Shown here: positions 1-44,538 of the stretch, piece after piece
Layout: the number at the start of each line of letters is the position of its first letter
Position numbering within the stretch: the first letter of the stretch is position 1
From: a virus
Strand: one strand, 5' to 3'
IMG/VR virus record: IMGVR_UViG_3300042474_000446
Span: 1 to 44,538 of that record
DNA: 44,538 bases
The notes under the pieces: model-generated
The model's database searches: none
What the model saw: the letters and a program-made list of their open reading frames with translations, nothing else
Told to the model about the DNA's origin: nothing
Program-made: the position numbers and the translations under genes

Positions 1-2
1 TT

Positions 3-353
3 GAGTATTACAACAAGAATAGCGAGTTATGGATTCAGCCAAAGGAGTTTATTCGTGGTGGTCAGATTACTGGCGTGACAAAGGAACTAATGAAGGAACT
101 TTGCACACGACAATACTACTCGAAAGAAACTGCTAAGTTGCGCGTAGAAAGCAAAGACGAACACAAAAAGAATAACAATGGAGAGTCTTGCGACATTGCA
201 GACATGTTTTTAATGTTGGTGGATAAATCTATTGCTTTAGGAATGTTTCATTCTGAAGAAGTTAAGAATGTCAGTAAGGTAACTGGCAAGAATTGGAGTA
301 GATTAGTTAAGAAAAAGCAAATTAATGCTTGCTGTGGAAGAAAATTGAGGTAA
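3..353 (+). CDS. terL: Terminase large subunit, C-terminal fragment (5' end outside window)
   Basis: The frame is open from base 3 to the TAA at 351-353, so the gene starts before the window. A GTG at 75 would be an internal codon. The fragment reads like the end of a phage terminase nuclease domain: an ELW-x-QPKEFIRGGQI stretch (bases about 24-65), then ESKDEHKKN, then the acidic DIADMFLMLVD helix at bases 192-224. That helix matches the 'PDLADALLLA' element that carries the last metal-binding Asp in the family. TerL is the packaging motor; its nuclease domain cuts concatemeric DNA. The portal gene follows 9 bp downstream, the usual phage order, which supports the call. The ATPase domain is not in the window, so its motifs cannot be checked. 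Confidence 0.72.
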   Translation, partial: EYYNKNSELWIQPKEFIRGGQITGVTKELMKELCTRQYYSKETAKLRVESKDEHKKNNNGESCDIADMFLMLVDKSIALGMFHSEEVKNVSKVTGKNWSRLVKKKQINACCGRKLR

Positions 354-362
354 GAACAGCCC

Positions 363-2678
363 ATGTCTTTTGTCGAAAGCACACGCGAACTTGATATTAT
401 CGCAGATAATTTAAAGAGTATTAACCCCGAAACGGGTGAAGCTCCTAAAGAACGCATGGTTACGCCAGCTGGGTTACGTTCCATTCATGGTAAAAACATT
501 AATGATGACGAAATTGGCTCCCATAACAGGGGATTGGTGCAACAAGACATGGATTTTAGTCCTCCTTTTGATGAGAAAGAACTAAAAGACAAGGGACAAG
601 GTGAAAGATTTAACTTCAATACAGGTGAAGCAGCTGCAATCAAGAACGAAGCCGTCTCTGGTTACGTAGATATTTACAGCACACCTACTACAATCGCGCA
701 GATTCCGTTGAAAAACGTTCCTGAGCCAATGCGTAGCATGTATGAAGCTGTATTAGCTGAAGAATTTACCACAATGGACAAGGCAAATGACTCTGCTTTC
801 CCCACATTCCTTCAACTTTGCGACATTTATGTAACTCATGGCGTGGCTGTAGGCTACTTTGAGGATAAACAGACAATGCATTACAAGGTTGGTGGGTTAG
901 ACAGATTCAAATTCCCGCGCAAAACAACCATCATTACGAGCGATATGCCTATGTGCACTTGCTCCAGCACAATGAGTATCATTGAACTCTATAATAAGAT
1001 TAAAGGTGATGAACCATTGAAAGGTTGGAATAAAGACGCTGTAGTTAGAGCTATTACTACTGCGGCTGGCCACACTGACACAAAATGGAATGAATGGGAG
1101 CGCTTACAAGAAGACTTGAAGTGTAACGATGTCTATCTTGAGAGCGCAGTTGACATGATTGAATTGGTTTATGGCTGGATTGTAGAGTTTGACAAGAGCG
1201 TCTCCTTCTATATTACAACCAAAAACGGTTCAGACATGAATACTGCTAAAGGAGATGAAGAGTTCTTGTTTAAGGAAGTCAGTTACTATGAAAACACCAA
1301 TCAAGCCTTCCAGATTTTTGCATTCACAATTGGAAACAATGCCCGTATCCACTCCGTAAGAGGATTGGGTTACCTTATTTACCAGATCTGTAACGCTATG
1401 AATGTTCTAACCTGTAAGGTTATGGACAATGCGCGTATTGAGGGATCAATGGTTGTTCAAGCTACAACGCAGGAAGACCTTGAAGACCTTGAAATTATTG
1501 ACTTTGCTGGTGGTATTGCACTACCTCCAAACATTAATCTTCCAGCTAGACCACAAGCCAACAACCTCAATAACTCTATGATTCCAGCTATCCAGCTTGG
1601 TCGTGGACTTCTTGATCGTGCTACTGGTGGATTGAGTGCTGGTAACATGATCCTTTCAAACCAACAAGATAGACGCACAAAACTTGAGGTTAGTGCGCAA
1701 CTTGATTGGATTAACAAACTGAATAGTTTTGCTATCAACCTGTTCTATGGTCCGTTGGATAAACTGATGCGTGAAAAAGTAAAACGTGCATTCACGATTC
1801 GACAACCTGACCAAGAAAGCCGTAAAATGGTGCAGGAAATGAAGCAACGCTGCATGGATAGGGGAGTGCCTGAAGAGGTATTCGCTATGATTGATTATGA
1901 AAAAATCAAAGCGCAGCGTATCATTGGAACTGGCTCAAGAGTAAGTCGTGTTATGATTTACGACCAGCTGCAACAAATGTATGCAAGCATGGATGAAATT
2001 GGACGTAAGAACTTTACGTTCGATGTAGCTGCCGAACTTATCGGTGCTGATAAGACAGTTCGTTACTTTGGTAAGCCAGAGGATCAACGTCTTCCAATGG
2101 ATGCCAAGATTGCTGATCTTGAAAACAACCTGTTGCTACAAGGTCAACCAGTTAATCCTATTGATGGTGAGATGCACATGGTTCATATTCCACGCCACTT
2201 GGCAGTGCTTGAAGAGTCACTTCAAGGCGTTGAAACTGGTGAAGTTGACTTGATGCAGTATGCTACAACCTTCTCTCCAGTTCATGAACACCTTACTCAA
2301 ACTCTTGAAATGACTACGGTTCAACCTGAAATTCAAGAAGAGTATAACTCCTTCCTGCAAAGAGCGCAGCAAATTGGTGAAATCATTGTTAATGGTATTC
2401 GTGCTTACAACAAGCAACAACAAAAAGCTGAAGAAGAAGCTGCTGCTGCTGCTGAACAAGGTCAACCACAAGAACAAGGTGGTAATCCAGCTGAAACAAT
2501 GGAGTCTCGCATGAAGATCCAGATGCAAGCAGAGATTCATCAAGAGAAACTCCGTCAAATGCGCGAGATTGGACAGCAGAAGATCGTTCTTGAAACACAA
2601 AAAGCTATGAGCCAGATTGCAGCTAAAGATGCTGAAGCCAGAGCTAGAGTTGACAGGATCAAAGCCATGGGGCAATAA
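363..2678 (+). CDS. Portal protein (podovirus head-tail connector)
   Basis: 771 residues, long for a portal and typical of podovirus-like phages. The portal ring sits at one capsid vertex, docks the terminase and serves as the DNA channel. Supporting features are the position between terminase and scaffold/capsid genes and a central segment (about residues 420-490) reading RRTKLEVSAQLDWINKLN then FYGPLDKLMREKVKRAF, which resembles the conserved stem region of podoviral portals. The C-terminal 110 residues are Gln/Glu/Ala-rich coiled coil (QQQKAEEEAAAAAEQ), as expected for a portal barrel or extended tail. The start at ATG 363 lies 9 bp after the terminase stop. A GAGG at 347-350 is a distant, weak ribosome-binding candidate. 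Family assignment is from pattern, not alignment. Confidence 0.85.
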   Translation: MSFVESTRELDIIADNLKSINPETGEAPKERMVTPAGLRSIHGKNINDDEIGSHNRGLVQQDMDFSPPFDEKELKDKGQGERFNFNTGEAAAIKNEAVSGYVDIYSTPTTIAQIPLKNVPEPMRSMYEAVLAEEFTTMDKANDSAFPTFLQLCDIYVTHGVAVGYFEDKQTMHYKVGGLDRFKFPRKTTIITSDMPMCTCSSTMSIIELYNKIKGDEPLKGWNKDAVVRAITTAAGHTDTKWNEWERLQEDLKCNDVYLESAVDMIELVYGWIVEFDKSVSFYITTKNGSDMNTAKGDEEFLFKEVSYYENTNQAFQIFAFTIGNNARIHSVRGLGYLIYQICNAMNVLTCKVMDNARIEGSMVVQATTQEDLEDLEIIDFAGGIALPPNINLPARPQANNLNNSMIPAIQLGRGLLDRATGGLSAGNMILSNQQDRRTKLEVSAQLDWINKLNSFAINLFYGPLDKLMREKVKRAFTIRQPDQESRKMVQEMKQRCMDRGVPEEVFAMIDYEKIKAQRIIGTGSRVSRVMIYDQLQQMYASMDEIGRKNFTFDVAAELIGADKTVRYFGKPEDQRLPMDAKIADLENNLLLQGQPVNPIDGEMHMVHIPRHLAVLEESLQGVETGEVDLMQYATTFSPVHEHLTQTLEMTTVQPEIQEEYNSFLQRAQQIGEIIVNGIRAYNKQQQKAEEEAAAAAEQGQPQEQGGNPAETMESRMKIQMQAEIHQEKLRQMREIGQQKIVLETQKAMSQIAAKDAEARARVDRIKAMGQ

Positions 2679-2683
2679 ACTTT

Positions 2684-2917
2684 ATGACAGAAGCAGAACA
2701 ACAAGCGTTAGGCCGTATTTTGGCTACGCCATTATTAGAGAAAGTATTCTCTGAAATTCCACGCACTAGATGCAAGATAGATGTTGATACAGTGGAAAAA
2801 GCCGCTTTATCACAGGCTTATAACATGGGGCTTTTAGCTGGGCTAAACGCATTCTATGAACTAGCCAAAACCAAACAAACTGTAACATTAACAACAAGAA
2901 AGTTGCGCCATGAATAA
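2684..2917 (+). CDS. Small hypothetical protein between portal and scaffold
   Basis: 77 residues with no family recognised. The protein is mixed alpha-helical and begins MTEAEQQALGRI; residues 45-65 (SQAYNMGLLAGLNAF) could be an amphipathic helix. It starts 5 bp after the portal stop, and its last 8 bases overlap the scaffold start, so it is probably translationally coupled to both. No Shine-Dalgarno sequence precedes it. The tight packing and ordinary codon use support a real gene. Its place in the head-assembly block hints at a morphogenesis role, but nothing in the protein shows one. Confidence 0.6.
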   Translation: MTEAEQQALGRILATPLLEKVFSEIPRTRCKIDVDTVEKAALSQAYNMGLLAGLNAFYELAKTKQTVTLTTRKLRHE

Positions 2918-4070
2918 AGAAGACACCGATGACGGAGGAGAAATTGAAATCCTAAAAGCAATGAATGATTCATTCCCAACGGATGACAACTATTCATTAC
3001 CAGACAACACTGATCCTGTAGAACAAACACCTGTTGCTGATCCTGTGAAAAAGGATGATGTAGCTCCAGTTGTTAAAGATGACGATGTCAGTTTGATTGA
3101 CGAAGCTGATGACTTCCTTGGTTTATCTGAAGAAGAGAAATCATCCGAGTTCAATGAAGATTCTTTCAATAAAGAAACTGAAGAAATGTCAAAAGGCATG
3201 GACGCTAAAGCTGGAGATAAATTCCGTGCTTTACGTCAAGAGCTTAAAGACTACAAACAAAAGCAAGTTGAGGTAAAAGTTCCCGCTGATGTTGAGGCTA
3301 AAATCAAAGAGCTAGAACTTAAAGCTTCTGAAGCAGAAGGCTTACGTCAACAAGTTGAGGAACTTAGTTCCGTCAGTGCTAAGGTTAAAGTTGAGTCTTC
3401 TCAAGAATACAAAAAGAAAGTCCTTGAGCCAGCTGTAGCCATCCTACAAGAGTCTGAAAAGATTGCTGCTGCGCATGAAGTTGACGCTGAAGTAGTCCAA
3501 GACATTGTGCGTGAACAAGACAGAGAGTTACAGGTTGAACTAATCAATGCTCATCTTTCTGGACTTAACGAGCTTGAAAAGCAAGACCTCTATCGAATGA
3601 TCTATGAATACCGTAACCTTGGTAAGCTTAGACAGGATATGCTTGATAATGCTTCAACTAAACTTAGCCAGATGGAGGCTGAGCAAATTGAACAACAGCA
3701 AAGACAATCTGAAGAAGAGAAAAAAGCTGTTCAACAAATCCAATCTAGTATTTGGGATAAATACAAAACTGTTATTCCAGGATTTACTAATGAAAATGGA
3801 GAATCCACTGAAGACTGGACAAAGCTACGCAATAGAGCGTTGTCTATTGATTTCAATAAAGCTGCTGGCAAAGATAAAGCGTATGCTGCCTTTGCTGGTG
3901 TTGCGCTTCCTCATGTAATTAAGGAGCTTAACAATGCCAAGAAAATGCTACAGGAGCTTACAGGTAAAGAGGCTAATGAGATTCTACGTAGGCCTAAACT
4001 TGGTCAACCAGTAGTTGAATCAGCAGAGCCTGATGACTTTATTTCTGCAATGAGAAAAATGAAATTTTAA
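2910..4070 (+). CDS. Capsid assembly scaffolding-like protein
   Basis: 386 residues, very acidic at the N-terminus (residues 1-90, many Asp/Glu plus Pro/Val), followed by long coiled-coil stretches (about 95-290) rich in Lys, Glu and Gln. The C-terminus is basic and ends DDFISAMRKMKF. An acidic, helical protein with a short basic C-terminal helix directly before the major capsid gene is the standard signature of an internal scaffold, which directs procapsid assembly and then exits. The basic tail would be the coat-binding part by analogy with P22-type scaffolds. No protease domain is seen. The call rests on composition and position. It overlaps the preceding ORF by 8 bp and is followed by a 185-bp structured spacer. 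Confidence 0.75.
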   Translation: MNKEDTDDGGEIEILKAMNDSFPTDDNYSLPDNTDPVEQTPVADPVKKDDVAPVVKDDDVSLIDEADDFLGLSEEEKSSEFNEDSFNKETEEMSKGMDAKAGDKFRALRQELKDYKQKQVEVKVPADVEAKIKELELKASEAEGLRQQVEELSSVSAKVKVESSQEYKKKVLEPAVAILQESEKIAAAHEVDAEVVQDIVREQDRELQVELINAHLSGLNELEKQDLYRMIYEYRNLGKLRQDMLDNASTKLSQMEAEQIEQQQRQSEEEKKAVQQIQSSIWDKYKTVIPGFTNENGESTEDWTKLRNRALSIDFNKAAGKDKAYAAFAGVALPHVIKELNNAKKMLQELTGKEANEILRRPKLGQPVVESAEPDDFISAMRKMKF

Positions 4071-4094
4071 TTTTTGTAAAATAGTTTTTGACAC

Positions 4095-4158
4095 ATGCTG
4101 CTTTTTATGACAATTGTCTCTCGAACTGTTCGAGGTGCATGGTTCTAAAAAGCAGCAT
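4095..4158 (+). promoter_or_regulatory. Structured leader of the major capsid gene: 13-bp stem enclosing hairpins
   Basis: Bases 4095-4107 (ATGCTGCTTTTTA) are the exact reverse complement of 4146-4158, a perfect 13-bp outer stem. Inside it are the 10-bp palindrome GACAATTGTC (4109-4118) and the hairpin CTCGAA-CTG-TTCGAG (4120-4134). A further small hairpin, GAGG-TTTT-CCTC, follows at 4204-4215. The whole 4071-4255 spacer is non-coding. A TTGACA at 4088-4093 lies just before the structure but lacks a convincing -10 at normal spacing. The structure could be a transcript-stabilising leader, attenuator, processing site or ribozyme-like RNA that sets scaffold-to-capsid expression. I recognise no known RNA family. 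Confidence 0.6.
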
Positions 4159-4255
4159 TTTCCGTTGGCTCGGTCGTTATCCGTTCTAGTAGTTACTTCT
4201 ACAGAGGTTTTCCTCAGTGGTATTTTCTTCTTAAACTTTTAACTTATATAAAATT

Positions 4256-5686
4256 ATGGCTAACGCAATTAATGACTGGTTGCTCCGCGAGTCGGGCAGA
4301 ATCACCCCTAATATTAACCAAAAAATGATGGCTAAGACCACGCCTTGGCTTACCCTGCATCTTCGTGAAGCATGGGAAGAAGGTATGGGAAATGTCCATA
4401 AAACCTTCGTCTTTGACCGTGCTCAACTTGTTGGCACTGCTCCTGTTGATTGGGAAAACATGTATGATGGAGAACCCCCAGCTGGAACAGGTAATGTTAC
4501 AGATGGTGGTAGTTGTGTTCCTCAGGCTGATGAAATCAAATTCACGCAACAAAGTCGTGAGTATTCATTGCAAACTAAAGCAATCTGGGGTCCAAACCTT
4601 TGTGTAAACAACCTTCGCAATACTTTTGTTCGTGAACAGCAAATGAAAGCTTCGATTGCTGCTCTTGCTGACCAAGCACGTGAAACTTGGATTGAGCGTT
4701 ATCGTAGCGAGTATACTCGTATTGCTGACAACAAAGTTGTTGCCAACACGGGCTTCCTTCTTAACGGCGGTCAATTTAATAACTATGGCTTCTTGGCTGG
4801 CACGGGTGACGCTAATACCTCTATTCTGACTCAAGGATTCCTTGATTATGTTTATGAGTATCTCAATCATCAAGGCGCGCAAGATGGTGCTATGGGCATG
4901 GTTGAAACTCGTCCTGTTTATGGTCTTGTCACAAGTGCTCGCACTAGTCGTAACCTCATCATGTCCAATCCTGAAGTTCGTGAAGACTTCCGTTATTCGT
5001 CTCAAAACGAAAAACTGCTTGCTCCTATGGGCGTTAAATGGAACTACGCTGGATTTGTTCACCTTATTGATGACAAAACTCCACGTTGGAATTGGAGAGC
5101 AGCTGATACCGTAAATGGTTCTGTTGCTGTTACTTCTGGAGTTGGCACACTAACTCTTATTACTGCACCAGTTGGTGGCGCACTAACAATTGGTTCTCAA
5201 GTATACATTGGCAGCAATTCTTACCTTATCAAAGCGGTAACTAGTGCTACTGTTTATACTGTGGTTTCAACTACTGGCGGTGTTCCGACTGTGCAAACTG
5301 GTGCTCCATATAGCGCATGGATCAAGGTTCCAGAATTTATTAAATCTGGTGACATTGTTATTCCAAACCCTGCTTGGTTGGCTGCTACTTATGAAGATTC
5401 TTACATCTTCCACCAAAAAACTGAAACATGCTTGATTCCCAAGCCTATCACCAACGTTGCTGGTGCTAAGTTTGATGTTGTCAATCATGCTGGTGAGTTC
5501 TCTTGGAAGAACTATCTGGATGAAGAGAAAAACCCTGACGGCACAATTGGTCGTTTCCGTGGTGTTCTTAGTTCTGGCACTCGCCCAGACAATCCAGAGT
5601 TTGGTATTGTTATTCGTCACAAGATTTGCACCACGTCTTTTGGTGTGGTAACCTCTTGTGAAGCTACAGGTAACTTTGCTCTGTAA
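4256..5686 (+). CDS. Major capsid protein
   Basis: 476 residues. Position directly after the scaffold, size and composition (few Cys, many aromatic and turn residues, regular alpha/beta texture) fit a HK97-fold major capsid protein of podovirus-like phages. The N-terminal part (about 1-150) has helices with LREAWEEGMG and VFDRAQLVGTAPVDW. Residues about 285-350 are a Gly/Thr/Val-rich beta segment (GSVAVTSGVGTLTLITAPVG) that looks like a surface insertion domain. The C-terminal part contains FGIVIRHKICTTS, like coat-protein core strands. The start follows an A/T-rich leader (ATATAAAATT) without Shine-Dalgarno; the strong structure upstream (4095-4158) may replace it. A strong hairpin follows the stop. 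Confidence 0.82.
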   Translation: MANAINDWLLRESGRITPNINQKMMAKTTPWLTLHLREAWEEGMGNVHKTFVFDRAQLVGTAPVDWENMYDGEPPAGTGNVTDGGSCVPQADEIKFTQQSREYSLQTKAIWGPNLCVNNLRNTFVREQQMKASIAALADQARETWIERYRSEYTRIADNKVVANTGFLLNGGQFNNYGFLAGTGDANTSILTQGFLDYVYEYLNHQGAQDGAMGMVETRPVYGLVTSARTSRNLIMSNPEVREDFRYSSQNEKLLAPMGVKWNYAGFVHLIDDKTPRWNWRAADTVNGSVAVTSGVGTLTLITAPVGGALTIGSQVYIGSNSYLIKAVTSATVYTVVSTTGGVPTVQTGAPYSAWIKVPEFIKSGDIVIPNPAWLAATYEDSYIFHQKTETCLIPKPITNVAGAKFDVVNHAGEFSWKNYLDEEKNPDGTIGRFRGVLSSGTRPDNPEFGIVIRHKICTTSFGVVTSCEATGNFAL

Positions 5687-5699
5687 TGTTCATAGCTCG

Positions 5700-5730
5700 C
5701 CTCCCTCATGACCTGAAATCATGGGGGAGG
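5700..5730 (+). terminator. Hairpin after the capsid gene, terminator-like
   Basis: A 12-bp stem (CCTCCCTCATGA, 5700-5711, with 5719-5730, one G-T wobble) and a 7-base loop start 14 bp after the capsid stop. There is only a weak T-tract (TTATCT) behind it. A second small hairpin, TCCC-TACG-GGGA, follows at about 5736-5747 and has a UACG-type tetraloop. It may be a partial terminator or an mRNA 3'-end stabiliser that limits read-through from capsid into the fibre gene. Confidence 0.65.
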
Positions 5731-5751
5731 TTATCTCCCTACGGGGAAGAA

Positions 5752-5765
5752 TTTAGCCAACTAAA
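5752..5765 (+). repeat. 14-bp dispersed element, copy 1 (TTTAGCCAACTAAA)
   Basis: Arms TTTAG/CTAAA around CCAA. It sits 5 nt before the ATG of the fibre gene at 5771, where a ribosome-binding site would otherwise be. It is one of eight copies in the window. Confidence 0.8.
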
Positions 5766-5770
5766 CCGCT

Positions 5771-8131
5771 ATGAATCTCTACGTTGACCTTGCTACTAGA
5801 CGTATCGTCTTTAGCCCAAAACTAAATAAAGAAATTGCAAGAGTTGATGTTAAACGTGGAGACGTTTTCCCTCTTTCTATTGTATTTTTAAGCAATGGAA
5901 AACCAGTACAAATTGCTACTGGATCAGAAATTGTATTTTGCGCAAAAAAGAAAAACGATTTTGAAGGAGACGCACTTGTCCTTACTGAATCATTTACACT
6001 CACCAACGCTAATACAGACAATCCAAGTTACGATGGTGTTATCAATTTGAATTCAGACAATTTAGCTGATTATCTCGACAATGCCGCCAATACTGCCGAT
6101 GATTTTATTTTTGCTGATTTGCATTCAGAAATTAACTGGAGCAATGTTAATGAGGCATTTACGACCAACACCTTAATACTTCGCGTATACAATGATATCT
6201 ACAAAGGTGACGAAGGTGACCCAGTAATTACTCCAGGCGCTCCATTTGTTTTTCCAGATGGGTTACAAACGGCTACTATTGCTGGAATCAATGGAGGTCC
6301 AGTTACAATTAATGCTACATTAGTTGCCAGTCATATCCACGGCAACTTGGCTGGCACGCTCTACACGCACGTTCGCACGGGTGAGGCCATGACAAAAGGT
6401 GATCCATTTTACATCAGTGGTTATCACAATGGCGATGGTGGTTACCCAATAGTAAGAAAGGCAAAAGCAAGTGATCCTACGAAAATGCCAGCTATTGGCG
6501 TTATGGATGCTTCCTATGCTGCGAATGTTAATGGGGCAAACGGAATTATTAGCGGGACTATTTCTGGCATAAATACTGGCGGATTCGTTGTTAATAAACC
6601 AGTTTATGTTGGTGGAGATGGAGGTTACTCTACTATAGCTGGAGACATTGCGCAACAAATTGGAATTACTGAAAGGGCTAATAATAGCACTGGAGCATTC
6701 ATTGTTACGAATGCAAAACGTGATCCCATCGAAAGATTTAGGGTTTTAACTGAAGCAGACTTGGTCACTATTGACGGAAGTCAAGTCTTCAACCTTACAA
6801 CCCAAGGTGTTTACACCATATCAAGTCTGCCAGAGGAAGTATGGAGTGGTATTGTAGTTATTCCTAGCGCAGATTCTGGACAATATGTAGTAATCAATCA
6901 AAGTAATTATGACGGAGTAATACATGCTGGAATTGGCAATCTCATTGCAGATCTTTTTTTCGGCAAAAGAGTTACATTGTTTTTTGATTATGGAGGTGCG
7001 TTAGCATGGAATGTTTCAGAATCAACAGGTAGCGCAGTTGGCATACGCGAAGCAAAAACAGACAATCCTGATGGAATACCAGATGCCTTAACTGATGGCA
7101 CAATTTCTGGTGTTACAGTTTTTAGTGACGGGTCATTCGTGTATGACGGTGGAGCAGCGGCAGCGCATCGCACAGCACTAGGGCTTACAACGCTAGCCAC
7201 AACGACAGCGGGAACAAACGTAGCAAACTTCCTTGAGTTCCCAACCAGCGCAAACCTAGCATCGGCACTCACCGACGAGAACGGCACAGGCGGCGGTTTT
7301 GTCCGTGCCGAGGGCGCGACTTTGACGAGTCCGTCAATCGCTGGAACGGCATCTTTCACGGGAACAACTCGCCCGACATCGGCAGGCACGGGAACACCAG
7401 CGGCTACATCTCTCATGACAAGAGATGATGTTGCGCTAGAGCCTTTTTATAACCTCGGAAGTGTTTTTCGGGTATCCGCAACTCCAGTTTTTGCAAATAG
7501 CGGCACTGGGTCGTCCAGTGCAACGCAATCAGCAGGTGACCGATGGGCAGGATTAAGCTCTGGGACTGCCAATAGCGGATGGGCTAGAGCGCAAATCGGC
7601 AGGGGCATTACAACCGTTCCGTCTTTATCAGGTGCTGGCATCAACTTTGCTTCAAAGCTGGGGGTTTCTATTGTTTTGTGGCTCGCTAATTCTGCCGCTA
7701 CTGACAATTTGAACATTTTCAGATTGCGATTCGGATCAGATAACACCCCAGTTGCTGATGGAGTTGATGCTGTTGCGTATCGAGGATTTGGCGTAGAAAT
7801 TAAAGCGCGTGGAAGCTCGCATGATTGGCGAGTTTACGGACATAACGGAACGTCAATAACATACAGCGCATGGTCGAATACGGGTTTAACCGCAGACCTA
7901 TTGCGAACTCGAATTTTTTTATCAGTGATGAGCAATGGAAGCGGAACCATTACCGCTAGTCTTGGCGCGAACGGATCACGCACATTGTCCACCATAACAA
8001 CCACTGGAGGTCCTACTACATCAGGGACTTCTGCACAATCATACATTGAGGTGCATGTTGCAAATTCCGCTAGCGGAGTATTGTCACTTTCTGCCGCACT
8101 TTATGATGCAATGTTCTACGCTCAAACTTAA
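5771..8131 (+). CDS. Tail fibre / receptor-binding-like virion protein
   Basis: 786 residues in clear modules. The N-terminal 150 residues (MNLYVDLATRRIVFSP, then a beta-rich region with a YKGDEGDP turn) look like a particle-attachment domain. Residues about 190-310 are Gly-rich, with GEAMTKGDPFYISGYH and MPAIGVMDASY, like small decoration-type beta domains. Residues about 455-560 are Ala/Thr/Gly repeats with AAAHRTALGLTTLAT and TGTTRPTSAGTGTP, common in trimeric fibre shafts. The last 220 residues are a beta-rich, probably carbohydrate-binding tip. DNA from about 7140 onward is visibly richer in G+C than the first half, so the distal part was probably acquired by recombination. No enzymatic motif is seen. 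Confidence 0.72.
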   Translation: MNLYVDLATRRIVFSPKLNKEIARVDVKRGDVFPLSIVFLSNGKPVQIATGSEIVFCAKKKNDFEGDALVLTESFTLTNANTDNPSYDGVINLNSDNLADYLDNAANTADDFIFADLHSEINWSNVNEAFTTNTLILRVYNDIYKGDEGDPVITPGAPFVFPDGLQTATIAGINGGPVTINATLVASHIHGNLAGTLYTHVRTGEAMTKGDPFYISGYHNGDGGYPIVRKAKASDPTKMPAIGVMDASYAANVNGANGIISGTISGINTGGFVVNKPVYVGGDGGYSTIAGDIAQQIGITERANNSTGAFIVTNAKRDPIERFRVLTEADLVTIDGSQVFNLTTQGVYTISSLPEEVWSGIVVIPSADSGQYVVINQSNYDGVIHAGIGNLIADLFFGKRVTLFFDYGGALAWNVSESTGSAVGIREAKTDNPDGIPDALTDGTISGVTVFSDGSFVYDGGAAAAHRTALGLTTLATTTAGTNVANFLEFPTSANLASALTDENGTGGGFVRAEGATLTSPSIAGTASFTGTTRPTSAGTGTPAATSLMTRDDVALEPFYNLGSVFRVSATPVFANSGTGSSSATQSAGDRWAGLSSGTANSGWARAQIGRGITTVPSLSGAGINFASKLGVSIVLWLANSAATDNLNIFRLRFGSDNTPVADGVDAVAYRGFGVEIKARGSSHDWRVYGHNGTSITYSAWSNTGLTADLLRTRIFLSVMSNGSGTITASLGANGSRTLSTITTTGGPTTSGTSAQSYIEVHVANSASGVLSLSAALYDAMFYAQT

Positions 8132-8136
8132 AATTT

Positions 8137-8568
8137 ATGTCACTCCTAACACCGCTCCCGATCAATTATCAAAACGCCGCCATCGAGCAACAAACGCTCA
8201 AGGGCATCGTGCATCTTGCCACGGTCTTGACAGAATCATACTACCGATTCTGGAATCTCAAACCAGAGGTCAACGAGCTACTAGGCTTCGTCAGTCGCAC
8301 ACCCGAGGCTATTGTTTCCGACCTGAATGCAGACTACGCACTGGCGAACGAGCGCAACACAAAGCACTACATGATGGCAACAACCGTGAACCAATGGCTC
8401 ACCGATGCAGGTCATGCTTTGCGCGTTCCTATCACCATGCCCGTAGGATACACCAATGATGGCACTGCATTTGCCTATACTGCACCCGAACCTGAGGTAG
8501 TCATTGAGCCTGAGGTTATTGTTGAACCAGAAGTAATCATTGAACCCGAACCGCAACCAGAATCATGA
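8137..8568 (+). CDS. Hypothetical protein with acidic EPEVxI repeat tail
   Basis: 143 residues, no family recognised. The N-terminal 110 residues are helical (PINYQNAAIEQQTLKGIVHL) with Trp/Tyr residues. The C-terminus is four copies of a six-residue EPEV(V/I)(I/V) unit ending EPEPQPES. It starts 5 bp after the fibre gene and overlaps the next gene by ATGA. It shares the higher G+C of the distal fibre segment, so it may travel with it. Roles as a fibre-associated or assembly protein are possible but not shown. Confidence 0.6.
   Translation: MSLLTPLPINYQNAAIEQQTLKGIVHLATVLTESYYRFWNLKPEVNELLGFVSRTPEAIVSDLNADYALANERNTKHYMMATTVNQWLTDAGHALRVPITMPVGYTNDGTAFAYTAPEPEVVIEPEVIVEPEVIIEPEPQPES
8488..8559 (+). 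repeat. In-frame 18-bp tandem repeat (EPEVxI units)
   Basis: Units start at 8488, 8506, 8524 and (degenerate) 8542. Each begins GA(A/G)CC(T/A/C)GA and encodes E-P-E plus hydrophobic residues. Third-codon positions differ between units, so the repeat is either not recent or is held at protein level. Confidence 0.75.
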
Positions 8569-8771
8569 CTGAAGCAAGTTTCACTATTCCAATTGGCTGG
8601 GCATTAACTGGATTTATCTCGCTCTGCGGCATTGTAGGCGCATTAGGCAAATTGATTTACTCGCTCCTTATGTATCGCATACAGGCTTTAGAAAAAGACG
8701 TTACAAGATTGAGTGGTGGATGTGGTGCTCATGGCTGCTTTTGGAGAACAATCCAACATAAAGATAAATGA
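8565..8771 (+). CDS. Small membrane protein, holin candidate
   Basis: 68 residues. One strong hydrophobic segment (about residues 11-36, PIGWALTGFISLCGIVGALG) is followed by a helical charged part (YRIQALEKDVTRLSG) and a Cys-containing tail (CGAHGCFW). Size, single membrane span and location two genes before a cell-wall hydrolase fit a holin or small lysis membrane protein. A structural membrane peptide is the alternative. It starts at an ATGA overlap with the preceding gene and ends with another ATGA overlap into the next. No Shine-Dalgarno sequence is present, so coupling is the likely mode of initiation. Confidence 0.6.
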   Translation: MTEASFTIPIGWALTGFISLCGIVGALGKLIYSLLMYRIQALEKDVTRLSGGCGAHGCFWRTIQHKDK

Positions 8772-9226
8772 TTAAACTAGGAACAGACTACGCGCTTACA
8801 ATGGATAGCAAGATTTACCGTTTTGTTACCAAGCGCATTATTGCTACACCATTGCCATTTCATCATGCTGATGTGGCGTTTCGTGACTTAGACTCAAGAG
8901 TTTGGGCTAGCATTGAAGATAACGTATTGTATATCAGTAAAGGATATGCATGGAATGGTTGTAGTCCGAAACGTAAAGTTCTTGGTATTTGGATTGGAAC
9001 ACCTGACGAAGAAAGGAATGTTCATGCTTCATTAGTTCATGATGTTCTTTTTCAGTTCTCTGGAACATGGCATTTCAAACTTTCATTCGAGCAAGTAAAT
9101 TGTTTCTTTCGTTCATTGATGCGCAAAGATGGTTACCCTTTATCAACTCTTTACTACAAAGCTGTAATGAAGTTTGGTATTAGTTTCTGGAAAAAGAACG
9201 AAGAAAGCTACTCAACAAAATTATGA
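8768..9226 (+). CDS. DUF1353-like phage protein
   Basis: 152 residues. The central motif ISKGYAWNGCSPKR (about residues 57-70) followed by a HASLVHDVLFQF helix (about 88-99) matches the 'aWnGaS...AalvHDaly' pattern of DUF1353 proteins, which are common in tailed phages near lysis and tail genes. The family's function is unknown; the conserved His-Asp pair suggests a catalytic or metal role, but that is inference. It is ATGA-coupled on both sides, between the membrane protein and the hydrolase. Confidence 0.65.
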   Translation: MIKLGTDYALTMDSKIYRFVTKRIIATPLPFHHADVAFRDLDSRVWASIEDNVLYISKGYAWNGCSPKRKVLGIWIGTPDEERNVHASLVHDVLFQFSGTWHFKLSFEQVNCFFRSLMRKDGYPLSTLYYKAVMKFGISFWKKNEESYSTKL

Positions 9227-9762
9227 ATTACAAATGGCTTAATAACATTGGCTTGCTTCCTCGTATGGTGCAGCAAGGTCTTGCCCTAATTGGAACACGG
9301 GAAGTAATTGGTAAAGGTAGCAATAGGACAATTCTTGAATGGCGTGATAACCTTAACCAGAATGGTGTTAAGATCTCTGGATACTCTGATGATGATATTC
9401 CATGGTGCGGACTGTTTGTAGCGCATCTTGCTTTTAGCCGACTAAACTCTCCATCTGAAGTTCCTGAATCTCCATTGTGGGCTAGAAACTGGGCTTCTTA
9501 TGGAACCAAGGTTAAGACTGCCATGCTTGGTGATGTGCTTGTGTTTGCCCGTAATGGAGGTGGACACGTTGGTTTATACATTGCAGAGGATGCTACTGCC
9601 TACCATGTCCTTGGTGGCAATCAGTCAAATGCTGTCAGTATTGCGCGTATTGAGAAATCACGCTGCATTGCTATTTGCCGTCCTAAGTATAACAATCAAC
9701 CAGAAAGCGTAAAGCAATACGTTGTGGCTTCATCTGGAGAACTCTCAAAGAACGAACAATGA
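9223..9762 (+). CDS. TIGR02594-type NlpC/P60-like peptidoglycan hydrolase (endolysin candidate)
   Basis: 179 residues. The pattern D-I-P-W-C62-G-L-F, GGGH115VGLY and GGN133QSN gives the Cys-His-Asn set of the TIGR02594/CHAP-NlpC/P60 group, which cut peptide bonds in peptidoglycan. The GTREVIGKGSNRTILEW start is also typical. No signal peptide is present, so release would need the neighbouring membrane protein. It could be the endolysin or a virion-borne lysin. Overlaps ATGA with both neighbours. One copy of the dispersed 14-bp element lies inside it and encodes the FSRLN stretch at residues 71-75. Confidence 0.8.
   Translation: MNYKWLNNIGLLPRMVQQGLALIGTREVIGKGSNRTILEWRDNLNQNGVKISGYSDDDIPWCGLFVAHLAFSRLNSPSEVPESPLWARNWASYGTKVKTAMLGDVLVFARNGGGHVGLYIAEDATAYHVLGGNQSNAVSIARIEKSRCIAICRPKYNNQPESVKQYVVASSGELSKNEQ
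9433..9446 (+). repeat. 14-bp dispersed element, copy 2 (TTTAGCCGACTAAA)
   Basis: Inside the hydrolase gene, in the one reading phase without stop codons (TTT AGC CGA CTA AA, F-S-R-L-N). The G variant in the centre is shared with copy 5. Confidence 0.8.
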
Positions 9763-10553
9763 AAACACAATCTAAACTGGTATTGGTCATTAGTGACTTA
9801 CATGTTGGCTCAACAGTAGGTCTATGGCCGAAAGGCTTTGTAAGTATTGAAGGTAATCCTATTTTGCAGAACCCATTTCAAGAGTGGTTATGGAAATGCT
9901 GGGTTGACATGAATAAATGGGTTGAAAAAGTCACTGATGGAGAACCTTATGACATTGTTATTAATGGAGATATTGTTGATGGAATCCATCACAAGACTCT
10001 TCAAGTTATGACTCCTGATCTTGGTGATCAAGTTATTGCCGTTAAACAGATCCTTGGTGAACTGACTCCTAAGGCAGCTAACGTGCATTTGATCAAAGGA
10101 ACTGAAGCTCATACATTGAATCAAGAAATTCATATTGGCAAGGCTCTTGGTGGTAGCAAGAATAAAATCAATGGTCAACACGCTTGGGATTATTTAGACT
10201 TGGAAGTAAATGGAACCCTATACAACTTTGCTCACCACATTAGCGCTACGGCTAGGACATACCTTGAGGCTAGTGCTCACTCAATTATGCTTGGAAACCT
10301 CTCCCACGCCCGTGCTAGAGCCAAGAAACCAGTTCCCTCAGTAATGGTGAGAGCGCACAGACACCGACACGGTATCTGGGAGGATGGTAATCAAATGTCG
10401 GTCATAACAGGCGCGTGGCAGGGTTTAACACGCTATGGTTACAAGGTAGTGCCAGATGCTATCCCACAGCCCTCAGCGGTCATTTTTGACGCAAGAAACC
10501 AAGAGAAGGGAGAACTCCCAATTACTCATCGTAGAATTTACACAGCAGAATGA
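9759..10553 (+). CDS. Calcineurin-like metallophosphoesterase
   Basis: 264 residues. The metal-binding motifs are in order: D13-L-H15, N69-GD71-IVDG, a GTEAH element (114-118) in place of GNHD/E, H159-H160, and AHRHRH (199-204) as the final His motif. This fits the binuclear metallophosphoesterase fold. Substrate is unknown: nucleotide, nucleic-acid end or phosphodiester are all possible. It lies after the cell-wall hydrolase and before a small winged-helix gene, with ATGA overlaps on both sides. Such genes occur in many phages next to structural genes without a known role. Confidence 0.78.
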   Translation: MKTQSKLVLVISDLHVGSTVGLWPKGFVSIEGNPILQNPFQEWLWKCWVDMNKWVEKVTDGEPYDIVINGDIVDGIHHKTLQVMTPDLGDQVIAVKQILGELTPKAANVHLIKGTEAHTLNQEIHIGKALGGSKNKINGQHAWDYLDLEVNGTLYNFAHHISATARTYLEASAHSIMLGNLSHARARAKKPVPSVMVRAHRHRHGIWEDGNQMSVITGAWQGLTRYGYKVVPDAIPQPSAVIFDARNQEKGELPITHRRIYTAE

Positions 10554-10780
10554 AAAAGATTGGAAACCTAGATAAGCTGATGTCTGACATTGGCGCATTA
10601 ATAGCACCGACTATTAGGGAAGATGAATTTACAGTTGCTGACTTCAGGGCTAAATTCAAAATACCAGACAGAACAGCAAGAGCGTTACTTGAGTCACAAA
10701 AAGAGTCTGGTATATTGAAGTCACGTAAAGTTGTTATTAATGGGAAATGTTGCAATGCTTACTCTGATGGTAAAAAATAA
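10550..10780 (+). CDS. Small winged-helix-like DNA-binding protein
   Basis: 76 residues. EFTVADFRAKF-x(3)-DRTARALLESQKESGIL (about residues 26-56) is a helix-turn-helix pattern, and the KSRKVVINGKCCNAYS end could form the wing. It is the last gene of the ATGA-coupled block, followed directly by a promoter (10792-10819). Both facts fit a regulator of late or fibre genes. No family is recognised beyond the fold-level pattern. Confidence 0.55.
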   Translation: MKKIGNLDKLMSDIGALIAPTIREDEFTVADFRAKFKIPDRTARALLESQKESGILKSRKVVINGKCCNAYSDGKK

Positions 10781-10791
10781 ATTCCTAGAAC

Positions 10792-10819
10792 TTGACATAA
10801 TTCATCAAAAGTCTAAAAT
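10792..10819 (+). promoter_or_regulatory. Sigma-70-like promoter TTGACA-16-TAAAAT
   Basis: A perfect -35 (TTGACA, 10792-10797) and a good -10 (TAAAAT, 10814-10819) are separated by 16 bp in the 47-bp gap before the next gene. The predicted start is about 10826, only a base or two before ATG 10828, so the mRNA would be leaderless or nearly so. Confidence 0.72.
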
Positions 10820-10827
10820 ACACGCAT

Positions 10828-11163
10828 ATGCAACTTTTTCTCCAAGATTTACTTATCCGCTTTATGCGCAATGCAGTTGTTGTTGAGCCGCTTGGAGTTC
10901 CAAGTGTTAGACGCGCTATTACGGTTACTGATACATCATCCAATCAGGTATTGACCTCTACTTGTTTAAGAGCTAGCATTATTGCTATTGGAGCAGATAT
11001 TAGATTTCAAGTTTCTTCAAGTTCTGCAACTGCTTCTGCAACATCTCATCTTATTCTTGAAGGTGAAAGACTTGATATTCATTTACCAGCAACTCCAAAC
11101 ATTGCTGCCATTAGAAATGGATCGGCAAATGGAACGCTTGAAATCACAGAACTTTTAAACTAA
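10828..11163 (+). CDS. Small virion-type beta protein (head fibre/spike base-like)
   Basis: 111 residues, beta-rich, with Ser/Ala/Thr repeats (SSSSATASATSHLI) and a C-terminal ILEGERLDIHLPATP then IRNGSANGTLEITELLN. That ending is a pattern I associate with small phage head- or spike-associated proteins encoded next to spike fibre genes. The gene is 2 bp before the spike-domain gene and has its own promoter. The start is the ATG at 10828, with no room for a ribosome-binding site between the promoter and ATG. Function is inferred only from context. Confidence 0.55.
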   Translation: MQLFLQDLLIRFMRNAVVVEPLGVPSVRRAITVTDTSSNQVLTSTCLRASIIAIGADIRFQVSSSSATASATSHLILEGERLDIHLPATPNIAAIRNGSANGTLEITELLN

Positions 11164-11164
11164 T

Positions 11165-12400
11165 ATGAGACTTAGGGCGACAAAACTATCTGCAATTGGA
11201 TTTAGTGGATCAAGAGCGGCATTGCCATCGCTTGATCTTGCTTTTGCTGCGGATAAAACTCTGACTGCCCGTAAAGGTCCAACTCCCACATTCACGCGAG
11301 CATCTACTGCTACGTTCGTGGGCAGTGATGGACTAATCCAATCGGCAGCGATTAACACCCCACGCTTCGACCACGACCCTGTGACGCTTGCTTGCAAAGG
11401 ACTGTTGATTGAGGAGCTGAGGCAGAATCTTTGCTTGCGGAGCGAGGAGTTTAATGACGGGATTTGGGCTAAAAGCTCTGCGATTGTCACCGCTCCAGTG
11501 GTTACAGCCAACCAAGTAAATTCCCCAAGTGGAGCCTTGTCGGCAGATAGAATCGTATTCCCTGCTGTGAGTGGAGCTGGCGCATTTTCGCTAGTGACTC
11601 AGTTTTTTACTCAATCCGCTGGAGTGGTTCACACTGCAAGTATTTATCTTAGGGGTCTGGTTGGTGGCGAAAAAGTATGGTGGGCGTGGACTCCAAACGG
11701 ATCAACCTATGTTCGAAAGGAGTGCATACTAACAACAGCGTGGCAGCGTTTTGATTTTACTTACACATCAACATCAGGAAATAACTTTACCCAACTTGGA
11801 GTTGATCTTCGAGACTCTTCTCAATCTACCCGGCCCGCACAAACCATCTTTGCATGGGGCGCTCAACTAGAAGCAGGATCCTTCCCCACCAGCTACATCC
11901 CAACAACCACCACAGCACTCACCCGCAGCGCGGATGTGTGTAGTATTACGGGAGGGGACTTCACGAGTTTCTACAATCAGAGTGAGGGGACTGTATCGCT
12001 ACAAGCTACCTCGCTAATGGCAACAGCAACAGCAGGAAATAGGACCTTCCTATCGTTTACTGATGGTGGCTACACCAACCAACAAGGAATCTACAAAACA
12101 GTTAATAGCTCAAACCTCAATACCCCTATTGGCTCGGGGGTAGGCACAGCTGTCGGCACAATTACTCAAGGCGTAGCGTTTAAGGTTGCAGTAGCTCTTC
12201 AACCGTCAAATAGTGCGGCATCTTTTAACGGTGGTGCTGCTGCGACTGTGTCAAGTGCAGCCGTAGTTGGCATCAATAGACTTGAGTTTCGCGATCCAAC
12301 AGGAGCGCCTGGTGGTCATCCGTCTTGTCACATCGCTCGAATTCAATACTTCCGCAAACGTCTCCCTAACGCGAAACTCCAATCCCTGACTACACCATGA
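11165..12400 (+). CDS. Phage head-spike-fibre-domain protein (receptor-binding candidate)
   Basis: 411 residues. The first half contains TPTFTRASTATFVGSDGLIQ, NTPRFDHDPVT and GLLIEELRQNLCLRSEEFN, then a beta-sandwich region ending GAQLEAGSFPTSYIPTTT (about residues 230-250). This is the characteristic layout of 'phage head spike fibre domain' proteins. Residues 255-411 form a second beta-rich, LamG/concanavalin-like domain. Such proteins probably bind surface glycans. Codon use is more G+C-rich than the flanking structural genes, which suggests lateral exchange. ATGA overlap with the next small gene suggests a functional pair. Confidence 0.75.
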   Translation: MRLRATKLSAIGFSGSRAALPSLDLAFAADKTLTARKGPTPTFTRASTATFVGSDGLIQSAAINTPRFDHDPVTLACKGLLIEELRQNLCLRSEEFNDGIWAKSSAIVTAPVVTANQVNSPSGALSADRIVFPAVSGAGAFSLVTQFFTQSAGVVHTASIYLRGLVGGEKVWWAWTPNGSTYVRKECILTTAWQRFDFTYTSTSGNNFTQLGVDLRDSSQSTRPAQTIFAWGAQLEAGSFPTSYIPTTTTALTRSADVCSITGGDFTSFYNQSEGTVSLQATSLMATATAGNRTFLSFTDGGYTNQQGIYKTVNSSNLNTPIGSGVGTAVGTITQGVAFKVAVALQPSNSAASFNGGAAATVSSAAVVGINRLEFRDPTGAPGGHPSCHIARIQYFRKRLPNAKLQSLTTP

Positions 12401-12720
12401 TCGACTATATCCTAAAATTTCCAAGCAAAGAAGTAGCTGTACAATTTGGTATTGACAACGGCTTTACAACAATCGACGAGAATGGTGAGCCTCAATCATC
12501 CCTTGCATCTCACGAACACGCACTATGCGTCATCGGCGAGCATAACGGCGATGGTCAATGGTGGGTGTTGTTTCGCGATCTTGTCGGCATTCCGATCCCT
12601 GAGGGTGGCGAGCAGTTTATCCACTGGGCGTCAACTCAAACAACCATTGACGAAAATGGAGAAACTGTTCCAATGCCTAGACCAACATCAGAGGATACAC
12701 CAAATGTATGGTGGGCTTAA
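12397..12720 (+). CDS. Small fibre-associated hypothetical protein
   Basis: 107 residues with many Trp and acidic residues and two similar TTIDENGE segments (about residues 25-32 and 82-89). It overlaps the spike gene by ATGA and has the same higher G+C. Small proteins encoded right after receptor-binding proteins are often their chaperones or caps; nothing here proves that. It is the last gene before a spacer with a 14-bp element. Confidence 0.55.
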   Translation: MIDYILKFPSKEVAVQFGIDNGFTTIDENGEPQSSLASHEHALCVIGEHNGDGQWWVLFRDLVGIPIPEGGEQFIHWASTQTTIDENGETVPMPRPTSEDTPNVWWA

Positions 12721-12735
12721 TACCAAACACATTCC

Positions 12736-12749
12736 TTTAGTTGGCTAAA
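12736..12749 (+). repeat. 14-bp dispersed element, copy 3 (TTTAGTTGGCTAAA)
   Basis: In the 76-bp spacer before the 12797 gene, 47 nt from its ATG. Orientation is TTGG on the plus strand, the same orientation and distance as copy 4. Confidence 0.85.
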
Positions 12750-12796
12750 ACAATAGACTTGCCAATAACCAAAAATTAGTTACCTTCTTTTCAGGT

Positions 12797-14068
12797 ATGA
12801 GTGTTCCAATGCAGCGGTATCCAATCTTTGATGTTGCGTCTCCTTTGCGTGACTTAGTGTTCTATGAGGTTGTTGATTACAATATCAAGTCCAATAGAGA
12901 CATGGAGTATGGAACGCCCCATCACAACACTCAGGCTTATCCTAACCATCAACTGGTTTACATTACGCCAAATGACAAAGAAGGTAAGACTTATCGTTTC
13001 TACTACGCTGCCAACAGGGACAATCAAGATGATTACAACTGGCAGATTAGTGATGGATCAACATTAGAAAGAACTTACATTGTTCCTCGATCTTTGTATT
13101 ATGGAAGAAGCGCAGCTGAAGCTACTACTAGCTCTATAATTCCAAATGAATTTACTTATCCAGTTGTAGGAACAGCAGACATTAGGTTTACTAAATACAG
13201 TTTTGTAGATGATTCAGTAATACGTTCCGATGAACAACTAGATAGTATTTACGTTACGGTTAAACGCCGATTCATGGAGAATAAGGAAGTGGATATTGTT
13301 TGGAGTGAAGAGTTTGATCGGTATGTAAAAGTAACTAAAGAGTTTATTCCAGCATCAGTTAATCCAGAAATTCCTACTTTCAGTGCTGGAGAGTTTATTG
13401 AGATTAAACAGGGCAATACTTTTTTTGATGTAAAGATCACTTCTCAAATAGTAGATTCTACAGGAGAGGCACAAACATTGCCATACTCTAAAGCTGTAAT
13501 CCCAGCCTTAAAGGATTTTAGATTTCCTTCAAAACTTGAATCTGTGACGCTTAATTACATGTGGGCGTATGCTGCTAGCACTGGTAATACTCCATCTTAC
13601 AGTGAAGAGTATTACTTTAACTGGAAAATTGTAAACGCTAGAGGCGGTCCATACGAAGCAGAGATCACACGACATATTACAGCAGATCCAATTCAAATAA
13701 CTTCAGCAGCAGAAAATCAAGTTTATGCTGTTCCTAATACAGTAAGGGAAACTATTGGTGTTCATTATGCTTGGTTTAACGCAAGCACCAATGGTAATAA
13801 TACCAGTGCCGTAGCTAGAGAGATTGAAGTTCCAGCAACAATCCATAGTGAAATAAATATAAATGTAAATGGTGTTGCAAATACCACGGCTGGTAGAACT
13901 TATAGTTTTACAACTACATTAGCCGAAACTCCAGGATTTGATGACTTCAATACTTTAATTACTACTGCTAATAGCAAAATGGTAATTGGCGTTGAAACAA
14001 GAAAGCTTCCCTACAATCTATATGAAGTAAGCGTAATCAGACTTAAAGTTTCAAACATCTATCTATAA
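12797..14068 (+). CDS. Virion structural protein, tail-associated candidate
   Basis: 423 residues, beta-rich, full of Tyr, Asn and Thr. No signal peptide, membrane segment or catalytic motif is seen, and no family is recognised. Texture (many short strands, charged turns, VYAVPNTVRETIGVHYAWF) is that of a phage structural protein. It begins a new group after the fibre cassette, and its partner at 14073 follows 4 bp later. Its spacer carries a 14-bp element, so it may start a separate transcription unit. Tail nozzle or stopper are guesses. Confidence 0.6.
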   Translation: MSVPMQRYPIFDVASPLRDLVFYEVVDYNIKSNRDMEYGTPHHNTQAYPNHQLVYITPNDKEGKTYRFYYAANRDNQDDYNWQISDGSTLERTYIVPRSLYYGRSAAEATTSSIIPNEFTYPVVGTADIRFTKYSFVDDSVIRSDEQLDSIYVTVKRRFMENKEVDIVWSEEFDRYVKVTKEFIPASVNPEIPTFSAGEFIEIKQGNTFFDVKITSQIVDSTGEAQTLPYSKAVIPALKDFRFPSKLESVTLNYMWAYAASTGNTPSYSEEYYFNWKIVNARGGPYEAEITRHITADPIQITSAAENQVYAVPNTVRETIGVHYAWFNASTNGNNTSAVAREIEVPATIHSEININVNGVANTTAGRTYSFTTTLAETPGFDDFNTLITTANSKMVIGVETRKLPYNLYEVSVIRLKVSNIYL

Positions 14069-14072
14069 ATTT

Positions 14073-15236
14073 ATGGCTGAAGAAAACACTCAAATTAGAA
14101 GACCAGTTTTAAGAGATTATTCTCCAACTGATCCTAATCCATTGCCAATTGACATTGGACAATCTTTTGTTAATCAAAGTTCTGTTGATCCAGTTGTTGA
14201 GCAACAGCCAATTGCTTATAGTCAATCACATGGTGGTGGCAATAGCACTGAGGCAAAATCGTATCCTCCATTCCAGCCATTCCTTAAGGGAACTGGAACT
14301 GGTCATGAGATTGCCGTAAGAACAGGATATGTTGTTGAGCATGTTGTTGTTGGCGATGATTCTATAAAATATCATTTACCAACTGGTGTTCCAGCTACTA
14401 ATGATGTAGCACCAATATGGAAAGCAATTACAGTTGGTCAATGTTTGTATGTGCAATGCCAGATTAGCGAAACAGGAGAAATAGAAGGAGTTCCAACATT
14501 AATTGTTGGCTCTAGTGATTTAGAAGGGGAGCATTATCGTCCTGAAGTATTTGACTTTGCAGGTAATGCTGGAATCAGTTATTATAAGTTATGCCAATTA
14601 ATTTCAGCACCAACTGGTTCAGGTGTAGTGATACAGCAATTTAATGCAGGTAGTAATATTCATCATTATGATGAGCGCGTTGGCATGGAAAATCTTGAAT
14701 CTCCGCAAAATGTAGATGCTGGTTCAATTTATCGAGTAGGCAAAAATTATGACGAAACAAGCGATAAGGTTCAGTTACGAACATTAATGCAACTTGATGG
14801 AGAAGGTGAGCCAGTAATTAAAGAAGATGAAGAAGGCGCTCCACCATCAGACAGTATTAGATTTAGACGAATTGTTGACCTTGGCACAGATGCGGAAGTG
14901 CATGTAATGGATCAAGACGGGGCAATTTTAATACGTGGAAATTCTTATCCATCATCTGTAACAAATGCGCATAAAATCTCAATGACAGTTAAGGATGGCT
15001 TGGTTACAGATCTTCAACAAATTGATTCTGAAGGATGGTGGGGAGTTATTCTTCATCAGTTTTTTACGACTATTGGACAAAGCACTCCTTATAGCCAATT
15101 AGAACTTACTTATGAAGCAGGGATACTTACAAAAGTAAGAAATCAAGGAGGACCCGCTTCGCCACTTGCAGATGTCCCGGGAACTGAAAATGCACAAGGG
15201 TCAGCTGTTCATGCTACTTTCTCATCAAATGTTTAA
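14073..15236 (+). CDS. Hypothetical virion protein
   Basis: 387 residues. The N-terminal 80 residues are Pro/Gln/Ser-rich and probably flexible (DYSPTDPNPLPIDIGQ). The rest is beta-rich with Gly turns (HEIAVRTGYVVEHVVVGDDS). No known domain is recognised. It lies 4 bp behind the 12797 gene and before a spacer with another 14-bp element, and is probably co-expressed with 12797. Context suggests a tail or head component. Confidence 0.55.
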   Translation: MAEENTQIRRPVLRDYSPTDPNPLPIDIGQSFVNQSSVDPVVEQQPIAYSQSHGGGNSTEAKSYPPFQPFLKGTGTGHEIAVRTGYVVEHVVVGDDSIKYHLPTGVPATNDVAPIWKAITVGQCLYVQCQISETGEIEGVPTLIVGSSDLEGEHYRPEVFDFAGNAGISYYKLCQLISAPTGSGVVIQQFNAGSNIHHYDERVGMENLESPQNVDAGSIYRVGKNYDETSDKVQLRTLMQLDGEGEPVIKEDEEGAPPSDSIRFRRIVDLGTDAEVHVMDQDGAILIRGNSYPSSVTNAHKISMTVKDGLVTDLQQIDSEGWWGVILHQFFTTIGQSTPYSQLELTYEAGILTKVRNQGGPASPLADVPGTENAQGSAVHATFSSNV

Positions 15237-15255
15237 TAGTTTCTCATTAATTCAT

Positions 15256-15269
15256 TTTAGTTGGCTAAA
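15256..15269 (+). repeat. 14-bp dispersed element, copy 4 (TTTAGTTGGCTAAA)
   Basis: In the 80-bp spacer before the adaptor-like gene, exactly 47 nt from ATG 15317, like copy 3. The bases between element and ATG share a TTGC..CCAA..TA.CTTC pattern with the copy 3 spacer. Confidence 0.85.
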
Positions 15270-15316
15270 CAAGACATTTTAATTGCAAGAATCCAAGAGA
15301 TGTGTAACTTCAACGC

Positions 15317-15985
15317 ATGTCTCAAATCTTAACATTTGCTGAAGCACAGCAACGATTCTCCAATTTGGTGACAACCGAAGTCAACATTGGTGATGCTATC
15401 CAAGAAGTAATAGACAGAGCCTATGAAATGGGGCGCTGGAGAGGCATGATGGAAGAGATTGAATGTTCTAATAATCAATATGTCACAATTAGAGAAGACA
15501 CTGAGAAACGCGAAGTTTACTTTGATTTTGATCCTGCACAGTTTGACGGAGCTATTGGTTTCCGTCAAGGAGGTAGGGGATACGGAATCAAGACATTAGT
15601 ATCCCTGTATCAAGAAGACACCAGTGTTGGTGATCTGTCCTTTATTGATATTGGAGATGTAACCATTGAAGATGTCACGTATCGCCGCTATAGAGTACCT
15701 CGTTCATGGAGTAGCCCTGTAGTTGAGCTATACGCGCTCATGAAGAAGGTTAGCAAGTCTCCACTGGCCGATACAGACATTATACCCATTAAGAGCATAG
15801 GTGCGCTTAAATCGGGTATTCTGGCCGTAGCATATGAGAATGTAAATGACATGGAAAGAGCAGATGCTCATTGGCAGAAATTCATGCAACTCATGGAGAG
15901 AGCACAGAAACAATATAACGGAGGTCGCAAGATTTCTATTCGATTTAACGACAACATCAGAAAACGTCCAACCCAATTTAAGTAA
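15317..15985 (+). CDS. Head-tail adaptor-like protein (tail tubular A-type candidate)
   Basis: 222 residues. The helical N-terminus (FAEAQQRFSNLV, DAIQEVIDRAYEMGRW), a beta middle, and the C-terminal helix pair KSGILAVAYENVNDMERAD then AHWQKFMQLMERAQKQYNGG follow the pattern of podoviral adaptor proteins that form the ring below the portal. The downstream genes code for coiled-coil virion proteins, the usual podovirus order. The last base of the stop overlaps the next ATG (TAATG). The call is from pattern and context. Confidence 0.6.
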   Translation: MSQILTFAEAQQRFSNLVTTEVNIGDAIQEVIDRAYEMGRWRGMMEEIECSNNQYVTIREDTEKREVYFDFDPAQFDGAIGFRQGGRGYGIKTLVSLYQEDTSVGDLSFIDIGDVTIEDVTYRRYRVPRSWSSPVVELYALMKKVSKSPLADTDIIPIKSIGALKSGILAVAYENVNDMERADAHWQKFMQLMERAQKQYNGGRKISIRFNDNIRKRPTQFK

Positions 15986-17247
15986 TGGCAATACAACAAG
16001 ATCCCTCAAAAAGTTTTGGCTCTACATCTTATTTTCAAAATAAAGATGAGCAACGCCGTGTAGTGAATGACATGCGTCGAGAACAACGCAATAAGCGTAT
16101 TGCTCAACAAGGCCTTACCCGTAACATTAAAAGAGCAATCAGAAAGGGTGAGAACCCTAATGCTTATATTGATGCCGCTAAACAAATGGGTCTTGATCCA
16201 TTGGGTGGTGGTGGGCTTGGTCCTGAAGCATCGCAAAGAGATGCTGCACTAAGAGCTAAAGCCGCATCACTGTTTGAAGAAGCAAGCCAACTTAGAAAAA
16301 AGAGTGACAGCACTGTAAGTAAACAAGGTGTTGCTACGCCATCTGGTGGAACTGTAAGTGAGTCTCCAGCAGTCAATCCAGCAAATGTTGATGCAGCTAG
16401 TGCTCAACCAGTTGAACCTGTTGCAACTGGCGTTATAAGCAATAAACCTAAAGAACCAGAATGGTTTACAGGTGATGTTAAAAAAGACACTACATTCAGG
16501 GGAGTAGATCTTACTGAATCTAGGTTTATTGGCAAAACTAGAGAAGAAGCTCGTCAAATGGTAATGTCCGATAAAGCCAATAAAGCTATGGCGCAATTTG
16601 ATAAGGATGGTCAAGCTTTAGCTCAAAAAGAAAAAGATGCAGCATTTGCAGTGGAGAAACAAGAACTTGATAGACAAGGTGCTATTGCATCAGAACAAGT
16701 TAAACAAATGGATATAGATAAAAGAACTAAAGCTGCTCTTAATCCAGAAAACATAGCAAATCAAAAAAATGAGTCTATGCGTATTAACCAAGACGCTAAT
16801 GCTCTTTTTGATAGATTTGACTCTAACCTCAATACCTTGACAAATGTCGTTGGAGGTCTTGATAAGCTTAATGATAAAGCTAGTGAAAGACCTGCCAGAC
16901 TTGCTGACATCCAGAATAGAGCGACAAACGAAATACAGACAAACGAAAGTAGAATATTTGATGAAGCTAAGGCGCAGATTGCTATTGATCGTCAAAAAGA
17001 TAGTGAAGCGCAAATTCAAAGAAATCAAAAAGTAAATTATGATTTAGGCATGGAGGTTAATCGTTTGTATGCTGAATCAAACAAAGAAACTAGCGCGCTT
17101 CAAAACAGATTCAAGTATTCAACTAAAGGTAAAGTTTATAATGCTGGAGAGGCAATTGCTGATGCGATAGCCAACAAAGCAAAATCTATTGTGGCTAATG
17201 CCGCAGTAACTACTTATTCCGTCTTCAAACCATACGTAATTAAATAA
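15985..17247 (+). CDS. Coiled-coil internal virion protein candidate
   Basis: 420 residues, mostly helical and highly charged. Arg/Lys-rich N-terminus (RREQRNKRIAQQGLTRNIKR) with a GGGGLG linker at about residue 73, low-complexity Ser/Pro/Val region to about 150, then long coiled coils. The C-terminus (about 375-420) has an Ala/Val amphipathic segment (GEAIADAIANKAKSIVANAA) that could touch membrane. It starts at a TAATG junction with the adaptor gene. Placement before the giant protein and composition suggest a core or ejected protein; no enzymatic motif is seen. Confidence 0.55.
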   Translation: MAIQQDPSKSFGSTSYFQNKDEQRRVVNDMRREQRNKRIAQQGLTRNIKRAIRKGENPNAYIDAAKQMGLDPLGGGGLGPEASQRDAALRAKAASLFEEASQLRKKSDSTVSKQGVATPSGGTVSESPAVNPANVDAASAQPVEPVATGVISNKPKEPEWFTGDVKKDTTFRGVDLTESRFIGKTREEARQMVMSDKANKAMAQFDKDGQALAQKEKDAAFAVEKQELDRQGAIASEQVKQMDIDKRTKAALNPENIANQKNESMRINQDANALFDRFDSNLNTLTNVVGGLDKLNDKASERPARLADIQNRATNEIQTNESRIFDEAKAQIAIDRQKDSEAQIQRNQKVNYDLGMEVNRLYAESNKETSALQNRFKYSTKGKVYNAGEAIADAIANKAKSIVANAAVTTYSVFKPYVIK

Positions 17248-17248
17248 T

Positions 17249-18733
17249 ATGCCTAGTCCATTCGATAAAGTAACAGAGTCACAAGACCTAAGAAACTACA
17301 TGGAGAATCGTCCAGTCGTAGAGGAACTTGCTAGGAGTCAAGGTTCGGTGTTTCAATCCGAAATGAGCAGACTTGGCCTAGAAGAAAAACAAAAGGAAAT
17401 TGCAATGAGGGATGAAAATCTTCAAGCAGTAAATAACTTTAATCAGAGTGTTGTAAGCCAAGCAACTAATTCGGAAGACTTAATGAAAAAAACTCAAGAG
17501 TTCATAAAGAAAAATCCTAAAAATGCTGGCGCAATTATGGAATACGCTGGTGAGGCATCTTTATTTTTTGAAGCAGGCAATAGAAATAAACTTTCTGGTA
17601 TTGAATTGGAGCGAGCAACTCGCGAAAACGAAATGCAAAAAAAGTTTCAGAAGTTACAAGAGAAATCTGTTCAAGCTACGTATGATGCTAATCTTTTGAA
17701 ATTTGCTCAAGATAAAGCTAATATGGAAATGGCTAATTACAAAGCAAACAAAAATAAGATTGATGGAATTACTGATATTTTTGCTTCGGTTGATAGTCTT
17801 GAAGTTGATGAAACAACTAAAACAGGAATTGAGAATGTTAATAATTTTTACTATAAAAAAATAAATGATTTATCTGGACGTGAAGATTCGCAAAGTAAAA
17901 TTGAATCTGAAAAATATTATGATGAAGCTTCTTCAATTTTTGGCCCATTACTTGAATTTGATTCTGTAAATAAAGTATTAAGAAGCACGGCTGCAATAAG
18001 ACATGCTGAAACAAAAGTTAAAGCAGAAAAGCAGTATAGTCAAGATTACGCAAAATGGTTGACACAAAAGAAAAATCAAGGAACTGATGCTGCTTCTTTA
18101 ACGTTTGATGACTTCCTTATTGATTCTTATAATACCAGATTTGATTCTGGAAGTGCAGGTAATGCAATGTTAATGGATAATGATCAAGCTGAAATGATTG
18201 AGGATTTTGGCGAATTAGCTGAAGCTAGAAATCAATTCCAAAAATACAATAAAGCATTACTTGATTCTATTGATCCAATCACTGGGGCGCCTAGGGAGGA
18301 TAAAATAGGTTCTATTAGAAGACAGTCTAGGTCTTTGAGTATTTCATTGAAGCAAAGCATAGATAGACACAAGATCAAAGCTGAGACTAAAACTCAACAA
18401 TCTAAACAGCAAGAAGCAGAATTGAGTCTTCTTGAAACTAAAGCAGATATTGAAAACACTAAGTCTCTTACAAAGGCTAGAAACGAAGGACGTATTGATG
18501 ATGTTAATCCAGCTTTGCAATCTTTGGAATCTGAAAGAGCAGATCTCATTAAAGCAATACGCCAAGAAAAATCAAGACAAGCTGGCGCAATAGGTGAAGA
18601 AGCAACAAGAAGAGGAAAAATTATTGAAGACCTAGGAAAAGAATTAAGTAACGTAGAAGGTAGAATTACAAATTTCGCATCTTCCAATCCAGCAAAAACA
18701 AGCTCAACTAATCAAGTAGAACCAGCAAACTAA
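17249..18733 (+). CDS. Coiled-coil internal virion protein candidate
   Basis: 494 residues, almost entirely predicted helix with heptad-like Leu/Ile/Ala spacing, Lys/Glu/Gln-rich and without Cys. No catalytic or membrane motif is visible. It starts 1 bp after the preceding gene and ends 3 bp before the giant gene, so the three form one tight unit (15985-34744). By analogy with podoviral core-protein clusters it may help package or thread the giant protein; this is inference. Confidence 0.55.
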   Translation: MPSPFDKVTESQDLRNYMENRPVVEELARSQGSVFQSEMSRLGLEEKQKEIAMRDENLQAVNNFNQSVVSQATNSEDLMKKTQEFIKKNPKNAGAIMEYAGEASLFFEAGNRNKLSGIELERATRENEMQKKFQKLQEKSVQATYDANLLKFAQDKANMEMANYKANKNKIDGITDIFASVDSLEVDETTKTGIENVNNFYYKKINDLSGREDSQSKIESEKYYDEASSIFGPLLEFDSVNKVLRSTAAIRHAETKVKAEKQYSQDYAKWLTQKKNQGTDAASLTFDDFLIDSYNTRFDSGSAGNAMLMDNDQAEMIEDFGELAEARNQFQKYNKALLDSIDPITGAPREDKIGSIRRQSRSLSISLKQSIDRHKIKAETKTQQSKQQEAELSLLETKADIENTKSLTKARNEGRIDDVNPALQSLESERADLIKAIRQEKSRQAGAIGEEATRRGKIIEDLGKELSNVEGRITNFASSNPAKTSSTNQVEPAN

Positions 18734-18736
18734 TTT

Positions 18737-21700
18737 ATGACTGATCCATTTAACGATAACAGAAAAGGTTTCATTACTTTCAAAAAGAATAGTCAGTATT
18801 CATATCTTAACCAGCCAACTGAAAAACCAGTTGAATCGGTTAAAGAAGAAGAAAGCTTTATTCCTGAAACCTATGGTGATTTTGGTGTCACTCTTCCTGA
18901 TGCACTAAACCCATTCAAGATGTTTGATTCAAATGAGTGGGCTAACAATCCTGATTCTCGTGAAAAATCGGCACAAAGCGTAGCAGAGAACTATTATAAT
19001 GGGCTTATGCAACCAGATGCTACTGTTCCAGCTATCGTTGATGGTGAGTTGAAACAAGTTCAAGCTTCGGAGTCTGGACGTTTAACCAATGCTGGACTAC
19101 ACGCTTATGACAATAGTCTTCAATTAATTGGGATGGCGCAAAAGAGAAAGGATGGAGGATTCCGTCTTAATCCGATGACTGGTAAAAGAGAGTTTGCATT
19201 TGGAAGTAAAAACTTAACTCCATACGATCCCGTCAAAGATCGCAATAGTCAAAAACGTCAAGCAGATAAAAATGGTTACGGAGCTAGTAATTATGAATTA
19301 AGTAACGAAGAGATTTTTGGTCGCGATCATGTCTCTGGTGTTATTGATGCATATGCCAAGAAAAATGAATTGGATATTGAAGACTTGAATCCACAAAGTA
19401 TTACTCCTGAGAGATTTGTCGAAATACGTGACTCTCTTAGAGATGCTGATCCGACTGTAAGTAATTTTGAGTTAAAGAAAAAAATCAATGGAAGTAACAA
19501 TGCTATTATTGATGAAAAAGCAAAAACTCAATATGCCGATGCTCTTGGTTACTACGTAAAAGAAAAGCAACTTGGTGACAAGCTTGTTGATATGTATAAT
19601 GGTGAGCCAATTATTAACTACGAAAAGATCACTGATCTAAATAAATTTGAAGAAGCAGTTAATACACTTGATATGCCAGCCGTTCAAAAGGCTAGATTCC
19701 TGACTTCTTTCAAACGTAATTTTGAAGAAGAAGCTGGCAATATACTTCAAGAACAATTTGTCGGTTCTTTGGCTGGTCAAAAATCAGGAGAGTTTGCTAG
19801 AAGCTTTGGTCCTGGAAATTGGATTGATAAAGGAATTGAAAGCTTGGTTGATTATAAAGGCAAAGAAACTCCAGAACAAATTATGGAAAGATTCGCCACT
19901 GGCGACAAGACAGCTTACGATTTTCTTAAAGAGAATCCATTCTATAGTCAAGATTCCTTTTATCTTACTTCTGCACTGAAACGCGTAGGTCTTAGAACTG
20001 TTAATTCATTTCAGAATACAGCTGTTGGCGCAAGCGCTTTAGCTCTTGGAGCTATTGGCTTTGCAGCTGATAAAATGGGTGCTAAAGAAGCAGTTGATTT
20101 AGCAAGGTCTGGAATTATGGCAATGGCTGAGGCTGGCGCTACGTCTAGTGAAATGCTTCAAGCAAATGCTAAATATGAAGGAGGAGTAAATGAAGCAATT
20201 AGCATTGGTGATATTAGTATTACTGATGAAGACTTGTATTCAGTTGTTGGTCAAGTTTTTGAAACTGTTGCTACTGCTGGCGCTTCACTTCTTGTTAAAG
20301 GTGTAGCAAAAGGCGGCACAACTGCATTAGCCAAAATGACAATAGCTGAATCACTTCAAGCTGGTGTTTCTAAAGCATCGACAAAAATTGCTCAAAGAAA
20401 AACAGCTGGCTTACTTACTAAGTCTGCCATCAACGCAAAAGAAGCTGCTAAATCATTATGGACTAACTCTGCCAAAGTGAAAGCTGGTGAAAGTCTTATT
20501 GCTACATCTTTACAGGGATCATTTGGTTCAGCTGGTCAAGCTTTGTCTTCGGCATATGGTGAGTCTCTTAATAAAGGAATGAGTCGTGAAGACTCTTTGG
20601 CTGAAGCAACTGGAAAAGCTACAGCAAATGGATTAGCTACATTCACTGCGATGACGTTAATGAATATGGTAGCTCCGGGTGTTGAGAAGATTTTAATGTC
20701 ACCTGAAACTGCTGTTGGTCTTGGTCAATCCATTAAGAACACTTTAGCTAATAGAGCAGCGCGTAAAAGCATTTCATCTGGCTTAACTGAAGTTATTGCA
20801 GATAAACCACTTAGAGCTAGTCTTTCTAAAGGAGTCGCTGATGCTGTTCGCGGAGTTGTAGCTAAAGAAGGTGTTGGTGGATTCATTGGAGCCGTTGCGG
20901 TAAGTGGGGTAAGTGAGGGGCTTGAAGAAATGATTGACACTGCTCTCGCAACCACACTTGATGCTTACATGAACAACTCGCCAGAGGCTCGTAAAGAACT
21001 GGAGTCTGGTGGATTGTGGCTTGATGTTATTAAGTCTGGAATCATGGGTGCAATGATGGGTTCTGGAGTAAATGCCATATCGCTTACATCTAAGGATAAA
21101 AAAGAAATGGCAAATAAGGCCAAAGAAGGAATGAATCTTTATCTTGAAAAGAAACTTCCAATGCTTTCTTCTAATTTGCAACAAACTGTTTATGTCTCCC
21201 AAAAAGACAAGTCTCAACCGCAAATGGCGCAGACAATCCAACAGATATTGCAAACTGGTGATTTGAATCAAAAAGTAGAAGCTATTGCTAATCTTGGTAA
21301 TATTGTAGCAACGAACGCTTTCAAGCCCACAGTGCCTTCTGCGACACCGTCTGGCACTATTGCACCAACTGGCACTCAAACGCCAACAGGAGCATCTACA
21401 GTCGCAGGAACAGCTACCTCTCAAGCAGTTGATGCAACACCTAATAATTTTGATTCAATGACCGTTGATGCTACATATGAAGCACCAAATGGAACTACGT
21501 GGACTAGAAAAAATGGACAGATGGGTGAGCCTGTAATGGTTGGAATTAATGCTGATGGTAGCGTTTCAGAAATGACAACTGTTCAATTTGCGAGTTTTGT
21601 AAATTCTGAAAATAAAAAGAAAGCAAGTCAGTCTAAACAAGCAGTTGTAACTCCAAACGCAAGTTCTACTCCTACTGAGGTCAAACCTAAAGGTGAAGCA

Positions 21701-24700
21701 CCTACGGTTAAATCATTAACGATTACTAACGCTAGTGGCACTGAAGCAGTAATTAAAGCTCCAGTTGAATCTGTTGAAGAATTAGCTAGTTATGCCTACG
21801 AGCAAGCCCATGGCAAATCCATCCCCAAAGGAAAACTTTTGCCAACCAAAAAAGAAACATTAAACGGCAGTAAAGGTCGTAGCTTCGATGTTACTTCTTA
21901 TGAAATTAATGGAGAACCTGCTGATTTGCATAGTATTGAAGTTGACAAAAATGGCAATCCAGTTGAATCGGAATTTGAGGGTGAAACAACAACTAAATTC
22001 TACAAGAAAGAAGAATTGGTTAAGTTCCTTACATTGACAAAAGGCAGCCAAGGTCAAATTAACTCCGATAATAAATTTGTCGATATTGCACAAGAGTCTA
22101 AACCTAAGCAATCAAGTGGTAAACCAGAAGGCGAAGCCAAACCAAAACAACAACCTAAATCAGAAAAAGATACTACTCCTAAGCCTGATCAAAAACCTGA
22201 GGATAAAAAAGATGATAACAAGCCTAGCGATACTGAAGCCAAGCCTGAATCTAAACCTGCTAAAAAACCAGTAGAAGAAAAAGAATCTACTATTGATGGT
22301 GAAGAAATTCTTCCTGCGCGTCATGCGAGTGTCATCAAGAAGTTTTCTAAAATCCTCAAAAAGCTTAATGTTAAAATTTATGTTCGCGCAAATACTAGTG
22401 AGGTAAATACATTATTGAGCGAAAAAGGAGTTCCTTTAACATCTGCTAATGATGTAATGGCTGCTACAATAATTGACGGTAAACCAGCTATTCTCATTAA
22501 TGCAGAGTTAGCAGAAAAACTGCAGGATATCAAAACTGGAATGAAACATGAAATCTTCCATGTTGTTGAAATGTTGTTTAGGATGACACCTAAAGGTAAA
22601 ACCTTATTAGGCCTCATAGATAAATCCGCTCTTGTAAAAAACAAGAAGCTTATTGAGTTAATGGAAAAAGAGTATGACGTTTCTTTTGGGGAGCTAGATC
22701 AAGATCTTGCTTTCTATGAGGTCATGAGAGCTTTTATTGCTGGCAAACTTCATGGTGAAACATTTACCTACAAACCATTTACTGACTATATTAAAGCTTT
22801 CTTGGATTACGCAAAGAAACTTATTAGTGGCGACCCATCATTACGTGAATATGTTATCGAACTTGAGGGCTTTTACAAAAAAGCAATTAAAGATGCTGAT
22901 GCAGAACTTGGCCTTAGTATTTCTTCTTCAAATAAATTCAGAGAATTTATGTCCTCTGCGCTAACCAAGGCAAAGGATTTGGTTAAATCTAAACCAAAAG
23001 ATGGCGCAGTCATTCAAACCAAAGATGCAACTGATGAAGATATTGAAGAACTTGCTAATGATTTGATTATTGGTATTGTGGAAGCGTATGAGGACTCTGT
23101 ATCTGCTAATGATATTTTCAACAAAGTTGTTGATGTTATTAATGTAAGATTAATTGATACAGATACTGGATTAAACGTTGATAGCAAAATCAAGGTTTTC
23201 CAAAAGGTTTTAGGCGAACTAAACGAAAAAGATTCAACAACTGAATTACAAACTTTGTTCAGCAATAAAGTTGAGCAACTACTTAAAGATCAATCTCCTG
23301 TTATTGGATTGCCTTCAAGTCAGCTTGGTGACGTAGAACCAATCAAAAAGAAAATTGAATTTGCTGGTTGGTCTGGAATTAGAAGATTTGTAACAGATGT
23401 AAGAGAAGATGGATTGACTCAAACCCAATCTGATATTGGTGTTGTAGAGGCTGACAACTTGCAGAAACTTCCATTTACAAACTCATATATTAATTTTGAT
23501 GCAAATCCCGAAACAGGTAAATATCCTGATCATGATTTGAAATTTGGAGATGCGCTAGAAAGCATTAATGCTGCTGGCGTTCTTGATGGATATTTGATTT
23601 ACAGTCATAGCCTTGAATTAGTTGATTCACTGACCAACAAGAAATACATGTCCCATCGCTTCATGAAGAGTCCTCTACTGAAGCAAGATGGAAAAATTAA
23701 TCCATTCTTTTCTGTTCGTCAGTCTCAATACTCTCGTGAATTTTACAATATGGTAACTGACAGCAATGTTATTGCCACGATGTTTTCTGAGACAAATCAA
23801 GGTGTAATGCTTAACTCTCCAGAGGGTTTGGTTAAACTTGTATTTGAGTCTCTTACATCCAATAGAACCAAAGGTGAAGATGGTAAAACTCCAGAAGCAT
23901 TCTTAAGACAAGGTGATAAGAGTATTAAATTTGCAGATATTTTTATATTTGTAACTGGTGACAACAAAGACGGCACAAGTCCATTTTATTTTAAAGATGG
24001 CAAGATTGTAGTTAATACTACTAAGCTTGCTAAGAACTTTAATTTTATCAATCCTAGTGCAATTAGCAATCAGGAGCAAAGAATGAGTGTTGGCTTAATG
24101 GTTGCTTCCACTGTTCGTGCTGCTATTGAAGAAGAGATTCTTCACTTAGCTACTGTTAATGCCTTTGGTAAAGCTGGTGAACTTGTTGGTTTTTATGATG
24201 AGCTTGAGAGTCTTGGTTATTTCAATGACATGATTGACCAAATCAGAGAAATGCAAGGCATTGAAAATGCTGGAGCATCTTTGACTAGAGCGGAGAAAAT
24301 CAACATTGCTGCTGAAGTAATGTCCTTTACTCATCAACGTGCAACTAATGGATCTACTTACGGAGATGAATATCAGCGTCTAGTTGAAGGAATGTATGCC
24401 AGAGGCGATCAAGGTGGTAAGGCCTTAGCTACTGCTCGCCAATATGGTCAAACATTAAACAATATCCTTCAAGCTCGCGCTGCTACGTCATTCATGTCTC
24501 CAAAGATGCAGAAGATGCTTGAGAAACTCAATAAGGTTAAGGTTGAACTTGGTGTAAACCAAAGACTTAATAACACTGATCAACTTGTTTCTAGCTATCT
24601 TAGTGAGCAATACACACTCAATAGAGGTAATATGCAGAAATCTATTGACGAAGCCTTTATGCACGACTCATTCGCCGTTGAAGAGTTTCGTGCTGAACTG

Positions 24701-27700
24701 AAGTCAATTAACATTCCTATTCGCCAAGTTATTGATATTGATTTCGAGAGTGGACAGATAACAATTGATTCTGGTTTTTCTGATTACTACATAGCAAAAC
24801 ATGGTATTGATAAGTATGACGCTATACTGTCTTACTTTAGCCGACTAAACGAAAGCCAAGTTGCTAAGAATCTTGCTCGTTCAATCAAGTCTTCTCGTCA
24901 AGTAATGGACTCAATGCGCGTGTCTTTAGACATGAATAATGAATTAGACAATCTTGCATCGCAATTAGCATCGGGCAACTTTGATGATTTGACTTCTTAT
25001 CTTGAAAACTACAATCCAGAGAATGGAAAGATTGTATTTGATAGCCTTATTCAATTGGCTAATTCTTTTGAATTTAATGATAACATTTCTTTGGCTGTAG
25101 AAAAAGACAAGGCAATGGTTAAGAGTTTTTACGATTACACTTATCGTCTTAATGAGGCATTTACAAAACTACCTACCGACTTTGACAAATCTTACCACAG
25201 TAAAGGACTTGTTAATCTTCTTGGTAATTTAGTTCCTAGATTTGGTGTGCTTGGTGATTCTTTTGAGAGTGACAAGGCTTATGTTGATAGCGCTATATCG
25301 CAACTAGTTTCACAGGATGTGATTAATCAAGGTCATGACGCAATCGTTGATGATTTGTATAGACAGTTCAAAGCTGCAAACATACTACCCAATTCCAGAA
25401 ACGCTCGCAACCAAAACCAAGAAAAGACCAAACAAAGCAAACTCCTTTCATTACTCATCAACAAAAACACCAGTATTGAAAATGCTGGCATTGTTCCAAC
25501 TTACGCTCCTTATATTGAGTCTGTAAATAACTACAATGAATTGGTTCTTAACTTTGATGAAATAATATTAAATAAAAACCTCACAAGGGTTGATGACTTT
25601 GGAAGAGATTTCGTTCCATTGAGTGAATTGATTCCTAATCTTTCAGTTGGCGTTAATACCGATCAAAACGTATTTGGTTACGTCAATCAGTATCCATCTG
25701 AAATAATGAATGATAGAGCAGCTGTTGCTGCAATGAGAAGAAAGGGTGAAACTGAAGAATCTATTCAGGCTTCAACTGTATGGCAAAACGCTTTCTTGGG
25801 GCGCTATACAAGCAAAGACAGAGAGCTTTATCCTGAAAAAACAACTAGAACAGAAGCCAACTCATCTTTCCTTGGCGAGAAACAATATAATGAATTTGTA
25901 ATTGGTCGTATGGCTGGTGCTACCTTGGTTATTCCCAGAGTAGATCAAGAAGGTAACATTACAATGTCACAAGTATCTTACGATGATTACTACAAGACAA
26001 TGGGTTTTCAGCCTGTTGTTAATAAGTATCGTATTTTTGATGGTTATGCTGATCCTTCATTGTTGAATGACAATCTATTGAAGTATTCTGTTAGCGATAG
26101 AAAGATCACTCTTTCAAAAGATGTTGAACTTGATATGCGCAACTTGAATGGCGAGATTGCTACACGATTCTTTGCAAGAAAAGATGCCAATTATGACAAC
26201 GCCATCAAAGGTGTTACTGAAATTTTATTCGGAGGTAATGATGCTAATATCAATATCGCTGATTGGTTTGACACAATTACTGGATTGATTGGTTATAATG
26301 AGAAAACTGGCGAACCAATGGTAGTTGATTCTATTAATGGACAACAAACATTTGCGTCTAAATTTGCTGATCAAATGATGTTCAGAATGTTCGGTAAGGA
26401 GACTCAACAAGATAAGAACCTGAAAGATTATATTCAGCTTCTTGATAAAGCGCATAAAGCTTTAAGACCTGGAGAATTCAAAAACGCTGCCAAACTTACT
26501 GAGAGTGAAAAACTTACAATTATTCAAGAGTTGCCAGTATTCTTGGAATTAGTTGATGCAGCTAATAGAGATATTGGTTTAGCTAGAAAAGCTTATAGCA
26601 GATTCAGAAGCCGATTCTTGTCCAGCACAATTAATGCTGATATTAGACTTATTCAGGAGCAGGGAGCTTCTGGTATTCGCGCTAATCAAAACTTGGTTGC
26701 AGCTATCTCTGAAAGTTTTTACGACATTCAGGCAATGTTTGATGTTGAGTGGCATTCTAATTACTTAGCCAATGGCGGCCAAGTTGGCTATCAAGGCCTT
26801 ACTGCATTGCAATTAATGGATGAATTTAGCCGCATCCCAAGTTCTGCTACTAATGAGTATTTTGTAGTAGGTAGGCCATCCACTAAAGCCAAGTATCTCT
26901 TGGATTACTTCACCAGTAGGCAAGGCACAATGGGTGATGCTAGAACAAAAGATTCTGATGGTAAAACTGGCTATCCACTTGATAACTTAATCTTTAACGC
27001 TATCGAGCGTCCCGCAGATAAACCAAGTGAACTTGATGAAGAGTTTAATGACGAAAGAGCAATTAAGGCTAATGAGTTCACTGAGACGCTAGACATGATG
27101 CCACAGGGCTACGAAGGCACTGTTGAGCAACTTGAGGCTAGTCGCCGTAAAGATTTAATCAACGAAGAGAAAAGAATGAAGTCATGGGCTACGCATTCTG
27201 CTCTATCTATTTTCCAAAGTATCCCAAGTGCAACTAATAACAGCTTCTCAAGAACTATTGCGCCAGAAAGAGCAAAGGCATTTTTCGATCTATTTGCTAA
27301 AACTCAAATTACAAGCGCAACAAAAGAAGAAAAAATTGTAACTCAAAGTGCTTTGCGTTCTTTGGTTAGTGAACAAATGGTTCAATTGTCCAAGCTCTAC
27401 GGCACATCAAAAGAAGAGGCTAATCCATTTGCTGAAATTGCTGGTAAAGTGTCAACATACAATCATCCATATGAATTGCTTCTTGATGTTATTGAGGCAA
27501 TTGGAGGCAAGGAAAGACAGTTTGTAAATGAACAACGTGTATTAGCTGGCAATCTTGCTGGTCAAATCATTCCACAATTAATGTTAAATACTTCTGGTGA
27601 GTCATCAAGCAATCAAGCTTCTTCACAAGAGATACTTGATTCATTGCAGGAAGACTTGGACAAAGAGAAACTATTTGCTGGAACTTTATTTAATTCACGC

Positions 27701-30700
27701 ATGTTCCAATTGGGTCAAGCGAACTCCATGATTGATAGCTCATTGTTTATGAATTCACCATTGTTCTCAATGTTGATTCAATCATTCCCCAACTTGATCA
27801 TTTATCAACCAGCTCAATACTCTGGGAAAAATAAAACTGTATCAAGAAACGTAGATATTGCTTACCTTGACAATGGTGATGCAGTTCTTTACATCAACAA
27901 TGCTGACGGACTTGGTTCAAGTAAACAGAAAGAAATTCTTGAGAAACTATTCATTGAAAGAATTGGTCAAGAAAGAGCTAATGGCGCTAGTGGTCTTGAG
28001 AGTGCGATTAACTTTGCAGCTGAAAACATTCGTAAGCAAATCAGACACGTTTTTAATGTAACTCCCGAAAGAATTGAAGCAATGGTAGTTAAAGCTACTA
28101 ATGCATTAAGTTCCATCAAAGGAATTCCACAAGAGGCAATTAAGCCACTTATTGATGGTTATCGTGCTTCGATTGAACAAGAAGCTGCTAATAAGTTATC
28201 ATTGCTTGCTGGGGATTTATCTTCTAGTAGATTTGCGGAGAATGCTTATGGACTGAATAGTATTGATGCTAAGAAATTCTTCCAGACACTTCTTACTCCT
28301 GAGTTGGCAGCGCCAATGATTATGGGAATCAAGACAACTACTGGAACAAATCTACTCAACAACTTGAGTCTTGTTACGGAAATGTTTACGAATCCAGAGG
28401 CTTACGATATCCTTAGCAAGATTAAAGCTCCAGATGCTGATTTGATTACCGATAAGGTTAATGAAAGATATGAAGCATTTATTGAAAAAGCATTGAATAG
28501 ATTTCAATCAAAAGAAATTCAAAGCGCAATTGTTTTGGATATTGCACTTGATCAAGGTAAATCCTCTTTTAGTCAATTTGAACTTGATGAAGAAGCAACA
28601 TTAAATACTGAATCTGGATTAACTGACTTTGTTGATCCTTCGTATATTGCAACGTTCCTTGAAGAAGCATTTGAGGCGAACTTTAATGAAGAACCTAGTG
28701 ATAGATCTTATCGAAGCATTAAAGAGCTTGTAAGTAGAATAAAAAATATCAAGCCTGAAGCAATTAGGGAATTGATTGATGGTTATTTACTGCAAGACGC
28801 AGTTGTCAATACTAGTGGCAAGATGACTAGTGATCAGATTAGTCAGGCTAAATCAGCAATCAAAGAAGCTGATTATGCTCCAGACTTCATGTATCGCTAT
28901 CTTGCATCTGAATTGATTAATGCACTGTCACCAGCTGCTGAATACGCAATGACAATTGATGATATGAACAATCTCCCAAGTGAGAATAGTGCTTACGATA
29001 TTATTAGAAGTGGCGCATTCCCTCTACTTGTGGAAAATACTGGAAGCACAAAGACTTCTTCTTATGGAAATCTTACTAGCTTCTATTATGGCCACTCTCC
29101 GCTTACTGAAATATTTGAGCGTAATAGAAAAGATGAGTTCGTTTCTCTGTTAGCGTCTAAAACTCCAGAGGCTAATAATGTTCTTGATAGATACATAAAC
29201 AAAGGAAGAACTGACGTATCTAGTAGAACTGCTGATTTGAATGTCTTTGAAACTAATGATCTTATATCTCAAATGAGACAGTCACTAGAAAAGACTGTTG
29301 GTGTTGATAACGTCAATCAGGCTATTGCAAATATCTCTACGCTGAAAAAACGAAATAATGAGCTTAATGATGGTGCGCGTCAAAGAATTGCTGACATCGA
29401 AGCTGAAATTCAATCACTACAACAAAGTGGTAGAGGATTAGTAGAGTTGATGGTATTCCAAAATGCTGGCAAAAAGCTAACTGATGCTTCTGAAGTAATG
29501 GATCGTGTTGCTTCAGCTATTGCAGGTCTAGTTGCTGACAAGCAAATGAAGTTACAGAATCGCTCTACAGCAATTGCTTCTTCTCTTCAAAGTAATTCCT
29601 ATGAGTATATTGACGATTATAATCAATATGTAACTAATGTTCATGATCTCGACACTGAGATTAAAGAGCTTATTGAATTCAATCAGGAAACACCTCTTGA
29701 TACACAGTCTTATCAGGACGCTATCAATAATTTGATTATGCGCAGAGATGAGCTGGCCGCCAAAGCAAACAATGAAATATCTCTTATTGCTGATTCTATT
29801 GCTCAGGAGATTTTGTCAAACGTTGTGAATGGAGCATTTGGCCTGATTCCTCCCGTTGCTGAAATGACTACTTTTATTAAGTCTAGCTACATGAGTGGCA
29901 TGCGCATATGGGAACTTGGTGATGTTGACGTAACATCCGAAACTCCTCTTGGTGTATATCTCAATTCAAGTTTCTTCAATAAGTCTAATAAGACTCGCGC
30001 AGCCAATAACCTATTTAATCCTGATTCAATAAGCAGAATGCTTGATGGATACATGGCTTCACCAGATTTGAAGGATAGGATTGCTGCTATTATTAGTTCC
30101 GACAATAAGCTCTTTAGCCAACTAAAGAAAAATGGCAAGTTGACGAAAGTCATATCCAAAGCCGTAAATGAAAACAAAGATGTATTTGATCGCGAGCAGA
30201 TTAAGAAAAATGTATCTACCAGTATTCTCAATAGTGACCTAGTAGTTAATACATTGAATGATGAGTTTAGTTTTGGTTTTGGTGATTTGATTGACAATCT
30301 TGATAACAAAGACGCTCAATCCAGTCTCATTGCTGAGTCTGAAGAAGCTATTGGCCTTGATAACACTGGCCGACTAATTAACTTGCTTCTTGCTGAACGC
30401 AAACAACTTGAAAAAGCAATTGCAGAAAGAGTTGATCAACCATCAAATAGCAAACGTGTATTAATGCAGTTGCGTAAGAGGGTTGCTTTTAATGAAGACA
30501 TTACTACTTCACGCTACAATAACAGAATTGACCCGTATTTCGAGATGAGAGTCAACTTGATCTATGATCCAAGTGCAATGGATTCATCGCCAGAGAATGA
30601 GGATTTAAAAGCGCGTATTGAACTACAGATGCAAATCATACAGGAAGCAGCTAGAATCTTCATTGAGAGAGAAGGCGAGGCAATGTATAGAGCTTTGCGT

Positions 30701-33700
30701 GAGGATGTTGATGTTTTTGGTTTAGGATTTGATATTGATCAAAACATTCAAAGAGTATTAGACATTGCAAACATCCGCAACAAGATGGAGAGAAAAGCCA
30801 AGAGCAAATATGCTAGTTATGCAGACGCTGCTTTTGATGACGAGATATCTAGCGCCAATGAGAAAGCTACTCAAATGTTTGGCGTTACGATTAATGACAT
30901 GATGACATATAATCTTGCTCCAGTCGTTATTGAAAAGACTGATGACGAGAAAACCGTTATCAAGAAAATACAAAAAAGTAATAGACTTACTTCTCAAAAA
31001 GAACAAATGCGGAGTCTTGCACTGTTTATTGAGGATGAATACACAACAAGTGTATACATGCCAACAACAACAAAACTTGAAAACGATCCAACCAAAACAT
31101 ACCTTGTTTACAACCAAGATGCGCAGAATGAACTCAAAAAGATCAAAGAACAATCAGGCGCAACATGGTCAGTTGATGAAGAGTTCAAAGATATTATCTT
31201 TCGCGCTGCATTAAATCCAGGTCAAGGCGGTAAAGGTGGATTGAAAACTCAAACTCACAAGAGCATCGAAGTAGATCCTAATGGGTTGATTGATCCTAAG
31301 CTTGCTATTGCAACAAAGATGAATCCAAATACTACGCTGAAAGAATTCATCAAAGTAGCAAGAAAGAACTTTAGTGGATATTTTATCAAGAACTCTATTG
31401 GTCAATCCATTAGCAAATTTGCGCAGGGAATTGGAGTAGTTGGAACCATTAAGCCAATTAACAAACTCAAGGACGATGAGATTAAAGACGCTTTTTCTGA
31501 AATTTATGCTTTTGCTAGCAATAAAGACAATAGTCAAATCTTGCAGGATTCTGGCATGGACTTTCTTGCTGATGCAAAAAATAAATACTCGAAAGAGCAA
31601 CAGAGAAGCATTGTTGAAAAAGCTTACGAAATTGTAGCCAAGGAAAATACATTCCTTGATCCTAAGTCAAAAGCTAGTCACGCGCTTCTATTGAATGAGG
31701 CTCAACTTATTGATGTCATCAACATGCTTAATAGTGACAAAATGAAATTAAAAGATGCTAAATTTGGCACTTATATTGATGAGGCTATTGACTCAATTGG
31801 CAAACTCTTTTCAATTGAAGAAAGCATCGCTAATGCTCCAGCTATAATGCCTTACAATTTGTCACGCGCTATTCTTGATTTGGACTTAAGTCATAATTAC
31901 TCACGACTATTCTCTATTCTATACGCATCCGATACGCTTTCTCAACTTGTTACTGGCGCTATCAACCCATTAGTTGCTGACGGTCTTCTATCTACCATGA
32001 CAATGCATGAGAATGCTTTACTTCGTCGCAAGTTTTCTGGTGGAATCGGCTCATACAATGAAGCGCTAAACCTAGTTGGGCTAATTGACCATGGATTGAA
32101 TGGTGCTTCTGGTCGTAACCGTTACAATGCAGAAATGCAAGAATTCCAAAACAAAATGGGTGTTGCTTCTAAGGACTTAAACAATGATTATCTTAATGGT
32201 GCTAAAGCAATGCTTATTGCTTCACTTAAAGGAATCAAGATAGCAAACCAAAAAGATGGTGGAACTGAACGTGACTACGTGCGCAAGGTTCATCAATGGG
32301 CTTACATGTTCAAATCTGGATATGATGATTACAAGAAGATTGAAACCAATGAAAACAAATTTAAGCAAAGCGCAAACAAACTTGCTAAATTTATCAATAG
32401 AATCAAACCTGTTGCAAGAAAGCAAAAGAAAGAAGGCGCTGCTACTGAAGAGATTTACTCATTGATTCAAAGACCTGTTACACATCTGTCCAGAATTATC
32501 AATCTTGGTTCTTATTCAGAAGCTGACATAGATAGTTACATCCAAGGCATTATCTCCAATCTTGAAGCTGGATTAAGCGATGTTGAACTTAGCGCTATAA
32601 ACAAATACTCTGACGCTCTTATCGCTGAGTTTAGTGACATCTATGATGCGCACAGAATAGCCAACATGTTTGCTAGTCGAGACAATCGCGTAGTAATGAA
32701 AGAGAACAAATTGACATCTCCAGGAAAAGTTGCTGATGCACTTGGTCGACCATATTCAATTCTGCCTCTTAAAGCTGGTTTCGTTCGTAATCCATTGAAT
32801 ACTTCAGACAATGAGTTTGATGAGGGATCGTTATCTATTGATGAATTTATTGGATTTGAACGCTCTGCTATAAACTACAAAGGAAGAAGGTCTTTGACTG
32901 CTCAAGATAACGTAGGTGATCCGCTGCGACCAATCGACCTTAATCCGTTTACTTCCGTAGATGGCCTAGCTAGAGACACAATGTATCGCACGTTTCTCGC
33001 ACCCTCATTCAATGTTATCAAGAAACTGATGGGTAATATTGAATTCAATGATAAACGCCAAATGGTTACTACACATGGATTCTTACATGGTGTTGCGGAA
33101 ATTGAAATTGGTTCAATTAAAAATGGAGAATACTTTCCAAATATTGCTTCATACATTATGCATACGGTTGAGAAAAACATCCGTAATGACATGCCAAAAC
33201 TTATTGAGGATAGCTTTATTAGCGATGTGATTAAAATTGGAAATATATCTACCCTTGTAAGAGCATTGTTTAGCGTATGGCAACCTATTACCAATGGAAT
33301 TCTACCAGCGATGACAAAGTATCTAAACGCAAGAATGATGAATGGATACAGCCATCTGAATTGGTTTGGAGTAACTCACCAATCAACTGAAGCTTTATCA
33401 GCAGCTTACAAACATTCAATCATGAATTACTGGAACAGTAATAGTGACATTGCTAATTTCGTTAAAGAAAACAGCATCAATAGCTATAAATGGAAAGCTG
33501 AAGGATCAAACATTAGAGACACTCAGATTAGCCTGACTAAATACTACAAGGAAAACAGAGCCAAGTATGGAGCTAGATGGTTGTCTGCCAGAATAAGAGA
33601 CATTGGCGAAAAGAGTCTTGATGTAACTATCGGACATCCTGAAAGACCAAACGTGCAAGCAATCTTTGTTTTTGAGTTATTCAATGAATTGCAACAAACA

Positions 33701-34744
33701 ATGGGCAATAAAGCACCTAAGACTATCGAGGAAATGTTCAAAATGAATCCAGATGACATCAGTACGCTAGCTAAAACTAAAGCTGATATCATGGTTTCTG
33801 ATTTCATGGGAATGAGTGACAAGGCAAAGAAAGCGCAAGTTTACAATCTTGACGTTAAGCGCCCAATTTCTCATTTACTTGTATCTGGACTGACTAGATT
33901 TGGTAATCACAAATTGACTACCAACGCTAACCTCATGGTTTACGGTAAGCATTTATTTATGAGAGCCATAAATAGCAAAGCTTATGACGAGAAAATAACT
34001 AGAGACGCTGTTGAAAACATTTCTGGAACACTACTTCAAAACATTCTTTACCATTACGCTAAAGCTCAAGTCATAGTCCCTGTATTTACTTGGATTGCGG
34101 CAGCATTAACTACATTTGTTTCTGAGTTTTTTGATGAAGACGAACCCGATGAATCAAAATTGCAAGTAATCAATGAAAGATACTATGATTGGTTACAAAA
34201 AATAACTCAATACACTCCTGATGGATTCTTTATTGCAAACATACTGAAAGATCAAATCTTTCCTTACATGAGCGCCTATAATAACATTGATGAAGGTATC
34301 GGTGCTGGACTTACAGATACTCTTGCTAAAGCAACACAAAATGCTATGTGGGAAACTACTGGTTTTGTTCCAGTGTATGGTGCTGGATTAGGATTACCAG
34401 CAATTGAGTCAGTTGTTAAAGTCGTTGGAAGCTATGGTTTTGATAAACTAATTGGTCCTGACGAAGAAGAAACATTCAAAGACAAAATGAAACGTGATCG
34501 TGATAAACTAAGAGAAGCTGAAAGAGCATTTTCTACGTTCTATTCACCACTTTATGAGCCTTATGAAGCATCAAGAGATATGAGTGCTGTATTCCTTAAC
34601 TACATGACCCCTAAAGATGGTTATGATGGAATATCCACTGAAGAGTTTGTGTATGGATTGTTTAGTCAATCTGCTGGAACTAGAGAAGGTAAGTCTAATC
34701 AAGCAAGAAGAGACAAGGAATTAGGGGGATGGGGAGGCTACTAA
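18737..34744 (+). CDS. Giant virion-associated protein with HExxH metalloprotease motif
   Basis: 5335 residues in one uninterrupted 16-kb frame, about 36% of the window. Residues about 425-445, 507-527, 632-650, 714-735 and 767-782 are small-residue hydrophobic segments (for example GASALALGAIGFAADK) that could form pore or amphipathic helices. Residues about 1121-1185 are a Lys/Pro/Glu linker. H1271-E-I-F-H1275 followed by E1328 (FYEVMRAF) is a zinc-metalloprotease signature. EEEILH at 1798-1803 is a weaker second motif. The rest is helical; residues 5110-5132 (VIVPVFTWIAAALTTFV) are hydrophobic. Giant proteins of this kind in podovirus-like phages are probably carried in the capsid and ejected with DNA. 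RNA polymerase motifs as in N4 virion RNAP were not found. Copies 5 and 6 of the 14-bp element lie inside. Confidence 0.85.
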   Translation: MTDPFNDNRKGFITFKKNSQYSYLNQPTEKPVESVKEEESFIPETYGDFGVTLPDALNPFKMFDSNEWANNPDSREKSAQSVAENYYNGLMQPDATVPAIVDGELKQVQASESGRLTNAGLHAYDNSLQLIGMAQKRKDGGFRLNPMTGKREFAFGSKNLTPYDPVKDRNSQKRQADKNGYGASNYELSNEEIFGRDHVSGVIDAYAKKNELDIEDLNPQSITPERFVEIRDSLRDADPTVSNFELKKKINGSNNAIIDEKAKTQYADALGYYVKEKQLGDKLVDMYNGEPIINYEKITDLNKFEEAVNTLDMPAVQKARFLTSFKRNFEEEAGNILQEQFVGSLAGQKSGEFARSFGPGNWIDKGIESLVDYKGKETPEQIMERFATGDKTAYDFLKENPFYSQDSFYLTSALKRVGLRTVNSFQNTAVGASALALGAIGFAADKMGAKEAVDLARSGIMAMAEAGATSSEMLQANAKYEGGVNEAISIGDISITDEDLYSVVGQVFETVATAGASLLVKGVAKGGTTALAKMTIAESLQAGVSKASTKIAQRKTAGLLTKSAINAKEAAKSLWTNSAKVKAGESLIATSLQGSFGSAGQALSSAYGESLNKGMSREDSLAEATGKATANGLATFTAMTLMNMVAPGVEKILMSPETAVGLGQSIKNTLANRAARKSISSGLTEVIADKPLRASLSKGVADAVRGVVAKEGVGGFIGAVAVSGVSEGLEEMIDTALATTLDAYMNNSPEARKELESGGLWLDVIKSGIMGAMMGSGVNAISLTSKDKKEMANKAKEGMNLYLEKKLPMLSSNLQQTVYVSQKDKSQPQMAQTIQQILQTGDLNQKVEAIANLGNIVATNAFKPTVPSATPSGTIAPTGTQTPTGASTVAGTATSQAVDATPNNFDSMTVDATYEAPNGTTWTRKNGQMGEPVMVGINADGSVSEMTTVQFASFVNSENKKKASQSKQAVVTPNASSTPTEVKPKGEAPTVKSLTITNASGTEAVIKAPVESVEELASYAYEQAHGKSIPKGKLLPTKKETLNGSKGRSFDVTSYEINGEPADLHSIEVDKNGNPVESEFEGETTTKFYKKEELVKFLTLTKGSQGQINSDNKFVDIAQESKPKQSSGKPEGEAKPKQQPKSEKDTTPKPDQKPEDKKDDNKPSDTEAKPESKPAKKPVEEKESTIDGEEILPARHASVIKKFSKILKKLNVKIYVRANTSEVNTLLSEKGVPLTSANDVMAATIIDGKPAILINAELAEKLQDIKTGMKHEIFHVVEMLFRMTPKGKTLLGLIDKSALVKNKKLIELMEKEYDVSFGELDQDLAFYEVMRAFIAGKLHGETFTYKPFTDYIKAFLDYAKKLISGDPSLREYVIELEGFYKKAIKDADAELGLSISSSNKFREFMSSALTKAKDLVKSKPKDGAVIQTKDATDEDIEELANDLIIGIVEAYEDSVSANDIFNKVVDVINVRLIDTDTGLNVDSKIKVFQKVLGELNEKDSTTELQTLFSNKVEQLLKDQSPVIGLPSSQLGDVEPIKKKIEFAGWSGIRRFVTDVREDGLTQTQSDIGVVEADNLQKLPFTNSYINFDANPETGKYPDHDLKFGDALESINAAGVLDGYLIYSHSLELVDSLTNKKYMSHRFMKSPLLKQDGKINPFFSVRQSQYSREFYNMVTDSNVIATMFSETNQGVMLNSPEGLVKLVFESLTSNRTKGEDGKTPEAFLRQGDKSIKFADIFIFVTGDNKDGTSPFYFKDGKIVVNTTKLAKNFNFINPSAISNQEQRMSVGLMVASTVRAAIEEEILHLATVNAFGKAGELVGFYDELESLGYFNDMIDQIREMQGIENAGASLTRAEKINIAAEVMSFTHQRATNGSTYGDEYQRLVEGMYARGDQGGKALATARQYGQTLNNILQARAATSFMSPKMQKMLEKLNKVKVELGVNQRLNNTDQLVSSYLSEQYTLNRGNMQKSIDEAFMHDSFAVEEFRAELKSINIPIRQVIDIDFESGQITIDSGFSDYYIAKHGIDKYDAILSYFSRLNESQVAKNLARSIKSSRQVMDSMRVSLDMNNELDNLASQLASGNFDDLTSYLENYNPENGKIVFDSLIQLANSFEFNDNISLAVEKDKAMVKSFYDYTYRLNEAFTKLPTDFDKSYHSKGLVNLLGNLVPRFGVLGDSFESDKAYVDSAISQLVSQDVINQGHDAIVDDLYRQFKAANILPNSRNARNQNQEKTKQSKLLSLLINKNTSIENAGIVPTYAPYIESVNNYNELVLNFDEIILNKNLTRVDDFGRDFVPLSELIPNLSVGVNTDQNVFGYVNQYPSEIMNDRAAVAAMRRKGETEESIQASTVWQNAFLGRYTSKDRELYPEKTTRTEANSSFLGEKQYNEFVIGRMAGATLVIPRVDQEGNITMSQVSYDDYYKTMGFQPVVNKYRIFDGYADPSLLNDNLLKYSVSDRKITLSKDVELDMRNLNGEIATRFFARKDANYDNAIKGVTEILFGGNDANINIADWFDTITGLIGYNEKTGEPMVVDSINGQQTFASKFADQMMFRMFGKETQQDKNLKDYIQLLDKAHKALRPGEFKNAAKLTESEKLTIIQELPVFLELVDAANRDIGLARKAYSRFRSRFLSSTINADIRLIQEQGASGIRANQNLVAAISESFYDIQAMFDVEWHSNYLANGGQVGYQGLTALQLMDEFSRIPSSATNEYFVVGRPSTKAKYLLDYFTSRQGTMGDARTKDSDGKTGYPLDNLIFNAIERPADKPSELDEEFNDERAIKANEFTETLDMMPQGYEGTVEQLEASRRKDLINEEKRMKSWATHSALSIFQSIPSATNNSFSRTIAPERAKAFFDLFAKTQITSATKEEKIVTQSALRSLVSEQMVQLSKLYGTSKEEANPFAEIAGKVSTYNHPYELLLDVIEAIGGKERQFVNEQRVLAGNLAGQIIPQLMLNTSGESSSNQASSQEILDSLQEDLDKEKLFAGTLFNSRMFQLGQANSMIDSSLFMNSPLFSMLIQSFPNLIIYQPAQYSGKNKTVSRNVDIAYLDNGDAVLYINNADGLGSSKQKEILEKLFIERIGQERANGASGLESAINFAAENIRKQIRHVFNVTPERIEAMVVKATNALSSIKGIPQEAIKPLIDGYRASIEQEAANKLSLLAGDLSSSRFAENAYGLNSIDAKKFFQTLLTPELAAPMIMGIKTTTGTNLLNNLSLVTEMFTNPEAYDILSKIKAPDADLITDKVNERYEAFIEKALNRFQSKEIQSAIVLDIALDQGKSSFSQFELDEEATLNTESGLTDFVDPSYIATFLEEAFEANFNEEPSDRSYRSIKELVSRIKNIKPEAIRELIDGYLLQDAVVNTSGKMTSDQISQAKSAIKEADYAPDFMYRYLASELINALSPAAEYAMTIDDMNNLPSENSAYDIIRSGAFPLLVENTGSTKTSSYGNLTSFYYGHSPLTEIFERNRKDEFVSLLASKTPEANNVLDRYINKGRTDVSSRTADLNVFETNDLISQMRQSLEKTVGVDNVNQAIANISTLKKRNNELNDGARQRIADIEAEIQSLQQSGRGLVELMVFQNAGKKLTDASEVMDRVASAIAGLVADKQMKLQNRSTAIASSLQSNSYEYIDDYNQYVTNVHDLDTEIKELIEFNQETPLDTQSYQDAINNLIMRRDELAAKANNEISLIADSIAQEILSNVVNGAFGLIPPVAEMTTFIKSSYMSGMRIWELGDVDVTSETPLGVYLNSSFFNKSNKTRAANNLFNPDSISRMLDGYMASPDLKDRIAAIISSDNKLFSQLKKNGKLTKVISKAVNENKDVFDREQIKKNVSTSILNSDLVVNTLNDEFSFGFGDLIDNLDNKDAQSSLIAESEEAIGLDNTGRLINLLLAERKQLEKAIAERVDQPSNSKRVLMQLRKRVAFNEDITTSRYNNRIDPYFEMRVNLIYDPSAMDSSPENEDLKARIELQMQIIQEAARIFIEREGEAMYRALREDVDVFGLGFDIDQNIQRVLDIANIRNKMERKAKSKYASYADAAFDDEISSANEKATQMFGVTINDMMTYNLAPVVIEKTDDEKTVIKKIQKSNRLTSQKEQMRSLALFIEDEYTTSVYMPTTTKLENDPTKTYLVYNQDAQNELKKIKEQSGATWSVDEEFKDIIFRAALNPGQGGKGGLKTQTHKSIEVDPNGLIDPKLAIATKMNPNTTLKEFIKVARKNFSGYFIKNSIGQSISKFAQGIGVVGTIKPINKLKDDEIKDAFSEIYAFASNKDNSQILQDSGMDFLADAKNKYSKEQQRSIVEKAYEIVAKENTFLDPKSKASHALLLNEAQLIDVINMLNSDKMKLKDAKFGTYIDEAIDSIGKLFSIEESIANAPAIMPYNLSRAILDLDLSHNYSRLFSILYASDTLSQLVTGAINPLVADGLLSTMTMHENALLRRKFSGGIGSYNEALNLVGLIDHGLNGASGRNRYNAEMQEFQNKMGVASKDLNNDYLNGAKAMLIASLKGIKIANQKDGGTERDYVRKVHQWAYMFKSGYDDYKKIETNENKFKQSANKLAKFINRIKPVARKQKKEGAATEEIYSLIQRPVTHLSRIINLGSYSEADIDSYIQGIISNLEAGLSDVELSAINKYSDALIAEFSDIYDAHRIANMFASRDNRVVMKENKLTSPGKVADALGRPYSILPLKAGFVRNPLNTSDNEFDEGSLSIDEFIGFERSAINYKGRRSLTAQDNVGDPLRPIDLNPFTSVDGLARDTMYRTFLAPSFNVIKKLMGNIEFNDKRQMVTTHGFLHGVAEIEIGSIKNGEYFPNIASYIMHTVEKNIRNDMPKLIEDSFISDVIKIGNISTLVRALFSVWQPITNGILPAMTKYLNARMMNGYSHLNWFGVTHQSTEALSAAYKHSIMNYWNSNSDIANFVKENSINSYKWKAEGSNIRDTQISLTKYYKENRAKYGARWLSARIRDIGEKSLDVTIGHPERPNVQAIFVFELFNELQQTMGNKAPKTIEEMFKMNPDDISTLAKTKADIMVSDFMGMSDKAKKAQVYNLDVKRPISHLLVSGLTRFGNHKLTTNANLMVYGKHLFMRAINSKAYDEKITRDAVENISGTLLQNILYHYAKAQVIVPVFTWIAAALTTFVSEFFDEDEPDESKLQVINERYYDWLQKITQYTPDGFFIANILKDQIFPYMSAYNNIDEGIGAGLTDTLAKATQNAMWETTGFVPVYGAGLGLPAIESVVKVVGSYGFDKLIGPDEEETFKDKMKRDRDKLREAERAFSTFYSPLYEPYEASRDMSAVFLNYMTPKDGYDGISTEEFVYGLFSQSAGTREGKSNQARRDKELGGWGGY
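24836..24849 (+). repeat. 14-bp dispersed element, copy 5 (TTTAGCCGACTAAA)
   Basis: Inside the giant gene, in frame as F-S-R-L-N, the same five residues as copy 2. The phase is the only stop-free one. Confidence 0.8.
30113..30126 (+). repeat. 14-bp dispersed element, copy 6 (TTTAGCCAACTAAA)
   Basis: Inside the giant gene, in frame as F-S-Q-L-K. 5.3 kb from copy 5. Confidence 0.8.
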
Positions 34745-34768
34745 TCCTTATTAGCGCCCCCTACCTTA

Positions 34769-35131
34769 TCAAGTATCTAGTGACTTAGCTGCATTAATTA
34801 AAATAACCGCTGATTCTAAACGCGCTTTGATAATTTCATTACGTGTTGGGGTCAGTGGTTTTTTTGATTGAAAGAATCGAATAGCGTCAATCAATAGAGG
34901 CACTACTCTCAATACTTCTAGCTTTACCGTTAATGGCGTTACAAGCGGCAATGCGGGTAGGGCAAGGCTACTCGGGTATGTTGTCTCTACTTCTTGCTGA
35001 ATAGGGCTAGAATCGCCGTTTATGGCTTCTTCTTGGGCTACGATGTTAGGCTCGCTGTAGTTTTCAATCTCTGGTGGAGCGGCAATAGTTTCCTCATCAA
35101 TGATGGGCTTTTGTTTTTTTAATCTAGGCAT
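34769..35131 (-). CDS. Hypothetical early protein, end of the minus-strand unit
   Basis: 120 residues. The N-terminal half is acidic, Pro/Glu-rich and probably disordered; the C-terminal half has a hydrophobic helix (LEVLRVVPLLIDAIRFF) and a charged helix (TRNEIIKARLESAVILINAAKSL). No family is recognised. It is the last gene of the minus-strand unit, and only 24 bp separate its stop from the stop of the giant gene on the other strand. A short CTAAT-CCTT-ATTAG hairpin (34741-34754) is the only terminator-like feature there. Its 125-bp leader holds the hairpins at 35154-35239. Confidence 0.55.
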   Translation of the reverse strand: MPRLKKQKPIIDEETIAAPPEIENYSEPNIVAQEEAINGDSSPIQQEVETTYPSSLALPALPLVTPLTVKLEVLRVVPLLIDAIRFFQSKKPLTPTRNEIIKARLESAVILINAAKSLDT

Positions 35132-35153
35132 AATTTTAAGAAAGGTTTGCGGT

Positions 35154-35239
35154 GGTTAAGTTGCTGCCGCATCAGCTGTGCATCAGGAACCCTCTTAACC
35201 TAGGGCTGCAAAGGGGAATACAACACCCCACCTTTTGCA
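35154..35239 (-). promoter_or_regulatory. Two-stem structured leader before the 120-residue gene
   Basis: GGTTAAG (35154-35160) pairs perfectly with CTTAACC (35194-35200). TGCAAA (35207-35212) pairs with TTTGCA (35234-35239), and inside it GGGG (35213-35216) pairs with CCCC (35226-35229), giving a bulged hairpin. Read on the minus strand, the TGCAAA hairpin comes first, then the GGTTAAG stem, then ATG 35131. The first could end the HNH transcript; the second could be a leader element. No known riboswitch motif is recognised. Confidence 0.5.
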
Positions 35240-35256
35240 CAAATCTTTAATTACTT

Positions 35257-35544
35257 TTATGAGTTAAGGAAATTTGTTTTTGGACTAGTAAACCAGCCTT
35301 CATCTTTGGCTGCCGAACTATTGTCATGAATCCATCTATGACACTCTTCACACAAGGGAACTACAACACAACAGAACTCTCTTGTAGTTCGCTTAAATGG
35401 ATGATGTGGTTCAAAGTCGCCACCAAAATGTTTCCAGTTGTTACCACGCATACGACAACGAGCACAGGCTGAAGGAATATACACTTCAAGAATACGCTTG
35501 TATTGCTCAAGCCATTCCTTCCTTTTGTCTGATATTCTTTTCAT
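35257..35544 (-). CDS. HNH-type nuclease-like protein
   Basis: 95 residues. CARCRMRG and CEECHRWIHDN give two CxxC pairs, and EPHHPFKRT supplies the central His residues, an HNH/recombination-endonuclease pattern of beta-beta-alpha-metal type. These small proteins nick or cut DNA and in phages may act near packaging or in DNA processing. A degenerate, DNA-binding-only role cannot be excluded. The start at ATG 35544 follows an AATAAA-type A-rich leader with no Shine-Dalgarno. The 90-nt structured element and promoter at 35562-35666 lie immediately upstream. Confidence 0.68.
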   Translation of the reverse strand: MKRISDKRKEWLEQYKRILEVYIPSACARCRMRGNNWKHFGGDFEPHHPFKRTTREFCCVVVPLCEECHRWIHDNSSAAKDEGWFTSPKTNFLNS

Positions 35545-35561
35545 TTTATTGTAAATAAGGA

Positions 35562-35651
35562 GACTTCTAGTGTCATGTTTTCAAGTCACAGAGACAGGCA
35601 CTCTTCCCATTTAAGGGCTTTATCCTGGGTCGCCACCCCAGCCTAGAAGTC
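35562..35651 (-). ncRNA. Candidate 90-nt structured RNA or leader, 9-bp closing stem
   Basis: On the minus strand the element opens with GACTTCTAG (35651-35643) and closes with its exact complement CTAGAAGTC (35570-35562). Between them are the hairpins CTGGG-GTGGCGA-CCCAG and CCC-TTAAAT-GGG, and a bulged stem UGUC-ucu-GUG / CAU-GACA, giving a multi-way junction. A TGATATAAT extended -10 ends 6 bases before the opening G, so transcription should begin at the first base of the stem. No open frame of note lies inside. It may be a free small RNA or the 5' leader of the HNH gene 17 bp downstream. I do not recognise the family. Confidence 0.6.
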
Positions 35652-35657
35652 AAATCT

Positions 35658-35666
35658 ATTATATCA
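35658..35666 (-). promoter_or_regulatory. Extended -10 promoter TGATATAAT
   Basis: A perfect extended -10 (TG-A-TATAAT) on the minus strand in the spacer after the 66-residue gene. No good -35 is seen at 17 bp, as is common for extended -10 promoters. The predicted start is about 35651, the first base of the structured element. Confidence 0.7.
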
Positions 35667-35686
35667 AGATCTTATCCAATCATATT

Positions 35687-35887
35687 TTATGGATTGGATT
35701 TCTCCATGAAAGCAATTTCAGGCCTTTCAGTGCGTGACTGACGGTATTGCAGCTCTACTCGCAGCGATCCAATGACCACGGCCCCTGCTCGACAAATTGC
35801 CATGGCTTCCTCCGCACTGATGTCCTTGCTTTCAAGAGCCTTTACTGTGCTTGCCATCTTTTCTCTTAGTTTCTCGATTGTATTCAT
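35687..35887 (-). CDS. Small hypothetical protein
   Basis: 66 residues, helical N-terminus (MNTIEKLREKMASTVKALES), then EEAMAICRAGAVVIGSLRVEL. No family is recognised. It overlaps the upstream 138-residue gene by ATGA, so the two are coupled. G+C is higher than in the plus-strand structural genes. It is the last gene before the extended -10 promoter. Confidence 0.55.
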   Translation of the reverse strand: MNTIEKLREKMASTVKALESKDISAEEAMAICRAGAVVIGSLRVELQYRQSRTERPEIAFMEKSNP

Positions 35888-36300
35888 AGTGATTTGATTC
35901 TGGTTCTAAGTTTTCGGTTCAGTCGGATGTGTTCGCGCTTAAAGTCGATCAGTTCTTTCGGGCAGTCTGCCAAGCGCATGTGTAGGTATTTGGCAGCGAC
36001 TGTTCCATCGGTCAGTTTCTCCGTCATCCTCTTGGGCTTTGCCTTTTTCGCCGCCTTCGTTCGTTGTGGCTTTCTGGTTTTGCGCGGGTGATCCTTTGGG
36101 AGTTTTGCCCATGCTTTACGCTCTTGCTGGCGTTCCCTTTCACGAACTTCCTTCTTTTCCCTACGTTTTTGCTGATTCTCTATGCGTTTTGCCCATCGAA
36201 CTGGGTCATTCCTTAGTTTTTCATAATAACGCTTAAGCGCTGCTTTTCGCAAAGACGCAGAACAATTTAAAACAGATTCTACTTGATTGTTATCCACCAT
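35884..36300 (-). CDS. Basic, probably nucleic-acid-binding hypothetical protein
   Basis: 138 residues, about one third Lys/Arg. Residues 30-95 are a long charged stretch (ENQQKRREKKEVRERERQQE), followed by a helical C-terminus with MRLADCPKELIDFKREHIRL. The C-terminal pattern resembles short helices found in small phage proteins of unknown function. It overlaps ThyX by 11 bp at its start and the 66-residue gene by ATGA at its end, forming a ThyX-138-66 unit. DNA or RNA binding is inferred from charge only. Confidence 0.55.
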   Translation of the reverse strand: MVDNNQVESVLNCSASLRKAALKRYYEKLRNDPVRWAKRIENQQKRREKKEVRERERQQERKAWAKLPKDHPRKTRKPQRTKAAKKAKPKRMTEKLTDGTVAAKYLHMRLADCPKELIDFKREHIRLNRKLRTRIKSL

Positions 36301-36940
36301 ACCCCAAGGCCTCTAATGAATGCTTAAATGGATTGCCATCAATAAGGCGCACAGCATCAAGCATCATTTGAACAAGTTCCCGTGTTTCTTGTTGAGCATC
36401 TGGTTTCAGTCGCAGGTTGAACAGATGGATGAATGAGAGCAGTGATCCAGTCCAGATGAACTTTGTCATCAAGCACAATGGCAAGTGACAGCGAGCTTGC
36501 TCCTTTGAGACACCAAGCTCAACCATGTCTTGATATAGCTTCTTGCTTTCATTAATAACTGCATTAACACGGGAAACAATAAGGTCATTAAGTTCCTCAT
36601 GAAGATGTCCATCACTTCCCTGCTTTGAGTCTTTTGATTGAAGGCGATATTGCGTTGGAGCCTCATATTCGTCATGAAAGTCCACATACCTGCCACTAAT
36701 GCTGTTTGCAGACATCCCAACTTGATGTTTGAATAGCTGGCGCTCAACGTAGATTGGGCATTCAATTCTAAACTGTAGCTGTGGGTGACGAAGTGGTGAT
36801 GTGTGCTTATGATCAATCAAGAACTTAATCAGCCTAGTGTCTTTATCTCCAAACTCTTTTGACTCTTTATCGTAACTGACGCGAGCCGCATTGACGATCA
36901 TGAGATCGTCTCCAAAGTGATTTAATAGTTCTACATTCAT
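36290..36940 (-). CDS. thyX: Flavin-dependent thymidylate synthase ThyX
   Basis: 216 residues from ATG 36940; an in-frame ATG at 37015 would add 25 residues (MRNIRLITPSQTRRKIRYHN...). I prefer 36940 because MNVELLNHFGDDLMIVNAARVSY matches the usual family N-terminus. ThyX makes dTMP from dUMP with FAD, NADPH and methylene-tetrahydrofolate. The signature appears as F-K71-H-Q-V-G-M-S-A-N-S-I-S-G-R-Y, a variant of RHRx7S: Lys and Gln replace the two Arg, and one residue is added. The C-terminal half has KEQARCHLPLCLMTKFIWTG, the conserved substrate-binding helix. ThyX helps keep the phage supplied with thymine nucleotides. It is the first gene of an overlapping unit. Confidence 0.9.
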   Translation of the reverse strand: MNVELLNHFGDDLMIVNAARVSYDKESKEFGDKDTRLIKFLIDHKHTSPLRHPQLQFRIECPIYVERQLFKHQVGMSANSISGRYVDFHDEYEAPTQYRLQSKDSKQGSDGHLHEELNDLIVSRVNAVINESKKLYQDMVELGVSKEQARCHLPLCLMTKFIWTGSLLSFIHLFNLRLKPDAQQETRELVQMMLDAVRLIDGNPFKHSLEALGYGG

Positions 36941-37269
36941 CGGATGGGTGTGGTTGTTGTGGTATCTGATTTTTCTACGTGTCTGCGAAGGCGTAATCAG
37001 ACGGATATTTCTCATTCTTTAGACATGACCGAGGTGCTTACACAGGTATTACCACAATCGCACCCACTGTTCAGGTCGCTCACACGCATCATGTTCGTCG
37101 TAGTTTCAGACGATACTCGATGCATACGATCAAACGATGTGCCCTCAATGCAATGAGCGCGAGTGTAGGGACATACTAAGCGGTATGTCAGCGCTTTACA
37201 TAGTCAGTAACCAAATACCTACCAAGTAATACTGTCATCGACCAATAACAGTATCTGACTAAATAAAAT
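36941..37269 (-). other. Non-coding, foldable spacer between tRNA and ThyX
   Basis: 329 bp with no convincing gene. It holds GACATAC-TAAGCG-GTATGTC (37170-37189, a perfect 7-bp hairpin), and a composite fold: TAGTCAG (37201-37207) pairs with CTGACTA (37255-37261), while ATACTGT (37229-37235) pairs with ACAGTAT (37248-37254) directly beside it. A CTCA-ATGCAA-TGAG hairpin and several ATCGT/CGAT repeats lie around 37100-37160. No second tRNA was found. It may be a ThyX leader, a small RNA or tRNA-processing region. The part from 36941 to 37015 could be coding if ThyX uses the upstream ATG. Confidence 0.5.
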
Positions 37270-37345
37270 TGGTTGCGGGAGTCGGATTTGAACCGACGAT
37301 CTCAGGCTTATGAAACCCGCGACTTAACCTCTTGTCCATCCCGCA
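37270..37345 (-). tRNA. tRNA with CAT anticodon (Met type), CCA encoded
   Basis: Minus-strand cloverleaf of 76 nt. The acceptor stem TGCGGGA/TCCCGCA is perfect, followed by discriminator A and an encoded CCA. The D arm is GAC/GTC; the anticodon stem CGGGT/GCCTG (two wobbles) has loop TTCATAA, anticodon CAT. The T arm is GTCGG-TTCAAAT-CCGAC. The 3' half (GATCGTCGGTTCAAATCCG) is the same as in bacterial initiator tRNA-fMet, but base 1 pairs with 72 (T-A) and the three-GC anticodon stem of initiators is missing. It is probably an elongator or modified initiator-like tRNA-Met; tRNA-Ile2(CAT) cannot be excluded. It lies 5 bp after the DUF3310 gene. Confidence 0.93.
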
Positions 37346-37350
37346 TTAAA

Positions 37351-37788
37351 TTATTTACGAGCCTTTAACCTGCGCTCGATTTCACGATTAACATACCAAA
37401 CTGCTTTACGCAAGTCTTCTATGTCATTTTCTTTATCGTCTGCTCTCCAAATGTATTTGATTGCGTTTCCAAGACAGAAGTTTAGATGCTCCGCCACTTG
37501 AATGCATTCAATACCAGATGGATGAGATTTGTAATGACTAGGGTGATTAACCTTATCTTCAACCTTAAGATAGCTTACACACTTTCTGTATTCATCTAGC
37601 CAGAAACCACTCCCCTCAGGAGTTTTGATCCAAATAAAACCGTAATATATTGCATCCTTCAGAGAATTAACTTCTTCGTTTACAAATCTAGCAGCTGGAT
37701 ATAATTTGCAATTAGCAATAGCCAAGTCCCTTATTTTTTCATCAGGGATTTCTTTCAACCATTCAATTATCGACTTTTCTTTTTGCAT
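37351..37788 (-). CDS. DUF3310-domain protein
   Basis: 145 residues from ATG 37788; a TTG at 37833 would add 15 residues, but that region overlaps the preceding gene and the 14-bp element, so I prefer the ATG. Residues about 80-140 match DUF3310: VNHPSHYKSHPSGIECIQVA, NAIKYIWRADDKEND and DLRKAVWYVNREIE. DUF3310 occurs in many phage proteins, including T7 gp1.7, a nucleotide kinase-like protein, so a role in nucleotide metabolism is plausible. The N-terminal 75 residues are not recognised. The gene follows the helicase and a small basic ORF and is followed by the tRNA. Confidence 0.72.
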   Translation of the reverse strand: MQKEKSIIEWLKEIPDEKIRDLAIANCKLYPAARFVNEEVNSLKDAIYYGFIWIKTPEGSGFWLDEYRKCVSYLKVEDKVNHPSHYKSHPSGIECIQVAEHLNFCLGNAIKYIWRADDKENDIEDLRKAVWYVNREIERRLKARK

Positions 37789-37949
37789 AGCTCTGCTGTT
37801 TCGGGTCTTGTTCCTGGGTTTTCTTTTAGCCAACTAAAGAGTTCCTTGTGGTTTCTTTGTGGTGATTGCATTAGTCTTTGGATGCGCATTGGTGGGCCAT
37901 CCATAGGATAGCGTTTCTTTCCTTTTTCTCTTTGGTATATTGTTTTCAT
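37767..37949 (-). CDS. Small basic protein downstream of primase-helicase
   Basis: 60 residues from ATG 37949, which lies 1 base beyond the helicase stop; an upstream ATG at 38033 would overlap the helicase by 83 bp and is unlikely. The protein is rich in Lys, Arg and Pro (YQREKGKKRYPMDGPPMRIQ) and ends ETAELCKKKSR. No family is recognised. It contains copy 7 of the 14-bp element, read in frame as F-S-W-L-K, and overlaps the DUF3310 start by 22 bp. Confidence 0.5.
   Translation of the reverse strand: MKTIYQREKGKKRYPMDGPPMRIQRLMQSPQRNHKELFSWLKENPGTRPETAELCKKKSR
37825..37838 (-). repeat. 14-bp dispersed element, copy 7
   Basis: Reads TTTAGTTGGCTAAA on the minus strand, inside the small basic gene in the stop-free phase (F-S-W-L-K). 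It ends 36 nt before ATG 37788 of the DUF3310 gene, so again lies shortly upstream of a start codon in the TTGG orientation. Confidence 0.8.
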
Positions 37950-37950
37950 A

Positions 37951-39783
37951 TTAAAGCCATGGTTTTTGGGTTGGAGAATACATTGGTCGAACAGGACCGG
38001 GACTTGGGAGGAAGCGTTTGGTAGATTTGTCAAACCACGTATTGGTCATTGGAATCTCACCAGTAGCACGTTGCTTACGGCAGATTAGCTTACCACATGG
38101 AGTTGATTCCCAGAACTCTTGCATTGCGTCATCGGGATAGTCATTAGCCTTCATCTCTGCAAGACGCTCATGCTTGGATACGTCACGCCATACAGTAATG
38201 ATGTTGTCTGGCATGTTACCCCACTCACTAGCACCTTGAATCTCGGCGATAGCTGGTGGACTACTGACACCTTCACCACTCTTACGTGGATGCGCCACAA
38301 CATGAACATGAACAGGATAGTTGGATGCAAAGACACGGATAGCGTCAATAGCTTGTGCTTGAGCGGTATTGTCTCCGCGATCAACATCCATCGTCATTAC
38401 GTTATCAATGACAAAATTAGTTACCCCATACCGTTTATGGGCATGGATGAACATGTTAATGAGTTTGAGAGGGTTTGCTTTCTCTCTGCTTTTGTAGATA
38501 AAGCAATGTTCACTGAGATACTTGAATGCTTTTTCAAAGTCATCATCAGCTACAATATCTGAATTGCCAGTCATGTTCATCAAGATGGAACCAAACGTGC
38601 GCTCAGGTGGCTGCTCAAAAGAAGCAACAACACTCATAACCCCACGCGCAGCTAAGTTAGCTACTTGATTCTGAACTGCTTGGGACTTACCCTGCGATGT
38701 GTAACCAAACCACAGAGTAATCTCATTCTTACGGAAAGTAAGGTCAAAGCCAGGAATAAAGAACGGATCACCATCAAGAAGATAGTCACCACGAATGAAG
38801 TCCATAACCTCACCCTTCATCTCTATGGCATCTACAATCTCATCAAGTTGACCTTTGGCAGTTGACTCAATAAGATTGATGATCTCTCCACCACGGCCAG
38901 CCTTGAGCATGTCATTGGCATCCTTGAGAGGAAGATTGACGATGATGCATTTATCAATACCTAGACGCGCTGCAACATCGACAGCGCATTTCTTGCCAGC
39001 TGCATCATTATCCATAATAAGAACAATGGTGTCGAAGTAAGAAAGGTATTCATAATCCTCCTTAATCCAATTCATATTGGAAACACCAGAAGGAATAGAA
39101 ACAGCGGGAAGCCCTAGCTCAAACATGGCTAAGGCATCCCACTGCCCTTCTACAATAATGAGACGATCACTATTTGTAGAAGGATCACAAACATCTTTGC
39201 CAAACAAGTTGTGGACTGGATTGGGACTACACCACATCGTTTTATCGTTGTTCGGCATCCAATGTTTGTTAAGACTAAGGCGTGATTCACAGTCGTAATG
39301 CGGAAAGATAAGCTCTCCGCGAGCACCTGTGCCAACGCTGTATGCATCAAGTGTGCGCTTACTAATCTTGCGTTCAGCAGCATACTTGATGCAATCCTCG
39401 CTAAGAGGTTTGATAGCTTCAGCCAACTCTTTGTAATTTGTTGACTTGTTTGCTCCAGAAAAATTCTGAATAGGAGCAATGTTGAGGAAATTACCAAGCC
39501 ATGCAATGCTTGCGGGAATGGAAATACCTTTGACTAAATGAACTAACTTCCATGCACTACCCTTGATTGCAGGGTTGGCATGGTCATAAAACTGACCAAT
39601 GTTATACGACTTAGTTGAAATACTAAGACTATCTCCAGGATTTCCGTCAATGTTGCCAACACGGTAGCATCCTGTTTGTTTCTTTGCGGCAGGGAACAAG
39701 GTTAAAACGAACTCGTCAATGCGATGTTCTAGCTTTGCTTTGATTTCTTGTAAGTCGTATATCGTTTTGGTTTCAGTTATCAT
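37951..39783 (-). CDS. DNA primase-helicase (T7 gp4/Twinkle-like, TOPRIM plus RecA-type helicase)
   Basis: 610 residues. The TOPRIM part has VEGQWDA (E about residue 212) and IMDNDAAG (D258-x-D260), then PLKDANDML. The helicase part has Walker A GYTSQGKS (about 360-367), a FEQPPER stretch, Walker B FVIDN (about 457-461) and a VHVVAHPRK motif (about 494-502). This is the bifunctional hexameric replicative enzyme that unwinds DNA and may prime lagging strands. No Cys4/Cys-His zinc finger is seen at the N-terminus (a single C39 near TGCYRVG), so priming may be reduced or different, as in Twinkle. It overlaps the upstream gene by 11 bp. Confidence 0.9.
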   Translation of the reverse strand: MITETKTIYDLQEIKAKLEHRIDEFVLTLFPAAKKQTGCYRVGNIDGNPGDSLSISTKSYNIGQFYDHANPAIKGSAWKLVHLVKGISIPASIAWLGNFLNIAPIQNFSGANKSTNYKELAEAIKPLSEDCIKYAAERKISKRTLDAYSVGTGARGELIFPHYDCESRLSLNKHWMPNNDKTMWCSPNPVHNLFGKDVCDPSTNSDRLIIVEGQWDALAMFELGLPAVSIPSGVSNMNWIKEDYEYLSYFDTIVLIMDNDAAGKKCAVDVAARLGIDKCIIVNLPLKDANDMLKAGRGGEIINLIESTAKGQLDEIVDAIEMKGEVMDFIRGDYLLDGDPFFIPGFDLTFRKNEITLWFGYTSQGKSQAVQNQVANLAARGVMSVVASFEQPPERTFGSILMNMTGNSDIVADDDFEKAFKYLSEHCFIYKSREKANPLKLINMFIHAHKRYGVTNFVIDNVMTMDVDRGDNTAQAQAIDAIRVFASNYPVHVHVVAHPRKSGEGVSSPPAIAEIQGASEWGNMPDNIITVWRDVSKHERLAEMKANDYPDDAMQEFWESTPCGKLICRKQRATGEIPMTNTWFDKSTKRFLPSPGPVRPMYSPTQKPWL

Positions 39784-40207
39784 TAAATTGTCTTTGATTA
39801 ATTTGCTCTATTGATTCTACTACAGGATCAAATCCGATTGTTGCCGCCATCGAGCCAATCAACGAAGTAATAAAATTCAATCCTATTGCATCAGCCATAG
39901 GAACTAACTTCATTACTTGAATCATATTTTTCTCCATGATAGCAACGCTTTCGGCGTCTGGTAGGCTTTTGAATTGGTTAATGTATTCAGCAATTTCTTC
40001 TGATTCATTTTCCAATGTTTCTCTAATTTGTCTTTGGAGGTATGTTGTCAACGCTCCAACCTCAATTAGAATACTGTTTAGTCCTTTACCTTCAATTTCT
40101 GCTCCTTCCCGTCGATCTTGATCACATTGGTTTTCAGATTGATTACAATTGCCGCTGTCGGCTCCGTCATACTTTTGGTTCTCTTCCATAGATTGTTTTC
40201 GTCGCAA
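39773..40207 (-). CDS. Hypothetical protein overlapping its upstream neighbour
   Basis: 144 residues from ATG 40207; an ATG at 40189 is also possible. The first 40 residues (SMEENQKYDGADSGNCNQSE) are polar and low-complexity and lie entirely within the 3' end of the 331-residue gene in another frame. The part that looks like real protein starts around LNSILIEVGALTTYLQRQIR, so the true start may be a near-cognate or TTG codon nearby. The rest is helical with an Ala/Gly-rich hydrophobic segment (ADAIGLNFITSLIGSMAATI). No family is recognised. It is adjacent to the helicase, so a replication accessory role is possible. Confidence 0.5.
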   Translation of the reverse strand: MRRKQSMEENQKYDGADSGNCNQSENQCDQDRREGAEIEGKGLNSILIEVGALTTYLQRQIRETLENESEEIAEYINQFKSLPDAESVAIMEKNMIQVMKLVPMADAIGLNFITSLIGSMAATIGFDPVVESIEQINQRQFNDN

Positions 40208-41073
40208 GTTACATAATCTACTGAAGCGTCCTTACAGGCTGCAATCAAATCGTCTACTTGGTCTTTAGATGTTAGGTCAACAATTACTGAGTTGCCTAGT
40301 TTTTTGCAGATACTTGCAAGGCTTCTTACGTTTTTAGCTGACAATCCAATTTCTTCAGCTTTTTTAAGGATAAGATCTTTATCTGCTTTCTCAATTTTTG
40401 AGTAAAATGCTTCTTTGTGGTGACTGAATGACAAGTTGAACTTACGTCCATTGTATTCTTTGAACACGCTGACAGCCGTAACAATGGTGTTGTAGGCCTT
40501 GTCAGACACTTCAATCACTTGGCTTACGTCAAACTGATTACCAAAGTGGTTTTCAAGTTCTGAGGTAATGCTACCAAGCAACCAAGTCGAGTAGTCATCA
40601 ATCTTTTCTGTAACGTCACGCGCTACAAAGATACGATCAATAACCTTGTATGCTTGCTCCAACGATGGAGGATTGTCCATTCGCAGAGTTGCTTGACCAC
40701 CTTCTCGGATAACAAAGTGTTCTGAGATAGGATCAGTTACAATCTGCATCAAAGCAGCAATGTCCTGCTCTTTATCGTCAATTTGCTCAGGATCGCTCAG
40801 GACGGCAGCCACATCAACTTTGGATACTACTTCCAGATTGGCAAATGCCTCTGCTTCTAGGCCATCTGTGACCTCTCTGGAGAGCATTGAGATGAATCCA
40901 TTCACCCTGTTCTTCACTACGCCACTATAAGCATTACTGTTTATTTCTTTTCCGCTTCTGTATTGAGCCAGAAGCTCCGCAACAACGTCATAAGGAATTG
41001 CGTATTCTTCACTTACTGCACCAATCTCATCATCTTCTAATGGGATTCCGTCAAGGTATACTGTGTTTGTCAT
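40078..41073 (-). CDS. Protein with ParB/regulator-like HTH segment
   Basis: 331 residues. Residues about 218-255 read RKFNLSFSHHKEAFYSKIEK then DLILKKAEEIGLSAKNVRSL. This is close to the LSxSHHxxV...WLxxAeexgWSvrxLR pattern found in ParB/KorB-like and plasmid/phage regulator proteins, a helix-turn-helix region. The N-terminal 200 residues are mostly helical and acidic, and the C-terminal 70 residues are a beta/alpha part (SVIVDLTSKDQVDDLIAACK). It may bind DNA and act in regulation or replication. No ParB nuclease/CTPase box (GxRR) is seen. It lies 3 bp from the 83-residue gene upstream. Confidence 0.55.
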   Translation of the reverse strand: MTNTVYLDGIPLEDDEIGAVSEEYAIPYDVVAELLAQYRSGKEINSNAYSGVVKNRVNGFISMLSREVTDGLEAEAFANLEVVSKVDVAAVLSDPEQIDDKEQDIAALMQIVTDPISEHFVIREGGQATLRMDNPPSLEQAYKVIDRIFVARDVTEKIDDYSTWLLGSITSELENHFGNQFDVSQVIEVSDKAYNTIVTAVSVFKEYNGRKFNLSFSHHKEAFYSKIEKADKDLILKKAEEIGLSAKNVRSLASICKKLGNSVIVDLTSKDQVDDLIAACKDASVDYVTCDENNLWKRTKSMTEPTAAIVINLKTNVIKIDGKEQKLKVKD

Positions 41074-41076
41074 AAA

Positions 41077-41328
41077 TTATTCTTCTTCACTAAATGTCTC
41101 TAGTCCGATTCCTTTTTTTCCAGCCTCTCTAAGCAGCAGGTCGTAAGCGTTCGGTGGGTCAGGTTTATCCATGCTGAATCTGGCTGCAAGTTTTAATTTT
41201 GTCAAAATTTGACATTCATTTCTGTTCACTGTTTCCCACCTGCCTGTTTCTTTTATGAAGTGGATTTGAAGAAACATGTTCGCCATCTTGTCCCAACTAC
41301 TAATCAGGGCTGTTTTGACTGTATTCAT
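41077..41328 (-). CDS. Small hypothetical protein
   Basis: 83 residues, helical, with W/K/R-rich N-terminal half (MNTVKTALISSWDKMANMFL) and a C-terminal KPDPPNAYDLLLREAGKKG. No family is recognised. It overlaps the upstream 88-residue gene by 29 bp and lies 3 bp before the 331-residue gene, so it is part of a tight run of small minus-strand genes. Confidence 0.5.
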   Translation of the reverse strand: MNTVKTALISSWDKMANMFLQIHFIKETGRWETVNRNECQILTKLKLAARFSMDKPDPPNAYDLLLREAGKKGIGLETFSEEE

Positions 41329-41566
41329 TTTGCATTTTCTCTAAAACTTTTCGTGCAATTGATGCCATCTCAAAAATAACTGAAGCGTCATCTTGAAATA
41401 GCAAGTTTCTTTTAATTTGCCATGGATCTGCAATTACTTTCAATACCTCAACCATGTCTGGCAAATACATTGCTGCAACAACATCTGCTCTGCTTTGTTC
41501 GATGCCTTCAACGATTTCCAAATCCCATGGCCCTGGAGTGATGTCTTTTAAGATTGATCTACTCAT
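41300..41566 (-). CDS. Small hypothetical protein
   Basis: 88 residues beginning MSRSILKDITPGPWDLEIVE, with a DMVEVLKVIADPWQIKR helix and an EMASIARKVLEKM C-terminal helix. The TPGPW-x(n)-L-x(4)-A layout resembles short phage proteins of unknown function that contain 'ITPGPW' near the start. It overlaps the upstream gene by ATGA and the downstream gene by 29 bp. Confidence 0.55.
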   Translation of the reverse strand: MSRSILKDITPGPWDLEIVEGIEQSRADVVAAMYLPDMVEVLKVIADPWQIKRNLLFQDDASVIFEMASIARKVLEKMQNEYSQNSPD

Positions 41567-41859
41567 AATTCTTTTAAGATTCTGACTGGCAGGTTAATTT
41601 CTTGTGAATACTTATCAATGACAGCTTTGTTTTGAGAAACCATCACCAGATTGTCATTGTCGTAAATAGCATAAATGACCTTTTTCTGTGGCGCTATTTT
41701 GTATTCATAACGACCCCAATTCCATTCTGGACACAAGTCTAATTCAAATTCTTCATCATCGCAAAGGAATGGTCTTGAAAGCACTTCTCCGCCATTAGAG
41801 TAATGAAGCATGACCTTCATCATTTCTTGAATTCTATTTAATTCTAATTCATTAATCAT
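41563..41859 (-). CDS. Small hypothetical protein
   Basis: 98 residues. The N-terminal helix (MINELELNRIQEMMKVMLHY) is followed by a beta-rich acidic part (DDEEFELDLCPEWNWGRYEY) and a VIYAIYDNDNLVMVSQNKAV segment. No family is recognised. The start at ATG 41859 overlaps the end of a 41-codon ORF (41852-41977) by 8 bp and has the A-rich leader AAAAAACAAA. Confidence 0.55.
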   Translation of the reverse strand: MINELELNRIQEMMKVMLHYSNGGEVLSRPFLCDDEEFELDLCPEWNWGRYEYKIAPQKKVIYAIYDNDNLVMVSQNKAVIDKYSQEINLPVRILKEL

Positions 41860-41977
41860 TTTGTTTTTTTGTTAATTTAATTTTAAGTAATTGAAGGCGT
41901 AGCTTCCATTGATTGTTTTTATGGATTGGCTTGATTGCCAAGTATTTTCCATTAGTAAAAATAAACCACAATTGCAT
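41852..41977 (-). CDS. Possible very small basic protein (41 residues)
   Basis: ATG 41977 to TAA 41852-41854. The protein starts MQLWFIFTNGKYLAIKPIHK and ends KLTKKQND, with three Lys-rich stretches. Its last 8 bp overlap the ATG at 41859, the same junction style as neighbouring genes, and no other coding frame fills this spacer. It could be the first gene of the run. There is no independent support such as homology, so confidence is moderate. Confidence 0.42.
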   Translation of the reverse strand: MQLWFIFTNGKYLAIKPIHKNNQWKLRLQLLKIKLTKKQND

Positions 41978-42088
41978 ATTCTTTAGATTAAATGCCTCGC
42001 CAAGATAGGTTTTGCCTGTCCATCAATTTGTATATGATGCTATTCTGACGAGGCTATTCCTAATTCATCACTCGATGAAAGGAAAGTT

Positions 42089-42102
42089 TTTAGTTGGCTA
42101 AA
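42089..42102 (-). repeat. 14-bp dispersed element, copy 8
   Basis: On the minus strand TTTAGCCAACTAAA spans the last codons of the DUF932 gene, and the element itself supplies its TAA stop (TTA GCC AAC TAA, 42098-42090). It is the only copy that uses a stop-containing phase, at the end of a gene. Confidence 0.8.
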
Positions 42103-43094
42103 GCAACTGCTGACTCAAGGAGCTTGTTGCCACGTTTGACATTGGTGTCCCAATCAATTTCAAAGCGTTGAGCCGCAATGGTTTTTGTTAATGCCGAAGC
42201 ACCCCAGTTGCTGCTGTAGTTTTGAGCACCAGCTTCTTTACGATTGGATGACTCATGAGTTTCGAATTCTGTCAATGCTTGGAATGCATCAAGACGTGTG
42301 CGACCTTCGTTACCACGACCAGACTCAAACAGCTCACCAATACGCGCAGCTTTCTGAACAAGAGCGTTTGTTCCCTTCTCCATGTTGCGACCCTGAACAC
42401 CAGCTGCCCATGCCTTAGCTTCATCTCTGGAGCATTCTTTCTCATGTGCGCGTTCAAGCATAGACTGGAACAAGTTGGACGTTCCAGCAAAGCCATCAAT
42501 AGCATCAATGAGACGCGCTACATTGACCTCAAGCATTTGCGTGTGCTTGGCTTTGCCAATCTCCTTGCCTGATGTCATAGATGCCATGAAGGTATTATTG
42601 CACACTGTGCAGAAGTTAAGGTATCTAGCAGTGAGTGCGGTAGTCTTGTCAAAAGAATCCAATACAGTAATGAAATCCTCAAACTTGCGACCAGCAACCT
42701 CAAATCCCTCAGTAACCTTAAGCGAAGCAAATAGCTTGCGACGATTATCAACTGTGCCAGCAGACACAATCTGGTAAGGTGTTTGCCCCATACCCTTTTT
42801 GATAACCTCCCAGAACATTTTAATAGAGGATGGTTGATAGCTGGAGGCGTATGGATCGCCAATTGGAAGCCAGTCATCATTAGCGAGCAGAATCTTGAAC
42901 TCTGGATCTTCTACGTAAACATCGCGTGTTACACCAAAGTAATCTTGCTCTTGTTTTTTGTAGTAGATAGGAGACTCAACAACCTCGAAAGGCATAGAGT
43001 TGTCTTGCTTAACCTCGTCAACAATAGTTGTCAGGTTGTGCCATGCTTGGTTAAGTCCAGCTTGGATGTCGCGTTCTTTGATTAGGTGTGCCAT
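42090..43094 (-). CDS. DUF932 family protein
   Basis: 334 residues. AWHNLTTIVDEVKQDNSMPFEVV near the N-terminus, then YFGVTRDVYVEDP, FWEVIKKGMGQ and the C-terminal NRKEAGAQNYSSNWGASALTK match the phage/plasmid DUF932 family (TIGR03299-type). The family has been linked to DNA metabolism by genome context, but its biochemical role is not established. The start at ATG 43094 has an A-rich leader (ACAAACAAAAT) with no Shine-Dalgarno. Its upstream spacer is only 41 bp and is shared with the divergent 43136 gene. The last codons and stop are formed by copy 8 of the 14-bp element. Confidence 0.75.
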   Translation of the reverse strand: MAHLIKERDIQAGLNQAWHNLTTIVDEVKQDNSMPFEVVESPIYYKKQEQDYFGVTRDVYVEDPEFKILLANDDWLPIGDPYASSYQPSSIKMFWEVIKKGMGQTPYQIVSAGTVDNRRKLFASLKVTEGFEVAGRKFEDFITVLDSFDKTTALTARYLNFCTVCNNTFMASMTSGKEIGKAKHTQMLEVNVARLIDAIDGFAGTSNLFQSMLERAHEKECSRDEAKAWAAGVQGRNMEKGTNALVQKAARIGELFESGRGNEGRTRLDAFQALTEFETHESSNRKEAGAQNYSSNWGASALTKTIAAQRFEIDWDTNVKRGNKLLESAVALAN

Positions 43095-43135
43095 ATTTTG
43101 TTTGTATTTTGTATTGTTTGTTGTAGTTGTTGGCT

Positions 43136-43687
43136 ATGGAGCCATCTGGTGTATCAATGAATCCACCTAGTAGGGTGGAGTGGAAAGGGTCAATTATTTA
43201 TGTTGGAGACGCTAGACAAGCGCTTCGTGAACATAAGATTACTTTTGAAGAGCGTGATGAGTTTCTTGGAGCTATCTATGCAGCTAATCCAGCATTGGTC
43301 AGTAATCCCAATGCTAAGTCTGTGTATCGTATGCATCTTGGAGACTTCCAACATTACCTACAGGCACTAAAGTCAAGATGGTCAAATGGAGTTCCATTAG
43401 TCAGTAAAGAAGAAGCATTACGCAGAACAAATATCTGTCAAAGTTGTCCAGCAAAATCACAAGTTAATGGTTGTTATGGATGTAGTGGTTTATCAAAGCT
43501 GCTAATGCACATACCTGAAAAGTTCATGGAGAACAATGCAGGTTGTGCAGTGTGTAAATGTTACCTTAATAACAAGGTCTGGATGAGTGAAGAGGTGTTA
43601 TCTGCTGATTCTAGAGATCTTGAATATCCTCCGAATTGCTGGATGAACGAAGTTTTTCCTCCGCAGTTACCTGCTGGTGACATTTAA
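43136..43687 (+). CDS. Zinc-ribbon-like Cys-rich protein, plus strand in the early block
   Basis: 183 residues from ATG 43136 (in-frame TTG codons at 43127 and 43130 are less likely). Residues about 100-160 carry CQSCPAKSQVNGCYGCSG and CAVCKCYLNNKVW, then a final NCW, a multi-Cys arrangement like the zinc-ribbon ends found in several phage proteins (CxxCxCxLxxK). The first 95 residues have an alpha/beta texture with IIYVGDARQALREHKIT. The function is unknown; zinc and nucleic-acid binding are likely from the pattern. It is the only plus-strand gene in this part and overlaps the 3' end of the HNH gene at 43611 by 77 bp. Confidence 0.62.
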   Translation: MEPSGVSMNPPSRVEWKGSIIYVGDARQALREHKITFEERDEFLGAIYAANPALVSNPNAKSVYRMHLGDFQHYLQALKSRWSNGVPLVSKEEALRRTNICQSCPAKSQVNGCYGCSGLSKLLMHIPEKFMENNAGCAVCKCYLNNKVWMSEEVLSADSRDLEYPPNCWMNEVFPPQLPAGDI

Positions 43688-44048
43688 TGCACAAAGCCCT
43701 GAATCCAGAAGCTTCGCAGAATAAGCGTTTAGCAAAACTAGGAAGGTCTTCAAAGTCTCTCAAGCTGCCAGCTGGAATAATGTGATCAATCTGGATTTCT
43801 TTTCCAGGATATACATCTTTACAGATAGCGCATTTGTAATGCTTTGATGCTCTATTGGTCTTCTTGTTGACTCTTGTGTCAACATAAGCTGCTTTCAAGC
43901 AATCAAACTTTGGCTGCCATCTAGAGCTAGCACTACGTAATGCGCTTCTAATAAACCCAAAGAACCTAGATTTTGTCCATGTGCCATTATTATATGGACG
44001 AGCAACGTCTAATCTCCTCTTTACTGGCTTTGCTTTTTTCTTACTCAT
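43611..44048 (-). CDS. HNH endonuclease-like protein
   Basis: 145 residues from ATG 44048 (MSKKKAKPVKRRLDV); ATG 44060 is the alternative start. The HNH region is CAICKDVYPGKEIQIDHIIP-x(n)-LCIKCHQQVTAEE, with Asp-His in IQIDHIIP and two CxxC zinc pairs. The basic N-terminus and RSSALRSAS-type residues suggest DNA contact. It may be a phage DNA-processing or homing-type nuclease. The 3' 77 bp are antisense to the end of the 43136 gene. The gene is coupled to the upstream 82-residue gene by an 8-bp overlap. Confidence 0.7.
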   Translation of the reverse strand: MSKKKAKPVKRRLDVARPYNNGTWTKSRFFGFIRSALRSASSRWQPKFDCLKAAYVDTRVNKKTNRASKHYKCAICKDVYPGKEIQIDHIIPAGSLRDFEDLPSFAKRLFCEASGFRALCIKCHQQVTAEEKLRSSSNSEDIQDL

Positions 44049-44289
44049 ATTCTTTCTCATGGCAAAGCTCGCATATTAAACGCAAGTCCACAATCTTTTG
44101 TAGAGAATCTTTTTTAATTCCTTTTTCAGGAAATTTTACAAATGATTTCTTTGTCATTGAAAAGTAACGCTCAACATCATCGTTAATCTCTTGAGCTGTG
44201 GCTTTACTCTTGCAGTCTTGACACTCTACAATGATGTCTTTTAGTTCTATTAATTCATCCATATCAAACCAGTGATTTAGGGCTATCAT
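44041..44289 (-). CDS. Small Cys-pair hypothetical protein
   Basis: 82 residues. The pairs CQDCKSK (about residues 23-26) and CELCHEKEYE (near the end) could bind zinc, and the centre is a charged helix (NDDVERYFSMTKKSFVKF). ATG 44289 overlaps the end of the RNA-ligase-like gene by 26 bp. No family is recognised. Confidence 0.5.
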   Translation of the reverse strand: MIALNHWFDMDELIELKDIIVECQDCKSKATAQEINDDVERYFSMTKKSFVKFPEKGIKKDSLQKIVDLRLICELCHEKEYE

Positions 44290-44538
44290 CTTTTTCTATT
44301 GTTTTTTTGAATCCAGTATTGCTTGCTTCGTGAAACACAACAATACCTTCTGGATTCATAAAGTCACGCTTTGCGATACTACCTTCTAGTTTTAGATTTT
44401 GCAACACTTGATCAATAGCAACTGTATCAAATACGCCATCGTAAAGAACTGGAACTAAGTCGCAACAAATAGGAAGAACATCTTGGTATTTAATGACGCT
44501 AGGATCAGCTTTTAAGATTTGCTGCGGCTCTTCATTAT
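44264..44538 (-). CDS. RNA ligase-like protein, C-terminal fragment (5' end outside window)
   Basis: The minus-strand frame is open from the window edge to TGA 44264-44266 (about 90 residues visible). FMNPEGIVVFHEASNTGFKK followed by TIEKDDSPKSL matches the end of phage RNA ligase/nucleotidyltransferase domains, where EGIVV is motif IV and the Lys-rich FKKTIE part is motif V. The catalytic Lys of motif I lies outside the window. Such ligases seal RNA nicks, including host-damaged tRNAs. The tRNA in this same region makes an RNA-repair role worth considering. Confidence 0.62.
   Translation of the reverse strand, partial: NEEPQQILKADPSVIKYQDVLPICCDLVPVLYDGVFDTVAIDQVLQNLKLEGSIAKRDFMNPEGIVVFHEASNTGFKKTIEKDDSPKSLV

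Follow-up and report, generated by a model that had tools for sequence, protein, structure and literature searches.

A conserved candidate structured RNA in the early messages of a small clade of tailed phages

Does the short intergenic element on the minus strand (35562..35651; 90 nt) of the uncultivated bacterial virus IMGVR_UViG_3300042474_000446 encode a folded RNA, and what might that RNA do? The window analysed here is the whole 44,538-nt stretch of this record. The initial annotation proposed a possible undescribed phage RNA, closed by a 9-bp stem that begins where an extended -10 would start transcription. Both parts are present: the stem is formed by GACTTCTAG (35651-35643, minus) and its perfect complement CTAGAAGTC (35570-35562), and the extended -10, TGATATAAT, lies at 35666-35658 (minus). 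Within the window sequence alone, neither exceeds chance. The window has 17 perfect 9-bp inverted repeats with a 40-100-nt spacer where shuffles average 15.2, a single TGNTATAAT compares with 2.5 expected, and no -35 for this -10 is found among the promoter matches listed for the window. The element as a whole is predicted to fold modestly better than shuffles (z -2.0; 6/200). It is comparison with related phage sequences that establishes the closing stem as real.

Exact-pattern scans of IMG/VR converge on six phage records that carry the element: the window, L023 (the same as L002 and L007), L033 (L004 and L005), L024 (L003 and L006), L027 (L015) and L029 (L036). Searches with the 95-aa HNH protein encoded next to the element (P0001; gene HNH95) and with a first DNA pattern returned three close records only. 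A 17-nt pattern taken from the P2 hairpin region led to L015, and a primase alignment gave 14 loci, among them L029, which holds a third variant of the element. A model search across records detects one strong-scoring copy in each, and a sequence model built without L029 recovers that record at E 7e-14. A second, weak model match at window position 5647+ (17.4 bits, E 0.12) and pattern matches in L016, L017 and L021 were set aside as chance. Blastn searches of phage and plasmid collections gave no homologues, or chance matches only, and one strict pattern scan of genome contigs, which diverged bacterial copies could escape, gave three matches, all chance. L031, whose primase is 92% identical in amino acids and whose record covers the region through to ORF120 and the giant gene, carries neither the element nor HNH95.

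The core of the element is conserved to an unusual degree for these genomes. A near-invariant block of 52 nt (35593..35644, minus) is identical to L027 at 51 of 52 bases (blastn E 1.6e-20). Between the same two phages the primase gene is 77% identical in DNA and 50% identical at third codon positions, and the HNH gene reaches 72% identity. Of 1773 primase windows of 52 nt, not one has as many as 51 identities. Like L027, L029 is so diverged that identity at primase third codon positions is only about 50%. Judged from these alignments, constraint on the element is far above that on the coding genes compared. A coding-sequence reading of the element is ruled out, because P1, the closing stem, is wholly replaced among the relatives, a loop differs in length by 1 nt, and the core of L029 is shorter by 11 nt.

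The strands of P1 (GACUUCUAG at 35643..35651 and CUAGAAGUC at 35562..35570, both minus) pair as GACTTCTAG/CTAGAAGTC in the window clade and L024, as ATTGCATTAAG/CTTAATGCAAT in L027 (11 bp) and as TTGCATTAAG/CTTAATGCAA in L029 (10 bp), perfectly in the latter two as well. In a shared nine-pair register, into which the arms were brought by hand trimming of the alignment, every cell pairs (100%) and four pairs are altered on both sides in L027/L029. Over the whole structure 99% of cells pair, compared with 31-48% after sliding the partner columns. The compensating changes in related phages that the initial annotation had suggested looking for are therefore found, the stems of L027 and L029 being rewritten on both sides with pairing intact. 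This covariation, effectively one evolutionary contrast drawn from six records in all, supports P1 but not the inner helices. The element combines a compensated helix with a 51/52 core, as is generally expected of a conserved structured RNA. A core that is kept while P1 is rewritten and yet pairs points to a real RNA that is absent from the catalogues. On comparative grounds the element is probably a genuine structured RNA, and a single-stranded-DNA element is less likely.

Three further helices had been described inside the stem. Two of these are plausible: the P2 hairpin, CUGGG-GUGGCGA-CCCAG (35625..35641, minus), and the P3 hairpin, CCC-UUAAAU-GGG (35606..35617, minus), although P3 is dispensable, as it is deleted in L029. 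P2 is invariant save for a U.U mismatch in L029, and so stands as a predicted helix without proof from covariation. The third helix is ambiguous. The 3' domain, AGUGCCUGUC-variable loop-GACUU.AAAACAUGACA (35571..35602, minus), is invariant except for a loop of 5-6 nt and one base, which leaves its pairing ambiguous. Fold prediction offers UGUC/GACA, GUC/GAC and longer alternatives; further options are AGUG/CACU and a pseudoknot in which UGCC pairs with GGCG of the P2 loop. The antisense strand of the element is predicted to fold about equally well, so we infer the minus strand to be the sense strand from gene direction and position.

The agreement between promoter start and stem start, which the initial annotation took as the sign of a dedicated small RNA, does not survive the same comparison. 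The -10-like sequence sits in a gene-bearing stretch of about 640 bp that L024 does not have. In L024 only 7 nt separate the thyX stop codon from P1, the two small genes in between are absent, and TATAAT aligns with GATAAC, which overlaps the thyX stop codon. The sequence upstream of the element differs again in L027 and L029, where the -10 has no counterpart. The coincidence is, as far as these alignments indicate, limited to the window clade, and we reject it as evidence, given that TGNTATAAT is at chance level and the -10 is conserved in none of L024, L027 and L029. No terminator within or just 3' of the element is among the matches in the window. The element lacks the conserved promoter and, in the window, any match to the terminator that would mark an independently transcribed small RNA.

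The surrounding operon runs in the order primase, variable genes, element, next gene, HNH95, ORF120 and then a convergent giant late gene. In the window, the gene for a flavin-dependent thymidylate synthase, thyX (36290..37015, minus; Pfam PF02511, E 1.5e-44), is followed by two small genes of 138 and 66 aa (35687..36300, minus) that are absent in L024, where thyX lies directly upstream of the element. HNH95 is the next gene downstream of the element (35257..35544, minus; matches to the HNH endonuclease groups PHROG 740, E 3e-5, and PHROG 14515, E 8e-5) and is conserved in all six element-bearing records. In each of the six the element occupies a tight gap between co-directional early genes and P1 ends 15-22 nt from the next ATG, with four different upstream neighbours across the set. 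A position just before an HNH gene, as originally described, applies to four phages (the window clade and L024), but not to L027, where the next gene encodes an RNA ligase (Pfam PF09414, E 1.6e-9), nor to L029, where a ligase fragment is followed by an inserted HNH gene and then the full ligase. Sequences of the gap before the start codon, read by eye, contain no Shine-Dalgarno sequence or terminator that replaces the element. A mobile cassette of element plus HNH gene, suspected from L003, was rejected, since the records remain similar on either side and have the same gene order.

Several other features of these genomes came to light. In L029 (10296-11525) the 24-aa 5'-end fragment of the RNA ligase behind the element is followed by a 164-aa gene with an HNH-like motif and by a full ligase with a diverged start, an arrangement that looks as if a homing-type gene had inserted into the ligase gene some 72 nt after its start. 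At 44291-44536 (minus), on the window's edge, is the C-terminal portion of an RNA ligase in second position that shares about 60% identity with its L027 counterpart, so the window phage carries a ligase gene apart from the element. One ORF of 5335 aa (18737-34744, plus) occupies much of the 44.5-kb record, and its counterpart in the relatives is convergent with the early operon. Two strong hairpins lie inside the primase gene (39095-39183, minus; z -5.9 for a 221-nt fold); they are kept in L024 and weak in L027, L028 and L031, and one is kept in L029. The noncoding stretch that separates a tRNA gene from thyX (37016-37272, minus) folds much better than shuffles (-84.1 kcal/mol, z -3.2), as does its 541-nt counterpart in L024 (4960-5500; -176.7, z -4.4). 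Its first 100 nt or so are conserved, an inner segment is replaced wholesale between the window and L022/L023/L033, and it has no Rfam match at gathering score. This stretch may be a second, tRNA-adjacent phage RNA.

The 90-nt element falls into none of the families of Rfam 15, whether riboswitches, ribozymes, HEARO, tmRNA or others. Its covariance models give no match to the window element at gathering score or at E<=10, no match to L015 or L006 at E<=1, and chance-level matches only to L029, in keeping with the original statement that the element follows no riboswitch or ribozyme consensus. With its strong core conservation, a P1 compensated in two relatives and no Rfam match in the variants searched, the proposal of an undescribed phage RNA is borne out. 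A tRNA or tmRNA identity was rejected; ARAGORN finds no gene in the element-bearing record L015, and the Rfam tRNA match in the window lies elsewhere (37273-37345). HEARO is an IscB-associated RNA found beside an HNH gene, and our element likewise adjoins a gene with an HNH motif, but the HNH protein here has only 95 aa, Rfam gives no match, and in L027 and L029 other genes separate the HNH gene from the element. Searches of the open literature, at the level of the titles and abstracts of the hits, gave no account of a motif like this one. Comparative genomics of bacteria, archaea and metagenomes has yielded candidate structured RNAs (e.g. Genome Biol. 2010 11:R31, PMC2864571). Our element resembles these candidates in being intergenic, with a conserved core and a covarying closing helix, and differs, as far as the comparison with motifs in the literature goes, in being known here from six phage records only and in having no Rfam 15 match.

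That the element forms a structured RNA within an early mRNA is well supported, and it is most likely a control element in the early messages of the virus. We tentatively favour, at somewhat short of an even chance, the view that in a small clade of tailed phages a conserved structured RNA within the polycistronic early message serves in cis as 5' leader to the gene behind it. In this RNA, encoded by the minus strand at 35651-35562, P1, a closing helix of free sequence, would present an almost invariant core of about 60 nt composed of hairpin P2, the dispensable hairpin P3 and the invariant 3' domain. It would act on the HNH gene in the window and on the RNA ligase gene in two relatives. A protein or small molecule might bind the core, or else the 3' domain (AGUG...CACU) might compete with the innermost P1 pairs; regulation, in whichever direction, would come from altered ribosome or RNase access to the start region 15-22 nt downstream. 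This reading draws on the 51/52 core against a saturated primase, on the compensation in P1, and on the kept distance to the ATG despite changing upstream genes, which makes a cis leader the most economical reading. Like riboswitch-type leaders, the element has a variable P1 that closes an invariant core just upstream of a start codon, but unlike them it lacks a known ligand or an expression platform visible by eye (neither a terminator nor a sequestered Shine-Dalgarno) and precedes two unrelated downstream genes, which is unusual for a ligand-specific leader. Also against a leader, L029 retains the RNA although the adjoining gene is only a 24-aa ligase fragment, the covariation is essentially one contrast, the antisense strand folds too, and six records only are known.

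Because the downstream genes differ and L029 has a ligase fragment next to the element, the element could instead be a small RNA processed to act in trans, a closed fold of 80-96 nt that is cut out of the early mRNA or has a promoter of its own. It would bind a phage or host protein, for instance to decoy or regulate an enzyme of defence or RNA processing. We consider this rather unlikely: it would accommodate the compact closed fold with paired ends, the neighbours that change on both sides, the retention in L029 ahead of a broken-off ligase and the -10 of the window clade, but not the lack of promoter conservation, the missing terminator match at the 3' end in the window or the kept distance to the next start codon. 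It is improbable that the element is a self-cleaving ribozyme cutting the early mRNA between upstream and downstream genes, even though its size, intergenic position, variable closing stem, invariant core, optional P3 and possible pseudoknot between the P2 loop (GGCG) and UGCC recall small ribozymes such as twister, pistol and hammerhead. Unlike these, it has no match to an Rfam 15 ribozyme family and is known here from sequence alone; no cleavage site can be named, the candidate pseudoknot pairs never vary and, to our knowledge, none of the hallmark core sequences of the three ribozymes occurs in it. Stem compensation is to be expected of single-stranded DNA as much as of RNA, the two strands are predicted to fold about equally well, and a primase-helicase gene lies upstream of the element in every record, all of which would suit a stem serving a single-stranded-DNA hairpin, such as a priming or replication-start site for that enzyme. 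Such a site is nevertheless very unlikely, as L031 has a similar primase (92% aa) without the element and the constant position before a start codon would go unexplained. A recognition or homing site for the HNH protein, with no RNA involved, would account for the joint presence of element and HNH95 in 6/6 records and their joint absence from L031, where the region is covered. We regard this as extremely improbable. Recognition of duplex DNA would not call for a stem that covaries, and the core is fixed in L027 and L029 even though their HNH genes lie at a distance of several genes and have identities of 74% and 66%, respectively.

A near-invariant core and a fully compensated closing stem, amid coding genes that are saturated at silent sites, suggest binding or catalysis rather than a passive hairpin. 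The element may represent a riboswitch or self-cleaving ribozyme of a new, phage-borne class, whose invariant core of about 60 nt, with a pseudoknot between loop and junction, would bind a ligand or cleave the early mRNA; we consider this bolder proposal unlikely. The three natural variants, one of them without P3, form a ready set for biochemical tests of this phage RNA.
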